Source: a virus
Strand: one strand, 5' to 3'
Virus record (IMG/VR): IMGVR_UViG_3300037245_000802
Span: 1-50,986 of that record
Length of the DNA: 50,986 nt
In this document: one piece after another, positions 1 through 50,986 of the stretch
Layout: each line of letters opens with the position of its first letter
How positions within the stretch are numbered: position 1 is the first letter of the stretch
The notes under the pieces: model-generated
What the model saw: the letters and a program-made list of their open reading frames with translations, nothing else
Told to the model about the DNA's origin: nothing
The model's database searches: none
Program-made: the position numbers and the translations under genes

Positions 1-516
1 GAGAAAGTCCGGTTCAAGGTTGACTACACCTCAACCCTGAACGAGAAGGAATTCGTTGCCATGTTTACTCCGAGGATTAGAACTCCGAGAAGGATATTCA
101 GTAAACGTCCAGCACACACCAAGAAAGCGGCGAAAGGGGGTCAGGGCGCAAATAGCGTCCGTGGTGGGCAACTCTTATCCCCAACTGGTGACGCCACAGG
201 AGTACGACCTATGGACGCCGTTGAAGACCCTCATCAAATGGACGAAGCCACGGTAAGAGAGGAGCTTCTGAAGTTTCATACAGAAGATGACATTGCCGAC
301 ATGGAAAGGTGTGAATTGTGTTTGGCAACCGAACTCGAATCTTGTTACGCCGCACTTGGGTTGGTGATTGATGAGGGTCAACCTGACTTCACCTTCGAGG
401 AAGATGAGGAGGAGGAGGATATCGGGGAAACACTTGACCTGAGTGACACCGATAATGAGTGGACCACGATTCCCAAAAAACCAGAAGAAGATTCAAAGAT
501 AAAAGTTCTCCAATAG
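1..516 (+). CDS. Hypothetical protein, 5' end outside window
   Basis: The frame is open from base 1 to the stop at 514-516, so the N-terminus lies upstream. The visible part starts with an ordinary mixed segment, passes through a basic stretch rich in Arg, Lys, Pro and Gly (about residues 25-60), and ends with a very acidic tail (a run of Asp/Glu near residue 135). I do not recognise the family. Two alternatives exist. A second overlapping frame is open at 41-256 and looks protein-like in its last 45 residues. A shorter product could start at ATG 238. The frame choice for 130-256 is therefore unsure. A strong terminator follows directly. Confidence 0.5.
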   Translation, partial: EKVRFKVDYTSTLNEKEFVAMFTPRIRTPRRIFSKRPAHTKKAAKGGQGANSVRGGQLLSPTGDATGVRPMDAVEDPHQMDEATVREELLKFHTEDDIADMERCELCLATELESCYAALGLVIDEGQPDFTFEEDEEEEDIGETLDLSDTDNEWTTIPKKPEEDSKIKVLQ

Positions 517-541
517 ATACACAAAGTTTCTCCTTTGCAAT

Positions 542-578
542 GGGGTGGTTGTCGAAAGACAGTCACCCCTATTTTTTT
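542..578 (+). terminator. Rho-independent terminator
   Basis: Perfect 12-bp stem (two G-T wobbles) 542-553/558-569 closed by a GAAA tetraloop, followed by TATTTTTTT. It ends transcription of the gene at 1-516. The T-run runs straight into a late promoter box. Confidence 0.9.
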
Positions 579-585
579 ATAAATA
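578..585 (+). promoter_or_regulatory. T4-type late promoter box TATAAATA
   Basis: An exact TATAAATA begins inside the terminator T-tract. The next gene starts at 614 with a ribosome binding site (GGGAG) between them, giving a leader of about 23 nt. Late promoters of this form are read in T4 by RNA polymerase with gp55/gp33/gp45. It would drive the lysis genes. Confidence 0.8.
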
Positions 586-613
586 CTCCTAGAACATTAA
601 ACGGGAGTAGTAC

Positions 614-919
614 ATGGGCGCAATTACAAAGGTTTGGGATTTTCTATTACCTCTGGTGTCAGAGAGGAATGATAAGGGTGAATATAAACGAGCTTCCCTT
701 GGTCGTGTCTCTTTCTGGATTGTCTTTGGTATCGCCGTATATGTATGGACTGCGGGAACAGGTGACATTCAACCATCCCACCTACAGATGCTCTACATCA
801 CAGCTACATATAACCTGATGAAGAAAGCTACCTTCTTTGGCAACATCAACACCAAAACAGGTGACTCAGAAATAACAATTGAACATGAACGCGAAGAAGA
901 CCCCGCACCAAGAATATAA
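614..919 (+). CDS. Small membrane protein, possible holin
   Basis: 101 aa. A charged N-terminal segment is followed by one clear hydrophobic helix around residues 35-48 (WIVFGIAVYVW), a second amphipathic segment with aromatic residues, and a charged, acidic C-terminus. It is the first gene after a late promoter and directly precedes an Rz/Rz1-type spanin pair, so a holin or other lysis role is inferred from position. No holin family motif was recognised. SD sequence GGGAG lies 9 nt before the ATG. Confidence 0.5.
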   Translation: MGAITKVWDFLLPLVSERNDKGEYKRASLGRVSFWIVFGIAVYVWTAGTGDIQPSHLQMLYITATYNLMKKATFFGNINTKTGDSEITIEHEREEDPAPRI

Positions 920-931
920 GGAGACATTAAT

Positions 932-1366
932 ATGTGGATTACATTATTGGGTGGAGTACTTAAACGTCCTTGGATAATTGCACTTGTGGTCATGGGCGTT
1001 GCAATGGGCGGTATGTGGATAAATATTAACGTACTCAAAGGTGACATTGTAGACCTACGGGCTGATATTGTCAGGGTAGAGTCGAATTTCAAGACATGTA
1101 AGGTTAACGAGAACACACTTTTGGTTTCCATTGAAGAACAAAATGGTAGCATTGATAGCCTAAATACAATCATAGTAGGACTTCAAGACCAAGTTAAAGC
1201 TGAACAGAAAACTGCGGTTACTTGGGAACGTAAGTATAAAAACAGACCAGTGATTACCAAGATAAAAGAAGTTCCAGTTATTCAATATGTGGAGAAGGGG
1301 GTAGTTGTTGATGAAGAAACTAGCAAAGAATATATTGACTATTTTAATATTCTCTTTGGTGATTAG
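932..1366 (+). CDS. Inner-membrane spanin (Rz-like)
   Basis: 144 aa. One N-terminal transmembrane helix (residues 12-30) is followed by a long predicted periplasmic coiled coil (about 35-100) and a basic end. That is the architecture of Rz-type i-spanins, which bridge to an outer-membrane lipoprotein to fuse the membranes at lysis. Its 3' end overlaps the start of the lipoprotein gene at 1311, the usual Rz/Rz1 arrangement. Identification rests on architecture and the overlapping partner, not on sequence identity. Confidence 0.75.
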   Translation: MWITLLGGVLKRPWIIALVVMGVAMGGMWININVLKGDIVDLRADIVRVESNFKTCKVNENTLLVSIEEQNGSIDSLNTIIVGLQDQVKAEQKTAVTWERKYKNRPVITKIKEVPVIQYVEKGVVVDEETSKEYIDYFNILFGD

Positions 1367-1610
1367 TGGTTGTGCGAAACCACCACCAGAACCAATGCTC
1401 AAAATAACGAAGGTTGAATTGCACAAGGCATGTCCTGCACCGACCAGACCAGTGTACGGCGAGTTCAACAATGAGCTTCATGCTGGACACCTTGGTAATC
1501 TGGAAATGATGACTAGCAATCTTGAGAAAGCTTTGAGATATAATGATAGTTTGGAAAATACATTAGGATGCTATAGGCATCAATCGGAGAAATTCAATGT
1601 CCAAAATTGA
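1311..1610 (+). CDS. Outer-membrane spanin lipoprotein (Rz1-like)
   Basis: 99 aa. A basic start, a hydrophobic helix and a lipobox L-V-I-S-G-C (Cys about residue 20) show a lipoprotein signal. A Pro-rich stretch (KPPPEP) follows, typical of Rz1. ATG 1311 is preferred over upstream TTG codons. The gene lies out of frame inside the end of the i-spanin gene, so both are translated from the same message. The mature part is longer than lambda Rz1. Confidence 0.75.
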   Translation: MKKLAKNILTILIFSLVISGCAKPPPEPMLKITKVELHKACPAPTRPVYGEFNNELHAGHLGNLEMMTSNLEKALRYNDSLENTLGCYRHQSEKFNVQN

Positions 1611-1893
1611 TGAGATGGTAAAAAGATATACAGAAGATGTCGTTAGCGAAGGTGATAGAAGTATCTATACAATCGCGGGAGAAATACAAAAGGACTGGGC
1701 AAAGGTTAACTATGCAGCAAAACCGTATCTGGACGCCATGCATAGCCTTGATTCTATAAAAGATAAATTCTATTATGATTCCGGTTCATCTGTGATTGCA
1801 TATTTCTTGGCAAACGCACAGAGTTGGAGAGGGGTTAAAGCCAAAGAGATTAAGAAGGAACTTAACAAAATGCTGAAGGCATCATATAAATAA
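1597..1893 (+). CDS. Hypothetical protein, possible packaged-protein tag
   Basis: 98 aa, starting inside the spanin gene with GGAGAA upstream. Its N-terminus (MSKIDEMVKRYTEDVVSE) resembles the longer versions of the L-x-E tag on the following genes but lacks the exact Y-L-x-E ending, so membership is uncertain. The rest is helical and basic at the end. Function unknown. Confidence 0.6.
   Translation: MSKIDEMVKRYTEDVVSEGDRSIYTIAGEIQKDWAKVNYAAKPYLDAMHSLDSIKDKFYYDSGSSVIAYFLANAQSWRGVKAKEIKKELNKMLKASYK
1885..1892 (+). promoter_or_regulatory. Candidate late promoter box TATAAATA
   Basis: Exact TATAAATA overlapping the stop of the preceding gene, 16 nt before the ATG at 1909. The predicted start near 1898 would leave a leader of about 11 nt containing GGAG. 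It could be coincidental, since the bases also encode Tyr-Lys-stop, but it sits at the head of the tagged gene cluster. Confidence 0.5.
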
Positions 1894-1908
1894 TAACGGA
1901 GAAAATAG

Positions 1909-2079
1909 ATGAGTCGATTGAGCAAATATCTTGGCGAAGAAACCGAGTATCAGAAGTTCTTTAATAAGAAGCTGAAGAAGTTTGGGGTAAAATCTCAGAA
2001 AGAGCTTGAAGGTGACCAGAAGAAAAAGTTCTATGATGAAGTAGACAAAGAATGGAAAGCCAAAGAAGAAACCGATTGA
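1909..2079 (+). CDS. Tagged small protein (L-x-E N-terminal tag)
   Basis: 56 aa. Begins MSRLSKYLGE, a member of the interchangeable N-terminal tags in this genome that look like capsid targeting sequences cleaved after Glu. The remaining 46 residues are Lys/Glu rich and helical. It has its own SD (CGGAGAAA) and opens a run of seven tagged genes with almost no spacing. Cargo function unknown. Confidence 0.75.
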   Translation: MSRLSKYLGEETEYQKFFNKKLKKFGVKSQKELEGDQKKKFYDEVDKEWKAKEETD

Positions 2080-2080
2080 T

Positions 2081-2476
2081 ATGAGATTTGAAGGTTACCT
2101 CAAAGAAGCATTTGGTGAAGATGTATTGGACGTAGAGAGGCGCGTTATGCTGAAGCATAAAGGCGTTGTTCTCGTTGATACACGTCATGGTCATGACCGA
2201 ATCAAAGAGCGTAACACACTATCACCAGCAGAGATGAAGGAACTATTCACATCTGCTATTGATAAGTTCATTAAGATGAAGAAGCATGTTGGTGAGCATA
2301 TATCGTTCTGGTCAAGGAAACAGCACCAAGCATTCATTGCGGCTGTAGATGACAGGAACACATTATCACTGATTACATATTACCCTAGACATGACAAACC
2401 CGGTAGGGCATCTCATCCTTTCCAAAAGGAAGTTGTTCTTGAAGGCAAAACTTGCACATTTGTGGAGATTGATTAG
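2081..2476 (+). CDS. Tagged protein with possible RelE/BrnT-like toxin fold
   Basis: 131 aa. Tag MRFEGYLKE at the N-terminus. The body has a conserved-looking segment with H-x-H-D-R-I-K-E-R-N and later strand-rich residues (FWSRKQHQAFIAAVDD, then ITYYPRH). This vaguely recalls small toxin or DUF4258-type folds in which H-x-x-x-R-x-x-E-R motifs occur; I regard that as weak. If the tag works as inferred, this would be an ejected effector. The start is one base after the previous stop. Confidence 0.7.
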   Translation: MRFEGYLKEAFGEDVLDVERRVMLKHKGVVLVDTRHGHDRIKERNTLSPAEMKELFTSAIDKFIKMKKHVGEHISFWSRKQHQAFIAAVDDRNTLSLITYYPRHDKPGRASHPFQKEVVLEGKTCTFVEID

Positions 2477-3192
2477 TGGACATTGATAAATATCTAAAGG
2501 AAGAGACAAGCACAGGTGGATACCCTAGTGACGGCACAGGTATATCAGGGGATGATGACCTTCCTACTGGTACAGGTGTCTTTGGTGACAAGTATGTTCC
2601 TGAGATGGTTCCTAATCGTTTGACAGGTGCAACCAAGAGGTATGCCCCTTCTACCGAAGAGTGGAACTGGAACGAGTTTGAGAACAGCACTGGTATGGGT
2701 TCACAGAAAAACTACTCCGAAACACTGGACAGTATGGTGAACCTTTTTGGCGAAAGATTTTGGGCACACACCACACCACGAGGGTCTGACAAACTACAGA
2801 AAGATAAGGAAGCACTCCGTAAGCAAGCCGATGGTGACCAGAACGCAAAGCTAGGAAAAGACTCCGAAGAATCAGCACCAGAACCGGAACAAAAAGAGGT
2901 TAGTGAAATGGACATTCTTTCAAAAATTGATGCACACCTTTATGAAGCAGACTTAGCACCAGCCGATAGACGAAACATTACAAAAGCTATTATTGGTGGC
3001 AAGTCAATGAAGATTAATATAAAGAACATGAAGCTGGATGTTAAAATAAACGACACAAAAAACGGTACCACGTTCGAATATCCCAATAATACTGATTTTA
3101 CCCTTGCATTAGTTGATATTTCTGATACATTGGGTATGGAGTTTGAACAGAAGTCCAAGGGCACCACAACCGTTTTTACTATCAAGGGGTAA
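2476..3192 (+). CDS. Tagged protein carrying a second internal tag
   Basis: 238 aa from a GTG overlapping the previous stop (TAGTG). The N-terminus MDIDKYLKE matches the L-x-E tag. Residues 10-60 are Gly/Thr/Pro-rich. Residues 145-157 (MDILSKIDAHLYE) look like another copy of the MDIIEKIDMVLE-type tag, and the ATG for this Met (2908) has AGAGG 8 nt upstream, so a 94-aa internal product is possible. The last 50 residues are strand-rich. Likely a fusion of two cargo proteins, or one gene with an internal start. Confidence 0.7.
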   Translation: MDIDKYLKEETSTGGYPSDGTGISGDDDLPTGTGVFGDKYVPEMVPNRLTGATKRYAPSTEEWNWNEFENSTGMGSQKNYSETLDSMVNLFGERFWAHTTPRGSDKLQKDKEALRKQADGDQNAKLGKDSEESAPEPEQKEVSEMDILSKIDAHLYEADLAPADRRNITKAIIGGKSMKINIKNMKLDVKINDTKNGTTFEYPNNTDFTLALVDISDTLGMEFEQKSKGTTTVFTIKG

Positions 3193-3194
3193 TC

Positions 3195-3512
3195 ATGAGT
3201 ATCAAAGAATATTTGACAGAAGGTGTCACTGATTCCGAATTTATCAGGGCAGTCAACAAAATAGCAAAAATGACTGACCGCAATGACCATTCAGGTGCGG
3301 CGATAGAAGGCGCAAAGTTGCTTGACAAAGCGGCTGGCGGCTACAGCAAGACTGTTAAGGTGTTTGAACACCTCAACGAAATTCACAAGCTGATGGGTAG
3401 TATGCCATATGAACTTGGACAATTCAGGTATCAACTTCTCAAGCAAATGTGGGCTGATGCTGAAAATAAGCTTGGTAAAGAAAAGGGTCAAGCCTTTGGG
3501 GGTGCATACTAA
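3195..3512 (+). CDS. Tagged small protein
   Basis: 105 aa. N-terminal tag MSIKEYLTE followed by Gly. The body is helical with several Lys/Ala-rich segments and a Gly-rich end. No known domain recognised. ATG two bases after the previous stop; its stop TAA overlaps the next ATG (TAATG), so translation is coupled through the cluster. Confidence 0.75.
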   Translation: MSIKEYLTEGVTDSEFIRAVNKIAKMTDRNDHSGAAIEGAKLLDKAAGGYSKTVKVFEHLNEIHKLMGSMPYELGQFRYQLLKQMWADAENKLGKEKGQAFGGAY

Positions 3513-3793
3513 TGGATATCACAGAAAAGATTGATATGGTGTTAAATGAGGCAGTTGATGCCGATATTGCAAAGATTGTAAAAATTATCAAGAGTGGTGT
3601 TGAGATGATGGGTATGCGTACACATCTTGAGGGAGTTTTTCCCAAGAAAGCCATTGATTTTTCAATGTCACAACCCGCACATTTTCGCATTAAAACAAAA
3701 AAAGGCACCTTGATTATCGTTAACAAAAAATACGCCGATGAAGCCGAAGAGATTGTGGGTGATTATGCGATTGGATATGAGGGGAAAATTTAA
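3512..3793 (+). CDS. Tagged small protein (MDITEKIDMVLNE)
   Basis: 93 aa. Tag MDITEKIDMVLNE is nearly the same as those on the genes at 14193 and 14441. The rest has a short alpha/beta look (PAHFRIKTKKGTLIIVNKKYADEAEEI). Function unknown. Start overlaps the previous stop. Confidence 0.75.
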   Translation: MDITEKIDMVLNEAVDADIAKIVKIIKSGVEMMGMRTHLEGVFPKKAIDFSMSQPAHFRIKTKKGTLIIVNKKYADEAEEIVGDYAIGYEGKI

Positions 3794-3794
3794 A

Positions 3795-4112
3795 ATGAGC
3801 CGACTAGCGGGTTACCTCAGAGAAGGCAAGAAGGATTACGTTATCTACCACGGCACCTATACCGAAGCGGTACAGGAGATTGAGAGGTTTGCCAAGAAGA
3901 ACGGCTATACTCTTGATGACGAATCCGAACCAGAAGATATTGGTGCACAGATGTATGATGTGGTTGGTCGCGGTCCGAGAAAACCCTCTGGGGGAAAAAC
4001 CAACAGCCTTCATTTCAAGTTATACAAAAATAACAAAGAGCAGCGCAAAAATCTTCATGCTCAGGTCTACGGTGATGGAAATCGCTTTGAACTGAACATG
4101 TACATAAGTTGA
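3795..4112 (+). CDS. Tagged small protein (MSRLAGYLRE)
   Basis: 105 aa. ATG 3795 is chosen over an in-frame upstream TTG/ATG because it puts the tag MSRLAGYLRE at the exact N-terminus, as in the neighbours. The body has a Y-x-x-Y-H-G-T-Y start, a phrase also found near the N-terminus of some ADP-ribosyltransferase-like phage proteins, but too little else to support that. Unknown function. Confidence 0.75.
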   Translation: MSRLAGYLREGKKDYVIYHGTYTEAVQEIERFAKKNGYTLDDESEPEDIGAQMYDVVGRGPRKPSGGKTNSLHFKLYKNNKEQRKNLHAQVYGDGNRFELNMYIS

Positions 4113-4119
4113 GGTTACT

Positions 4120-4404
4120 ATGATTAACGATACAGTCAAGAAATATCTACCGGAAATGAAGACTGCATATGTTGCACCAGATGCCAAGGTACCTGCTGAC
4201 GCAAAGGACTACTTCGATGCTATTTGGAAATCAGGAAGAGATGGTGGAGGTGTTCTTACAGGCAGGGGCAAGAAGATGTATCAAGAACTCAACAAGATGG
4301 GCTATTGGATAGCTGATACAGGCGGCAAGTTTCAACTGAAAGCTAAGACTACTGGTGGCAAGTGGGTCAAGAACATGTCAGGTATTACCATGTGGAAAGA
4401 GTAG
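4120..4404 (+). CDS. Tagged small protein (MINDTVKKYLPE)
   Basis: 94 aa. Tag MINDTVKKYLPE, same type as the gene at 13469. The body contains a winged-helix-like stretch (LTGRGKKMYQELNKMGYWI) that could bind DNA or protein; this is only a resemblance. It is the last gene of the rightward cluster and is followed by a bidirectional terminator. Confidence 0.75.
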   Translation: MINDTVKKYLPEMKTAYVAPDAKVPADAKDYFDAIWKSGRDGGGVLTGRGKKMYQELNKMGYWIADTGGKFQLKAKTTGGKWVKNMSGITMWKE

Positions 4405-4411
4405 AAAAATT

Positions 4412-4443
4412 GAGTGACCTACTCAACTATGAATAGGTCACTC
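4412..4443. terminator. Bidirectional terminator between convergent genes
   Basis: Perfect 10-bp inverted repeat GAGTGACCTA/TAGGTCACTC (4412-4421, 4434-4443) with a 12-nt loop, flanked by short T/A tracts on both sides. The left arm overlaps the last codons of uvsW, which converges from the right. Confidence 0.75.
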
Positions 4444-5879
4444 TCAAAAATATCACACCCTTCCATGAGGTAACGTTCAACCACATCAAACCCTTCAATG
4501 TTGTAATGTCTTAAACGAGTGTCAGCGTGTTTGTCCAAGAACTTGACATTATCACAAATATCCCAAACCAACGCACCATTCTTCTTGTCAGCGTGAAGCC
4601 TCAAGGCACGTCCTATTGATTGTAATACTCTAATCTTACTCTTGAAAGGAGAGGCTAGGATTAGATTTCTCAAAGATTTGATATTGATTCCCTGTTGGAA
4701 AATTCCATAGGTAGCAATGAGCAAGACGTTCTCCTTGGTGTCCATGTACTTACGCCAAGCCTCGCGGTCTTTTGCCTTGTTCTTACCAGACAGAAATTCA
4801 ACCTCATACCCAGCCAGTTCTGGGGATTCCTTGAGAATCCTTTTCAGTACCTCTCCCTCATCCTCAACCTTGCCAACCAATAGGAGCACGGAACCATCTG
4901 ACTCTGCTATGATGTTACGGATAACTCCCATACGGAATGGGTTATTGAACACATAATCCTTAACCTCATTATAAGGTAACTTTGCCTTTGGTTGAGTCTC
5001 ATAGGAGATGTGAATCATGTTAATTTTACACTTAGCCACATATCCAAGTTCAGCCAATTCAACACTTCCATATTCCCTTAATACAGGACCCAAATATGAC
5101 TTGACCTGTAGACACTCCAAATCTTGGTGGGGCATGGTTCCGGTAAATCCAAATCTCCAACGAGCATTGGGTGCCTGTTGCAGTAGTTCACCGAGAACTT
5201 TGGCTTTAGCTCCGTGAACCTCATCGACAATGACCGATTCCATTCTGGTCATGTGTTCCGGTACGTTCATAAGGGATTGCCATGTGCTAATGACCAGTGG
5301 GTTATTCCACTCTCTCCAATCATCTCCGACACGTCCTACATAGTTCATGTTGATTCCATAGTCCTGCATATCATCATAGAACTGTGACACCAAGCCGATA
5401 GACGGTACAACAATGATACCGTTCTTAATTTTGACTTGATTGAATAGGGCACGTTGCACATATGAAATCATGAGTGACTTACCAGAAGCGGTAGCCGAAC
5501 GGATAATTCCCTTAGATATCTTCAGGCATGTACTAATACAGTCATCCTGATAGTCATACGGCTTGAATAAGAGGTCTTGTTCGTAATTAGGTGTGATGCC
5601 CTGAAAAAGACCCTTAACATCATTAGAGATGATATATGGAAGCCCAGACCACTCTGTTTTGTGGAACTTGATGAGGTCTAATACCAAACCAAAGGGGATG
5701 GTGCGGTCTTCGGCGTTAAGCAACGAGATTTTGCCATCCCACTGCCCCGATTTCCACAGCGGCATAAACTTATAGCCTTCAACATAATGATTGAAGTGTT
5801 CTTTTACGGCACGTAAATAATCCCAGTTCTCCGTATCAATCCTGACATGGAGTGGGTCGTGTAATTCAAAATTTACCAC
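4419..5879 (-). CDS. uvsW: UvsW-like superfamily 2 helicase
   Basis: 486 aa, close to T4 UvsW. Visible SF2 motifs: a Q-motif-like KPYDYQDD near residue 107, Walker A A-T-A-S-G-K-S (129-135), Walker B D-E-V-H (219-222), motif III T-G-T near 247, and motif VI I-G-R-A-L-R near 430. UvsW unwinds R-loops and branched DNA, shutting off origin-primed replication late and driving recombination-dependent replication. It forms an operon with uvsY. The C-terminus ends ESDLFIVE, which resembles the C-terminal tails of small proteins elsewhere in the window. Confidence 0.9.
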   Translation of the reverse strand: MVNFELHDPLHVRIDTENWDYLRAVKEHFNHYVEGYKFMPLWKSGQWDGKISLLNAEDRTIPFGLVLDLIKFHKTEWSGLPYIISNDVKGLFQGITPNYEQDLLFKPYDYQDDCISTCLKISKGIIRSATASGKSLMISYVQRALFNQVKIKNGIIVVPSIGLVSQFYDDMQDYGINMNYVGRVGDDWREWNNPLVISTWQSLMNVPEHMTRMESVIVDEVHGAKAKVLGELLQQAPNARWRFGFTGTMPHQDLECLQVKSYLGPVLREYGSVELAELGYVAKCKINMIHISYETQPKAKLPYNEVKDYVFNNPFRMGVIRNIIAESDGSVLLLVGKVEDEGEVLKRILKESPELAGYEVEFLSGKNKAKDREAWRKYMDTKENVLLIATYGIFQQGINIKSLRNLILASPFKSKIRVLQSIGRALRLHADKKNGALVWDICDNVKFLDKHADTRLRHYNIEGFDVVERYLMEGCDIFESDLFIVE

Positions 5880-5882
5880 TAA

Positions 5883-6374
5883 TTAAAACCCGCCCTTGTT
5901 CAAATCTATGTACGCCCGAATATTCCAACCCATCTTGTCAAAGGCAGTCCAGACAGCAAAAAAGTAATCGGCTCGTAGCTGTTGCTTCCTCAACAAACCC
6001 TTCAAGCCTAGTATCTGTACATCAGTTGTAAGATAGTATTTTTCAATCTCTGTTTTGGTCAACGAGACTTCACCGTTTTTGAGAGCTTGGTATTTTTCAC
6101 CAATGACCTTATCCAAACGGTCTTGTACCTGTTCAACCCTCGCAAGTTCCTGAAGATATTTTAATTTAAAATCCTTCATGTGATACGCAAGTCTTTCAAG
6201 TCTACTCTTCAGATTGAACTCATTGAAGTTTAACAGGTCATACACATCATAATCTTGTTCCATTCGTGAGAATAGAACGTCTTCGTTCAATTCACTTCTA
6301 ATCTTCTCTAGTACGGCTTTTGTTCCCTCATTATACGCACTGAGTAATTCATCATGATTTCTTTCTTCGCTCAT
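5883..6374 (-). CDS. uvsY: UvsY-like recombination mediator
   Basis: 163 aa, about 25 longer than T4 UvsY. A long predicted coiled coil (about residues 55-105) is followed by a T4 UvsY-like stretch with Lys/Tyr/Gly residues, a helical segment, and an aromatic C-terminus. UvsY loads UvsX recombinase on gp32-coated ssDNA. It lies directly upstream of uvsW in the same direction, as in T4. The assignment rests on architecture, size and neighbourhood. Start overlaps the stop of the small gene upstream (ATGA). Confidence 0.7.
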   Translation of the reverse strand: MSEERNHDELLSAYNEGTKAVLEKIRSELNEDVLFSRMEQDYDVYDLLNFNEFNLKSRLERLAYHMKDFKLKYLQELARVEQVQDRLDKVIGEKYQALKNGEVSLTKTEIEKYYLTTDVQILGLKGLLRKQQLRADYFFAVWTAFDKMGWNIRAYIDLNKGGF

Positions 6375-6526
6375 TTGCCATCCTTTTCATAGAGGTATCC
6401 CTTAATTTCCGATACCACCTTGTGTCCTTTTGCTGTGAGAGCATATTTGTGGTTACCACCCATATCAAGTGCAGTGGTACGTATATGCAACATCAGTTCT
6501 CTCAGCAACCTTTCTTCTTCGCTCAT
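6371..6526 (-). CDS. Small protein upstream of uvsY
   Basis: 51 aa, MSEEERLLRE start, then a central NHKYALTAKGHKVVSEIKGYLYE segment that reads like one helix-turn-helix or winged-helix unit. Coupled by ATGA overlaps to the genes on both sides. It occupies the position of small unnamed genes next to T4 uvsY. Function unknown. Confidence 0.65.
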   Translation of the reverse strand: MSEEERLLRELMLHIRTTALDMGGNHKYALTAKGHKVVSEIKGYLYEKDGK

Positions 6527-6816
6527 ATTTTGAATATGTCCTCGTGACCCTTAAAAATGTCGTTAAACTGGTCACCAAATTTGGCCACAACTTCCAAGCT
6601 AATTTCTTCTTTTTTGTCAGGTGGAATGTTCAATGGGCTGGTGTCTAGCCTACGTCTAATGCAGTCAATTAGCACCTTATCGGACATACGGATGTTGCCA
6701 ACACCTAAATACCTTTTAACAGACGCACGAATACCACCGTCCGTGGAAACAGAAATATTGTTTCGCACGACATATGATAGTGCGTGAAAGAGTACACTGG
6801 GGTCATCATTTGTCAT
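6523..6816 (-). CDS. Hypothetical protein with C-terminal EDIFKI tail
   Basis: 97 aa, first gene of the leftward uvsY-uvsW operon. Mixed alpha/beta composition, with an Arg/Lys-rich middle. It ends H-E-D-I-F-K-I, matching the C-terminal tail shared by a dozen small proteins at 43-51 kb, and like them its last codon plus stop (ATATGA) supplies the next start codon. The ATG falls exactly at the predicted transcription start of the palindromic promoter, so the message may be leaderless. Confidence 0.65.
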   Translation of the reverse strand: MTNDDPSVLFHALSYVVRNNISVSTDGGIRASVKRYLGVGNIRMSDKVLIDCIRRRLDTSPLNIPPDKKEEISLEVVAKFGDQFNDIFKGHEDIFKI

Positions 6817-6822
6817 ACCATT

Positions 6823-6882
6823 AAGATACCATATTTAATGTGAAACGTAAACGTTTACGTATGGTATTTATTAGTGTAAGAT
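6823..6882. promoter_or_regulatory. Divergent promoters sharing a 16-bp palindromic operator
   Basis: ACGTAAACGTTTACGT (6845-6860) is a perfect palindrome. Its two halves provide a TTTACG -35 element in each direction: rightward TTTACG (6854-6859), 17-nt spacer, TAAGAT (6877-6882); leftward TTTACG (6846-6851), 17-nt spacer, TATCTT (6823-6828). A dimeric regulator bound here would cover both -35 boxes and control the helicase side and the uvsY/uvsW side together. Confidence 0.75.
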
Positions 6883-6901
6883 AGCATTTTAAGAGGATAA
6901 T

Positions 6902-7018
6902 ATGAAAAAAAAGAAAAAGAAATTTAATTCTATGTGTATCTGCTGCACAAAGACGTGTAAACAGAATGCAAACGTGAAAATTATAGTGTGTAAAAGTTAC
7001 ACGCCAATTGACGGATGA
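6902..7018 (+). CDS. Small basic Cys-rich protein
   Basis: 38 aa. Poly-Lys start followed by C-I-C-C-x4-C and a further Cys, which could bind zinc. AGAGG precedes the ATG by 5 nt, and it is the first gene of the rightward divergent promoter. Function unknown; a small nucleic-acid-binding or regulatory protein is possible. Confidence 0.6.
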   Translation: MKKKKKKFNSMCICCTKTCKQNANVKIIVCKSYTPIDG

Positions 7019-7065
7019 TAAATAATCTGTTATGATGTGGGATATTAAGTCGTGTAGGGAGGATT

Positions 7066-8487
7066 ATGGCAGAAGGTAACGGATTAACGACTGAGCCACA
7101 ATATCTCGAACAGTGTATTGTGAAAGGTCTGACTCAGCAAAAAGATTTTGTGGTTTTAGTAAGTAATGTGTTTGAAAGAGAATATTTCAATAGCCCAGAA
7201 GTTCAGGAAATTTTTGCATTCACCAAACAATATTTTGATGAGTTCAATGAGATTCCTGACAGGCAAATTCTATTAAACAACATTCCCGCAGACACAAGAG
7301 AAGCCGTCCAAGAATATTTTCAAGAGATTGAAAGTATGGATTTGGATATTAATAGGCATTATGATTGGCTGAAAAGTCAGACTGATGCCTATCTTAAAGA
7401 CAAGGCTATCAAACAGGCCGTGCGTGACTCTGTTGATATCATTGATTCCGGTGAGAGTTCCTATGAGGTTCGTAAACTGGTTGATGATGCTCTGTGTAAG
7501 ACCCTCAATGTTGATATTGGACTTGATTATTTCGGTGATTTGGGTGAACGTTTAACTCGAATGATGACCGATGACTCAATGCGCCTGAAAACCGGATTTC
7601 CCGTATTTGATGAATTTATTAATGGTGGATTTCCACCAAAGACCCTGAGCGTCTTTGTGGCAAAGATTCATGGTTTCAAGTCTAATGTCATGGCGAACAT
7701 GATTTCTAGGCAAGTTATGAATGGTCACAATATTGCTCTGGCTACACTAGAGATGAGTGAGGATATGTTTGCACAGCGATTTGATGGTATCTATTCACTG
7801 TTGGACATCAACCGCTTCTATTTCAACGACAGACTGAAGCGTGACCTTGTTACAAGACTCCGTGTATTACAGGACTTGCCGACCCGTGGCAACCTCTACA
7901 TCAAATCCTTCCCCACTGGTAAGGGTAACGTTGATGACTTTAGGGTGTGGTTGCGTGAGCTTAAAATGCGAGATATTGAGGTGGATGCATTCTACTTCGA
8001 TTACCTCAACCTCATGTCGAGCACAGAGGTGTCAAAGTCGAACGGTACATATGCACCAGTTAAGAGTATTGCAGAAGAAACCCGCGCAATGGGTTTCGAA
8101 TTTGACATTCCAATGATTTCAGTTAGCCAGTTGAACCGTGAAGGCACGTTCATGAGCTTTTCTGAGGTTGATTTCAACTCTATCGCTGAATCAATGGGTG
8201 TTCCCGCAACAGCCGACTTTATGATGATTATGGGTACCAATAGTGACGGCATGACATACAACAACGAAGTTCACTATAAGATTGTCAAGAATCGTCTGGG
8301 CGGCAGAGTGGGAGAAATGGACAAGTTTTATTATGATGCCCGTTCCATGAAGATGTACTGTTCAGGCGAATTGGATGAGTGGAGACAGGACGTTGAGATT
8401 TCCGGTGATGATAGAGCCATGTATTCTACAGAAGAAGAACATCAAGATGCGGCACAGCCAACGGGAACCAGAAGGAGAAGAGATTGA
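7066..8487 (+). CDS. Replicative DNA helicase, gp41/DnaB-like
   Basis: 473 aa, almost the same length as T4 gp41. An N-terminal helical domain is followed by a RecA-like core near residues 180-430: P-loop region V-A-K-I-H-G-F-K-S-N (about 197-206), H1a-type L-E-M-S-E-D-M-F-A-Q-R, Walker B-like Y-F-D-Y-L-N-L-M, and the H3-type V-S-Q-L-N-R-E. It would unwind the fork ahead of the polymerase at 14722. Odd point: the P-loop reads G-F-K-S rather than G-K-S/T. SD GGGAGG precedes the ATG. Confidence 0.9.
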   Translation: MAEGNGLTTEPQYLEQCIVKGLTQQKDFVVLVSNVFEREYFNSPEVQEIFAFTKQYFDEFNEIPDRQILLNNIPADTREAVQEYFQEIESMDLDINRHYDWLKSQTDAYLKDKAIKQAVRDSVDIIDSGESSYEVRKLVDDALCKTLNVDIGLDYFGDLGERLTRMMTDDSMRLKTGFPVFDEFINGGFPPKTLSVFVAKIHGFKSNVMANMISRQVMNGHNIALATLEMSEDMFAQRFDGIYSLLDINRFYFNDRLKRDLVTRLRVLQDLPTRGNLYIKSFPTGKGNVDDFRVWLRELKMRDIEVDAFYFDYLNLMSSTEVSKSNGTYAPVKSIAEETRAMGFEFDIPMISVSQLNREGTFMSFSEVDFNSIAESMGVPATADFMMIMGTNSDGMTYNNEVHYKIVKNRLGGRVGEMDKFYYDARSMKMYCSGELDEWRQDVEISGDDRAMYSTEEEHQDAAQPTGTRRRRD

Positions 8488-8849
8488 TTGAACATTTAAG
8501 TGATGCAACCTATAAAGAAGTTTTGACCAGAGAAAGAATTGCTGTTGTAAAGGTTTGGGCTGGTTGGTGTGGCCCGTGCAAATTCCTTGACTCACACTTC
8601 AGAAAATGGTCAAGAGAACTTTCTAATATAAATGGGGTTGACATTCCATACTATAGTGTGGATAATGATAAGAACTATGGTTTCGTAATCACCAACAAGG
8701 TAAAAATTCTACCGAGCACCCTGATAATGGTTCATGGTGCAACTGTTTACAAAATTGAAGGGGTAACGAGACAATCCGTAATCGAAGAGTTTATAAAAAA
8801 AGCCCTACGGGTGAAAGTGGAGTATAACAATGAAACAAACAAGAATTAG
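8484..8849 (+). CDS. Thioredoxin-like protein
   Basis: 121 aa. V-W-A-G-W-C-G-P-C-K active site (WCGPC about residues 27-32) and a later I-L-P-S-T cis-Pro segment give a complete thioredoxin fold. It may supply electrons to ribonucleotide reductase or keep phage enzymes reduced. The start is TTG overlapping the helicase stop (TTGA), chosen because AAGGAGAAG sits 6 nt upstream and no ATG is available before the fold begins. Confidence 0.9.
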   Translation: MIEHLSDATYKEVLTRERIAVVKVWAGWCGPCKFLDSHFRKWSRELSNINGVDIPYYSVDNDKNYGFVITNKVKILPSTLIMVHGATVYKIEGVTRQSVIEEFIKKALRVKVEYNNETNKN

Positions 8850-9000
8850 AATTGAACAGACTACGACAGTGGGCGAATTATATCGTGATATGGTGAAAGT
8901 TGTTGATACCTATGGAACAGAAGCAAAATTCAAGTTACATGTTGGACTTGATTTTGTCACCCTGACGCCTATTCACAGGGAGAGAAAGAATGATAACTAA
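8830..9000 (+). CDS. Small hypothetical protein
   Basis: 56 aa, starting inside the end of the thioredoxin gene. Strand-rich composition with many Thr. No motif recognised. Its end overlaps the next start. Confidence 0.6.
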   Translation: MKQTRIRIEQTTTVGELYRDMVKVVDTYGTEAKFKLHVGLDFVTLTPIHRERKNDN

Positions 9001-9160
9001 ATATTTGGTATTTGAGATACCACGTAACTATGGAGCGTGTAAGGCAGAATTGGAAGCACGTGCCGCCGAAGGCTGGAAGTTTGTGTCAATGAATGAGTAC
9101 CAAATTGTCATGTCACGTGATGAGGATGTTGTTTCTGAACCAGAATTACTTACTGAGTAA
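8990..9160 (+). CDS. Small DUF4177-like protein
   Basis: 56 aa. The pattern L-E-A-R-A-A-E-G-W-K-F-V-S followed by a strand resembles DUF4177-type proteins (a helix ending in G-W-E-L-V-S). Function of that family is unknown. Acidic C-terminus. SD AGAGAAAG upstream, overlapping the previous gene. Confidence 0.6.
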   Translation: MITKYLVFEIPRNYGACKAELEARAAEGWKFVSMNEYQIVMSRDEDVVSEPELLTE

Positions 9161-9169
9161 GGAGTGGTC

Positions 9170-9790
9170 ATGTCAAAATTGATGAAGAAGCTGATGAGGG
9201 AAAGACCTATTGATAAGGTGGTGGATTGGTTTGAAAAACTTATCGAAGATACCTTCTTCGAGAAACCATACAACTACGTATACGGTAGGTTCACGTGGGG
9301 TTGGTGGAATCCAAGAACCATGTACTACAAGGTCAAGTATGGTGTACAGAACCTTTGGCGTTGGTTTCCTCTGATTTGGAATGACCGTGATTGGGATTGG
9401 CGTTACTGGTTGGAGATGAACATCAAGAAACTTGGGAGCATGGAAGTTTCTATCCGCAATGGTCATCATCTCTATGGTTGGCGTGATGCTGACAATATAC
9501 ATAAGGCTGTCTTGGCACTCAATCGCCTTCTCGAAGATGATTACATTGACAATGCTTTCATTAATCATAACAAGAAGTATGGCAAACTTAACATGGCATT
9601 TGGCGAAAGAGATGAGCGTGGTATGTCTGAATGTATTTTCAGTAGACCAAATGCCAACACTGAAAAGGAAATCAAAGCAGAACGTAGTACTACCAGTAGA
9701 CTCTACAAACATGCAGGTTATATGCAGAAGCAAGACCTTGAGTACGCTACCAAGATTATCAATAAGTACCTGTTCCACTGGTGGGATTGA
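9170..9790 (+). CDS. Hypothetical Trp-rich protein
   Basis: 206 aa. Unusually rich in Trp and Tyr in residues 30-90 (for example W-G-W-W-N and D-W-D-W-R-Y-W). No signal peptide or clear membrane helix. ATG 9170 is preferred to GTG 9164 because AAGGAG is well spaced before it. Likely a cytoplasmic phage protein of unknown role. Confidence 0.7.
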   Translation: MSKLMKKLMRERPIDKVVDWFEKLIEDTFFEKPYNYVYGRFTWGWWNPRTMYYKVKYGVQNLWRWFPLIWNDRDWDWRYWLEMNIKKLGSMEVSIRNGHHLYGWRDADNIHKAVLALNRLLEDDYIDNAFINHNKKYGKLNMAFGERDERGMSECIFSRPNANTEKEIKAERSTTSRLYKHAGYMQKQDLEYATKIINKYLFHWWD

Positions 9791-10341
9791 TGGATGTTGA
9801 GAAGTTGAAGGAGCTTCACGGTAAGTGTTCAAACTGTAAGCAATGTAACCTCAACACCAATGGTCACAAACCTCCTATCTGGTACCACAATGCTCCGTAT
9901 GTGTTGTTCATGGAGCAACCAGCGGCGATTAGCGTACATCACATGAACGTATTTTGGAAGATGGCGGGTGAATACAATTTAAAAGAAGAACAATTTATGC
10001 AGATTTATACGGTGCAATGTAGGACACCAAAGAGTGGTCGAAGTGGGAAAAAACGTCCAACAATACCATCACAGATGCATCGTGAAATATGTCGTAGGTG
10101 GGTGATGGATTATCTTTCTGCAATGCAACCGAAAAAAATGCTTGCATTAGGTAATGTAGTTATGCAAGAATTGACTGGACACTTCAACGGAATCACCACC
10201 AAGAATGCAACAGTGATTGCACCCAAGTACGGTGGTTTCGTTGTTCCGACAGTCTTGAGCGTATCACCTGCGGCAATGAGATACAAGGGAAACACTGAAG
10301 ATTTGATACGCGCCTCTTTTAAATGTTTTAAGGAGATTTAG
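9790..10341 (+). CDS. Uracil-DNA glycosylase superfamily protein, Fe-S type
   Basis: 183 aa. Cys spacing fits family-4 UDG: C-x2-C-x2-C near residues 13-19, then V-Q-C-R-T-P near 77 and I-C-R-R-W near 97, which in that family hold a 4Fe-4S cluster. The stretch L-A-L-G-N-V-V matches the UDG core strand. The usual G-E-A-P-G catalytic loop is replaced by F-M-E-Q-P-A-A, and the later H-P-S/A motif by V-S-P-A-A, so the activity may differ (repair of deaminated bases, or a diverged DNA-binding role). ATG overlaps the previous stop. Confidence 0.7.
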   Translation: MDVEKLKELHGKCSNCKQCNLNTNGHKPPIWYHNAPYVLFMEQPAAISVHHMNVFWKMAGEYNLKEEQFMQIYTVQCRTPKSGRSGKKRPTIPSQMHREICRRWVMDYLSAMQPKKMLALGNVVMQELTGHFNGITTKNATVIAPKYGGFVVPTVLSVSPAAMRYKGNTEDLIRASFKCFKEI

Positions 10342-10342
10342 A

Positions 10343-10438
10343 ATGGACGCACAAAAGAACTTGGCGGTGGTGCAAGTCATCATCATTTTTTATGTATTTT
10401 TTGTTCACCCCAGCGTCACCTTTTTATTGACACATTAA
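10343..10438 (+). CDS. Small membrane peptide
   Basis: 31 aa, mostly one hydrophobic helix (V-V-Q-V-I-I-I-F-Y-V-F-F-V). AAGGAG lies 8 nt upstream of the ATG. Too short for family assignment. Confidence 0.5.
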   Translation: MDAQKNLAVVQVIIIFYVFFVHPSVTFLLTH

Positions 10439-10456
10439 ACGTAACTTCGGTAATAA
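10427..10456 (+). promoter_or_regulatory. Candidate early promoter
   Basis: TTGACA (10427-10432), 18-nt spacer, TAATAA (10451-10456). The spacer ends in GTAACTTCGG, close to the GTAACCTTGG seen before the -10 at 20766 and 45255. The start codon at 10459 would lie at or before the transcription start, so either the message is leaderless or the exact -10 is misplaced. Confidence 0.4.
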
Positions 10457-10458
10457 AT

Positions 10459-10782
10459 ATGAAAGTATATCTTGATGACGAACGAGCCACGCCTGATGGA
10501 TGGTATCGTACATATGACCCAACACAAACCATAGCACTCTTAGAGAGTGGTCTGGTTACACATGTGTCTCTTGACCATGACTTGGGTAATGATGATGTGA
10601 TTGGAACGGGATATGATGTTGTGTTGTGGATTGAAGAACAAGTGGTGCTGAACGATTTCACACCACCAAAAATAACTGTGCATTCTGCCAACCCACCAGC
10701 AAAGAAGAGAATGAACCAAGGGATTGAGCAGATAAGGAAAGCTTATGAAACAAAGTGTAACAATACTGGGAACTCTGGATAG
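10459..10782 (+). CDS. Cyclic-phosphate-processing receiver-domain protein
   Basis: 107 aa. The start V-Y-L-D-D-E-R, the middle S-L-D-H-D-L-G, the phrase T-G-Y-D-V-V-L-W-I, and V-H-S-A-N-P match the receiver-like domain family named cyclic-phosphate processing receiver, found beside RNA repair and nucleotide-based conflict systems. The conserved acidic D-D and D-H-D residues are present. An RtcB ligase is encoded elsewhere in this window, which fits an RNA-end or cyclic-nucleotide role. Confidence 0.75.
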   Translation: MKVYLDDERATPDGWYRTYDPTQTIALLESGLVTHVSLDHDLGNDDVIGTGYDVVLWIEEQVVLNDFTPPKITVHSANPPAKKRMNQGIEQIRKAYETKCNNTGNSG

Positions 10783-11506
10783 TACCAACGAAAAAGAGTG
10801 GATTCTATTGGTACGTAGTCTGAGGGCTAATGGTGGATTCTATTCATACTCAAGCGTTTATCTAACCAAATCGAAAGACTGTTCAGACAAAGTACTTTCC
10901 GAGCTTGAACGTCTGAACTGTGTTGTCACAGAAACAGCGAAGAAAGCAATAAGTACCTTTGCTGTATGGCTGAAACCCTCCACGATTTTCCTCAAAGAAC
11001 CCGTGTTCGAAAATCTATATGACCATGAGGTTGCCGCCCACTGTAAGATGCTTGATTATAATCTTCACTGGAATCACAAGACTAAACAAAAATACATTGA
11101 ACACCTCCGCGTCATGAGATTTCTCAAAGAACTTCTTGTGGGGTCAGCAACGCCTGATTACTATAGACAGCTTGATGACTGGTTCGTGCAGATACCAACC
11201 ACGTCATTTGCTGGGCGATGTTGGTTTGAGGAAATCACAAAGCTCAAGAAGATTCTCTTTTCGGTAAAGGATGATATTTTGGACAGTGAGTTTGTTTATG
11301 CCGACGAATGTTCCAGTAGCATAGCGTTATCTCTCTTGGAGATGACCAGAAAATATGAATTCACTGAACCGAAGGGAACTGGATATCAATATGCTGACAA
11401 AAATACCAGCATTTGCTATTATGGTGACTGGAACATGGTGACGAAGATTGTTAACACCCCTTGGGTGAAACAGAACGTAAAAGAAATAGGAAAGTTGCTA
11501 AAATGA
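10745..11506 (+). CDS. Hypothetical protein, glycosyltransferase-like start
   Basis: 253 aa, overlapping the previous gene by 38 nt. It opens with a strand-like V-T-I-L-G-T-L and S-L-R-A-N-G, as in nucleotide-sugar enzymes, but I see no D-x-D motif with confidence. The middle is helical with many aromatic residues. Function unknown. ATGA overlap couples it to the phosphoesterase. Confidence 0.6.
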   Translation: MKQSVTILGTLDSTNEKEWILLVRSLRANGGFYSYSSVYLTKSKDCSDKVLSELERLNCVVTETAKKAISTFAVWLKPSTIFLKEPVFENLYDHEVAAHCKMLDYNLHWNHKTKQKYIEHLRVMRFLKELLVGSATPDYYRQLDDWFVQIPTTSFAGRCWFEEITKLKKILFSVKDDILDSEFVYADECSSSIALSLLEMTRKYEFTEPKGTGYQYADKNTSICYYGDWNMVTKIVNTPWVKQNVKEIGKLLK

Positions 11507-12399
11507 AAATCCAAATTTGTTCAGACCTGCATTTTGAGTTTGGAACGATTGATAAGATATATAAGGAAATGTGTTCGGCTGAAGCTGATGTGCTGATACT
11601 CGCTGGTGATATATCGTCTTCTGATGCTATAGTTGAGGACATCAATAAGATTCAAATAGACTCAGGTAAGCGGGTTATATTTGTGCCCGGTAACCATGAA
11701 TACTATAGGTCTTCCCGTAAAACTCTTGATAGTGAAATGATGACGTTAGAGGACATTAACCCCAACATCCACGTGCTCATGGAGAGAGATATCTGCATTG
11801 AGGGTATCTGTTTTATGGGCACCACTGGTTGGTGGGATGGTTCCAATGGCAGTATTGGTGTCAATCAACGACAGGGATTAAATGATTTCCGTATGATTTA
11901 TGACCTGTGCGATGAAGGTAATCTTGACGGAGTGGTATGGGGTCGCAAAGCCCAAACATACCTTTCCAGTCGTATGCACTGGCTCCGTCACCACCTTCCT
12001 GACACGAAACTGTGTGTGATTACACACCACTATCCACATAACAGGTCACTACATCCACATTTTGCTGGAAGCCCACTGAATGCTTGTTTTGGAAACAGGT
12101 GGGAGTGGATGTTTGAGAAGTACCGCCCTGAGTTATGGATTCATGGACACACCCATAACTCCTTTGATTATACTGTTGGACAGGCAGACGGTCACCCCGA
12201 ATTGAGGGATGAAAATGACACGAAGCGTTCAAGAGTTATCTGTAACCCCCAAGGTTACATGTCTGAACACGCTGTTCCAAAAGGAAATATTGTAGATTAT
12301 TACAAGAATCATGGGATGGAATTAACAGAAGCAGACCTTGAAATATATCAGACTACGGAAAATACGGAGTTCCAGCCACAACTGGTGGTAGAGCTATAG
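11503..12399 (+). CDS. Calcineurin-like metallophosphoesterase
   Basis: 298 aa. All core motifs are present in order: S-D-L-H (residues 7-10), A-G-D-I (about 34), G-N-H-E (about 66), T-H-H-Y-P and G-H-T-H. These bind two metal ions in phosphodiesterases and phosphatases. The substrate cannot be told from sequence. ATG 11503 overlaps the stop of the upstream gene. A different metallophosphatase is encoded at 31226. Confidence 0.85.
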   Translation: MKIQICSDLHFEFGTIDKIYKEMCSAEADVLILAGDISSSDAIVEDINKIQIDSGKRVIFVPGNHEYYRSSRKTLDSEMMTLEDINPNIHVLMERDICIEGICFMGTTGWWDGSNGSIGVNQRQGLNDFRMIYDLCDEGNLDGVVWGRKAQTYLSSRMHWLRHHLPDTKLCVITHHYPHNRSLHPHFAGSPLNACFGNRWEWMFEKYRPELWIHGHTHNSFDYTVGQADGHPELRDENDTKRSRVICNPQGYMSEHAVPKGNIVDYYKNHGMELTEADLEIYQTTENTEFQPQLVVEL

Positions 12400-12406
12400 A
12401 AGAACA

Positions 12407-12414
12407 TATAAATA
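12407..12414 (+). promoter_or_regulatory. T4-type late promoter box TATAAATA
   Basis: Exact TATAAATA in the 21-nt gap before the tagged gene at 12421. The predicted start point is 12420, one base before the ATG, and no SD is visible, so this late message is effectively leaderless. Confidence 0.7.
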
Positions 12415-12420
12415 CTCTAC

Positions 12421-13434
12421 ATGAGATTACAGAGATATTTAATAGAGGGAACCGATACCTCATCAGCTACTAACATGGAGCTAACCTTGGTTGAGTTGTG
12501 GAACGGTCAACCAGTGACCTATCCAGAGCTTGAAGAATCAGCACATCATATTGTGAAGTACCTGAACAGCATAGGACTCAGGAGAAGTGGCAAGGCAGAG
12601 CATGTTGGTGACTCCAAGGCTACTATCACATCCATGTGGAAGAAGTATGGTGGTACAGATGGAACCCCAAAGACCGATATCATCATCAGCAAGAAACGAA
12701 TCTCGCTGAAGAAGATGGGTCGCTCACAAATCATGTCTGGTCAGAAAGGCGAGACAAGCGCAACATTTCACACAGTTCTGAATGACATGAACGAGGATAA
12801 TGAACTCCTTGGGCAGATTGAGACATGGATGGATAACATGTTAATTGTCACGAAGAACACCATGAGTATCACCCAACAGAAACAATCAGGACATGAAGCC
12901 ATTGACTTCAAGAAAGCTGAGGATGCACACAAGCGGTTCACTGTCTTCCTACGTGATAAGTTCAAGAACAACATGGAATTCAGAAATGGTGTGGTCAGGG
13001 AAGCGTTGACCGGAAAGCATAAGTTCGGCAGAGGATATCCCATTGCGGATTATGTTCTGGTGTTTGGTAAGGATGGCAAGACAAACAAGTGGCGTGATGC
13101 GAATGACGAAAACTATATATCTGAGATTGCAAGTAAGACTAAGATTGAAGTGTCTTGGAAGTCTTCATACAGAAAGGTTGAATCAGAAACAGGCAGGAAC
13201 TATACCTTTTTCTCTGTGTTGAGATTGGCACAGAATAACCTGAAGACTGAGATGGAGAAGTATGAAGGACAGCCATTGAATGAGGGATTACTAACCAACC
13301 TTTGGGCAACATTTAAGAAGTGGTTTGCACAACTATGGAAGAAGGTAAAGAACTGGTTGGCAGAGAGTTATGAGAATCTATTATCATTCTTGGAACTGGA
13401 TGGTTCAGTGATAGTCGGTTCGGTTGAGTTTTGA
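12421..13434 (+). CDS. Tagged protein, possible nuclease-fold cargo
   Basis: 337 aa. Tag MRLQRYLIE then Gly. Residues about 85-110 read K-T-D-I-I-I followed by I-S-L-K-K-M-G and then S-G-Q-K-G-E, the spacing of a PD-(D/E)xK nuclease core (acidic residue, then x-x-K on the next strand). The C-terminal 40 residues form an aromatic amphipathic helix (W and K rich). I infer a packaged, possibly DNA-acting protein; the nuclease reading is tentative. Confidence 0.7.
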   Translation: MRLQRYLIEGTDTSSATNMELTLVELWNGQPVTYPELEESAHHIVKYLNSIGLRRSGKAEHVGDSKATITSMWKKYGGTDGTPKTDIIISKKRISLKKMGRSQIMSGQKGETSATFHTVLNDMNEDNELLGQIETWMDNMLIVTKNTMSITQQKQSGHEAIDFKKAEDAHKRFTVFLRDKFKNNMEFRNGVVREALTGKHKFGRGYPIADYVLVFGKDGKTNKWRDANDENYISEIASKTKIEVSWKSSYRKVESETGRNYTFFSVLRLAQNNLKTEMEKYEGQPLNEGLLTNLWATFKKWFAQLWKKVKNWLAESYENLLSFLELDGSVIVGSVEF

Positions 13435-13442
13435 TGAAATTG

Positions 13443-13450
13443 TATAAATA
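13443..13450 (+). promoter_or_regulatory. T4-type late promoter box TATAAATA
   Basis: Exact TATAAATA just after the stop at 13434. Predicted start near 13456, followed by TAGGAG and the ATG at 13469, so this one has a short normal leader. Heads the second tagged-gene cluster. Confidence 0.75.
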
Positions 13451-13468
13451 TTGTTAGGAGATTTATTT

Positions 13469-13780
13469 ATGATAGATGACACAGTTAACAAATATCTCAA
13501 AGAGGGTATGACCAGTATGAACTATGGTGAGGTGCCTGAGTTTAGAGATTTCCAGAAGAACTTCAAGAAGTCAGTACGAGCCATGTCATATAATTATGAC
13601 CTAAAGGGTGCTGATGCAAGGACAGCCGACAAGGTAGGAATTCCTACTGGTGGTGATTGGTCTGATAAAGAACTTTATACCATCGTAAATAAACTTAAAA
13701 AGGCGTGGGATAAGGGTGACGATAACGCTGGTGACTTGGCTTCAAGTATTATGTACACACTAAACTTCGAATGGATATAG
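13469..13780 (+). CDS. Tagged small protein (MIDDTVNKYLKE)
   Basis: 103 aa. Tag MIDDTVNKYLKE then Gly. Helical body; no domain recognised. ATG 13469 chosen over an upstream TTG because of the SD TAGGAG and the tag position. Directly downstream of a late promoter. Confidence 0.75.
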   Translation: MIDDTVNKYLKEGMTSMNYGEVPEFRDFQKNFKKSVRAMSYNYDLKGADARTADKVGIPTGGDWSDKELYTIVNKLKKAWDKGDDNAGDLASSIMYTLNFEWI

Positions 13781-13782
13781 AC

Positions 13783-14193
13783 ATGGATATTATAGAAAAG
13801 ATTGATTTATACCTTAATGAGATGATGCTGGACACAAAACCGGCAGAATTGAGAGCCAGAAAAGCAGAAGCTATGGTTGATATTAACAAATGGGCACAGA
13901 AGAACAATGTTGATATTAATAAGAGGTTGCCTAGAATTGGTGGCGATACGTATTCGGCAGGGTTGACTAAAAAGGAAAAAAAGAAACTGGGAATTACAAC
14001 AAATGCAATGGAAGTTGAACATTGGAAGGTTGTACAGAATCTTCTTCTTTACCAAAAAAAGAAGTTTGCAGCAGGACAAATTGGTACTATGTGGAAGTAT
14101 AATATGAAATATAAAGACATTGTATACCTTCAACGTAACGTTAACAGTCGTGTAAAGACACTCAAGGACATGATTACAAGAGGAAAGAAATAA
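13783..14193 (+). CDS. Tagged small basic protein (MDIIEKIDLYLNE)
   Basis: 136 aa from ATG 13783; ATG 13771 is in frame, but the later start gives the same N-terminus (MDIIEKID) as the next two genes. Lys-rich body with a long predicted helix. A basic, small, late protein fits packaging with DNA. Stop overlaps the next ATG. Confidence 0.7.
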   Translation: MDIIEKIDLYLNEMMLDTKPAELRARKAEAMVDINKWAQKNNVDINKRLPRIGGDTYSAGLTKKEKKKLGITTNAMEVEHWKVVQNLLLYQKKKFAAGQIGTMWKYNMKYKDIVYLQRNVNSRVKTLKDMITRGKK

Positions 14194-14227
14194 TGGATAT
14201 CATAGAGAAAATTGACATGGTATTGGA
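14190..14227 (+). repeat. 38-bp direct repeat, copy 1 (copy 2 at 14438-14475)
   Basis: The 38 bases covering the start codon and tag of the gene at 14193 recur exactly at the start of the gene at 14441. Identity stops right after the tag, so only the tag module is repeated. Confidence 0.9.
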
Positions 14228-14441
14228 GGGTCTGCGTGGTGAGAATTATTACTACGAGTGGAACCTGATGAATAAATCTGAAGAAGAAGCCAAGTCAGCA
14301 TTGAAAGCCCATGATTTTCAGGCTGGTGCTGGTGCTCTTGGATATAGAAACAAAGCCACAAAAGAAAACGCTTCAATTGAAAAGACCTCAAAGGGTTGGA
14401 AGATACATATCTACGATAATCATGGGAAACACATGGCATAA
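14193..14441 (+). CDS. Tagged small protein (MDIIEKIDMVLE)
   Basis: 82 aa. Tag MDIIEKIDMVLE then Gly. The first 35 bases of the gene are identical to those of the next gene, showing a recent duplication of the tag-coding DNA. The body is unrelated to that of the neighbour. Unknown function. Confidence 0.7.
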   Translation: MDIIEKIDMVLEGLRGENYYYEWNLMNKSEEEAKSALKAHDFQAGAGALGYRNKATKENASIEKTSKGWKIHIYDNHGKHMA

Positions 14442-14629
14442 TGGATATCATAGAGAAAATTGACATGGTATTGGAACTCAGCAGTGACCTGAAAGCAACT
14501 GGTACCGCTGTAGGTGCTAGGATGATGAGAAGTCCTGTTGAAACTGCCATCCTTGCAAAGAAGAAAAAGACAAAGAAAGACAGGAAAGAGATAACCGATG
14601 ACCAAACATCACAAACTGTCATGAAATAA
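14441..14629 (+). CDS. Tagged small protein (MDIIEKIDMVLE), basic tail
   Basis: 62 aa. Same tag as the previous gene, followed by a short Ala/Gly segment and a Lys-rich end (KKKKTKKDRKE). Last gene of the second tagged cluster. After removal of the tag only about 50 residues remain. Unknown function. Confidence 0.65.
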   Translation: MDIIEKIDMVLELSSDLKATGTAVGARMMRSPVETAILAKKKKTKKDRKEITDDQTSQTVMK

Positions 14630-14641
14630 TAAAATAGCTGG

Positions 14642-14677
14642 TTTACATATTTGCCCCATGATGATAGTATCATGGGG
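14642..14677 (+). promoter_or_regulatory. Early promoter within an inverted repeat, upstream of DNA polymerase
   Basis: TTTACA (14642-14647), 17-nt spacer, TAGTAT (14665-14670). A perfect 9-bp inverted repeat CCCCATGAT/ATCATGGGG (14654-14662, 14669-14677) surrounds the -10. As RNA it would be a hairpin without a T-tract, so an operator or weak terminator is possible. Confidence 0.6.
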
Positions 14678-14692
14678 TAAATAACTTCAAAT

Positions 14693-14709
14693 CCTCACAC
14701 TAAGTGGGG
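14693..14709 (+). promoter_or_regulatory. Leader hairpin before the polymerase start codon
   Basis: CCTCAC (14693-14698), 5-nt loop, GTGGGG (14704-14709), ending just before the AAGG ribosome binding site. T4-type polymerase genes are repressed by their own product at a leader hairpin; this one is in the right place, but homology is not shown. Confidence 0.4.
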
Positions 14710-14721
14710 TAAGGCAGAATA

Positions 14722-17499
14722 TTGACACAAACCAACATTTTTTATGACACGAAGCGTTCTCGTATTCATCTATGGGAAACATTAGACGGTGAACGTTTTT
14801 ATGACCTAATTGACTGGGTTCCATATGTCTATGTACCAGATGAAAATGGCGAAACAACAACCATTGATGGAGTTCCCGTAAGACTAAGGGAATTCGATAC
14901 CTACCAAGACTACAACGAATACCAAAAAACATTCAAAAACCAAATCTATGAAAATGAAGTTCCCAAGGAAATACAATTTCTGACAGAGAAATATCACGTT
15001 ATCCCAGATGAAGAAATTGAACCGCCAACGCTGAAAATTTATGCGCTTGATATTGAGGTTCACAGTGAGCGTGGATTCCCCAAAGTCGTTGATTCTGCTT
15101 TTCCAGTGGTGCTCATTAACGTGCGAGAATTCGGTGAGGGTGGTATCAATATCACTTGGGGATGTAAACCATACACCGGGGATAACCCAGAGGGAATTGA
15201 GTACATCTACTGCCAGAATGAAGCTGAGTTGCTGAGGAGATTCTTCGATTGGTGGTACAAACATGCCCCTGATGTTGTCACTGGTTGGAACATCAGCCCC
15301 AGCAGTAAAATGAACAAGCGTGGTGGATTCGACCTTGGTTACCTCGTAAATCGCTCAAAAATCATCTTTGGTCTGAGGGCTGATGAGTATAAGAAGCTGT
15401 CACCAATTGGCATTGTTAGGTGTTGGGAAGACCAAGAAAGCGGTGCACTAAACGTGGACATCGCGGGTGTATCAGTTATTGATTACTATGCACTGTACAA
15501 ATGGTACACACCTGAGAACCCAGAAAACTATAAATTGGATACGATTTCCAGACACGAGCTTGGTCTTGGGAAAGTTGATTTCTCACAGTACGAAGACCTT
15601 AGAGCATTGTTCCATATGGACTGGAACCTGTATGTAGACTATAATGCTGTTGACTGTAGACTTATTGAGCAAATGGAAGACAAGTTGGGTTACATAAAAC
15701 TTGCACAGTCTCTTACACTCATCTGTCGCTGCAAAATGGAGAACTATACAGCATCTACTCACTTGGTGGAAGGATTAATGCTAACCCACTTCAGGCGTAA
15801 TGGGTTATGTGCTCCAAGAATGGTTGGTGGTGACCAAGAGTGGTTCCCTGCGGCATTTGTCAAACCCCCTCAGAAGGGTCAGCATGATTGGATTGCAGAC
15901 CTTGATATCAAGTCTTCATACCCAACGGCCATTATCACCCTGAACATGTCTCCTGAGACATACTACGGGCGTATGATATCGTATCAGAACAACTTTGGTT
16001 CATGGGTTGACACCATTGGTGGGCGTGGTGACATGGACATTGAACGTGTTGCTAGATTGGAGAATCCCATCACAGAATTTGTGACAGACCGAAAGCTACC
16101 ACCATTCAAGTTACTGAAGGACACAGGCATCTCCGTGATTGAAGGTAACAAGTTAGACAAGTTCAACGAAGCCTTGGAGCGCGGGTTGGTGTGTGTAGCT
16201 CCGTGTGGCTCAATGTTCATGCAGAATAAGAAAGGTGCGTTCGCTCAGGTCGTACAGGAAACTTATGCAAAGCGTCAGGTCATCAACGGATTGAAGAAAG
16301 ACTCCAAGCTGAAGGCGAAGAGAGCAAGGAATCCCGAAAAGGTTCACGAGCACACAGTACAGGCTGACAAGCACCATGCGTTACAGTTGGCACTGAAAAT
16401 CATCATCAACTCAGCCTATGGTGTTACGGGCGTTCCGTATTCACGTTACTTCAATGTTAACGTAGCTGAGGCGGTCACTTCATGTGGTCGAAAAGCTATC
16501 ATTGATGGAGAAAAGTTCGTTAACCGATATTTTCAGGATAATATATGGCAGAACGATGAGGTTATGGAAATCCTTGACGTTCTGAAGGATGGAACTGAGG
16601 TTACGTTAAACACAGAACTGGATGATGACTTTGTGGCATATATTGATACTGACTCCGTTTTCATTCGTATAGGTCAGTTCCTAGATAAAGTGTTGTCCAA
16701 TGACTGGAAGGCTCTGGATGAAGAACTCATCATTGAGAACATCTTGAAGTTGTCTGAGATTATAGAAATGTATGTCAATGATTGTGCATACGAAGAGACA
16801 CAGGTTGGTGCATACAATTCCAGAATGGAAAGGGATGAGTTCTCTATCGTCTTTAAGCAAGAAATTGTATGTAAATCAGCACTGTTTATACAGAAGAAAA
16901 AGTACGGATATCATGTGGTAAATGAAGAAGGTGTGCCTACGGATGAGATTGCTGTAACTGGTCTTGAAATTATCCGTTCAGAAACACCATCTGCATTCAA
17001 AGAAGCATTGAGAGATATGCTTGGTATGATTCTACGAAATGCAGATGATACAGCTATCTATGATACGTATCACGAATACATGAAATCAGCTAGAGATGCG
17101 TATCCCGAAGAGATTTCGGAGAACAAGGGTGTCAAGGTATTGAGCAAATATATCATTGATGGTGAGCCTATTAAGGGCACCCCGTACCACGTAAAAGCGG
17201 TAGCTGCGTACCACAAACTGTTGAAAGAACTGGAACTTGAGGACTTCTATCCTGAAATTGAGGAAGACACAAAGAATAAATTAGTCTACGTTAAGCCTAA
17301 TCCATACAATGTTGCGTGTGTGATGTATGACAGGTGGCCGAAAGAATTCACCGAGGTTGGCGTTGAGCCTGATTATGACCGAATGATTGAGAAGTTTCTG
17401 ACCAACAAACTCAAGATGTTATTAGAACCAATGAACAGGGAGCACATTTTGGAGCAAAACCAAGCATTTAACTTATTTTTTGGAGGCAGTCAACAATGA
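14722..17499 (+). CDS. Family-B DNA polymerase (gp43-like)
   Basis: 925 aa, near the T4 gp43 length. The exonuclease domain has D-I-E (110-112), an ExoII region with G-W-N and F-D, and Y-N-A-V-D (ExoIII). The polymerase core has motif A D-I-K-S-S-Y-P (about 394), motif B K-I-I-I-N-S-A-Y-G (about 558) and motif C Y-I-D-T-D-S (about 640). It is the replicative, proofreading polymerase. The start is TTG 14722: an in-frame stop lies just upstream and no earlier ATG exists. The end reads F-N-L-F-F-G-G, like clamp-binding tails of related polymerases. ATGA overlap with the next gene. Confidence 0.95.
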   Translation: MTQTNIFYDTKRSRIHLWETLDGERFYDLIDWVPYVYVPDENGETTTIDGVPVRLREFDTYQDYNEYQKTFKNQIYENEVPKEIQFLTEKYHVIPDEEIEPPTLKIYALDIEVHSERGFPKVVDSAFPVVLINVREFGEGGINITWGCKPYTGDNPEGIEYIYCQNEAELLRRFFDWWYKHAPDVVTGWNISPSSKMNKRGGFDLGYLVNRSKIIFGLRADEYKKLSPIGIVRCWEDQESGALNVDIAGVSVIDYYALYKWYTPENPENYKLDTISRHELGLGKVDFSQYEDLRALFHMDWNLYVDYNAVDCRLIEQMEDKLGYIKLAQSLTLICRCKMENYTASTHLVEGLMLTHFRRNGLCAPRMVGGDQEWFPAAFVKPPQKGQHDWIADLDIKSSYPTAIITLNMSPETYYGRMISYQNNFGSWVDTIGGRGDMDIERVARLENPITEFVTDRKLPPFKLLKDTGISVIEGNKLDKFNEALERGLVCVAPCGSMFMQNKKGAFAQVVQETYAKRQVINGLKKDSKLKAKRARNPEKVHEHTVQADKHHALQLALKIIINSAYGVTGVPYSRYFNVNVAEAVTSCGRKAIIDGEKFVNRYFQDNIWQNDEVMEILDVLKDGTEVTLNTELDDDFVAYIDTDSVFIRIGQFLDKVLSNDWKALDEELIIENILKLSEIIEMYVNDCAYEETQVGAYNSRMERDEFSIVFKQEIVCKSALFIQKKKYGYHVVNEEGVPTDEIAVTGLEIIRSETPSAFKEALRDMLGMILRNADDTAIYDTYHEYMKSARDAYPEEISENKGVKVLSKYIIDGEPIKGTPYHVKAVAAYHKLLKELELEDFYPEIEEDTKNKLVYVKPNPYNVACVMYDRWPKEFTEVGVEPDYDRMIEKFLTNKLKMLLEPMNREHILEQNQAFNLFFGGSQQ

Positions 17500-17726
17500 C
17501 AAACAAGCAAATGTTCGGAGATGAAGGGTCACCACTGAGAGAATCACCCCAGTTTCGTAGATATATGGAAGAGTATCAAATACTGGATTCACAGATTGTT
17601 ACCCTACAAGGCGATAGGGGTAACTTATCATATGAACAGACGTTGAAATTGACAAAACTAAAGAAGCTAAAACTCGCAGTGAGAGATGAGATGGAATCAT
17701 GCAAAAAGCGTATACTGACAGCATAG
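17496..17726 (+). CDS. Small coiled-coil protein
   Basis: 76 aa, helical throughout, with Leu/Lys heptad-like spacing in the last 40 residues. Coupled to the polymerase by an ATGA overlap, so probably co-translated with it. Unknown function. Confidence 0.65.
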   Translation: MTNKQMFGDEGSPLRESPQFRRYMEEYQILDSQIVTLQGDRGNLSYEQTLKLTKLKKLKLAVRDEMESCKKRILTA

Positions 17727-18097
17727 TAAGTACACAATACTTACGAGCAAATCCAGAACATATATTTGTGTACGGGGATAACACTCTGGGCAGGGGCAAG
17801 AAGGGTGCTGCTATACACAGGGATGAACCAAATTCATATGGGTTCGTCACAAAGAAACGTCCGTCTTATAGCAATGATGCCTATTATAAACCACGTGAGT
17901 ATAAGGACGTGTTCGATAAAGAACTCTCAAAGCTTATGAGGGATATCGAAGCCTGTCCACACCTAACCTTTCTGATATCCCGCTTGGGTAGCGGGTTGGC
18001 AAACAAATACAAGATTTGGGAGAAGGTGATTGAGCAGGGGTTAAAGCCTCTGAATAAGTATCCAAACGTAAAGTTTTTATTTGAAGAAGATACTTGA
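17699..18097 (+). CDS. Macro-domain-like (ADP-ribose-binding) protein
   Basis: 132 aa. The opening N-P-E-H-I-F-V-Y-G-D-N-T-L-G-R-G-K-K-G-A, then R-D-E-P-N-S-Y-G and T-K-K, has the layout of compact phage macro-like proteins (F-V-F-G-x-N, Gly-rich loop, then a P-T-K strand). The later I-S-R-L-G-S-G-L-A fits the second substrate loop. Binding or processing of ADP-ribose derivatives is inferred. Together with the NAD operon it suggests handling of NAD breakdown products. Confidence 0.65.
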   Translation: MQKAYTDSIVSTQYLRANPEHIFVYGDNTLGRGKKGAAIHRDEPNSYGFVTKKRPSYSNDAYYKPREYKDVFDKELSKLMRDIEACPHLTFLISRLGSGLANKYKIWEKVIEQGLKPLNKYPNVKFLFEEDT

Positions 18098-18155
18098 CAA
18101 AAAATTAAATATGAGATATGATGGGGTTGTCTTGAACAGAGATGACCCCTTTTTT
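18094..18155 (+). promoter_or_regulatory. Early promoter followed at once by a terminator-like hairpin
   Basis: TTGACA (18094-18099), 17-nt spacer, TATGAT (18117-18122). Immediately after, GGGGTTGTC/GATGACCCC (18123-18131, 18141-18149) and six T residues form a rho-independent terminator. The promoter start falls inside the hairpin, so the hairpin most likely ends the polymerase operon while the promoter restarts transcription for 18167. Confidence 0.7.
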
Positions 18156-18166
18156 ATGGAGAAAAT

Positions 18167-18958
18167 ATGAATAATCCCACACCAGAACAGTTTATCCATC
18201 ACAGCATTTCTCAATATCCAACCCTGTATGCAAGCAAGCGTGGTTATGCGGTAGCCGAACTTCACATCCTTGACCAACTATTGAACGTCATTGGTAACGG
18301 GGTTCGAGACAACCAAGAACTGCGTGAGCATTTGTCAGAGGTTGAAGAGGTCGAGTTAGACCAACGATACTTCACCGATGACCTCTATTACGGTTACTTC
18401 GAAGTCAAAAAGTTTGGTGAGGGTGAAGACGCTTTCTACTTCCCCGAAGGAGAACCCATCTCCTGTGTGGAAGAGGATAAGGTTAAACATCCAGATGTTG
18501 TCCATTGGACGCTATGCCGTGGCTATGGCGAGGAAAAACCTTTCCTCTACAATCCCTACCCGAACTTCAGGAAAGAATATTCAGTAATCTACCAGTGTCC
18601 TGAGTTCTTGGAACTGGGCGATGAGTGGCTGAAGGCGGCAATCAAATTCTATGAGTACTGTCAGCAGTTTTTTGTTGATTACGCTCCACACTATCATAGT
18701 GCTTTCCCCACACATAGTGCTGGTGGAGATGAACGCAGGTTGGCTGACTTTGCTGAAATGATTGGTCGTGAAGATAAGTACGAAACCTTTGATGATATTA
18801 CCAAGGGTTACAATTACAGAACACCAGAAGACAAGTGGATTCCATACGAGGGTGATAACCATGAATTCCTTACGCTGAAATGGCAACGTCAACTGGAAGG
18901 CATCAACGAGTTCCTGACCGAAACCATTAAACTACTGAACAGCAAATTGGAGAAATAA
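18167..18958 (+). CDS. Hypothetical protein
   Basis: 263 aa, acidic, with many Tyr, Glu and Pro residues. No signal peptide or recognised motif. GGAG lies 7 nt before the ATG. First gene of an early-type operon that also contains the next gene. Confidence 0.75.
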   Translation: MNNPTPEQFIHHSISQYPTLYASKRGYAVAELHILDQLLNVIGNGVRDNQELREHLSEVEEVELDQRYFTDDLYYGYFEVKKFGEGEDAFYFPEGEPISCVEEDKVKHPDVVHWTLCRGYGEEKPFLYNPYPNFRKEYSVIYQCPEFLELGDEWLKAAIKFYEYCQQFFVDYAPHYHSAFPTHSAGGDERRLADFAEMIGREDKYETFDDITKGYNYRTPEDKWIPYEGDNHEFLTLKWQRQLEGINEFLTETIKLLNSKLEK

Positions 18959-18959
18959 C

Positions 18960-19658
18960 ATGTCCGATACAATGGAAGCTGCACAGGGTCTTGGTGACCT
19001 CATATACAAGTTGCACACATCACAGGGTGGTAGGAGTGGTGTTGGTGACCTAACTATTGAGTGGGCAAAAGACCACTACTACGGTCTTCGGATGCAAGAC
19101 AAGCTGACCGACTTCAATGAACTGTGGAACAAGCTGACTGACAACGGCATGGTTTCAAAAAAGACTTCCCTGTGTACTGGTGATGCAGATATCAGTCTTT
19201 GGGCTGAAAGGCTTGATGATAGAACCAAACTGATTATCTCTGAAAGCCATTGCACGTGTGCAGATGACAATACTACCATTTACAAATTGAGAGAGTATGA
19301 TTGTGGTGATGGGTTCGGGGAAGATATATCCACTGAACGAATGGAATCAATCAATAAGATGATGTTTGAATTCCATATCTTCACTGCTTACCCAAGACAG
19401 GTCAGTAGTAAATCTGGCTATGACTGGGGTGACCATCGTGACATTGACAAACCTTCCCTCAGAACACATCGTAAACACAAATTCAACTTTGGCTACAGGG
19501 ATGGGCGTGACGATTTCCATGTTGCCATGATGAAATATCACCACACAGGCAAGCCGATGGTTGATAAATCAAGTTGGAACGAAGGTCGTATCAGTATCGA
19601 ACTCGAAGAACTTACCAGACAGAACGGCATGTTCGAACTTGAAATTAAGAACATCTAA
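18960..19658 (+). CDS. Hypothetical protein
   Basis: 232 aa. Contains a C-T-C-A-D-D stretch and several His/Asp-rich segments (HRDIDK, HRKHKF) but no motif I can name. Starts two bases after the previous stop, so co-transcribed with it. Confidence 0.7.
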   Translation: MSDTMEAAQGLGDLIYKLHTSQGGRSGVGDLTIEWAKDHYYGLRMQDKLTDFNELWNKLTDNGMVSKKTSLCTGDADISLWAERLDDRTKLIISESHCTCADDNTTIYKLREYDCGDGFGEDISTERMESINKMMFEFHIFTAYPRQVSSKSGYDWGDHRDIDKPSLRTHRKHKFNFGYRDGRDDFHVAMMKYHHTGKPMVDKSSWNEGRISIELEELTRQNGMFELEIKNI

Positions 19659-19684
19659 CCTTAACAGAACGAGGAGAAGTAAAG

Positions 19685-20083
19685 ATGAAGATTTATAATG
19701 TTGTTGCAGTACTTATGATTCTCGCAGTATCTATTATTATCAGTGGTGCGTCAGGTTGTTCGACAGATGCATCTGTTGCATCGCGCAACCTTTCAACCAA
19801 AGCAGACATGTTCGAGATTGACAGACGTATCGTGTTTTACAACGGCATCACCGATACCTATCTGTTGACCATCGAAGGGCGTTGTTCAATCGAACCTAGT
19901 ACTGCAAAGCTCATGGTAACATGTAAGACGGGAGAGAATGAGTACAAGAAGCATTATCTTGGACTATCCGATAATGTTACCTATTTCGCAGAACAGATGG
20001 ATGATGTGAATGTGAGTGTATACCGGTACAAGGTCATCTTTAAACCGCTGTCTATCATTCCCGATATTGATATCCACAAGTAA
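19685..20083 (+). CDS. Beta-sandwich lipoprotein
   Basis: 132 aa. N-terminal signal with a Cys at about residue 25 (S-G-A-S-G-C-S) marks a lipoprotein. The phrase A-S-R-N-L-S-T-K-A-D-M-F-E-I and R-R-I-V-F-Y-N-G-I-T-D are hallmark stretches of a phage lipoprotein family usually annotated as beta-sandwich lipoprotein. Its role is not known; surface or periplasmic location after lipidation suggests superinfection exclusion or envelope change. Confidence 0.8.
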   Translation: MKIYNVVAVLMILAVSIIISGASGCSTDASVASRNLSTKADMFEIDRRIVFYNGITDTYLLTIEGRCSIEPSTAKLMVTCKTGENEYKKHYLGLSDNVTYFAEQMDDVNVSVYRYKVIFKPLSIIPDIDIHK

Positions 20084-20105
20084 ACCCTATTTTTGGAGAG
20101 ATAAT

Positions 20106-20507
20106 ATGTTTAGCAAAGCACTTAGAATAGCAACCAAGTATCATGAAGGTCAGTTTGACAAGGCAGGAAAGCCTTATATCCTACATCCGATTGCTGTTGC
20201 GATGAAAGCACAGACGCAAGCAGAGGAAGTTGTTGCCCTGTTGCATGACACGGTTGAGGACACAGATTACACAGAAGAAATGCTCAGAGAAGATTTCCCA
20301 AAGCATATAGCTGATGCTGTTATAGCAATGACCAAGAGGGAAGGCGAGACATACGTAGAATTCGTATTGCGTATCAAGGAAACTCCTGTTGCCCGTAAAG
20401 TGAAGATGTACGACATGGAACACAACATGAGTGACCGTGGTGTAAAAATAAAGGACAGCCTCATGGAGCGTTATAAGAAGGGGTATGCTGTACTCAAGGA
20501 GGATTAA
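20106..20507 (+). CDS. HD-domain phosphohydrolase, SpoT/MESH1-like
   Basis: 133 aa. Y-H-E-G-Q-F-D-K-A-G-K-P-Y-I-L-H-P, then A-L-L-H-D-T-V-E-D-T, is the RelA/SpoT hydrolase pattern (metal-binding His and H-D, plus E-D). Length fits single-domain alarmone hydrolases, so cleavage of (p)ppGpp or a related nucleotide in the host cytoplasm is likely. ATG 20106 with GGAGAG upstream is used instead of an upstream in-frame codon inside the lipoprotein gene. Confidence 0.8.
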   Translation: MFSKALRIATKYHEGQFDKAGKPYILHPIAVAMKAQTQAEEVVALLHDTVEDTDYTEEMLREDFPKHIADAVIAMTKREGETYVEFVLRIKETPVARKVKMYDMEHNMSDRGVKIKDSLMERYKKGYAVLKED

Positions 20508-20509
20508 TC

Positions 20510-20746
20510 ATGACCGATAACAGAGTGCATTGTAAGTTTTGTGACTGGTCAACTATTCGATTCTATAAGAAAACGAGCGCATACGAACGGCTCAAGGGTC
20601 ATGTGATTACTGAACACATGGATGAGCTTGAGGATTTGGATGACATGCTTGACGAAGAATTTGGTGAAATTGATGAAGGCGAAGAAATTATCATGGATAG
20701 TTGTAGACCTTCTTCATACGTCACATTGAAGCGAAAAAAGGCTTGA
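20510..20746 (+). CDS. Small zinc-finger-like protein
   Basis: 78 aa. C-x2-C (residues 8-11) followed by H-x4-H near residues 31-36 gives a C2H2-type zinc site, then a very acidic middle and a basic tail. Possible nucleic-acid or protein binder. Its stop overlaps the next promoter. Confidence 0.65.
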   Translation: MTDNRVHCKFCDWSTIRFYKKTSAYERLKGHVITEHMDELEDLDDMLDEEFGEIDEGEEIIMDSCRPSSYVTLKRKKA

Positions 20747-20771
20747 CTTCCTGAAGTAACCTTGGTATTCT
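20743..20771 (+). promoter_or_regulatory. Early promoter with GTAACCTTGG box
   Basis: TTGACT (20743-20748), 17-nt spacer, TATTCT (20766-20771). The spacer ends TGAAGTAACCTTGG, identical to that at 45241-45254. The leader contains TTAACC/GGTTAA (20782-20787, 20798-20803) around the AAAGG ribosome binding site. Confidence 0.75.
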
Positions 20772-20807
20772 GTATTTAAGATTAACCACTAACGAAAGGT
20801 TAAGACA

Positions 20808-20942
20808 ATGGAATACGGAATTTCCAGTCAAGAGTTCTACAGTGATTTTGAGGATGAAGCATTTCGCCGTGGATTTGATGCGGCTCACGCTGAGTCTGAG
20901 AACGTTCCTGTCATTGACCCCGAAGATAATATCCCTTACTAG
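20808..20942 (+). CDS. Small acidic protein
   Basis: 44 aa, acidic (pattern F-E-D-E-A-F-R-R-G-F-D-A-A). AAAGG upstream and a clear promoter support expression. Unknown function. Confidence 0.6.
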   Translation: MEYGISSQEFYSDFEDEAFRRGFDAAHAESENVPVIDPEDNIPY

Positions 20943-20951
20943 GAGACAATC

Positions 20952-21122
20952 ATGAGTGAGAAAATGATTTGTAATATATGTGCTCAGGTCGTAAATATCA
21001 GGAAACGTACATCTCTGGGTTCGTTCCCCGCACAACACAAACGTCCTGACGGTCACATTGATAACTGTCACGGATTTTACATTGTGTCAAACAACTATCC
21101 GAAAGGTGAGGACAATGGGTAA
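20952..21122 (+). CDS. Small zinc-ribbon-like protein
   Basis: 56 aa. C-x2-C at residues 7-10 and a later C-H pair (D-N-C-H-G) suggest one zinc site. GGAG upstream. Its end overlaps the next start. Unknown function. Confidence 0.6.
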   Translation: MSEKMICNICAQVVNIRKRTSLGSFPAQHKRPDGHIDNCHGFYIVSNNYPKGEDNG

Positions 21123-21315
21123 ATTTGGTGACTGGATGGACAAACACAGCGGCAAGGTTGTCTCGGTTCTGGTTATACTTATTATCATCTCTTGTATCAT
21201 CCCAATAGTGTCAGGAGATGTAAGTAGTAAGTTGAACGAATCAATTACCACGATGACCAAGGGTGAATTCTTTTGCTCAATCGCACTCATTGGACTTCTT
21301 ACAAGGAGTAGATAA
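21115..21315 (+). CDS. Small membrane protein
   Basis: 66 aa. One strong transmembrane segment (residues 15-32, V-L-V-I-L-I-I-I-S) and a second weaker one near the end. AGGTGAGG lies upstream of ATG 21115. Probably inner membrane; function unknown. Confidence 0.65.
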   Translation: MGKFGDWMDKHSGKVVSVLVILIIISCIIPIVSGDVSSKLNESITTMTKGEFFCSIALIGLLTRSR

Positions 21316-21614
21316 TGTCTAAAACATATTGTCTCGTTACCGATAACGGTGAAATGAAACAACTCATTTGGGATTGGCACCAAAACGGACGCTCAAAGCC
21401 TGAAGTGAAAATGTTTTGGGAGAGCCAAGAAAAGTTTGATGCCAAGGTAGCTAAACACACCCAAAGTCAGTATGATATGGTTAGCCGAATTGATGAAATC
21501 TACAAGGAAGACTACCCTGATTTTCTTGATGATTGGGATATGGTCTATGTTGGGTTTGGTCGTGGGCAGGAGAAAACATATACAATCCATATTCAAAAAC
21601 GGGAAACAACATGA
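21315..21614 (+). CDS. Hypothetical protein
   Basis: 99 aa, aromatic and acidic, no motif recognised. Start overlaps the previous stop, and its end overlaps the first gene of the NAD operon (ATGA), so it may be read on the same message. Confidence 0.65.
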   Translation: MSKTYCLVTDNGEMKQLIWDWHQNGRSKPEVKMFWESQEKFDAKVAKHTQSQYDMVSRIDEIYKEDYPDFLDDWDMVYVGFGRGQEKTYTIHIQKRETT

Positions 21615-22693
21615 AAATCTTATTTGTTGGCGGTGATTTCGATGATGGCGGCGGCAAAGCTTCTGGGTATTTCCAAAAGTTCTTTCTGAGTTGTCTTAAT
21701 AGAACTGTAGTTTTCCCTTCCGTCTTGATGAATGGTGGATATTTTTCCAGTCTTGAGAATCTTTGCAGGACGGATACGATTAAAGACTATGATATTATCT
21801 TTTGGTTCGCAAATGTACCAAACGACAAACCGAAACTCATTCGTGACATTAAAAGAATGAATCCGAAATGCATTCTCATCACATCCAAAGCAAATTTCTA
21901 TGCAAAATACAGCACTCAGGACTTGATTTCAAGGGCACTAGAGAACAAAGCTAACCTGATGGTCGTGTTTCGTAATGATGGTGCTATGATAAAGGGTGGT
22001 GTGCTTGACCCTCTAGGTAACCTATACACCAGCAATGACGATGGGGATATAGATGAACTAACCAACTGTCTCATTAACCGTATCAATACACTCAGAAACT
22101 TCACACGTGTTGGCTCTGAGAGGGTGGGTGAAACTATCCTCATGGAACAGGACACAGGATGTTTCCTTGATACCATTAACGAATGTGCTGACAGGTTCCA
22201 TGAATTGATTCATGGTGCAAATACAACGAGGATGCTTGGCAACGCATCGTTTAGGTGTGAGGGTGGGTTCCCGTCTGCACGAGGGAAGAAGAACATCTTT
22301 GTGTCTAGGAGAAATATTGACAAGAGAGACATAGGAGTGTCTGGTTTTGTTGCATGTGAACCGACAATGAACGGTGGTATGGTTCGGTATTATGGTGACA
22401 AAAAGCCATCCGTTGATACCCCCATTCAATTAGCACTCTATGGATACTACAAAGACGTGAACTATATGATTCACAGTCACGTATACATTGATGGAGCACC
22501 ATTCACCACAGAGAAAATATCATGTGGGGCGTTGGAAGAGTTTGGTTCCATTATTGATGTCATCCCCCCAAATGCCAGTGATTTTGCTGTCAATCTCTTG
22601 GGGCATGGTAGTCTCATATGTGTCAATGACCCTGAGAACTTCAAGCTATACACCAACAACTATATCGCAAGACCATTACCGGAAAGGAACTAA
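21611..22693 (+). CDS. Two-domain protein with class II aldolase/adducin-like C-terminus
   Basis: 360 aa. The first 130 residues look like a Rossmann or flavodoxin-like unit (I-L-F-V-G-G-D-F-D-D-G-G-G then alternating strands and helices). The C-terminal part reads N-A-S-F-R, then S-R-R-N-I-D-K-R, K-K-P-S-V-D-T-P, H-S-H-V-Y-I-D-G-A-P and C-G-A-L-E-E, the pattern of class II aldolase/adducin metal-binding domains. It directly precedes pncB by one base, so a role in NAD or pyridine-nucleotide metabolism is suggested by position only. I do not know this fusion from a named family. Confidence 0.7.
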   Translation: MKILFVGGDFDDGGGKASGYFQKFFLSCLNRTVVFPSVLMNGGYFSSLENLCRTDTIKDYDIIFWFANVPNDKPKLIRDIKRMNPKCILITSKANFYAKYSTQDLISRALENKANLMVVFRNDGAMIKGGVLDPLGNLYTSNDDGDIDELTNCLINRINTLRNFTRVGSERVGETILMEQDTGCFLDTINECADRFHELIHGANTTRMLGNASFRCEGGFPSARGKKNIFVSRRNIDKRDIGVSGFVACEPTMNGGMVRYYGDKKPSVDTPIQLALYGYYKDVNYMIHSHVYIDGAPFTTEKISCGALEEFGSIIDVIPPNASDFAVNLLGHGSLICVNDPENFKLYTNNYIARPLPERN

Positions 22694-22694
22694 C

Positions 22695-24071
22695 ATGAAT
22701 CCCGTACTGATTACCAGTCTGATAGACACAGACATGTACAAAATGACGATGATGCAAGCCATGTTTCACAACTACACGTCTGCCCACACCAAGTGGAGAT
22801 TCAAGGCTCGTAGGGGCAATGGATTCCCACAGAATGGCGGGAGCAATCCAGAATTTCTCGTTGCTCTTAATGAGAGCATTGACCATCTCTGCACACTCCA
22901 ATACACCGAAGATGACCTTGAGTATCTGGGAAGCATCACATCCAAAATCGGTAACCGTATTTTCAAGGATGATTTTCTCGAATATCTCAGGCTGTTCAAA
23001 TACAACCGCAAGCACATTGAAGTAACCGTGATGCCTGATGGCTCATTGGATATTACCCTGAATGGTTCGTGGTTGGCTGTGTCTGGATTCGAGGTCCATG
23101 TTCTGGCTATCGTATCTGAGCTTCACAGCATGACCGAATTGCAGGGTGCTAGGATTCCAACTGGCAGAACGTTGCTCAAGGAAAAGATTAATTTCCTCAA
23201 AGAAAGAGCCGCAGAGGGTAAGTTGGGTGGATTCCAGTTCGCTGACTTCGGTACCCGTAGACGCTACAGCTTCGAGTGGCAAGAAAGCGTGTTGCTTGAA
23301 CTGGTCACTGAGATTCCACAATATATCGTTGGTACAAGTAACCTGTACTTTGCACGACAATTCGGGCTGACCCCCATAGGCACAATGGCTCACGAATGGT
23401 TTCAGGCTCACCAACAGTTGGGTGCTCGGCTGGTTGATAGCCAGAAGGTTGCTCTGGATGTATGGGCTAAGGAATACCGTGGAGAACTGGGTATCGCACT
23501 CAGTGACACGTATGGCAATGCCGCCTTCCTGAGAGATTTTGACCTGTACTTCGCCAAGCTCTTTGATGGGTGTAGGCATGACAGTGGTGACCCTGTTGAG
23601 TGGTGTGAAAACCTCATCAACCACTACCGCAAACTGGGCATTGACCCGAAGACCAAGACGGCTGTATTCTCGGATGGATTGACCTTCCAGACAGCGTACC
23701 GACTCTTCTACATGTATAACGCATGGATTAAGGTGAGCTTTGGTATCGGTACCAATCTTATGAATGACATGGGCATTGAGCCTATCAGCATTGTAATGAA
23801 AATGGTCGAACTGAACGGCAAGCCTGTTGCTAAGGTCAGTGATAGCTCAGGTAAGGGAATGTGTGAAGACCCTGAGTATGAACTATACGTTCGGAAAGTG
23901 TTTGACATTGATGCCCCTGCGGTGTATGATTCGGAACCACCTGCGGTTGACTGGGTATGTCAAGGGTGTCACATGACAGGTGGACAGAACATTAACGTTG
24001 GGTTGCCAGAAAAGCGGGAATGCGATGTTTGTCACAGAAACGAAAAATGCTATGAGGTGATAAAGCGATGA
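22695..24071 (+). CDS. pncB: Nicotinate phosphoribosyltransferase
   Basis: 458 aa. The start S-L-I-D-T-D-M-Y-K-M-T-M-M-Q-A and later F-G-T-R-R-R, G-T-S-N, A-H-E-W-F-Q-A-H-Q, R-H-D-S-G-D-P-V-E-W and F-G-I-G-T line up with E. coli PncB, which makes nicotinate mononucleotide from nicotinate and PRPP. It is PncB rather than nicotinamide-specific NadV. A C-terminal extension (about residues 415-455) carries C-x2-C and C-x2-C, a zinc ribbon absent from the E. coli enzyme. Second gene of the operon; ATGA overlap with the Nudix gene. Confidence 0.93.
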   Translation: MNPVLITSLIDTDMYKMTMMQAMFHNYTSAHTKWRFKARRGNGFPQNGGSNPEFLVALNESIDHLCTLQYTEDDLEYLGSITSKIGNRIFKDDFLEYLRLFKYNRKHIEVTVMPDGSLDITLNGSWLAVSGFEVHVLAIVSELHSMTELQGARIPTGRTLLKEKINFLKERAAEGKLGGFQFADFGTRRRYSFEWQESVLLELVTEIPQYIVGTSNLYFARQFGLTPIGTMAHEWFQAHQQLGARLVDSQKVALDVWAKEYRGELGIALSDTYGNAAFLRDFDLYFAKLFDGCRHDSGDPVEWCENLINHYRKLGIDPKTKTAVFSDGLTFQTAYRLFYMYNAWIKVSFGIGTNLMNDMGIEPISIVMKMVELNGKPVAKVSDSSGKGMCEDPEYELYVRKVFDIDAPAVYDSEPPAVDWVCQGCHMTGGQNINVGLPEKRECDVCHRNEKCYEVIKR

Positions 24072-24496
24072 ATGAGAAAGTATATAGAAATCCTTCGCTG
24101 GCGGCTGATGCGGTGGTTATCCGTACCGACAACAGGTATCCAGAAATCCTGTTGATTGAGCGTAAAAATGCTCCTCATGGATGGGCTTTGCCCGGTGGAT
24201 TCGTGGACTACGGAGAAGCGACAGATAAAGCAGCTATCCGTGAGCTTGAAGAAGAAACTGGACTGGTAGCAGAGGAAGCAGAACTCCTATGTGTTGCCTC
24301 TAAACCTGACCGTGACCCACGACAACACGTGGTATCAATTGTCTATCTGATGCTTGGGATTGAAGGTCAAGCTGTTGCCGCTGATGACGCTAAGAATGTT
24401 GGTTGGTTTGACCTTCGCCAACTTCCTGTAATGGCATTTGACCACGAAGAGATTATCAGGAATGAAGTAGGTAGACTGGTGGGGCGGTGGATATGA
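24068..24496 (+). CDS. Nudix hydrolase
   Basis: 142 aa with a full Nudix box: G44-x5-E50-x7-R58-E59-L-x-E62-E63-x-G65-L. It hydrolyses a nucleoside diphosphate linked to another moiety. Its place between pncB and nadD makes ADP-ribose, NADH or a related compound the likely substrate; ADP-ribose pyrophosphatases often share operons with NAD enzymes. Also useful to clear ADP-ribose made by NADase defences (inference). Confidence 0.9.
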   Translation: MNEKVYRNPSLAADAVVIRTDNRYPEILLIERKNAPHGWALPGGFVDYGEATDKAAIRELEEETGLVAEEAELLCVASKPDRDPRQHVVSIVYLMLGIEGQAVAADDAKNVGWFDLRQLPVMAFDHEEIIRNEVGRLVGRWI

Positions 24497-25005
24497 GGAT
24501 AGGAATAATAGGTGGGTCGTTTGACCCCATACATTTAGGTCACATGAGGATGGCTGACGATGCTACCAGAGAGCTTTGCTTGGATGAAGTGTGGTTCGTA
24601 CCATGTACCATTTCAAGGTACGACAAGAACCTTTCCTCTTATGAGGATAGGGTTTGGATGCTACACACGGCAATCAACGAATTCGATAACCCACGACTCA
24701 GGGTTAGTTTAGCTGAACAGGAATTCAGGACTCAAGGCAAGATGTACCCTCTAGCCTTGGCACTGGAAGACAAGTACCCTGAACATGATTTCGTGTACCT
24801 GATTGGTGATGACACTGAACCACTCCTCAAGACTTGGTACAGGGGTGATGAACTTGTGGAGAGATTCGCCTTTACAGTTATACCTAGATGTGGTATATCT
24901 TCTACAAAGGTAAGAGCACACGCCAAGGACATTTCAATATATCCTATTCCGAACGTAGCGGAAGGGGTACACAAAATCATAAGAAGGAGAAGTTTGTATG
25001 TATAA
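24493..25005 (+). CDS. nadD: Nicotinate mononucleotide adenylyltransferase
   Basis: 170 aa. I-G-I-I-G-G-S-F-D-P-I-H-L-G-H (residues 3-17) is the nucleotidyltransferase signature of NadD, and I-S-S-T-K-V-R near residue 138 is its second signature. It adenylates nicotinate mononucleotide to deamido-NAD. ATG 24493 overlaps the Nudix stop (ATGA); an in-frame ATG at 24487 is the alternative. Slightly shorter than the E. coli enzyme. Confidence 0.92.
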   Translation: MRIGIIGGSFDPIHLGHMRMADDATRELCLDEVWFVPCTISRYDKNLSSYEDRVWMLHTAINEFDNPRLRVSLAEQEFRTQGKMYPLALALEDKYPEHDFVYLIGDDTEPLLKTWYRGDELVERFAFTVIPRCGISSTKVRAHAKDISIYPIPNVAEGVHKIIRRRSLYV

Positions 25006-25822
25006 ATTAAGCACAAGATATGGTGAAATGTATATGGTTGCAGTTGCGAAACTGTCAAGTTATATTCGTGACCACGACATCAAGGCTCTGGTCATTGGTA
25101 TCAGTGGTGGGGTAGATTCGGCACTGGTAGCGGCTCTTGCCAAATCAGCAACAGAGTATCCCTACAAAGATATCCCCGTCATTGGTCGCTCTATTACAAT
25201 TGAGAGCAACAAGCCAGAAGAAGTTGCACGTGCCAAGGCGATTGGTGAAGCGTTCTGTAATGACTTCGCAGAGCTTGACCTGACAAAAGCCTACTGTGAT
25301 TTGATTGGTCAGATGGATATGGCTGGTGATGGTTGTACTGACATGGAAGCCAAGATTGCTCTAGGTAACATCAAAGCGAGAATTCGCATGACACAACTGT
25401 ACCACCTTGCAGGTATCAACAAGGGGCTGGTATTGAGCACCGACAACTACACTGAACTGCTACTCGGTTTCTGGACTCTCCACGGTGATGTTGGTGACTA
25501 CGGTATGGTTCAGAACCTCTGGAAGACTGAGGTATATGGGTTGACCAAATTCATTGCCGACATATACCGGAAACTTGACAACGGTGCACCGGCTGAAGCA
25601 CTGGAAAAATGTATTGATGCAGTTCCAACAGATGGTTTGGGAATTACTGATTCAGACCTTGACCAACTGGGAGCTTCCAGTTATAATGAGGTAGACAAAA
25701 TTCTCATTGACTACCTGAATTTTGTTGACAGGATAGACCATCCTGTTATTGACAGGTACGAGAGAACCCACTTTAAGCGGGAAAATCCGGTCAATATCCC
25801 ACGAAAGGAGTTAATACCATGA
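24998..25822 (+). CDS. nadE: NH3-dependent NAD synthetase
   Basis: 274 aa, matching E. coli NadE in length. The PP-loop I-S-G-G-V-D-S (35-41) and later S-T-D-N-Y-T-E-L-L-L-G-F-W-T-L-H-G-D are the ATP and deamido-NAD binding stretches. No glutaminase domain, so ammonia is the nitrogen source. It performs the last step to NAD+. Overlaps nadD and pncA by a few bases. Confidence 0.93.
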   Translation: MYKLSTRYGEMYMVAVAKLSSYIRDHDIKALVIGISGGVDSALVAALAKSATEYPYKDIPVIGRSITIESNKPEEVARAKAIGEAFCNDFAELDLTKAYCDLIGQMDMAGDGCTDMEAKIALGNIKARIRMTQLYHLAGINKGLVLSTDNYTELLLGFWTLHGDVGDYGMVQNLWKTEVYGLTKFIADIYRKLDNGAPAEALEKCIDAVPTDGLGITDSDLDQLGASSYNEVDKILIDYLNFVDRIDHPVIDRYERTHFKRENPVNIPRKELIP

Positions 25823-26337
25823 AAGTTTTAATCGTTGTAGATATGCTGAATGATTTCATTGATGAGAAGGGTGTCTTGTGTCTGGGCGAAACGGGCTTTG
25901 ATATTATTGAGCCTATTGCCGAAAAGATTCAAGAGGCTCGTGATAACGGTGATGTTGTCATCTATCTGAATGACAGTCATGATGTGGATGACGTTGAGTT
26001 TGAACGGTTCCCCGCTCACGCCGTGGCTGATACGTGGGGTGCTGAAGTTATCCCCGAACTGACCCCATTTGAAAGTGACGTTGTTATCTCGAAACAACGT
26101 TACAGTGGCTTCTTCCAAACCTCGCTTGGTGATATCCTTGCCAATATACCTTTCGATGAGGTTGAGGTAACCGGATGCTGCACAAGTATCTGTGTGGCTG
26201 GTACCGTTGAAGAACTGGTCAACCGTGATTACAAGGTGGTTGTTGACCGCAAAGCCGTGGCTGACTTCAATCAGGATGCTCATGCATTCTTCCTTGATTA
26301 CCAACTGCCAAATATTTTTGGTGTCGAAGTAAAATAG
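25819..26337 (+). CDS. pncA: Nicotinamidase (isochorismatase fold)
   Basis: 172 aa. The triad is visible: Asp8 (V-V-D-M-L-N-D-F), Lys92 (S-K-Q-R-Y-S-G-F) and Cys125 (T-S-I-C-V). Metal ligands are Asp52 and His54 (N-D-S-H) and His67 in F-P-A-H-A-V. The metal site favours nicotinamidase over other isochorismatase-fold enzymes. It makes nicotinate from nicotinamide and closes the route to NAD+ with PncB, NadD and NadE. Last gene of the operon. Confidence 0.88.
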   Translation: MKVLIVVDMLNDFIDEKGVLCLGETGFDIIEPIAEKIQEARDNGDVVIYLNDSHDVDDVEFERFPAHAVADTWGAEVIPELTPFESDVVISKQRYSGFFQTSLGDILANIPFDEVEVTGCCTSICVAGTVEELVNRDYKVVVDRKAVADFNQDAHAFFLDYQLPNIFGVEVK

Positions 26338-26341
26338 TTCC

Positions 26342-26370
26342 TTGACATTTGCCCCTGTACGTGAGAGTAT
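26342..26370 (+). promoter_or_regulatory. Early promoter within nested inverted repeats
   Basis: TTGACA (26342-26347), 17-nt spacer, weak -10 GAGTAT (26365-26370). TTGCCCC/GGGGCAA and the outer CCTTGAC/GTCAAGG flank the -10, the outer right arm overlapping AAGGAG of the next gene. Either an operator or a leader hairpin hiding the ribosome binding site. Confidence 0.55.
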
Positions 26371-26399
26371 GGGGGCAACTTTCGTCAAGGAGAAGCACC

Positions 26400-26663
26400 A
26401 TGATTACCAATGATGAATACTGTGGTCTAAAGTTCGCTTTTGATATAACAGAATCACATCCCGCATTTGAGGATGAGGATATCCTGTATGAGAACCTTGA
26501 TTCTCTTGATGACATGGACGGCAAATTGGAATTTGCTGAAACTGATTATGCAGGAGCCAAGATGACTGTTGTGTTTGAATTCGATGGCTCCCCTGACAAA
26601 TTTGAAGATGCCTATTATATTGTTCGTGATTGGATGAACAGCTTATACGAGGAAGACAAATGA
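26400..26663 (+). CDS. Small acidic hypothetical protein
   Basis: 87 aa, strongly acidic, alpha/beta composition. AAGGAGAAG upstream of the ATG and its own promoter. Acidic small phage proteins can mimic DNA or inhibit host proteins; nothing specific is seen here. Confidence 0.65.
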   Translation: MITNDEYCGLKFAFDITESHPAFEDEDILYENLDSLDDMDGKLEFAETDYAGAKMTVVFEFDGSPDKFEDAYYIVRDWMNSLYEEDK

Positions 26664-26767
26664 ATACGCCAAAACCAAGATGTTGTGCTTGTGGTAAATT
26701 GGCTGACTACTGTAAGTTTGGAGCATGGTGGGTGTGTGTAAAATGCTATCCATTCAAAGAGGACTGA
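26660..26767 (+). CDS. Small zinc-ribbon protein
   Basis: 35 aa. C-C-x2-C near residues 8-12 and C-x2-C near 27-30 give a complete zinc ribbon. Starts in an ATGA overlap with the previous gene and ends just before rtcB. Confidence 0.6.
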   Translation: MNTPKPRCCACGKLADYCKFGAWWVCVKCYPFKED

Positions 26768-26770
26768 AAC

Positions 26771-28087
26771 ATGATTGAATTCAACGGGAAATATACTAAC
26801 GCAAAGGTGATGATTGATGAAATCGACAACACCACTGCGGCTCAGATTACTGAGTTCATAAACCACAAGGCGTTCACTAACCCTGTGGCTATCATGCCTG
26901 ACTGTCACGCCGGGAAGGGTGCCGTCATTGGTTTCACTATGGAACTGGGTGACAAGGTTATCCCTAACACCATCGGCGTTGATATTGGATGTGGTATGAA
27001 GTCATTCAACGTTGGCAAGCGTTTATTTGAATCTATCGGGCGCGAACAATTAGATGAGTGGATTCGTGCGTGTGTGCCTTTCGGTACGTCTGTACGCTCC
27101 AAGGTGTCTGATGAGTATTCTTCATCTGATTTCTTTCCTTTGGTTAATAAGAGGCTGGCGAAGATGCGTAACGAATTCCAAGAGCGTTACGATTATCACG
27201 TACCACCTATTACTCTTGATGAACAAGAGTTCAAGGATATGTGCAAAGTCATTGAAGTTGACTACGACAGAGCCATGAGGTCAATTGGAACTTTGGGTGG
27301 CGGTAACCACTTCATTGAGGTTGGTAAGTCTGAGGAAACCGGTGACTATTGGATTACTATTCACTGTGGTTCACGTAACCTTGGAAAGTGTGTTGCTGAT
27401 TTCTGGCAGAGACAGGCACGACTGAAGTGCAATGCCCCCCTGATTTCCAAACAAGAGTGGACCGAACAGGTAAAGGTTCGATGTGAGAAGACTGATTGGG
27501 CGAGAGAAATAGCACGTTATCAAGAGATTTACGGATGTAATAAGGTACCTCGTGGTACTGAGTATCTGGAAGGCTTGGATATGTACATGTATCTGTGCCA
27601 CATGATTGTTGCCCAGACCTATGCAGACATTAACCGTCACGTTATCATGCTTGAAATCTTAGAAGTACTGGATTTGCGTGTAGGCGGTGTTTTGCCCATT
27701 GACATTATTGACTCGGTTCACAACCTGATTGACTTTGATGACTGGACTATCCGTAAGGGTTCTATTCGCTCCTATGAGGGTGAAAGAATGGTTATTCCTT
27801 TCAACATGGAAGACGGTCTGCTGTTCTGCGAGGGCAAGTCTAACGCAGAATGGAACAACTCCGCTCCTCACGGTGCGGGGCGTTTGTTCTCACGTTCACA
27901 TGCAAAAAAGGTGTTGAACTTGGCTGATGCTAAGAGAGACATGGAGAAGGCGGGTGTCTATTCCTCTAACATTCCTCTTGATGAGGTCAAGGATGCATAC
28001 AAAGACCCTGCTATCATTGAGGCGTGTATTGAGCCTACTGCAACTATCATCGACAGGGTAAAGCCTGTCCTCAATATGAAGGATTAG
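26771..28087 (+). CDS. rtcB: RtcB-like RNA ligase
   Basis: 438 aa. Metal and GMP-binding motifs are present: M-P-D-C-H-A-G-K-G-A (about 36-45), G-V-D-I-G-C-G-M (about 73-80), G-G-G-N-H-F-I-E, H-C-G-S-R-N-L-G, and H-G-A-G-R near residue 374. RtcB joins RNA 2',3'-cyclic phosphate or 3'-phosphate ends to 5'-OH ends. It could repair tRNAs cut by host anticodon nucleases. The receiver-domain protein at 10459 belongs to a family linked to cyclic-phosphate ends. Confidence 0.93.
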   Translation: MIEFNGKYTNAKVMIDEIDNTTAAQITEFINHKAFTNPVAIMPDCHAGKGAVIGFTMELGDKVIPNTIGVDIGCGMKSFNVGKRLFESIGREQLDEWIRACVPFGTSVRSKVSDEYSSSDFFPLVNKRLAKMRNEFQERYDYHVPPITLDEQEFKDMCKVIEVDYDRAMRSIGTLGGGNHFIEVGKSEETGDYWITIHCGSRNLGKCVADFWQRQARLKCNAPLISKQEWTEQVKVRCEKTDWAREIARYQEIYGCNKVPRGTEYLEGLDMYMYLCHMIVAQTYADINRHVIMLEILEVLDLRVGGVLPIDIIDSVHNLIDFDDWTIRKGSIRSYEGERMVIPFNMEDGLLFCEGKSNAEWNNSAPHGAGRLFSRSHAKKVLNLADAKRDMEKAGVYSSNIPLDEVKDAYKDPAIIEACIEPTATIIDRVKPVLNMKD

Positions 28088-28091
28088 TAAT

Positions 28092-28301
28092 ATGGATACG
28101 GGTTTTGTTGATGGAAATCTCACCAAGATATGTGTGGGTGACAGAATCCGTACACCCGAAAAGAGTTGTGGGTGTAATTGGCTGATGTGTACTGTTGAAT
28201 ATAATACCGATTGGAGTGCCTATGGTCTGAAGTCTGATGATGGTAGGTGGATAAGTGGTATGGGTATTGTCTGTGGACTTTTCGTGGAGGATAAACGATG
28301 A
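28092..28301 (+). CDS. Small beta-rich protein
   Basis: 69 aa, beginning with a strand-rich segment of the type I-x-V-G-D-R-I and containing C-G-C. An SH3-like barrel is plausible. Unknown function. End overlaps the next start. Confidence 0.6.
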   Translation: MDTGFVDGNLTKICVGDRIRTPEKSCGCNWLMCTVEYNTDWSAYGLKSDDGRWISGMGIVCGLFVEDKR

Positions 28302-28543
28302 TAGATACAAGAAACGGTGAGATACCTGATAGGTTCGTAGACTTCTGTAAAGAGGTCGGACGTTTGGCTCGTGAAATGGATGTAACCAACTGTGATGTGA
28401 AAATCACCCCCGCTTGGAACGATGAGTGGCGCGGAGAGGTCACATGTCATTGGACACGAGGCAGACATGGTGCCGACAGAGACAAACTTACGGTAACCAC
28501 GAGTAGACGCATATATGTAGACCTTGGTGACGAAACTTCTTGA
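28298..28543 (+). CDS. Hypothetical protein
   Basis: 81 aa, alpha/beta composition with many charged residues; ATGA overlap with the previous gene, GGAGG upstream. Unknown function. A promoter begins inside its last codons. Confidence 0.65.
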   Translation: MIDTRNGEIPDRFVDFCKEVGRLAREMDVTNCDVKITPAWNDEWRGEVTCHWTRGRHGADRDKLTVTTSRRIYVDLGDETS

Positions 28544-28568
28544 CTTGTCTGGGTTATGGGTATATTAT
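28540..28568 (+). promoter_or_regulatory. Early promoter centred in an inverted repeat
   Basis: TTGACT (28540-28545), 17-nt spacer, TATTAT (28563-28568). GGGTTAT/ATAACCC (28551-28557, 28575-28581) is centred on the -10. The leader AACGAAAGG matches that of the gene at 20808. Confidence 0.7.
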
Positions 28569-28599
28569 GTACTTATAACCCCAACGAAAGGTAACACCA

Positions 28600-29550
28600 A
28601 TGTACCGATTTGAAAAAGATATCTCATTCGAAGATGCTTGCCAGCACGTACTTGACCACAAACTCTTTGCTCACAACACAGCAGAGGAGATTGTGAAATT
28701 TGCTCGTGAGTATGCCGATGAGAATACCGAAAAAGAAGGCATGTCTATGTTGATGATGCAGATGGGTGACTATGCTATCACTGAAGAGATTCAGGTTGGT
28801 GAGTTGACCGTTGGTGTTATTGGTCATGAGTGCCAAGGAACACACGCATACCAAAAAGACCCTCGCCTCAGAGGGAAGTACAATATCTATAAGGGCAAGC
28901 CTGAGCATTGGGTTAAAGAATCAAACTATGCCGCTCGTGAGGATATCTTGAAAATCGCTCAGGTCTGTGCTGATATCGACATGAACAAATGTGAGGAGGT
29001 CACGGTTGAATTTCCTACTGGTGACCTGTGCATCTCAAACTTCTTCTGTGAAGACCGTGACCACGGCTTTGATGAACTCCCGAAAGACATGAAATACAAG
29101 GAAGAGTTCAGCATCAACAACTCATTTGGTCGTAGGAACACGATGAAGTGGTTGGCTGAGAACAGGGGAATCGCTTACGGTCAGTTGGGCAACACCTCTT
29201 GTCACGTATACAAGGTCAGTGACGATAAGCTGGTAGTTATCGGCAACGATGAATACTACATTGACGATGAAGGATATGAGCAGGAGATGACCATGCCCAT
29301 AGAGTGGGAGAAAGTTGGTGATATCTGTTGTGACGTGTGGAGGTTCGAAGCCGTAGACAAGCAACGTTTTGTTGAGCATGACTTTGACCTCGAAGCATAC
29401 AAGGCTGAGAAGACCCACAAGGAATTCCTTGATGTAACCGTGAATGCTGGTGAGTGGGATATGAAATGCTACTACAAGTACATGTCCGATGATGAGATGG
29501 TTAAGAAATTCGGACACATTGTGTACGCTGAACTGGAAAGGAAAGTATAA
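28600..29550 (+). CDS. Hypothetical protein
   Basis: 316 aa, acidic. Contains several Cys and His residues and an acidic, aromatic C-terminal half. No domain recognised. Good SD (AAAGG), own promoter, and an overlap (TAATG) with the next gene. Confidence 0.75.
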   Translation: MYRFEKDISFEDACQHVLDHKLFAHNTAEEIVKFAREYADENTEKEGMSMLMMQMGDYAITEEIQVGELTVGVIGHECQGTHAYQKDPRLRGKYNIYKGKPEHWVKESNYAAREDILKIAQVCADIDMNKCEEVTVEFPTGDLCISNFFCEDRDHGFDELPKDMKYKEEFSINNSFGRRNTMKWLAENRGIAYGQLGNTSCHVYKVSDDKLVVIGNDEYYIDDEGYEQEMTMPIEWEKVGDICCDVWRFEAVDKQRFVEHDFDLEAYKAEKTHKEFLDVTVNAGEWDMKCYYKYMSDDEMVKKFGHIVYAELERKV

Positions 29551-29759
29551 TGAGTGACCGTGAAGAGTTGATGGATGAACTAGATGCTGGTGTATTCTCT
29601 GGTGACCTGTTGTTCACAGACCTTGAAGCATTCAAGGAGTATGTGGCACGTTGGCAGAGAGCCATTGATGAGCATGAGAAGCACAACTGTAAATGTGGGC
29701 ATGACACATGCGCTGACTGTAAGTGCAACCTCGTAGACGCTGGCTCACTTGACGGATAA
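29550..29759 (+). CDS. Small Cys-rich protein
   Basis: 69 aa. An acidic helical N-terminus and a C-terminal cluster C-K-C-G-H-D-T-C-A-D-C-K-C that probably binds zinc. Unknown function. Confidence 0.65.
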   Translation: MSDREELMDELDAGVFSGDLLFTDLEAFKEYVARWQRAIDEHEKHNCKCGHDTCADCKCNLVDAGSLDG

Positions 29760-29769
29760 GGGATAGACA

Positions 29770-30045
29770 ATGAACTTCGATATCATAGATTTTGTGAGCA
29801 CCACGTTGACAAACGAACCCATTTTGTCCATAATGGTTATTCTACTGGTTGGGTTTCTTCTACAGCTAGGTGTTTCATCTATCGTACTGTCAAAGAGGAA
29901 ACACATACTACAAGAAGAGTATGGGTACAACGATAAACAAATACAATCATTCTACTGGAAAAGCATTATACTGTTTCCCGTGACGTGGTTCCTGTTCCTG
30001 TCACAAGGGTGTAGCTGGTTTGTGCGTAAACTAAAAAGAAGATAA
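29770..30045 (+). CDS. Membrane protein
   Basis: 91 aa with two hydrophobic helices (about 17-40 and 65-80) and a basic C-terminus (K-L-K-R-R), so probably two inner-membrane passes. Function unknown. Confidence 0.65.
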   Translation: MNFDIIDFVSTTLTNEPILSIMVILLVGFLLQLGVSSIVLSKRKHILQEEYGYNDKQIQSFYWKSIILFPVTWFLFLSQGCSWFVRKLKRR

Positions 30046-30065
30046 TATACTGAAACCGGAGAAAT

Positions 30066-30605
30066 ATGAACGAACAGCGACAAATATCAAGAAACAATGG
30101 CAGGATGTTGTATATATCGGGAGAGATAAACGAGTTAACAGCACGTGATATTAACGTTGAAATGTTGGGAATGCAAAGGGATGACCCTCTGGAAGATATC
30201 ACGATAATCGTGGATACGTATGGTGGTGATATGTTTGCATCATTTTCAATTGTGGACATGATGGAACTCATCACTTGTGACATCATAACTATCTGTGTAG
30301 GCAAAGCATTCTCAGCAGGACAGTTTATCTTCAGCACAGGAGCAAAGGGTAAACGTTTTATGTCACCTCATGCTAGACTCATGCTACACAATCCCATAGC
30401 TGGTTACGTGGGTTCGGTTCCAGATATTGAGATTGAGGTCGAAGAAATTCAAAAGAGCCGTGACCTGTTCGTGAACCACATCTCCTCCCGCTCACATCTG
30501 AGTCCTGAAGAGATTAAACAGTTGATTCAAAGGAATGCCTATCTTGACGCTTCACAGGCTATAGAGATGGGTTTCGCTGACGCAATATTAACGAGTATTA
30601 GATAA
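30066..30605 (+). CDS. ClpP-like serine protease
   Basis: 179 aa. The ClpP fold is clear: D-T-Y-G-G-D (about 50-55), K-A-F-S83-A-G as the nucleophile site, M-L-H108-N-P as the His site. The expected Asp site reads R-N-A-Y-L, where E. coli ClpP has R-D-R-F-L, so the third catalytic residue is Asn. Standalone phage ClpP-like proteases may act as head-maturation or effector proteases, but it lies among early-type genes here. SD CGGAG. Confidence 0.85.
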   Translation: MNEQRQISRNNGRMLYISGEINELTARDINVEMLGMQRDDPLEDITIIVDTYGGDMFASFSIVDMMELITCDIITICVGKAFSAGQFIFSTGAKGKRFMSPHARLMLHNPIAGYVGSVPDIEIEVEEIQKSRDLFVNHISSRSHLSPEEIKQLIQRNAYLDASQAIEMGFADAILTSIR

Positions 30606-30621
30606 ACAAAAGGAGGTTGAC

Positions 30622-30855
30622 ATGAAAGTTTTAGGAGTTCTATTGATATTAGCTGGTATTGGTATTGGTCTTTATTTTGGGGTATGGTGGGCATTCGTTG
30701 GTGGCATCATTCAAATCATTGAACAGGTTCGAGCCGAACACTTGGACGCAATGATGGTTGCTACAGGCATTGCCAAGGTTATGTTTGCTGGATTAATCGG
30801 TTGGGGGGCTGGTGCCATTTGCCTCATCCCCGGTGCAGCACTATTGAATAGGTAA
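30622..30855 (+). CDS. Small membrane protein
   Basis: 77 aa, two long hydrophobic, Gly-rich segments separated by a short charged loop. AAGGAGGT precedes the ATG, a strong SD. Unknown function. Confidence 0.7.
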   Translation: MKVLGVLLILAGIGIGLYFGVWWAFVGGIIQIIEQVRAEHLDAMMVATGIAKVMFAGLIGWGAGAICLIPGAALLNR

Positions 30856-31004
30856 TGAGAAGAGTAACAGTAAAAAGAGATAACAAGAAGGTTTCGGTTT
30901 TCGTGGGTGAGGTTGACCAAAATGGTCAGTATGATGTGCTTCACCTCACGGAAGCCGAAGCCGCACTGGTCTTCATGCATTTAAGGAATCTATTAAACCA
31001 GTAG
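30855..31004 (+). CDS. Small hypothetical protein
   Basis: 49 aa, basic N-terminus then a helical segment. Start overlaps the previous stop (TAATG). Unknown function. Confidence 0.55.
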   Translation: MRRVTVKRDNKKVSVFVGEVDQNGQYDVLHLTEAEAALVFMHLRNLLNQ

Positions 31005-31023
31005 GTTATAAGGAGTATAAGTT

Positions 31024-31206
31024 ATGATGGTAGTCATATTTATGGTTGTAGCATTGGTTTTTGATGTTGGGGGTTATCTTACATCAACGGACGCAGAGAG
31101 AGCAATGCACAATGAAGCTAGGCAAAGACAAGTAGATACGTGTCTTGAACACACGAATGATTATTCACCTGAAGCAGAAGAATGCACAGACATGTATGGC
31201 CGATAG
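31024..31206 (+). CDS. Small exported or membrane-anchored protein
   Basis: 60 aa. A hydrophobic N-terminal helix (residues 1-18) is followed by a hydrophilic part with two Cys that could pair in the periplasm. AAGGAG upstream; start is ATG 31024 or 31027. Confidence 0.6.
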   Translation: MMVVIFMVVALVFDVGGYLTSTDAERAMHNEARQRQVDTCLEHTNDYSPEAEECTDMYGR

Positions 31207-31225
31207 CGGAGGTTGAAATAGAATA

Positions 31226-31942
31226 ATGAGTAGATTGCTTTGTATCGGGGATATCCACGGATGTGCCAACACCGTAAAGGTATTGATTGATAGAGTCAAG
31301 CCAACAGAGGAAGACCAAGTGGTGTTCCTCGGAGATTATATCGACAGGGGTAATAGGGTTTTTGAAACAATTGAATACCTCATCAACCTGAAAAAGAAGT
31401 TTCCAAAGACAGTGTTTCTCAAGGGCAACCACGAGGACATGCTGTTGAATATGCTGAAGCCACAACGCATGAGTGATTTCCAAGACCCCCGTGTGTTCAT
31501 GATGAACGGTGGTGAATCCACGATGCGCGGTTACTTCAACAATTCCGACAAAACAGAATACGACCCCAGCACATGGGATTTCCTTGACCTTCCAGAGAGT
31601 CACCAGATTTTTTATGATGATTTAAAAATCATGCACATAGAAGGTGAATACGTATTTGTTCATGCAGGACTCCGACATAACACCTCACTAGAAGACCAAG
31701 ACCCCTATGATGTAATGTGGTTACGTAGTACGTGGATGTACAACCCAATAAATCACTGGGATAAAACGGTTGTGCACGGCCACACCCCAATGGATGTATC
31801 TGATACTATCAAGTACCACGACAAGTACCCTGACCGATATAACCTAGATACTGCATGTGTTTTTGGTTATTACTTGACATGCATGGACATGTATAGTAAT
31901 GTGGTCTGGAAACAAAAACTACTGGATGAGAGGGTAGCTTAA
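31226..31942 (+). CDS. Serine/threonine protein phosphatase-like
   Basis: 238 aa. G-D-I-H-G (8-12), G-D-Y-I-D-R-G (about 36-42), G-N-H-E, H-A-G and H-G-H-T-P are the PPP-family metal motifs, as in lambda phosphatase and PrpA. It removes phosphate from proteins or small molecules in the host. Distinct from the esterase at 11503, which lacks the D-R-G motif. Confidence 0.88.
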   Translation: MSRLLCIGDIHGCANTVKVLIDRVKPTEEDQVVFLGDYIDRGNRVFETIEYLINLKKKFPKTVFLKGNHEDMLLNMLKPQRMSDFQDPRVFMMNGGESTMRGYFNNSDKTEYDPSTWDFLDLPESHQIFYDDLKIMHIEGEYVFVHAGLRHNTSLEDQDPYDVMWLRSTWMYNPINHWDKTVVHGHTPMDVSDTIKYHDKYPDRYNLDTACVFGYYLTCMDMYSNVVWKQKLLDERVA

Positions 31943-32265
31943 TGGAAGACGAACTGTTAGCATTTTTGAGTGAAAATTACGAAGAGGCTTTGGGGGTATT
32001 TGAGCTTCATTATAAAGAAAAGGCACAAGATGAAGGTGAAGAGATGCAAGGCGATGACAGGTTCTATGGGGAAGATGGTTACGACTATTCCACCGAAGAA
32101 CTTTATGAAGACTTTGCTCAGTCCACCGGATACTCTGCAACATATGCAGGTGCATTTGGTGTAATTCGTGCCTATGCACATCACTTTGGAGATGGTACAG
32201 CACTTGACCCCGATGATGAAGACTTACAAGAAATGGTAATTGATGTCCTTGAACAGAACATTTGA
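31942..32265 (+). CDS. Acidic hypothetical protein
   Basis: 107 aa, very acidic with many Tyr. Start overlaps the phosphatase stop (TAATG). Possible DNA mimic or inhibitor of a host protein, but only composition supports that. Confidence 0.65.
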   Translation: MEDELLAFLSENYEEALGVFELHYKEKAQDEGEEMQGDDRFYGEDGYDYSTEELYEDFAQSTGYSATYAGAFGVIRAYAHHFGDGTALDPDDEDLQEMVIDVLEQNI

Positions 32266-32276
32266 AAGGAACCAAA

Positions 32277-32747
32277 ATGGCACCGAAGACAGAAGAACAA
32301 AACTTTCTTGAAAGACTGGGTGTACTGGACGCAACAGATACACATGACTCTGACTTCAATGTTGAGTCTGCGGTAATTGATAATGATTATGTTGACCTTG
32401 CCGAAGAACTTGCCAGAATTAACGCTTTGGAACAAGCAATGGAAGTCGAGCGAGAAAGGTTATATCTATTAGAACAAGAACTTGAATCGACAAAAGAGAG
32501 TAACAAGCGGGAAAGTAAACGTCTGAAGAGGTGGGAAAAGGAACTAGCCGAAGTTGAGGCTACCCTTGAGCAACGTGAAATCGACCGGTTGGCTGCGGAT
32601 AAAGACGAAAAGGCTGTATCTTTGGATGACGTTGCTATGGATGAATACCGCAAGAAAAAGAAGCTGGAAAGATTATTAAAACGAAGCGGGGGCACAGATG
32701 AGGATGATGAAATCCGCTCTGTATGGTCTACTGGATGGAACACTTAG
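32277..32747 (+). CDS. Coiled-coil protein
   Basis: 156 aa. Residues 40-110 form a long Glu/Lys/Leu coiled coil; the end is basic then acidic. ATG 32277 with AAAGGA upstream is chosen over an in-frame TTG. Unknown function. Confidence 0.7.
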   Translation: MAPKTEEQNFLERLGVLDATDTHDSDFNVESAVIDNDYVDLAEELARINALEQAMEVERERLYLLEQELESTKESNKRESKRLKRWEKELAEVEATLEQREIDRLAADKDEKAVSLDDVAMDEYRKKKKLERLLKRSGGTDEDDEIRSVWSTGWNT

Positions 32748-33199
32748 AAGATGATGGTTTAAATGATGATGCTTTAAGCCGGTTAGGTGTAGAGGGGTTT
32801 GTAGAAGATGAACCCGGTGAAACCAATATCATTCGTATTACTGATGACACTGGTGTTACATTCTCAGATAATGTGGATATTTCTGGTGTTACGTTTGCGG
32901 CGAACGATAATCCTTGGAACACCACTCTCTTTGTCGAAGATGGTATAGTGCGGATTGATGGCGATACAGTCATGCTAGGAGATATCACAGTTGATGGTAG
33001 TATAAATAATGGCACAATTTCGGATATGCAAACAGTACTAGCTGATGCACAAAGTCGTATCCTTCAACTGGAAACAGATAAGATTTTGTTAGAGGGAGAT
33101 ATTATAACCGAACAATGTGAAAGGTTTAACCTCGAAGGTAGAGTGACAAAGTTGGAGAAAATAATAGAAGAAAGTATTTTGACACCAAAAAGAGATTAG
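32735..33199 (+). CDS. Acidic protein with C-terminal coiled coil
   Basis: 154 aa from ATG 32735 (ATG 32723 is the alternative; neither has a good SD). The N-terminal half is strand-like with repeated Gly-Val-Thr and Asn-Asp phrases, the C-terminal half a coiled coil. The layout recalls short fibre or trimerising proteins, but this is only shape. It overlaps the gene before. Confidence 0.6.
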   Translation: MEHLEDDGLNDDALSRLGVEGFVEDEPGETNIIRITDDTGVTFSDNVDISGVTFAANDNPWNTTLFVEDGIVRIDGDTVMLGDITVDGSINNGTISDMQTVLADAQSRILQLETDKILLEGDIITEQCERFNLEGRVTKLEKIIEESILTPKRD

Positions 33200-33209
33200 G
33201 AGTAAGACA

Positions 33210-33374
33210 ATGGGAAAAACGTATCGTAAAGAAATTGGTCGCGGTACCCAAAAGAACGAACCATACAAAAAACGTGTCAAGAACGAAAATCTTGACATGT
33301 ACAAGGGATATAGTTCAGGAGATTTTGAAGAAGAAGATGATGATTGCGATTTTGATGTGCTCATTGATAAATAA
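33210..33374 (+). CDS. Small charged protein
   Basis: 54 aa, basic first half and acidic second half ending D-V-L-I-D-K. TTAGGAG upstream. Unknown function. Confidence 0.6.
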   Translation: MGKTYRKEIGRGTQKNEPYKKRVKNENLDMYKGYSSGDFEEEDDDCDFDVLIDK

Positions 33375-33400
33375 AAGTTTTTAATTTATGGAGGGGATGA

Positions 33401-33997
33401 ATGGGAAAGTTTAAGGCAACCGCGATAATGGCGGTGATGTTGGTTTGCGCTATCGGCACCTGTGCTTTTGCACAGAAATTGGAACCACAACAGCAGACAT
33501 GTATTGAAATAGCATACGAAGAAGGTAGCAGAATTGAGTTGTACGGCGATACATGGGGGGAAACAGCCGCCAGTATTGCTTATCAAGAAAGTCACTGTAA
33601 CCGTAAAGTATACCAGACTGAGGGGGTGATTGTAGGTGACCTCAACAGTAATGGTAGACCCCGCTCACTGGGTGTCATGCAGGTACAGGTAGCAACAGCG
33701 CGGCACGTTGGCAAAGTGTTTCCTAACGTATTCATGCGTAAATATGGTGACAGAAGACCGTCTGATGAGGAGTTGGCGGTTGACCTGTTGATTGATATGA
33801 GATTCAACATAACCGTGGGGGTTCATTACTTCGCTTGGTTGCTGGAATATAGAAATGGTAACTGGGATAAGGCGGTGCTCTCATATAACCGTGGCACTGG
33901 CTCTAACTTAAAAGACATCAATGACTATGTTCGAAAGGTGCGGGAGTGGCGCAGGAACATTGTCATTCCACATATCAATATGAAAAGGGGAAGATAA
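33401..33997 (+). CDS. Exported lytic transglycosylase
   Basis: 198 aa. A cleavable signal peptide (residues 1-24, ending A-F-A) precedes a goose-lysozyme/SLT-like domain: Y-Q-E-S-H with the catalytic Glu near residue 64, S-L-G-V-M-Q-V-Q, and V-L-S-Y-N-R-G. It cuts murein between MurNAc and GlcNAc in the periplasm. As no other cell-wall enzyme is seen, it may be the endolysin or serve entry. GGAGGGG upstream. Confidence 0.85.
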   Translation: MGKFKATAIMAVMLVCAIGTCAFAQKLEPQQQTCIEIAYEEGSRIELYGDTWGETAASIAYQESHCNRKVYQTEGVIVGDLNSNGRPRSLGVMQVQVATARHVGKVFPNVFMRKYGDRRPSDEELAVDLLIDMRFNITVGVHYFAWLLEYRNGNWDKAVLSYNRGTGSNLKDINDYVRKVREWRRNIVIPHINMKRGR

Positions 33998-33998
33998 T

Positions 33999-34901
33999 AT
34001 GTCAAAAAAATATGTAGAAAGAGACATTCCAGTGCTTGTGTTTCATCACAATGACGCTGATGGAAAATGTGCAGGAGCAATTGTTAACCATTTCGAGGAA
34101 GGATGTCATCTATACAGCATCAACTATGGTTATGATGTGCCTTGGAATCTGGTAAAACGTGCCCGAAAGATTTACATGGTTGACTTTGGAATTCAGCCAT
34201 TTTCTGACATGGTTACCATGCGGAACATGGTAGGCAGAGATAATTTCATATGGATTGACCACCATGTAACAGCCATCAAGGACATGGAAGACAGTGGACA
34301 GGAGTTTAAGGGCATTCAGAGAGTAGGTAAGGCTGGGTGTGAATTAACATGGGATTGGTTTACAGGTGCAGACTGTGAAGAGTCCATGCCTGAGATTGTC
34401 AGGATGATTGGTAGGTATGATGTTTGGGATTTGAGTTACCATCAAAACATTATGCCAGTACAGTATGGGGTCAAGCTATACAATCCTGATGCTGATGCCA
34501 AGATGTTCTGGGATGCCATGTTTGATACATCAAATACCGAAGCATATGACCTCATGCTGTCAAAGGGGAGAACCTGTTTCGAATATCAGAAACAGCTACA
34601 TGGCAACTACTGTCGCTCACACTCGTTTGATGTTGAGTTTGAGGGGCTGAGGTTCATTGCCGCCAATGCTTTGAATGTAAGCTCACAGTTGTTTGATACC
34701 AAATGGAATCACGAAGAATATGACGCCATGTTGGTGTTTGGTCACACGAACGGAAATTGGACTGTTAGTATGTATACCGACAAACCAGACATTAACGTTG
34801 GTTTGATTGCCAAGAAATATGGTGGGGGTGGACACGTTGGAGCAAGCGGGTTCCAATGTATAGGCGAACTACCCTTTAACCTTCCAACAAAGAAAGGATA
34901 A
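33999..34901 (+). CDS. DHH-family phosphoesterase
   Basis: 300 aa. H-H-N-D-A-D-G (16-22), V-D-F-G, I-D-H-H (about 86-89) and the DHHA1-type G-G-G-G-H-V-G-A-S-G-F near residue 280 define a DHH/DHHA1 enzyme such as an oligoribonuclease or cyclic-nucleotide hydrolase. Degrading nanoRNA, or cyclic oligonucleotide signals of anti-phage systems, are both possible. Its last 36 bases are part of a direct repeat found again at 35702. Confidence 0.85.
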   Translation: MSKKYVERDIPVLVFHHNDADGKCAGAIVNHFEEGCHLYSINYGYDVPWNLVKRARKIYMVDFGIQPFSDMVTMRNMVGRDNFIWIDHHVTAIKDMEDSGQEFKGIQRVGKAGCELTWDWFTGADCEESMPEIVRMIGRYDVWDLSYHQNIMPVQYGVKLYNPDADAKMFWDAMFDTSNTEAYDLMLSKGRTCFEYQKQLHGNYCRSHSFDVEFEGLRFIAANALNVSSQLFDTKWNHEEYDAMLVFGHTNGNWTVSMYTDKPDINVGLIAKKYGGGGHVGASGFQCIGELPFNLPTKKG

Positions 34902-34915
34902 ATTATGGGAACACG
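34863..34915 (+). repeat. 53-bp direct repeat, copy 1 (copy 2 at 35702-35754)
   Basis: The end of the DHH gene plus the start of the gene at 35744 occurs twice, 839 bp apart, with one mismatch. The collagen-like gene lies between the copies. Confidence 0.95.
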
Positions 34916-34961
34916 ATACCCTGATATTACAGGGAAGAAGAACAGGCTGTGTAGCCTGTAA
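34905..34961 (+). pseudogene. Truncated copy of the start of the 35744 gene
   Basis: The codons for Met-Gly-Thr-Arg are shared with the gene at 35744, then the reading frame diverges and stops after 18 residues. It is the broken left copy left by the duplication. Confidence 0.75.
34919..34958 (+). terminator. Two tandem hairpins before the collagen-like gene
   Basis: CCCTG/CAGGG (34919-34923, 34930-34934) and CAGGCT/AGCCTG (34943-34948, 34953-34958) with a GTGT loop, followed by TAAATTTATT. A weak terminator or leader structure. Confidence 0.4.
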
Positions 34962-34990
34962 ATTTATTAACCACTAAGAAGGAGCTTAAT

Positions 34991-35674
34991 ATGAAAAAGG
35001 TACTTATCTCAATCGCTTTACTGGCAATCACGTTACCGGCATTTGGTGCCGAACCTACTCTCCAAGAGTTAGAAGGCAAACAACAACAAACGAAAGGTGG
35101 ATTAGTCGCAGAAATTGAAAAACGGGGTCTGGGAGATGAATACCTTCAAATACAGATTGACAATATCCAACTAACTCCCGGTGCACAAGGAGAAGCAGGA
35201 GCACAAGGAGAAGCAGGAGCACAAGGAGAAGCAGGAGCACAAGGAGAAGCAGGAGCACAAGGAGAAGCAGGAGTTGCTAGAGACACTTACTTTGCTCAGA
35301 ATATGGACTCGAAAAATTACGGTGTTCCGAAAACTGGCGTAGAATACGATACCGGAACAAAGTTAGTTTTTGATAAGTTTAGCGATACCTCCCTGATAAA
35401 AGTAACACAGACAGGGCGTGTTGACTTTAGCCGAATCTCATATTTAATACTACACTTTACGGTTGACGGTATGCCTATAAATTGTGACAAGTCAATACCC
35501 AAAGAAGGTAGGTATGATGATATAACACGGATAATCTACACCATGACATGTGTAACAGATGAGGTATCTGTGGGCAGTCACTTACTCGAAGCACACGCTA
35601 CTGGGAGTAACAGCATAGCATTGGGTGGTTTAAAGTTTAGTGAAACTTACCTAGAAGTCCAAGAACTTAACTAA
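34991..35674 (+). CDS. Secreted collagen-like protein
   Basis: 227 aa. A signal peptide (1-19, ending A-F-G-A) is followed by a short helical region, five perfect G-A-Q-G-E-A repeats (residues 64-93, ten G-x-y triplets), and a strand-rich C-terminal domain with three Cys. Collagen triplets trimerise, so this is probably a trimeric exported or surface protein. The repeat DNA is five near-identical 18-bp units and may vary in number. SD AAGGAG. The gene sits inside a flanking duplication and looks acquired. Confidence 0.8.
   Translation: MKKVLISIALLAITLPAFGAEPTLQELEGKQQQTKGGLVAEIEKRGLGDEYLQIQIDNIQLTPGAQGEAGAQGEAGAQGEAGAQGEAGAQGEAGVARDTYFAQNMDSKNYGVPKTGVEYDTGTKLVFDKFSDTSLIKVTQTGRVDFSRISYLILHFTVDGMPINCDKSIPKEGRYDDITRIIYTMTCVTDEVSVGSHLLEAHATGSNSIALGGLKFSETYLEVQELN
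35180..35269 (+). repeat. Five tandem 18-bp repeats
   Basis: Unit GGAGCACAAGGAGAAGCA, first unit with one change (GGT). Encodes the collagen triplets and could change copy number by slippage without frameshift. Confidence 0.95.
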
Positions 35675-35743
35675 CACCAATTAAGAGTCTCTTAAAATAT
35701 GGGCGAACTACCCTTTAACCTTCCAACCAAGAAAGGATAAATT

Positions 35744-36328
35744 ATGGGAACACGTGGAACGTATGGATTCAGGAAAGATGGGTCAGATAAGCTGACGTAC
35801 AATCATTTTGACAGCTATCCCGATGGACTGGGTAAAACGATGATTGAGTTTGTCCAAGAATCAACTGATGAACAACTTGGGGCATATGCTCAGGAAATGG
35901 TCATGGTGGATTCTAATGTTCCTGCAACCCCCAAACAGGTTGAAGCATGTAAACAGTATTTCGATGGAGAGGTCGGCAATAGGATGAGTACCGATTGGTA
36001 TGGTCTTCTCCGCGAAGCTCAGGGAACCCCGTCTGAATATGCAAAGGGTCTTCGCTACATGATTGACAATAGCGATTTCGTTAAAGACTCACTGTTCTGT
36101 GAGTACGGCTATATCGTCAATATGGATGAGGGTGTCCTTGAGTTCTATAAGGGCTTCAACAAGAATCCTGATGCCGATGGTCGATATGCACAAATTGATG
36201 CAACCGATGAAATGGGTTACGTTGGAATCGAACTCATTAAAGCCTTTACGTTTGCCGAAATACGGGAACGTGGGGTAAATGATGTTATTAAAGAGATGAA
36301 TGAGTTGGTTAATGAAGAAGAAGAGTAA
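35744..36328 (+). CDS. Conserved phage protein, M-G-T-R-G-T-Y-G-F type
   Basis: 194 aa. The start M-G-T-R-G-T-Y-G-F-R-K-D-G and F-D-S-Y-P-D-G-L-G are typical of a widespread phage/bacterial family of unknown function. Acidic C-terminus. AAAGGA lies upstream within the direct repeat. Before the insertion it probably followed the DHH gene directly. Confidence 0.75.
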   Translation: MGTRGTYGFRKDGSDKLTYNHFDSYPDGLGKTMIEFVQESTDEQLGAYAQEMVMVDSNVPATPKQVEACKQYFDGEVGNRMSTDWYGLLREAQGTPSEYAKGLRYMIDNSDFVKDSLFCEYGYIVNMDEGVLEFYKGFNKNPDADGRYAQIDATDEMGYVGIELIKAFTFAEIRERGVNDVIKEMNELVNEEEE

Positions 36329-36342
36329 CCGGCAAACAAAAA

Positions 36343-36375
36343 GAGGGGGAGTTTTGATTTTAAAGGCTCCCCCTC
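36343..36375. terminator. Bidirectional terminator
   Basis: GAGGGGGAG/CTCCCCCTC (36343-36351, 36367-36375) with A-rich sequence to the left and GTTGTTT to the right, between convergent genes. Confidence 0.85.
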
Positions 36376-36380
36376 GTTGT

Positions 36381-36650
36381 TTACTCATCTTTGTTAGGTC
36401 TTGTGTCTACGACATCACCAAACTCATCTTTGTTGATGTACCAAAATGGCAGCTTGCCGTCTTCAAATGACATTCTTCCGAAATCACTTGGATGTGCTGC
36501 GAGATGGGCAATCACTCTGTAAATGTTTGTGACATTAGAATCATCCCATGATTTGTCTCGCCTTGCTCTGATAAAAATCAAAGCCGGTAATGCAAGTGCT
36601 CCCAACAGAAATATAGCCAAGGCACCTAATATTGCAAAAGTTATATACAT
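36381..36650 (-). CDS. Single-pass membrane protein
   Basis: 89 aa. One strong N-terminal transmembrane helix (5-28), a basic stop-transfer stretch (R-A-R-R-D-K), then a soluble cytoplasmic part. Last gene of the leftward cluster. Unknown function. Confidence 0.7.
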   Translation of the reverse strand: MYITFAILGALAIFLLGALALPALIFIRARRDKSWDDSNVTNIYRVIAHLAAHPSDFGRMSFEDGKLPFWYINKDEFGDVVDTRPNKDE

Positions 36651-36659
36651 TAGCTCCCC

Positions 36660-37076
36660 CTAATCTTCGTATTCAAAGTCTTCTTTGTCTTTCCTACTCA
36701 TCTTATCATTAAATTGTATAATTATACGCCAAAAGACTTCCGTATCGTTATTTTTTTTTGATGAATTTTTTCGCAGAAACTTTTCCAATTTGTTATCAAT
36801 ATTTTTAATATTCAACTTGGAATAGTCCTGTTTGATGTATATGGTATCATCTTCAAAATCAAACTTTTTGTTCCCTGCTCCAAGAGTTGGAATAAACTCA
36901 TCCCATTGTTCTTCTGTGATAGATGTATCATATACATGTAACACAAGACTTTTAATGACATGTTTTTTGTCGGGGTTGGCCTTAACCATGTCTTTGTACT
37001 GGGCTAGGTTATCAATAACCATTTCATGTTTTGTACCTTCTGTTAGATATTTTCTAATTGTTTCGGAAATATTCAT
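36660..37076 (-). CDS. Tagged protein (MNISETIRKYLTE)
   Basis: 138 aa. Tag MNISETIRKYLTE then Gly. The body is Lys/Asp rich with no recognised domain. AAGGAGACAC lies before the ATG. One of seven tagged genes on this strand. Confidence 0.75.
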   Translation of the reverse strand: MNISETIRKYLTEGTKHEMVIDNLAQYKDMVKANPDKKHVIKSLVLHVYDTSITEEQWDEFIPTLGAGNKKFDFEDDTIYIKQDYSKLNIKNIDNKLEKFLRKNSSKKNNDTEVFWRIIIQFNDKMSRKDKEDFEYED

Positions 37077-37087
37077 TTTGTGTCTCC

Positions 37088-37180
37088 TTATTGGCTCTTA
37101 CCTCTTTCTATTTTATTTAAATTGTCAGCGTTGATAGCAGGTGCCGAACCATTAACCCATGTTGTTTTTGTGTAAGCCAT
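37088..37180 (-). CDS. Mini protein like the start of a phage tail protein
   Basis: 30 aa. It reads T-T-W-V-N-G-S-A-P-A-I-N-A-D-N-L-N-K-I-E, the segment found near the start of many tail fibre and tail spike proteins, then stops. GAGGAGAATTAA precedes the ATG and the spacing to the RimK-type gene is exact, so it is likely translated. Either a remnant of a longer tail gene or a real small structural piece. Confidence 0.6.
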   Translation of the reverse strand: MAYTKTTWVNGSAPAINADNLNKIERGKSQ

Positions 37181-38662
37181 TTAATTCTCCTCTCTTTCTT
37201 CTGTATCTTTATTTATCTTCTCTTGGTCTTCTGGTTTCTCGGTAACCGCATACACCTTACTTGGGTTAATAACCGAACCTGAGCGAATCATGAAGCTCTT
37301 GTTGACCAGTACGGGTGTTGATTTGTGGCTACGGTCATTCAGGTTGAATAGAACGCCTTCATATGTAACACCCTCGAAGGTAACGTCAAGCTTAACCACT
37401 GGTCGTTTCTCAGTCTTTTCCTCTGAGTCGTGGTTAGCCTTAATGCGTACATCTTTAACCTTCTTGGCAGTAAGCCTCTTGCCATTGGTTGTCCATGTTA
37501 CACCTTTCTCGGTTACCTTGATATCCTGAGCATCCAGTGAAATGCTCTCAGCGGCATTACCCGTATCGAAACGTGCGGCGAGTTCGCCAATGGTACCAAC
37601 AGAGATGGTTTCCAGTACACCGACCTCTTGTGGTGGGCGTGTCCAGTTTGTACCATCACTGACATACTCCATGACCTCTGCAACGATGTCTTTCTTGGTC
37701 AGTGACTCAATTCCGTCTGTGCCAGCAGAAGCGTTTACCTCTAGGACGTAAGGATTGCCCTTCTTATCGAACATAATGTCAACTCCGACCCATTTGCCAC
37801 GTACAGCTTTAGCGGCTCTTACAGCCAATTTCTGAACGTCCTCGGTAGGTTCGTACTTGACAGTCTCTCCTCCAAGGTGAACATTGCTTCGGAAGTCTCC
37901 TTTGACAACATTTCTCCTCATGGATGCGATAACCTCATTACCCAGTACATGCAGTCGAACATCATGGTCAGACGCAATGAACTCCTGAAGCATCAACTCC
38001 GCGTTAATACTCACAGACCACAAAGCTTGTAGAGTTGACTTCATGCTCTTAAAGTCGTTTGCTATTGCCACACCCAATCCTTGGGTACCGCTCAGAGATT
38101 TGATGATAACAGGGAACTTACCGCCAACCTTTTTGTGAGCATACTCAATCATCTTTTCATTGGACACCAGAATCGACTTGGGCACTGGTACTCCGTTCTC
38201 AAGCAAGCGCAGATAAGTGAGATATTTGTCCTCGCATGTCTCAAACACCTGTAGCTCATTCAGGAAGCAAAACTTATAGTGCTCTAATCTGTCAATGAGG
38301 TTACGTGAATATCCATGAAACACCACACCACGTCTTGCCACGACAAATGTTTTGTCACGGTCAATCTTGAATCCCTTATCATCCCCTACATTGTGAATGG
38401 TAATCTTACCGTCATTCTCTTCAATGTAAGCAGTATCGGCATACGCAGTGTAGAAGGATATGTTGTTCTTCTCACAGTACGCTTCGAACTTCTTGATGGT
38501 TGGATTCTTAGGGTTCGGATTTCTGTTAGAATCCGTTGATGAAGTAAGGAGAAGGATACTTAGACTCCTGACCTTCTCAACCTTCTCGGCATCCTTTTCG
38601 GGGTCATGGTCCGTCTTCTCATTAACTACCTTCAATTGTTCGAATTCGTCTTTTAGTGACAT
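37181..38662 (-). CDS. RimK-type ATP-grasp ligase fused to a RimB-like protease domain
   Basis: 493 aa. The N-terminal 320 residues form an ATP-grasp unit: K-F-P-V-I-I-K-S-L-S-G-T-Q-G, a later E-F-I-A-S-D-H-D-V-R, and V-L-E-V-N-A-S-A-G, as in RimK glutamate ligases. The C-terminal part (about 345-480) reads A-A-R-F-D-T-G-N and R-P-V-V-K-L, then L-N-D-R-S-H-K-S-T-P-V-L-V and V-N-P-S-K-V-Y, matching the RimB-type aspartic protease-like family (PF05618). It may add and trim Glu residues on a host or phage protein. ATG 38662 chosen over TTG 38665. Confidence 0.8.
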   Translation of the reverse strand: MSLKDEFEQLKVVNEKTDHDPEKDAEKVEKVRSLSILLLTSSTDSNRNPNPKNPTIKKFEAYCEKNNISFYTAYADTAYIEENDGKITIHNVGDDKGFKIDRDKTFVVARRGVVFHGYSRNLIDRLEHYKFCFLNELQVFETCEDKYLTYLRLLENGVPVPKSILVSNEKMIEYAHKKVGGKFPVIIKSLSGTQGLGVAIANDFKSMKSTLQALWSVSINAELMLQEFIASDHDVRLHVLGNEVIASMRRNVVKGDFRSNVHLGGETVKYEPTEDVQKLAVRAAKAVRGKWVGVDIMFDKKGNPYVLEVNASAGTDGIESLTKKDIVAEVMEYVSDGTNWTRPPQEVGVLETISVGTIGELAARFDTGNAAESISLDAQDIKVTEKGVTWTTNGKRLTAKKVKDVRIKANHDSEEKTEKRPVVKLDVTFEGVTYEGVLFNLNDRSHKSTPVLVNKSFMIRSGSVINPSKVYAVTEKPEDQEKINKDTEEREEN

Positions 38663-38676
38663 CAATTATTAGCCTA

Positions 38677-38856
38677 TTAAATATATTTGTTCAATTCTTT
38701 TTCTAGTGCCTTTTTATTAACACCTGAAGATTTTACAACTTTTGCCAGTGCTTCTTGATACTCAAAATCTTTATCCATTAGTTGTAGTACCGCTGAAGCT
38801 TCTTTACTTTTAGCTTCGCCTAGATATTTTTCCACTGTCTCGTTGATTTTACTCAT
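38677..38856 (-). CDS. Tagged small protein (MSKINETVEKYLGE)
   Basis: 59 aa. Tag MSKINETVEKYLGE then Ala, followed by about 45 helical residues. GGAGAAAAG upstream. Unknown function. Confidence 0.7.
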   Translation of the reverse strand: MSKINETVEKYLGEAKSKEASAVLQLMDKDFEYQEALAKVVKSSGVNKKALEKELNKYI

Positions 38857-38869
38857 AGTCTTTTCTCCA

Positions 38870-39082
38870 TTATTTTAGTCCTTCCTTCCAATTGTCATCA
38901 CCGTTTTTCCATAACATGATTGCTTCTTGTTCTTTTGCTTCAAGATTGAAGTCATCGTTTGCGTCAATAGCTCTCATGATTTCAGTGTAAAGATACTCTT
39001 TGGATGCGCCTTGTGCGGTATCCATGTCAGTTTCAAATCTCTTCAGGAGTTTGCTTTCATTAAGGTACTGTAATAGTCTCAT
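38870..39082 (-). CDS. Tagged small protein (MRLLQYLNE)
   Basis: 70 aa. Tag MRLLQYLNE then Ser. The body is acidic and helical. Starts within the last bases of the upstream ParB-like gene. Unknown function. Confidence 0.75.
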   Translation of the reverse strand: MRLLQYLNESKLLKRFETDMDTAQGASKEYLYTEIMRAIDANDDFNLEAKEQEAIMLWKNGDDNWKEGLK

Positions 39083-39792
39083 GCATTCCTCCTATTACCA
39101 ACAGCATCACCAAATGCCTTGGCTAAGTCGAGTAGCTGGTTGATAGGTAGGTCTATCTTCAGCACTTTGATTTTCATATTAGGGTCAATCAACATGCCCG
39201 ACAGCCATCTGTGGTGACCGTCAATGATATGGTCATCACTACTGACCACAAAAGCGTGTGTTGATATGAACTTCCTTGACCCCTTGATTCCCTCACGAAC
39301 AGTGTTCCTCATCGACTTGTCAAAGTAAATCTGTTTCTGTATGGGCTTCAGCATCTTAATGGTGTCGGTGGTCATGGTTGCCTTAACCACGTCATCACTC
39401 TTGGCACCACCGTCATGTTTGGGTTCACCGTCTTCCAGCCAATTTTTTGCCTTCTTGCCTTTAAGAAACTCAGGGAAGAGGTTGGCTTGGTCTGTATCAG
39501 GCGCAAAGGGAGCATTTATATCAATCTCCCCATTCTTCAGGTGGTTCAGGAGAGTCTTGATATCCTTGTCATCAATTACTGGCATGTCCTTGCGCTTGGT
39601 GTAACCCAAGCTGGCTTGATGTTTTGCCATCTCAAACTGCTTATCGAAGTCAGGTAGCTCTTGGTATAGGTCAACCCCTTTCTCATCCATGAGCTTCCGT
39701 GTAAATGCTCGTGCATCATCTAGTGAGGTATTTATGATTTCCATAGTACCCGGTACCTGACCGCTTTCTATTAAATATTTTTGTAATCTCAT
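39079..39792 (-). CDS. Tagged ParB-like protein
   Basis: 237 aa. Tag MRLQKYLIE then Ser. Near the end, V-V-S-S-D-D-H-I-I-D-G-H-H-R-W (residues 182-196) is the ParB/sulfiredoxin-like catalytic motif (D-G-H-x-R), which in this fold binds nucleotides or cuts DNA. With the tag, this would be a packaged protein able to act on nucleic acid or nucleotides right after ejection. Confidence 0.75.
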   Translation of the reverse strand: MRLQKYLIESGQVPGTMEIINTSLDDARAFTRKLMDEKGVDLYQELPDFDKQFEMAKHQASLGYTKRKDMPVIDDKDIKTLLNHLKNGEIDINAPFAPDTDQANLFPEFLKGKKAKNWLEDGEPKHDGGAKSDDVVKATMTTDTIKMLKPIQKQIYFDKSMRNTVREGIKGSRKFISTHAFVVSSDDHIIDGHHRWLSGMLIDPNMKIKVLKIDLPINQLLDLAKAFGDAVGNRRNA

Positions 39793-40280
39793 TTGCCGAA
39801 CCTCCTTCTCAGAGTCTTAATGTACCCTTTAACCTCTATGGGGTTCAGGTCATACTTTTTTAGCCACTTATAATCAAAATCTAATAATTCGTCGATACGG
39901 TCACTATTTAAAGCTCTCATGTCATGGTCACCAATTACCAGCAGATTGTATAGGGAATCAGAGTTCATGTTGGTCATCCTGTTATCAACATCGAACATCA
40001 CGATTTGTTCGGCACCTGAGCCACGTTGCCAGTATAAATCCCAGCTAAAATATCCAAGGTCGTTCTTTAGCTCAGGTGACTGCAACATATGTCTGTGCAT
40101 GATATCACCAGAGGCAAAGTAAATGTTCTCTTCCTCCAAATCCATGATGATTCTGAATCCATACCCAACATCAGCCAATTCCTTTATCTCTTTCTTTGAG
40201 GGATTCTTGAATATATCATAGATTTCTCCAAAGTTAACTGATGACAGATATTTCTCATTTAGGTATCTTTTTAATCTCAT
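39789..40280 (-). CDS. Tagged protein (MRLKRYLNE)
   Basis: 163 aa. ATG 40280 chosen to place tag MRLKRYLNE at the N-terminus. The body has many aromatic and acidic residues, no named domain. ATGA overlap with the ParB-like gene. Confidence 0.75.
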   Translation of the reverse strand: MRLKRYLNEKYLSSVNFGEIYDIFKNPSKKEIKELADVGYGFRIIMDLEEENIYFASGDIMHRHMLQSPELKNDLGYFSWDLYWQRGSGAEQIVMFDVDNRMTNMNSDSLYNLLVIGDHDMRALNSDRIDELLDFDYKWLKKYDLNPIEVKGYIKTLRRRFGK

Positions 40281-41098
40281 AGCTTGTCTAGTAACCTCCA
40301 CATATCTTTGGAAGTGGGTATTTTTTGTAGCTTTCTTGTGAGCAAGCCTTCACGATGCATACGTTTTAGCATGTGTTTCATATACTCATCATATTCATTG
40401 TTCAAAATAGATTTACGAATAACACCAAGAAATGGGGATTTTAGTTGCACGATATCCGTCCAAGTAATATCATTCCATGTTTTTTTGTTGTCTCTTTTTA
40501 TCTGTTTGATTGAGTGTATCTGAGCATCAATTTCTATAAAAGTTTGATTGACGTTACCGTGACCTTGTTTCATTACATCCCATTCATGACCCACGTGTTC
40601 AGCCGCTCTATTCAACAATTTGGTAATATTCTTATCATGTAATGAATCATTCAGCCAATGAGAGAGTTCATGATATATTGAACCCTTGATGGCAGACACA
40701 GACAATTCCTCTACGAATCTTTTCATCTTAGTGCCAACCATGCCCTCTACTCTGTCCATATCAAAATTAGCACTTCTCAATATATCAACTTGTTGGGCGT
40801 TAAATGAAAAATGGATAACATTTTCCGCTGGGCTATAGTAGTTCCCCTTATCATCAACCGTAAGGTATATGTCTATGGGATTGACAGCATGTGCCTCTTT
40901 TGCTTGTTTAGATTTAAGCTCACCACTGGATATACTATCACTTTTCGAGTTGGTTCTCCCTCGAACCAGCATGTCAAACTTGTGATAATCACCTTTCAAC
41001 CAATACTTGTGTATGTGCTTGAAAATCTTATTATAGACCAAATCAACATCGGCATTAATGTTGAATGTCTTCTCTGTCAGGTAACGTTGAAGTCTCAT
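40277..41098 (-). CDS. Tagged HExxH (zincin-like) protein
   Basis: 273 aa. Tag MRLQRYLTE then Lys. H143-E144-L-S-H147 within I-Y-H-E-L-S-H-W-L is a zinc metalloprotease signature in a predicted helix, with E-I-D-A-Q further on as a possible third ligand. Inferred to be a packaged protease that would act on a host protein, or on the capsid interior. ATGA overlap with the next gene. Confidence 0.75.
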   Translation of the reverse strand: MRLQRYLTEKTFNINADVDLVYNKIFKHIHKYWLKGDYHKFDMLVRGRTNSKSDSISSGELKSKQAKEAHAVNPIDIYLTVDDKGNYYSPAENVIHFSFNAQQVDILRSANFDMDRVEGMVGTKMKRFVEELSVSAIKGSIYHELSHWLNDSLHDKNITKLLNRAAEHVGHEWDVMKQGHGNVNQTFIEIDAQIHSIKQIKRDNKKTWNDITWTDIVQLKSPFLGVIRKSILNNEYDEYMKHMLKRMHREGLLTRKLQKIPTSKDMWRLLDKL

Positions 41099-41099
41099 A

Positions 41100-41849
41100 T
41101 CATGTCCATTTTATTTTGCTGTGCATGGAATTCAGTACCTTGTGTTGTATGTCCTTTCCCTTGGAGCTTTTTAGTCCAGTGTAAACCAGTGCCAACATAA
41201 GGTTATAAATTTTCAATCCAAGCCAAGGTGCTGAGATTAGCGTACCCGTAGCCAATAATGTTGTAAGCATCAGACCCTCCGGTGATACAAACAGGTCTGT
41301 AAGGCTGAAGTTTCCAGACAGAGCTTTGGCCATATTGGTGAAATCCATGTCATATTCCAAGTTGCCGATAAATGTCATGTTGAGCCATATCCAGAACAAC
41401 AGGCCAGCAACAGCCGGTCCAGCTAATTTGGCTAGTATCGGATGACTCTCAAACAACTCATCTGCTTTCATGGCACCTGAACGAAGCTTTTGGATTGCTT
41501 GTGTCTTGTGTAATTGTTTGAAGGTAGTCAACAGACCATCACGTATCAGAACGGATAGTGCGTCAACAGCCTTGATAAGTTTGCCTATACTCCAACCCAG
41601 TGACTTGAATAGATTGTACATTGATTTGCTCTTGAATGCGTCAAGTACGTCACCCATACCAATCTGGAAATCGGCACCTATTTTTAAAAGGTCTGTTTTC
41701 ACTCTATCAAGCACCTTAGTTAACACACCGATGGTTTTGTCTTTGATGTCACCCCAAAGCCCCTCGTTGACACCAAAGGCATAGTCAACTGCGATACAGT
41801 ATTGTTCATACGTTATATTTTGTTCATTCAGGTATGTGCTAAATTGCAT
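41100..41849 (-). CDS. Tagged membrane-active protein (MQFSTYLNE)
   Basis: 249 aa. ATG 41849 puts the tag MQFSTYLNE at the start; a second V-N-E-G lies near residue 28. The body is amphipathic and the last 120 residues contain two or three hydrophobic segments (A-G-P-A-V-A-G-L-L-F-W-I-W-L and L-L-A-T-G-T-L-I). A packaged protein with membrane helices could help cross or modify the host inner membrane. Confidence 0.7.
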   Translation of the reverse strand: MQFSTYLNEQNITYEQYCIAVDYAFGVNEGLWGDIKDKTIGVLTKVLDRVKTDLLKIGADFQIGMGDVLDAFKSKSMYNLFKSLGWSIGKLIKAVDALSVLIRDGLLTTFKQLHKTQAIQKLRSGAMKADELFESHPILAKLAGPAVAGLLFWIWLNMTFIGNLEYDMDFTNMAKALSGNFSLTDLFVSPEGLMLTTLLATGTLISAPWLGLKIYNLMLALVYTGLKSSKGKDIQHKVLNSMHSKIKWT

Positions 41850-42405
41850 TGGCTTCCTCGTGCTTTTCTTCCAATCTACGGAAAAGCATGTCAATTAGTT
41901 TCTTCATTATATATAAAAAAATTGGTATGATTATGGCGTTAACCAAGGGATTGTCTACTTTAATGCCCTTGAAGACACTAACAGAATCAAGAATTGCTTG
42001 TTTGATGTAATGTTTCTCTCTCTCCAAGGCTTCCTTCTCATCCTCTAGTCTGTCTATACGCGCTTGCAGTTCATCTCGCATGGGGTCACTTGATGGTGGT
42101 GTTGGACGTGAAGCCGCAAATGACCCAGATGGTGCACTTAACGCTGATGGTGCACGTGAGAGTCTGCGAGAAGGTTCTGCGGCAGCACTTTGAGGAGACA
42201 TAATCTCTTGAACCATTCGTAGGTCATGTTGTTCCAGAGATAGTTCCTCTTGGGTTTCTTCTATTATTTGATAGTTCTCTTCTATCTCCATTTGGGCTAC
42301 TTGACCATTGACCACGTATGTGTTATAGTTGTACGATACCCACGTACCGAAACACAAAAGACCTATAGTAAGGTATGTACCAAATCGCCACCATTTAAAT
42401 TTCAT
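41839..42405 (-). CDS. Membrane protein with coiled coil
   Basis: 188 aa. A transmembrane helix at each end (about 10-27 and 155-170), a coiled coil, and a Pro/Ala/Ser-rich linker in the middle. GAGGAGAAC upstream of the ATG. Lacks the L-x-E tag. First gene of the leftward operon; overlaps the start of the next. Confidence 0.7.
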   Translation of the reverse strand: MKFKWWRFGTYLTIGLLCFGTWVSYNYNTYVVNGQVAQMEIEENYQIIEETQEELSLEQHDLRMVQEIMSPQSAAAEPSRRLSRAPSALSAPSGSFAASRPTPPSSDPMRDELQARIDRLEDEKEALEREKHYIKQAILDSVSVFKGIKVDNPLVNAIIIPIFLYIMKKLIDMLFRRLEEKHEEANAI

Positions 42406-42429
42406 AATGTTCTCCTCACAGTTCTCTAG

Positions 42430-42437
42430 TATTTATT
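42430..42437 (-). promoter_or_regulatory. Late promoter box variant AATAAATA (minus strand)
   Basis: AATAAATACT on the minus strand, one base off TATAAATA, about 25 nt before the ATG at 42405. It could drive the minus-strand tagged cluster. Overlaps the region of the rightward promoter. Confidence 0.5.
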
Positions 42438-42440
42438 CTA

Positions 42441-42470
42441 TTGACACACCTGCTTAACGTCTGGTATAGT
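42441..42470 (+). promoter_or_regulatory. Early promoter with leaderless start
   Basis: TTGACA (42441-42446), 18-nt spacer, TATAGT (42465-42470). The predicted start (42477) is exactly the A of the next ATG, and no SD is present. Confidence 0.7.
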
Positions 42471-42476
42471 GTTTTT

Positions 42477-42719
42477 ATGTTGACCTACAATAATCTAAAA
42501 TATCTCGGACGGAGAATGCTCATTTATGCGGCTGTGAATGGTATTCTGATGTTGGTGACACTAAGCGTGGGTTCCACGCTTAACATTCCCGAAATATCGA
42601 CTCTGGCTTTTGGTTTTTGGGCTGGTATGGTTATCTGTTTAGGAACGTTTTTGTACTGTAGCAACAGGATTGATGAAGCCAAGATGCGGAGAATATTAGA
42701 GGAAATAAGGACAATGTAG
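42477..42719 (+). CDS. Two-helix membrane protein
   Basis: 80 aa. Two transmembrane segments (about 15-30 and 38-60), then a charged end. ATG 42477 at the predicted transcription start; an in-frame ATG at 42516 lies after GGACGGAG but too close. Unknown function. Confidence 0.6.
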   Translation: MLTYNNLKYLGRRMLIYAAVNGILMLVTLSVGSTLNIPEISTLAFGFWAGMVICLGTFLYCSNRIDEAKMRRILEEIRTM

Positions 42720-43052
42720 ATGACTATCACATTTTGGAAACACATATACGACCGACAAAGGTGTTTGTACTGGAAGGTTCTAATTCCCCAGTGGATATGC
42801 ACACTGATGACCATTTTTGATGTGGATGAATGGCTCTGGGTGCAAGGATTTTTGTGGGGAGGTGGGTTTCTTTTTATGTACATGTTTTTGTCATGCTTGG
42901 TTATAGTGTTAATGTGTCTTTCATTATATTCTATGCGTGTGGTTTCTAAACACCAAAATCAAATGTTACAAGAGATACGTTTGCGGTATGAACGAGAAAT
43001 GCAAGAGATACGTGACCGCGCAAGGGGTTATACAAGAGGGAACGGCCAATGA
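42720..43052 (+). CDS. Membrane protein with basic coiled tail
   Basis: 110 aa. Two hydrophobic helices (about 20-35 and 45-68) and a charged C-terminal helix rich in Arg/Glu. Starts one base after the previous stop. Unknown function. Confidence 0.65.
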   Translation: MTITFWKHIYDRQRCLYWKVLIPQWICTLMTIFDVDEWLWVQGFLWGGGFLFMYMFLSCLVIVLMCLSLYSMRVVSKHQNQMLQEIRLRYEREMQEIRDRARGYTRGNGQ

Positions 43053-43303
43053 AATACTATCCAGTAGGACTCAAGTGGGAAACGAAGGGCTACCATTGTA
43101 CCATCTTAGGTACTGATGAATGTACAGACGGGGTTCATTACTGGTTATCTCACAGAGTAGAATGGAACCCGAAGTATGGGTATTCTACTAAGCACACAAA
43201 AAAGATGAGCACAAGGAAACTTGCCAAAGAATTCAAACGATTAGGAATTACCCAGCCAGTGGAAGATAAAAATCACTTCGAAGAGGGATTGTTTGAGATA
43301 TGA
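43049..43303 (+). CDS. Small protein with C-terminal FEEGLFEI tail
   Basis: 84 aa, basic and strand-rich. It ends H-F-E-E-G-L-F-E-I, the first of a dozen shared acidic-Leu-Phe tails in this region. ATGA overlaps at both ends couple it to its neighbours. Function unknown. Confidence 0.7.
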   Translation: MKYYPVGLKWETKGYHCTILGTDECTDGVHYWLSHRVEWNPKYGYSTKHTKKMSTRKLAKEFKRLGITQPVEDKNHFEEGLFEI

Positions 43304-43485
43304 GTAACTGCATATGTGCAAACCCATTGATACTCACAGATATAGACAAGGGTGACCATATCTATTATGTTTGCCGTGATTGTGGGAAGACGTACAGATA
43401 CCACCACACCGACCCCCTTGTGGCTGGTGTTGTTGCATTTGAGCGAAGTAAGGTAAAACTGGATGATAATTTATTTCGTATTTAA
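43300..43485 (+). CDS. Small zinc ribbon with C-terminal LDDNLFRI tail
   Basis: 61 aa. C-x-C early and C-R-D-C later form a zinc ribbon, followed by a linker and the tail L-D-D-N-L-F-R-I. A zinc ribbon with a docking tail suggests a small nucleic-acid or polymerase-associated factor (inference). Confidence 0.7.
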   Translation: MSNCICANPLILTDIDKGDHIYYVCRDCGKTYRYHHTDPLVAGVVAFERSKVKLDDNLFRI

Positions 43486-43498
43486 TGTACGATTATGC

Positions 43499-43527
43499 TT
43501 GTATTGTTGACGTAACCTTGATATGAT
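43499..43527 (+). promoter_or_regulatory. Early promoter with GTAACCTTGA box
   Basis: TTGTAT (43499-43504), 17-nt spacer, TATGAT (43522-43527). The spacer ends GTAACCTTGA, matching the box at 20743 and 45232. In the leader, TTATC/GATAA (43552-43556, 43562-43566) puts AAGGA in a hairpin loop. Confidence 0.65.
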
Positions 43528-43568
43528 GTAGTTGTAAGGCGGGATAAACAATTATCAAGGAGATAATA

Positions 43569-43886
43569 ATGAAATTCGAAAGAGCTAACTTTGATTACAG
43601 CGGCGGGTATCTTCACTACGAAGGCAAGTTTATTGCACGTTTCAAGCACGTTGCAAGCAACAAGCCGACCTTCTTGACCTTCCTGATTAAGAATTTCACC
43701 CAAGAAGAGTACTTCGAAGCAACTTCTGGTAATGGAATCGACAATACTCCTGTGAAGGTTCTTGAAAGCAAAGGTTACGTTGCCGCTCACATCAGGAAGA
43801 TGCTGAAGCAAGAAGGTTACAGTGTTGACCGCGCAGGTTATGATGCATATCTTGATGACTGTGTTGCTAAGTACGCAAACAAATAA
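43569..43886 (+). CDS. Small basic hypothetical protein
   Basis: 105 aa, aromatic and basic, AAGGAG upstream. First gene after its promoter. No tail and no tag. Unknown function. Confidence 0.7.
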   Translation: MKFERANFDYSGGYLHYEGKFIARFKHVASNKPTFLTFLIKNFTQEEYFEATSGNGIDNTPVKVLESKGYVAAHIRKMLKQEGYSVDRAGYDAYLDDCVAKYANK

Positions 43887-43897
43887 GGAGAAACACC

Positions 43898-44278
43898 ATG
43901 TGTAAATTTTCTGATATTCATAATGAAGCCGTAAACGCTGGTCTGGAAGCAGGTGAAGCCCATAAACCAGTACCAATGATAGTTGGAAGTCCTTCGACCC
44001 TGTTTGGTAATGACATTGACCCAAATAAACCCGTGTATCATGTTGATTCGGGTGTCTGTGGGTTTGCTTGGGTGAAAATTCGCCCCGCACGTGGCAAGTT
44101 TGTAACGTGGTTGAAGAGTAATAACATTGGTCGCAGGGATGATTATGCGGGTGGTTACCGTATCCCATGCTTCGAGTTTGGTCAGTCTCTTGAGAAAAAA
44201 GAGCGTTATGCTAGTGCATATGCCAGAGTTCTCAAGACGCATGGCATCAATGCTCATTCTGATTCTAGGATGGATTAA
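43898..44278 (+). CDS. Hypothetical protein
   Basis: 126 aa. Contains V-D-S-G-V-C-G-F-A-W-V and K-F-V-T-W-L-K stretches, seen in a phage family of unknown function. AAGGAG before the ATG. Stop overlaps the next ATG. Confidence 0.7.
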   Translation: MCKFSDIHNEAVNAGLEAGEAHKPVPMIVGSPSTLFGNDIDPNKPVYHVDSGVCGFAWVKIRPARGKFVTWLKSNNIGRRDDYAGGYRIPCFEFGQSLEKKERYASAYARVLKTHGINAHSDSRMD

Positions 44279-44526
44279 TGAGCTACCGTAAAGGCGATTT
44301 ATTCGTACACAAAGCCAAGGGTACCATTGCCGTTGTCATAAAGGTTGACAATGAGAAGGGTACCTTTGACTTTAAATACAGTAACCCCAACGAGAATGGT
44401 TGCACGTGGGATATACTGACCGACAACCCCTTGGATGAGATTAAACATGCTGTTGATGAGGGATTTGTGGTCATGTACCGACCATACACCAGCTTTCTTG
44501 ACGATAGCTTGTTTGAGGTAGACTGA
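44278..44526 (+). CDS. Small beta-rich protein with C-terminal DDSLFEV tail
   Basis: 82 aa. The start S-Y-R-K-G-D-L-F-V-H looks like a small SH3/KOW-type barrel. Ends F-L-D-D-S-L-F-E-V-D, one of the shared tails. Coupled by overlaps on both sides. Confidence 0.65.
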   Translation: MSYRKGDLFVHKAKGTIAVVIKVDNEKGTFDFKYSNPNENGCTWDILTDNPLDEIKHAVDEGFVVMYRPYTSFLDDSLFEVD

Positions 44527-44741
44527 TGAATAATAATGAACAGAACATAGCCATATCCATATCAGGTTTGATGACACTAAATATAACCAAAGAGAATGCT
44601 TACGACCTGATAAAAGAGAGTGATTATTGTGTTGGGTGTGATGTGGAACTTGTATGGCACCACCTTGACGATATCCTGAATGGCAAGGATGTATCTATTC
44701 AATTGCCAACAGACTTCCCAGAGGACTTGTTCAAGCTATGA
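44526..44741 (+). CDS. Small protein with C-terminal PEDLFKL tail
   Basis: 71 aa, acidic, helical. Ends D-F-P-E-D-L-F-K-L, shared tail. Overlaps the neighbours by the usual start-stop overlaps. Confidence 0.65.
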   Translation: MNNNEQNIAISISGLMTLNITKENAYDLIKESDYCVGCDVELVWHHLDDILNGKDVSIQLPTDFPEDLFKL

Positions 44742-44974
44742 GGTATCAGGTCGGGGATAAATTTGTTGGTGTCTGCTCCGATGGTTCGCCTTTTGTTGGG
44801 CATGTAGAAAAGGTGAGCCTTCCAAACAGAAAATACTTTATTGTGTGGAGGTATGAAGATGCTGAAAACCGCCAGAGTTGGTATAGTGAGGCATGGGTGG
44901 TTGACTACACAAAAAGAATGGAATATGAACCACTAAAAATTGTAACATTTGATGAGGAGCTATTCACAATATGA
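44738..44974 (+). CDS. Small barrel-like protein with C-terminal DEELFTI tail
   Basis: 78 aa. The start Y-Q-V-G-D-K-F-V-G-V is the strand pattern of an SH3-like barrel. Ends T-F-D-E-E-L-F-T-I, shared tail. Confidence 0.65.
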   Translation: MRYQVGDKFVGVCSDGSPFVGHVEKVSLPNRKYFIVWRYEDAENRQSWYSEAWVVDYTKRMEYEPLKIVTFDEELFTI

Positions 44975-45141
44975 AAGGAAGCAAATCACTGCGACAATTT
45001 ATAAACAGGATGCGTAGGAAGTATGGGAAGAAGAACGGCAACCTTCCTAGACATTTCTTTGACCATCCTATCTTTGAGGTGGAAGATGAAACAAACAAAA
45101 ACAACTACAAGCGACACAAAGAAAAGAACAAGCGAGACTGA
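44971..45141 (+). CDS. Small basic protein
   Basis: 56 aa, strongly basic (many Lys and Arg). ATGA overlap with the previous gene. The next gene starts inside it. Confidence 0.55.
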   Translation: MKGSKSLRQFINRMRRKYGKKNGNLPRHFFDHPIFEVEDETNKNNYKRHKEKNKRD

Positions 45142-45235
45142 CAGCCGATACGGTGAGCCATGTACCAGATGTGCTACCCCATTGGTAGTTCGTGAAGGTC
45201 AAACTATTTGTCCTTCCTGTGACGTTTTTTATTGA
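45086..45235 (+). CDS. Small zinc-ribbon protein
   Basis: 49 aa. C-x2-C twice (C-T-R-C and C-P-S-C) with a basic N-terminus. GAGGTGG before ATG 45086 supports this start over an upstream in-frame one. It overlaps the basic protein by 56 bases in another frame. Confidence 0.6.
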   Translation: MKQTKTTTSDTKKRTSETDSRYGEPCTRCATPLVVREGQTICPSCDVFY

Positions 45236-45260
45236 CAGGTTGAAGTAACCTTGGTAAGAT
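45232..45260 (+). promoter_or_regulatory. Early promoter with GTAACCTTGG box
   Basis: TTGACA (45232-45237), 17-nt spacer ending TGAAGTAACCTTGG, TAAGAT (45255-45260). Nearly identical to the spacer of the promoter at 20743. GATTA/TAATC follows at the predicted start. Confidence 0.75.
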
Positions 45261-45295
45261 GATTATGTAATCAACACCAACCAAGGAGAAACACA

Positions 45296-45670
45296 ATGAG
45301 TAACGATTTTCCGAGATGGGAAGACCTGAGCGAGAGAGAGCAACTTCTGTCCATTTACAGTGACATGCACAAGGATGTTTATGGTTGCCGCCGCTATCCC
45401 AGTGAGATGACGCTTGAAGAACTCAAGCAAGCGTTGGTTCGGTTGGAAGAGGATGTGGTAGAAGAGATTGCACACCAGAAAGAGCGGGAAGCCAGAGCCA
45501 TTAAGGACTTCGAAGCTCTTATCTCTAACACCATCAAGAATGGTGCCATTGACCGTCAGAACGCAATCGAATGGTTGCGTCAGGCTGAAGCCGATGAGTG
45601 GTACGATGATGGTTACTTTGAATACTCCAATGGGCTTCCTTATGGGTATCTTGCAAAAGAGGCGGCATAA
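45296..45670 (+). CDS. Hypothetical acidic helical protein
   Basis: 124 aa, helical, acidic, with a Tyr-rich end. AAGGAG upstream. First gene after the promoter. Stop overlaps the next start. Unknown function. Confidence 0.7.
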   Translation: MSNDFPRWEDLSEREQLLSIYSDMHKDVYGCRRYPSEMTLEELKQALVRLEEDVVEEIAHQKEREARAIKDFEALISNTIKNGAIDRQNAIEWLRQAEADEWYDDGYFEYSNGLPYGYLAKEAA

Positions 45671-45933
45671 TGCTAGAAGTTGGTAAGACATATAGGGTTT
45701 ACCCTGATACTTGGGATGAACCCTATTTGTTTGAAATCATCAAATATGTTCCCCAAACACACCAATTTGATAGTGGGCATTTCACAGTGAAATGTACCTC
45801 AATTATTGGTGATTTTGATTCAGTTGAACTTGACTATGCTGAGACAGTTATGTTGGCTTGGCAAGAAGAGGGATTCATTCAAGAGATTCCCCCAGTTGGC
45901 AAAGTTTTTGATGAGGATTTATTCGAGCTATGA
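45670..45933 (+). CDS. Small barrel-like protein with C-terminal DEDLFEL tail
   Basis: 87 aa. The start L-E-V-G-K-T-Y-R-V-Y suggests an SH3-like barrel. Ends V-F-D-E-D-L-F-E-L, shared tail. ATGA overlap with the next gene. Confidence 0.65.
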   Translation: MLEVGKTYRVYPDTWDEPYLFEIIKYVPQTHQFDSGHFTVKCTSIIGDFDSVELDYAETVMLAWQEEGFIQEIPPVGKVFDEDLFEL

Positions 45934-46169
45934 GTTATCATTTTTGGAAATCTGTTTTACGGGGCGTGATAATGGCAGATATTATCGGCGTTATTGGTTT
46001 ATGTCTACTCCTATTCGGTGATGATATTGTAGGGATACAATACAAAATGATAGCAATTTTGTATGTTGTCTTAACCCTTTGTACCTTTTATTCATATGCC
46101 GTTTATAAATTTACACGTCAAGCAGCGCGGGTGCGGAATCTCAATCGGGTGCACCCACCAAGGCGTTGA
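45930..46169 (+). CDS. Small membrane protein
   Basis: 79 aa. Two hydrophobic helices (about 12-30 and 38-58) and a basic tail. Unknown function. Confidence 0.65.
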   Translation: MSYHFWKSVLRGVIMADIIGVIGLCLLLFGDDIVGIQYKMIAILYVVLTLCTFYSYAVYKFTRQAARVRNLNRVHPPRR

Positions 46170-46222
46170 TATGGAAAGACCAAATCTTTTCACCAATTGT
46201 TTACCATATATTGTTATAGTCA

Positions 46223-46230
46223 TATAAATA
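46223..46230 (+). promoter_or_regulatory. T4-type late promoter box TATAAATA, leaderless
   Basis: Exact TATAAATA; the predicted start point 46236 is the A of the next ATG. No SD is visible upstream of that ATG. Confidence 0.7.
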
Positions 46231-46235
46231 CAAGT

Positions 46236-46766
46236 ATGAAATTGGACAACTACATGAAAGAAATGAAAGAAAACTTTGTTCCGTCAAATGAGATGGTTGA
46301 CTTCTTTGAAGAACGAACGAAGAGGCACATAGACTTTGTTGGTCAGAATCTCCAAACAATGATGGATATCTACCCAGCTATGCATCATGAACTATCAGAG
46401 AGAATCACTTCACATGACTTATCAAAATATGGTGCTGAAGAGTTTATCCCATACGTATATCTGACATGGTATCACAAGATGAGAAATGAGGGCGTGGCCT
46501 ACGAGTATCCATCACAGGACGTTGAAGATGCCATAAGGGGAGCAACACAACACCACATACACAACAACAGGCATCATCCTGAATTTCATGCTAACCCACA
46601 CCACATGACCGAAGTTGATATTATTGAGATGGTCTGTGACTGGGAAGCAATGTCTATGGAACTGGGTGGGAACACTGAAGAGTGGGCTAATAAGAATATA
46701 GGTAAGTGGAAGTTCGACAAGGAACATGTAAAACTTATCTATATGTTCATTGACGATTTATCCTGA
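46236..46766 (+). CDS. Tagged DUF5662-like protein
   Basis: 176 aa from ATG 46236. Begins MKLDNYMKE, close to the T4 internal-protein tag form. The body has R-I-T-S-H-D-L-S-K-Y, Q-H-H-I-H-N-N-R-H-H-P-E-F, and D-I-I-E-M-V-C-D-W, the pattern of DUF5662, a metal-binding HD-like family common in phages. Activity unknown, but the many His and Asp residues suggest a hydrolase. Confidence 0.75.
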   Translation: MKLDNYMKEMKENFVPSNEMVDFFEERTKRHIDFVGQNLQTMMDIYPAMHHELSERITSHDLSKYGAEEFIPYVYLTWYHKMRNEGVAYEYPSQDVEDAIRGATQHHIHNNRHHPEFHANPHHMTEVDIIEMVCDWEAMSMELGGNTEEWANKNIGKWKFDKEHVKLIYMFIDDLS

Positions 46767-46790
46767 AATACTAAAAACAAACAAATTACC

Positions 46791-46845
46791 TTGACATATG
46801 AACTCAAATACCCTATTATCTATAAAAGGATAATGGGGTATTTTT
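46791..46845 (+). promoter_or_regulatory. Early promoter overlapping a terminator-like hairpin
   Basis: TTGACA (46791-46796), 17-nt spacer, TATTAT (46814-46819). ACCCTATTATC/GATAATGGGGT (46810-46820, 46829-46839) plus ATTTTT forms a hairpin whose left arm holds the -10; it may end the upstream message. Confidence 0.65.
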
Positions 46846-46873
46846 ATGACATATCATGGAATTGGAGGACAAA

Positions 46874-47083
46874 ATGGCTATAGGATGGAATGAAACTATT
46901 AACTTTGGGGTGGGTAAAGAGTTTAAGGATAGAGCAAAACGCAGGAGAATGAATGGGGTTAAAGAGTCTAATCCTGCCTATAAATACAAGTTTTCTAAAG
47001 AGGAAATACAAGGGCTTAAAGAGCTTATGGATGAGCCGAGTGAACAAGAAACCCATTTCGACGGAGAGGATTTTACAATATGA
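46874..47083 (+). CDS. Small basic protein with C-terminal DGEDFTI tail
   Basis: 69 aa. TTGGAGGAC lies 3-9 nt before ATG 46874, so this start is preferred to 46856. Basic middle (K-R-R-R). Ends H-F-D-G-E-D-F-T-I, a divergent copy of the shared tail. Confidence 0.65.
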   Translation: MAIGWNETINFGVGKEFKDRAKRRRMNGVKESNPAYKYKFSKEEIQGLKELMDEPSEQETHFDGEDFTI

Positions 47084-47346
47084 GCAGACCAGCTATTACG
47101 GGTGCAGAACTTGACGATATCATTAGTGATGTTCACAAAATGCTGTACAAGAGGATTGAACAGCACGGCGATGGCGCATTCTCAAGCTCACATGAAATAT
47201 TGGGCATCTTGAATGAGGAGATGCTTGAGTATTCACTAGAGGTGTGCGGTAACGACAGAGAAGGACAAATTAGGGAGCTAATAGATGTTGCGGTGGGCGC
47301 AATCTTTGGTGCGGCTTCTCTCAAATCAGGAAAAGCTGAGTGGTAA
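47080..47346 (+). CDS. MazG-like protein
   Basis: 88 aa. The pattern H-E-I-L-G-I-L-N-E-E-M-L-E and L-I-D-V-A-V-G-A-I-F fits the all-alpha nucleotide pyrophosphohydrolase (MazG-like) family, where the E-E and D bind metal. Could sanitise NTPs. ATGA overlap with the previous gene. Confidence 0.6.
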   Translation: MSRPAITGAELDDIISDVHKMLYKRIEQHGDGAFSSSHEILGILNEEMLEYSLEVCGNDREGQIRELIDVAVGAIFGAASLKSGKAEW

Positions 47347-48362
47347 GTAAAGGTTTGACAAATGACCTATTCATTAACCACAAGGTTTGGGCTAAGTTCT
47401 CTGATGAAGAGATGGACGCATACAGGCAAGCAGTGTTCACCTACTACAGAGAAGCTGGCTTCCCCCTGTTCCCAACAGACAGAGCGTACAGGGAAAAGGA
47501 ATACAAGAAGCTGATGAAGTACGACTTCACCCAATGCGTTGACCATGATAGGCGTACAATCAACCAGACGATGCATGGATTGGCTCTGGCATGGTCGTAC
47601 ATGCCCCACTCGTGGAACGTGGTCTGTAACGGCAAACTGACCCCTTGGCAGGTGTTTCATGACGATGACCTGTTGATGAAGTGTATCATCAAGCGTACCA
47701 CGTTTGGCGCAAATATGTCAGATAATGGATTGCGTAAGATAATGAAGCTGTTCACGGGTACACAGTGTGTAAGTAACTTCAGACCGACAGCGGCGGCGGG
47801 TGTATATGACTGGTTCTGTCAGCCTGACAATGTGGTGTGGGATATGTCATGTGGGTTTGGTGGGCGGTTACTGGGTGCTCATATGGCGGGTGTCAAGTAT
47901 ATTGGCACTGACCCCTCAACACCTACATTCAATGGCCTATGCCAGATGAATGAGGATTTCGACCTGAACGGGGAGATACACCAGTGTGGCAGTGAGGTGT
48001 TTCTGCCAGATAAGAACAGTCTGGATTTCTGTTTCACATCACCGCCATATTTCGATACAGAGAAATATACAGATGAGGAAACACAGAGCTACATGGCATT
48101 CCCCAGTAAGGATGCTTGGCTTGATGGCTTCCTGCTGAAGACATTTGAAAACTGTCACTACGGGCTGAAGAAGGGCAAGTTAATGGCTGTTAATGTAGCT
48201 AACACGAAACACTTTCCAGACTTCGAACAGAAGACAATAGACTGTGGTACGGATGCGGGGTTCAACCTCATAAGCACGTGGAACCTAGCACTCTCAAACC
48301 CAACAATGAAAAGCACCAAACAGGTATACAAATATGAGCCAATCTTTATCTTCCAGAAATAA
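47340..48362 (+). CDS. DNA methyltransferase-like protein
   Basis: 340 aa from GTG 47340. F-R-P-T-A-A (147-152), D-M-S-C-G-F-G-G-R (168-176, SAM binding) and T-S-P-P-Y (233-237) are motifs I and IV of amino-methyltransferases. The F-R-P-T-A-A segment marks a phage family of DNA methylase relatives. It overlaps the next gene by 29 bases, suggesting they act together, perhaps modifying phage DNA against restriction. Confidence 0.8.
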   Translation: MVSKGLTNDLFINHKVWAKFSDEEMDAYRQAVFTYYREAGFPLFPTDRAYREKEYKKLMKYDFTQCVDHDRRTINQTMHGLALAWSYMPHSWNVVCNGKLTPWQVFHDDDLLMKCIIKRTTFGANMSDNGLRKIMKLFTGTQCVSNFRPTAAAGVYDWFCQPDNVVWDMSCGFGGRLLGAHMAGVKYIGTDPSTPTFNGLCQMNEDFDLNGEIHQCGSEVFLPDKNSLDFCFTSPPYFDTEKYTDEETQSYMAFPSKDAWLDGFLLKTFENCHYGLKKGKLMAVNVANTKHFPDFEQKTIDCGTDAGFNLISTWNLALSNPTMKSTKQVYKYEPIFIFQK

Positions 48363-49305
48363 TTTGCCGATGCTGGATGACTTACAGCAAGCGGTTGACC
48401 TAAAGGATATCACCAGCACGATTACGTTGGATGATAAGGCAACCATCGACATGTATTATGGTGATGAGATTTACCCGTACTACATGAACTGGGCGCATAA
48501 TGTCATGGCTACCCATTGGCAAGTACGATTCGCTGAGATAGACTTTGGTGAGGATACTGTGTTGTTCGCATATAAGAACGTTTCATTCTTTGCGGTGAAG
48601 TATTATCGACTCCTGTTCTACCCCAAGAGCATCAATGGCATCAGGGCTAACGAGGATGCCGTGTACGAGGAGATAATCAAGCATGAGAAGGTGACTGAGG
48701 TTGTCACCAAAGAGCCTCATGGGAAGCCATTTGACCACGATTTCTATATCAATGCGAGTGATAAGTTCAAGGAGATTGATATAGGCAAATATCGCTCAAA
48801 GCACCGTATCAACATCCTGAAGAAATGCCCTGAATTTGTCGTGCGTAAGGCTGTCACGGGTGACAAAAATAACATCAAGAAGTTGCTAGACCATTGGAAA
48901 GAATCCAAGGGTAAGGATTACAGTGGTGCGGTGTTCAAGGGCTTCCTGAAATACTATGAGACATGGGTGGAGTGTGGTGATATAGAAGTCATTGTCATGA
49001 CGTACCAAGAACTTGTCATAGGCTTGTACGTGTACGTCAACACCACTAACAACAACTATTACCAGATTATCAATGTTGCACTCAACAACCAAAACTTTGA
49101 AATGAGTGACCAGTTATATCTTTTTGGGGGGGTATTCAGGAAGATTCTCTCTGATACCTCACAGATATCCCTGTACTTTACACTTGAGATGTTACGTGAT
49201 AAGGTGGACACAATCACGTTTGCGGGTGGCAGGATACCGAAGCTGGTTGCATACAAGAAACGAGTATATAAGGACGCTATCCCTTACTATAGGAGAAAGC
49301 TATGA
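48334..49305 (+). CDS. GNAT-like partner of the methyltransferase
   Basis: 323 aa. The C-terminal half (about residues 170-310) has the strand-helix layout of a GNAT acyltransferase fold, with a V-I-G-L-Y-V-Y strand in the middle. No clear acyl-CoA Q/R-x-x-G-x-G loop is seen. A paired modifying enzyme that decorates bases is a speculation. AGGT lies before the ATG. Confidence 0.6.
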   Translation: MSQSLSSRNNLPMLDDLQQAVDLKDITSTITLDDKATIDMYYGDEIYPYYMNWAHNVMATHWQVRFAEIDFGEDTVLFAYKNVSFFAVKYYRLLFYPKSINGIRANEDAVYEEIIKHEKVTEVVTKEPHGKPFDHDFYINASDKFKEIDIGKYRSKHRINILKKCPEFVVRKAVTGDKNNIKKLLDHWKESKGKDYSGAVFKGFLKYYETWVECGDIEVIVMTYQELVIGLYVYVNTTNNNYYQIINVALNNQNFEMSDQLYLFGGVFRKILSDTSQISLYFTLEMLRDKVDTITFAGGRIPKLVAYKKRVYKDAIPYYRRKL

Positions 49306-49469
49306 ATGACGATGAAGCGGCGGCTAAATGGATGAAAATGGTCATGGGCACGGTGCGTCAAAACAAAGACAAATATGGCGAATGGACTCTTGATATAGAA
49401 ACCGGACCCCTCTGGGATACCTCTGATGAATCAGAAGACCATTTCGAGGATGATTTGTTTGAAATATGA
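49302..49469 (+). CDS. Small protein with C-terminal EDDLFEI tail
   Basis: 55 aa, acidic. AGGAGAAAG upstream. Ends H-F-E-D-D-L-F-E-I, shared tail; its last codon and stop supply the next ATG. Confidence 0.65.
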   Translation: MNDDEAAAKWMKMVMGTVRQNKDKYGEWTLDIETGPLWDTSDESEDHFEDDLFEI

Positions 49470-49756
49470 AATTACACGGCAAAATATTTGTGCCGGTACC
49501 GGGCAATGATGATTACTATTGGTGCATTTTAACACAAACACTGTTCTCTACAAAAAAGACAAATGGTGTACCACTAAAAGAGTTGCGGGTTCTCCACGCC
49601 AACAAGTATAACGATTTTAAGGCTGGTTACCAGATGTTCAATAAACGTCTGAAGAACTATGCCACAGTTAACTGGCTCAAGACCCTGAATCATGGAGATG
49701 CTATAGCACTGGTGTTTGATGAAAATAACTTTGATGAGGATTTATTTGAGATATGA
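49466..49756 (+). CDS. Small protein with C-terminal DEDLFEI tail
   Basis: 96 aa, beta-rich and basic in its first two thirds. Ends N-F-D-E-D-L-F-E-I, shared tail. The 27 tail-coding bases match those of the gene at 50442 exactly. Confidence 0.65.
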   Translation: MKLHGKIFVPVPGNDDYYWCILTQTLFSTKKTNGVPLKELRVLHANKYNDFKAGYQMFNKRLKNYATVNWLKTLNHGDAIALVFDENNFDEDLFEI

Positions 49757-49926
49757 AGATTGAATATAACATAATATCTTCAACACACAGTAACATACTA
49801 ATAGATAAGGTTACCTGTGCAATGTTGAGTGGCTGGTTGCCGCAAGGTGGTGCATTTTTAGACCCCGCAGAAAATTGGGATAAATGGAAACAGACAATGA
49901 TTAGGGAAACTGATGAGGAAACTTAA
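49753..49926 (+). CDS. Small hypothetical protein
   Basis: 57 aa, no shared tail. ATGA overlap with the gene before. Trp-rich second half (W-L-P, W-D-K-W). Unknown function. Confidence 0.6.
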   Translation: MKIEYNIISSTHSNILIDKVTCAMLSGWLPQGGAFLDPAENWDKWKQTMIRETDEET

Positions 49927-50173
49927 TTTCAAGATAGGTGATAAGCTCTACTGTAAAGAGAAGCGACAGATAATGGGCGTGGACTATGGTGAGAAATACA
50001 CTATCAAGCAATTTAAGATGACATGGTTTGAGGGTATGGTGGATGACTACCAAGAACTGGGTGTACTGTTCGAGGAAACAGGAAAGAACATCTATCCCCT
50101 AGAATGCTTTGCTGGACGGATGCCAATGAAGGCTGACCCAGTAAGGCTGGATGAGGAGTTGTTCAAGATATGA
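49913..50173 (+). CDS. Small barrel-like protein with C-terminal DEELFKI tail
   Basis: 86 aa. The start N-F-K-I-G-D-K-L-Y-C looks like an SH3-type strand pair. Ends R-L-D-E-E-L-F-K-I, shared tail. Starts inside the previous gene. Confidence 0.65.
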   Translation: MRKLNFKIGDKLYCKEKRQIMGVDYGEKYTIKQFKMTWFEGMVDDYQELGVLFEETGKNIYPLECFAGRMPMKADPVRLDEELFKI

Positions 50174-50445
50174 AGAAATTTGAATATCGTGACCAAGTGA
50201 AACTGACCGACCATAGAGCATGGAAAGATTTCTATGATGACAAGTATATTGGTTTTGATGAGAACTGGAAACGCTTTTGGGATGAGAATGTAGACAGGCA
50301 ATTCACTATCCTTGGTGAAGGTGATGACGGTGGTGTGCTGTTGGGTGGGCTACCAGATTACGTGGAACATGACATGAACTTTTACTCAGATGAGCTTGAG
50401 GGCTATGTTGGGGTATTCAGTGACAATAGGATGTTCAAGATATGA
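50170..50445 (+). CDS. Small protein with C-terminal NRMFKI tail
   Basis: 91 aa, acidic and aromatic. Ends F-S-D-N-R-M-F-K-I, the most divergent of the tails (Met for Leu). ATGA overlap. Confidence 0.65.
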   Translation: MKKFEYRDQVKLTDHRAWKDFYDDKYIGFDENWKRFWDENVDRQFTILGEGDDGGVLLGGLPDYVEHDMNFYSDELEGYVGVFSDNRMFKI

Positions 50446-50621
50446 GTTTACTTAGAACCCTGATTGACAATCTACCCACTGATTTAAGTGACAACATGTT
50501 GGATATGACAGTCGATGAAGTTGGGGAGCTATTGGATAGGGTTGTGGATAAAGCCAAACAACAAGAGAAAGAACGCCTTGACCACATGGCAGAGTTTGAT
50601 GAGGATTTATTTGAGATATGA
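50442..50621 (+). CDS. Small helical protein with C-terminal DEDLFEI tail
   Basis: 59 aa, helical, acidic. Ends E-F-D-E-D-L-F-E-I, shared tail. ATGA overlaps at both ends. Confidence 0.65.
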   Translation: MSLLRTLIDNLPTDLSDNMLDMTVDEVGELLDRVVDKAKQQEKERLDHMAEFDEDLFEI

Positions 50622-50872
50622 ACATGAACATGACTGAGCTAGAAATAGAACAGGAGCTTGACCAGATATATGACCTCGAAGACTTAATCATTGATGGGCG
50701 ATTCGAGACTCTTGATGTGATTCTCTCACTGGTTGATGCTGAAAATATTGACGCTGTGTTCCTTATGGGATTTGTTATTGTAAGTCGATTGGCGGCTGAA
50801 CACCTGACAAATAGGGATGCATTATTAGAAGTATTTCATAGACGCTTCCCTGAGTATAAGGATATGAAATGA
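50618..50872 (+). CDS. Small acidic helical protein
   Basis: 84 aa. Acidic N-terminal helices and a hydrophobic segment (F-L-M-G-F-V-I-V). No shared tail. Unknown function. Confidence 0.6.
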   Translation: MNMNMTELEIEQELDQIYDLEDLIIDGRFETLDVILSLVDAENIDAVFLMGFVIVSRLAAEHLTNRDALLEVFHRRFPEYKDMK

Positions 50873-50986
50873 TGGCATATAAAGCAGGTGACAGGGTAAC
50901 GTTTACCGAGAAGAGACTACACAGAGCACAGGAGAGAACCCTGAGAAGTACCACTGGTACACCTACACCCACTGATAAATTCATCA
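50872..50986 (+). CDS. Small protein, 3' end outside window
   Basis: 38 residues visible, open to the window end. Starts M-A-Y-K-A-G-D-R-V-T-F, the barrel-type start seen in several genes here. ATG overlaps the previous stop (TGATG). Confidence 0.5.
   Translation, partial: MAYKAGDRVTFTEKRLHRAQERTLRSTTGTPTPTDKFI

Follow-up and report, generated by a model that had tools for sequence, protein, structure and literature searches.

Why do a dozen otherwise dissimilar small proteins of one virus end in the same short peptide? The question is raised by IMG/VR virus record IMGVR_UViG_3300037245_000802, the whole stretch of which (50,986 nucleotides) was analysed and is referred to here as the window. 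A sequence-only reading had reported a shared C-terminal tail on 12 proteins, and all 12 open reading frames (ORFs) end as it listed them. The consensus of this tail, eight residues in length, is [F/L]-[D/P/E]-x-[D/E]-L-F-x-[I/L/V]-COOH. The carriers, with tails taken from the ORF ends, are:

43049..43303, plus strand: 84-aa protein, tail HFEEGLFEI
43300..43485, plus strand: 61-aa Cys-rich, zinc-ribbon-like protein, tail KLDDNLFRI, not coupled to a downstream gene
44278..44526, plus strand: 82-aa protein, tail FLDDSLFEV followed by one extra D
44526..44741, plus strand: 71-aa protein, tail DFPEDLFKL
44738..44974, plus strand: 78-aa small beta-rich protein (AlphaFold2 model), tail TFDEELFTI
45670..45933, plus strand: 87-aa protein, tail VFDEDLFEL
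46856..47083, plus strand: 75-aa protein, variant tail HFDGEDFTI (D in place of L)
49302..49469, plus strand: 55-aa protein, tail HFEDDLFEI
49466..49756, plus strand: 96-aa protein, tail NFDEDLFEI
49913..50173, plus strand: 86-aa protein, tail RLDEELFKI
50170..50445, plus strand: 91-aa protein, weak variant tail FSDNRMFKI
50442..50621, plus strand: 59-aa protein, tail EFDEDLFEI

Two minus-strand genes had been said to end similarly, which their sequences bear out. The DNA polymerase had been placed beside them; the residues FNLFFGG are indeed present, but they belong to a different, T4-type motif, and the polymerase serves as a comparison point rather than a member:

4419..5879, minus strand: UvsW-type helicase, 486 aa, C-terminus IFESDLFIVE
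6523..6816, minus strand: 97-aa protein between UvsW and gp41, tail GHEDIFKI
14722..17499, plus strand: gp43-type DNA polymerase, end AFNLFFGGSQQ

The shared tail far exceeds what chance would produce, and the observation is real. The pattern [DENSGKP][LIM]F.[ILVM] stands at the C-terminus of 10 of the 99 window genes, against 0.08 expected from the internal rate of the same pattern (P 1.5e-18), and on 0 of 190 ORFs in control stretches of T4 and HTVC008M. About 120 further tails are found in five related uncultured phage contigs and in phage-like contigs within one archaeal MAG; C-terminal enrichment across six contigs ranges from P 6e-7 to 9e-59. Within a contig, the tail is borne by as many as a quarter of the small genes. 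Lone pattern matches in other contigs, at or near background, were excluded from these counts. The exact string FDEDLF[EK]I followed by a stop gave no match in viral contigs (from which the window's own record was possibly left out), and it was with looser tail patterns that the related contigs were recovered. The tail was not found in T4, a Pelagibacter phage or an outgroup T4-like contig. The relative G027 (142 kb), the polymerase of which is 68% identical, has only one clear tail, and the tail is therefore not a core replication feature. Literature searches turned up no description of such a tail.

Among 102 tails tabulated from the first five contigs, F is present in all 102, L in 96, and a terminal I, L or V in 100; the positions before LF are mostly D or E. 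The spacing is strict: a hydrophobic residue occupies L-4 in 100 of 110 tails and L-3 in none. Proline accounts for 12.2% of the eight residues upstream of the tail, compared with 3.3% in the bodies.

The bodies, in contrast to the tails, differ from each other as had been claimed: those of 110 tails fall into at least 61 groups that are unrelated by BLAST at E<0.05. Ten small window proteins yielded no convincing family in Pfam or PHROGs. It could nevertheless be proposed that the carriers form one divergent family of small beta-barrels, of which the tail is the best-conserved part. Many bodies do begin with xVGDxV and resemble small beta-barrels, and some paralogue clusters are present; duplication has surely multiplied many barrel-type carriers. 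The tail is also borne, however, by UvsW, a DUF932 protein, a P-loop ATPase, the Cys-rich ribbon and other non-barrel proteins, which contradicts common descent as a full account. The barrel model itself is of low confidence: in the AlphaFold2 model of the protein encoded at 44738 (mean pLDDT 60), strands span residues 8-54, the linker (58-66) is uncertain and the tail forms a helix of one turn, but there was no significant fold match, and with that pLDDT an SH3-like fold can only be guessed at. We consider descent from a single family highly unlikely.

The tail is kept between orthologues, namely of the DUF932 protein (42% identity), the P-loop ATPase (31% identity) and UvsW, the relatives of which end in MFESSLFGEQQ..., IYENTLFDKK and VFSNDLSLFTIE. 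In 50,697 cultured-phage records, tblastn gave no match to the P-loop ATPase, and the DUF932 protein had only one weak match in cultured phages. The body encoded at 43049..43303 is homologous to that at G001 54552-54848 (E 4e-10, 37% identity), which ends in FDSGLFVV. The protein encoded at 6523 probably keeps its tail as well. Its probable orthologue, at G022 22123-22485, ends in CEDLFKL; the two were paired on visual inspection, from a segment in common and their corresponding location, and tblastn gave no significant match between them. Tails from one genome are more alike than tails from different genomes, even on unrelated bodies (permutation P ~0.001), as is expected if each set of tails fits a partner of its own phage.

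The tail might also be a by-product of translation coupling, with the DNA rather than the peptide under selection. The codons for the acidic residues and LF-x-I would then hold a Shine-Dalgarno sequence (GAGGA or GAGGT) and the overlapping ATATGA stop/start for the next gene. In line with this, a downstream start is close by (-4 to +18) for 76 of 110 tails, GAG encodes 69% of the Glu residues when a tail is coupled and 50% when it is not, and the tail Ile is mostly ATA. The variable L-F codons that had been cited as a sign of peptide conservation are indeed varied (in 13 window tails including UvsW, L is TTA in 4, TTG in 5 and CTA in 2, and F is TTT in 7 and TTC in 6), but Glu is nearly always GAG (12 of 13, background 0.40), in agreement with an embedded Shine-Dalgarno. 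Against coupling, the 34 uncoupled tails keep the peptide nearly as well (mean score 18.5 vs 19.9) and include genes ending in TAA ahead of gaps. Up to six different codons are used for L and two for F, and the position of the Shine-Dalgarno varies between phages while the peptide is constant. As the tail is kept without an overlapping downstream gene and follows a proline-rich linker, an embedded ribosome-binding site does not suffice to explain it. Coupling is largely refuted, being extremely unlikely as the origin of the tail, and is left with the role of a secondary constraint.

Bacterial degrons commonly have hydrophobic residues at the C-terminus, and the carriers are small accessory proteins, which a host protease might clear late in infection. 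In our judgement, a pattern of eight residues that includes an acidic run and an internal F without exception goes beyond the specificity that known C-degrons require; the tail is also found on UvsW. A degradation signal is hardly probable.

What is best compatible with the data is a docking peptide shared by the members of a modular protein set. This part of the earlier proposal is well supported by the unrelated bodies, the proline-rich linker, the conservation between orthologues and the genome-specific co-variation of the tails, and we infer that it is very probable that the tails dock at all. Phage proteins that are small, diversify fast and have unrelated bodies would each carry, behind a flexible proline-rich linker, the ending [F/L]xx[D/E]-L-F-x-[I/L/V]-COOH; by inserting it into a single pocket of their common partner, all the bodies would be brought to one place. 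The identifiable carriers (UvsW, the DUF932 protein, the P-loop ATPase and further carriers adjoining the gp41, gp46, gp47 and UvsX genes) suggest a link with DNA replication and recombination.

The leading candidate for this partner is the phage's own gp45-type sliding clamp, on which, as phage DNA replicates, the carriers may form a large "tool belt". In T4, gp45 is bound by gp43, gp55 and gp33 through hydrophobic-acidic C-termini that can replace one another (PMC2988020), and the peptide SLDFLF occupies an interdomain pocket of the clamp (PMC12746103). The tail-bearing lineage encodes such a gp45-type clamp, as judged from PHROGs and a predicted fold: the gene at G001 4680-5483, outside the window, matches phrog_223 "DNA polymerase processivity factor" at 3.8e-8, and the best Foldseek matches of its predicted model are to T4 gp45 (3u61, 6drt, 1czd). 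It was not detected with Pfam PF02916 (gp45), nor did tblastn find a match to it in the 50,697 cultured-phage records. In L011, the clamp of the lineage is at 4722-5480. The tails, like the T4-family motif, are short and acidic-hydrophobic, form the very C-terminus after a flexible linker, and are common to unrelated proteins. RB69 gp43, which ends in SLFDMFDF, is very similar, its DMFDF aligning with DLFEI; one tail reads DMFDL.

The spacing, however, does not agree. T4-type peptides follow phi-x-x-phi-F (T4 LDFLF, RB69 LFDMF, HTVC008M LEDFF, G013 IDSIF), whereas the first hydrophobic residue of the tails is at L-4 rather than L-3. The window polymerase end AFNLFFGGSQQ is, by its sequence, a T4-type clamp-interacting peptide unlike the tails, and polymerases of the lineage end in FNLFFGG, FNFFFGG, FNAFFG, IDSIFG or LSAFFG. 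Neither these polymerases nor gp55 bear the tail (gp55 of G001, G003, G013 and G027 ends in Lys-rich or other sequence), and the tail is on dozens of small proteins where the T4 motif is on three. The bacterial beta-clamp motif, Q-phi-x-[LM]-[FL] (PMC11139829), likewise has L-F, after an acidic residue, and is often C-terminal, but the tails lack its hydrophobic second position, have an extra x-[ILV]-COOH, and contain Gln in the first four positions in only 1 of 110 cases. Because the T4 peptide spacing differs and the same phages' polymerases end otherwise, the clamp remains an inferred partner: plausible, with the full statement having somewhat less than an even chance.

The same strict spacing, the absence of the tail from gp55, and bodies too varied to indicate one process would also suit docking by the same mechanism in a different pocket, on some other phage protein of replication, recombination or transcription or on a host protein such as RNA polymerase. 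No specific candidate is singled out, though, and the clamp is the protein known in the T4 family to bind several proteins through such C-termini; we regard a non-clamp partner as rather unlikely.

The E. coli SSB tip (MDFDDDIPF) contains F-D-D-D-I, which resembles F-D-E-D-L of the tail, and T4 gp32 ends in LDDLLNDL, both placing an acidic run before hydrophobic C-terminal residues that dock partners. The tails might accordingly dock on SSB-binding pockets of repair enzymes. They lack the terminal Pro-Phe, however, and end in I, L or V with an invariant F third from the end, while gp32 of the lineage (G001) ends in TDALLAELSDM. SSB has one tail for many partners; here many proteins have the tail, presumably for one partner. 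This origin is highly improbable.

The capsid targeting sequence (CTS) of T4 internal proteins is similar to the tail as one conserved address peptide on diverse, fast-evolving small phage proteins, but it is N-terminal and serves packaging. In the tail-bearing lineage, a CTS-like signal and the tail exclude each other: 112 proteins have only the tail, 78 only the CTS-like signal, and 0 of 190 have both (Fisher P 8e-4). It is possible, if doubtful, that this uncultured T4-like lineage sorts its accessory proteins by two labels, an N-terminal one for head packaging and a new C-terminal one by which dozens of interchangeable small proteins dock at a single intracellular hub, in a pocket without a known counterpart in T4.

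The tail offers a handle on phage "dark matter", as a pull-down with one peptide could place dozens of unrelated, functionally uncharacterised proteins at a common site of action. It suggests that phages recruit fast-evolving accessory proteins via modular short linear motifs, comparable to cellular PIP boxes.

The window represents part of the genome of an uncultured T4-like phage. It carries:

4419-5879 (-), UvsW
6523-6816 (-), a 97-aa protein between UvsW and gp41, ending in GHEDIFKI
7066-8487, gp41
14722-17499, a gp43-type polymerase, with about 28% identity to the polymerases of cyanophages and Pelagibacter phages
43049-50621, 12 small ORFs terminating in variants of F-D-E-D-L-F-E-I

At 932-1610, an ORF for a membrane protein overlaps a small lipoprotein-like ORF, and the two resemble an Rz/Rz1 spanin pair. 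A tRNA search and an Rfam search of the 50,986-base window gave no matches.

The twelve ORF ends listed in the sequence-only reading all proved correct. Two tails are weak (FDGEDFTI at 47083, FSDNRMFKI at 50445), and that at 44526 has one additional D. With mechanical ORF calls, used for all contigs (several being fragments), a simple C-terminal regular expression matched 10 of 99 non-overlapping window ORFs, where its internal frequency predicts 0.08 (P 1.5e-18; P values here and below assume independent genes, though duplication leaves genes partly related). The same expression matched none of 190 ORFs in stretches of T4 and Pelagibacter phage HTVC008M. When all 575 window ORFs (at least 30 aa) were scored for the motif, the twelve tails stood apart at the top, with scores of 17.8 to 25.8, and UvsW came next (9.0); as the scoring model was derived from these same tails, the gap indicates separation rather than independent significance. 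Independent support comes from the relatives.

Table. Tails in the window and in related uncultured phage contigs
Window: 13 tails, UvsW counted in
G001: 235,765 b; polymerase 74% identical; 20 tails; P 9e-13
G002: 51 kb; 31 tails; P 9e-59
G003: 62.5 kb; 8 tails; P 1e-16
G004: 56.7 kb; 30 tails; P 2e-36
G013: 161.6 kb; polymerase 46% identical; 8 tails; P 6e-7
Note: Relatives were found by polymerase and pattern searches. P refers to C-terminal enrichment. G003 and G004 are from one sample.

In an archaeal MAG ('Thermoplasmata archaeon SG225.bin14', JAEHCK01; L168-L178), nine contigs have about 23 tails between them, mostly LPEELFEI-type, and two of the nine encode a polymerase (45% identical). 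These T4-like phage contigs with their dense tails are probably misbinned. One clear tail was found in G027 (142 kb, polymerase 68% identical) and none in the T4-like outgroup contig G033. As far as searched, the tail thus belongs to this phage lineage, within which its usage differs greatly. Polymerase reading frames are split in L091 and L093, and the gp41 helicase gene of G001 (19050-22590; L011, L012) is interrupted by an insertion resembling, in sequence, an intein or a homing endonuclease.

A downstream start adjoins 76 of 110 tails. The Glu codon is GAG in 69% of these coupled tails versus 50% of uncoupled ones, and the tail Ile is mostly ATA, arising from an ATATGA overlap. Secondarily, then, an embedded ribosome-binding site does constrain these sequences. 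However, the 34 tails lacking a downstream start score nearly as high (18.5 vs. 19.9), and the Leu and Phe codons vary. What is conserved is the peptide.

BLAST grouping of the bodies placed 102 proteins in 75 groups at E 1e-3 and 110 in 61 at 0.05, counts that are upper estimates of unrelatedness because distant homology escapes BLAST; for this reason, many small xVGDxV proteins may belong to a single family that duplicated repeatedly and diverged. A low-confidence AlphaFold2 model of the 44738-44974 protein (mean pLDDT 60) gave no significant fold match. Carriers outside this set include UvsW, a Cys-rich ribbon, the 6523 protein, DUF932 proteins (G001 194082 and G003 45604, 42% identical, both tailed), and P-loop ATPases (G001 186205 and G003 36633, 31% identical). 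Short ORFs at G001 17955-18137 (-) repeat the UvsW N-terminus and are possibly the remnant of a second copy. Proline makes up 12.2% of the eight residues preceding the tail versus 3.3% in bodies. Within a genome, tails of unrelated bodies resemble one another more closely than they do across genomes (permutation P about 0.001), which fits a genome-specific partner, although part of the effect can stem from embedded ribosome-binding sites and from paralogy that went undetected.

At least nine window genes, including 1909-3512, 12421-13434, and 38870-41098, encode N-terminal MRLxxYLxE-like peptides, which we take to resemble the capsid targeting sequence of T4; the tail is absent from all of these genes. 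Across the searched contigs, the tail alone occurs on 112 proteins and the N-terminal label alone on 78, while no protein combines the two (Fisher P 8e-4). In T4, the capsid targeting signal is the sole common feature of an otherwise diverse set of internal proteins (PMC3012670).

G001 encodes a gp45-type clamp (4680-5483; PHROG match 3.8e-8), whose model (mean pLDDT 68, pTM 0.69) has T4 gp45 as top Foldseek matches. Based on synteny, judged by eye, of the membrane protein at window 932 with G001 9758, the clamp gene would be expected a few kb past the window's left end. In T4, interchangeable acidic-hydrophobic C-termini of gp43, gp55, and gp33 bind gp45 (PMC2988020), and the clamp-binding peptide is SLDFLF (PMC12746103). 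The clamp had been suggested as the tails' partner from sequence, and this gains from the lineage clamp and from RB69 gp43, where DMFDF of the C-terminal SLFDMFDF aligns with the tail's DLFEI. However, the spacing is phi-x-x-x-L-F in 100 of 110 tails and phi-x-x-L-F in none of the 110, the lineage polymerases carry T4-type C-terminal peptides unlike the tails, and gp55 of the lineage has no tail. For these reasons, we set aside assignment of the tail to the T4 clamp motif. By analogy, it probably works like that motif, and the clamp is its likeliest partner, a docking that we predict tentatively. The gp55 late sigma factors (G001 173854-174486; G003 24898-25389; G027 15429-15890) have lysine-rich ends in place of the clamp-binding C-terminus seen in T4, so that this lineage may link late transcription with replication in another way.
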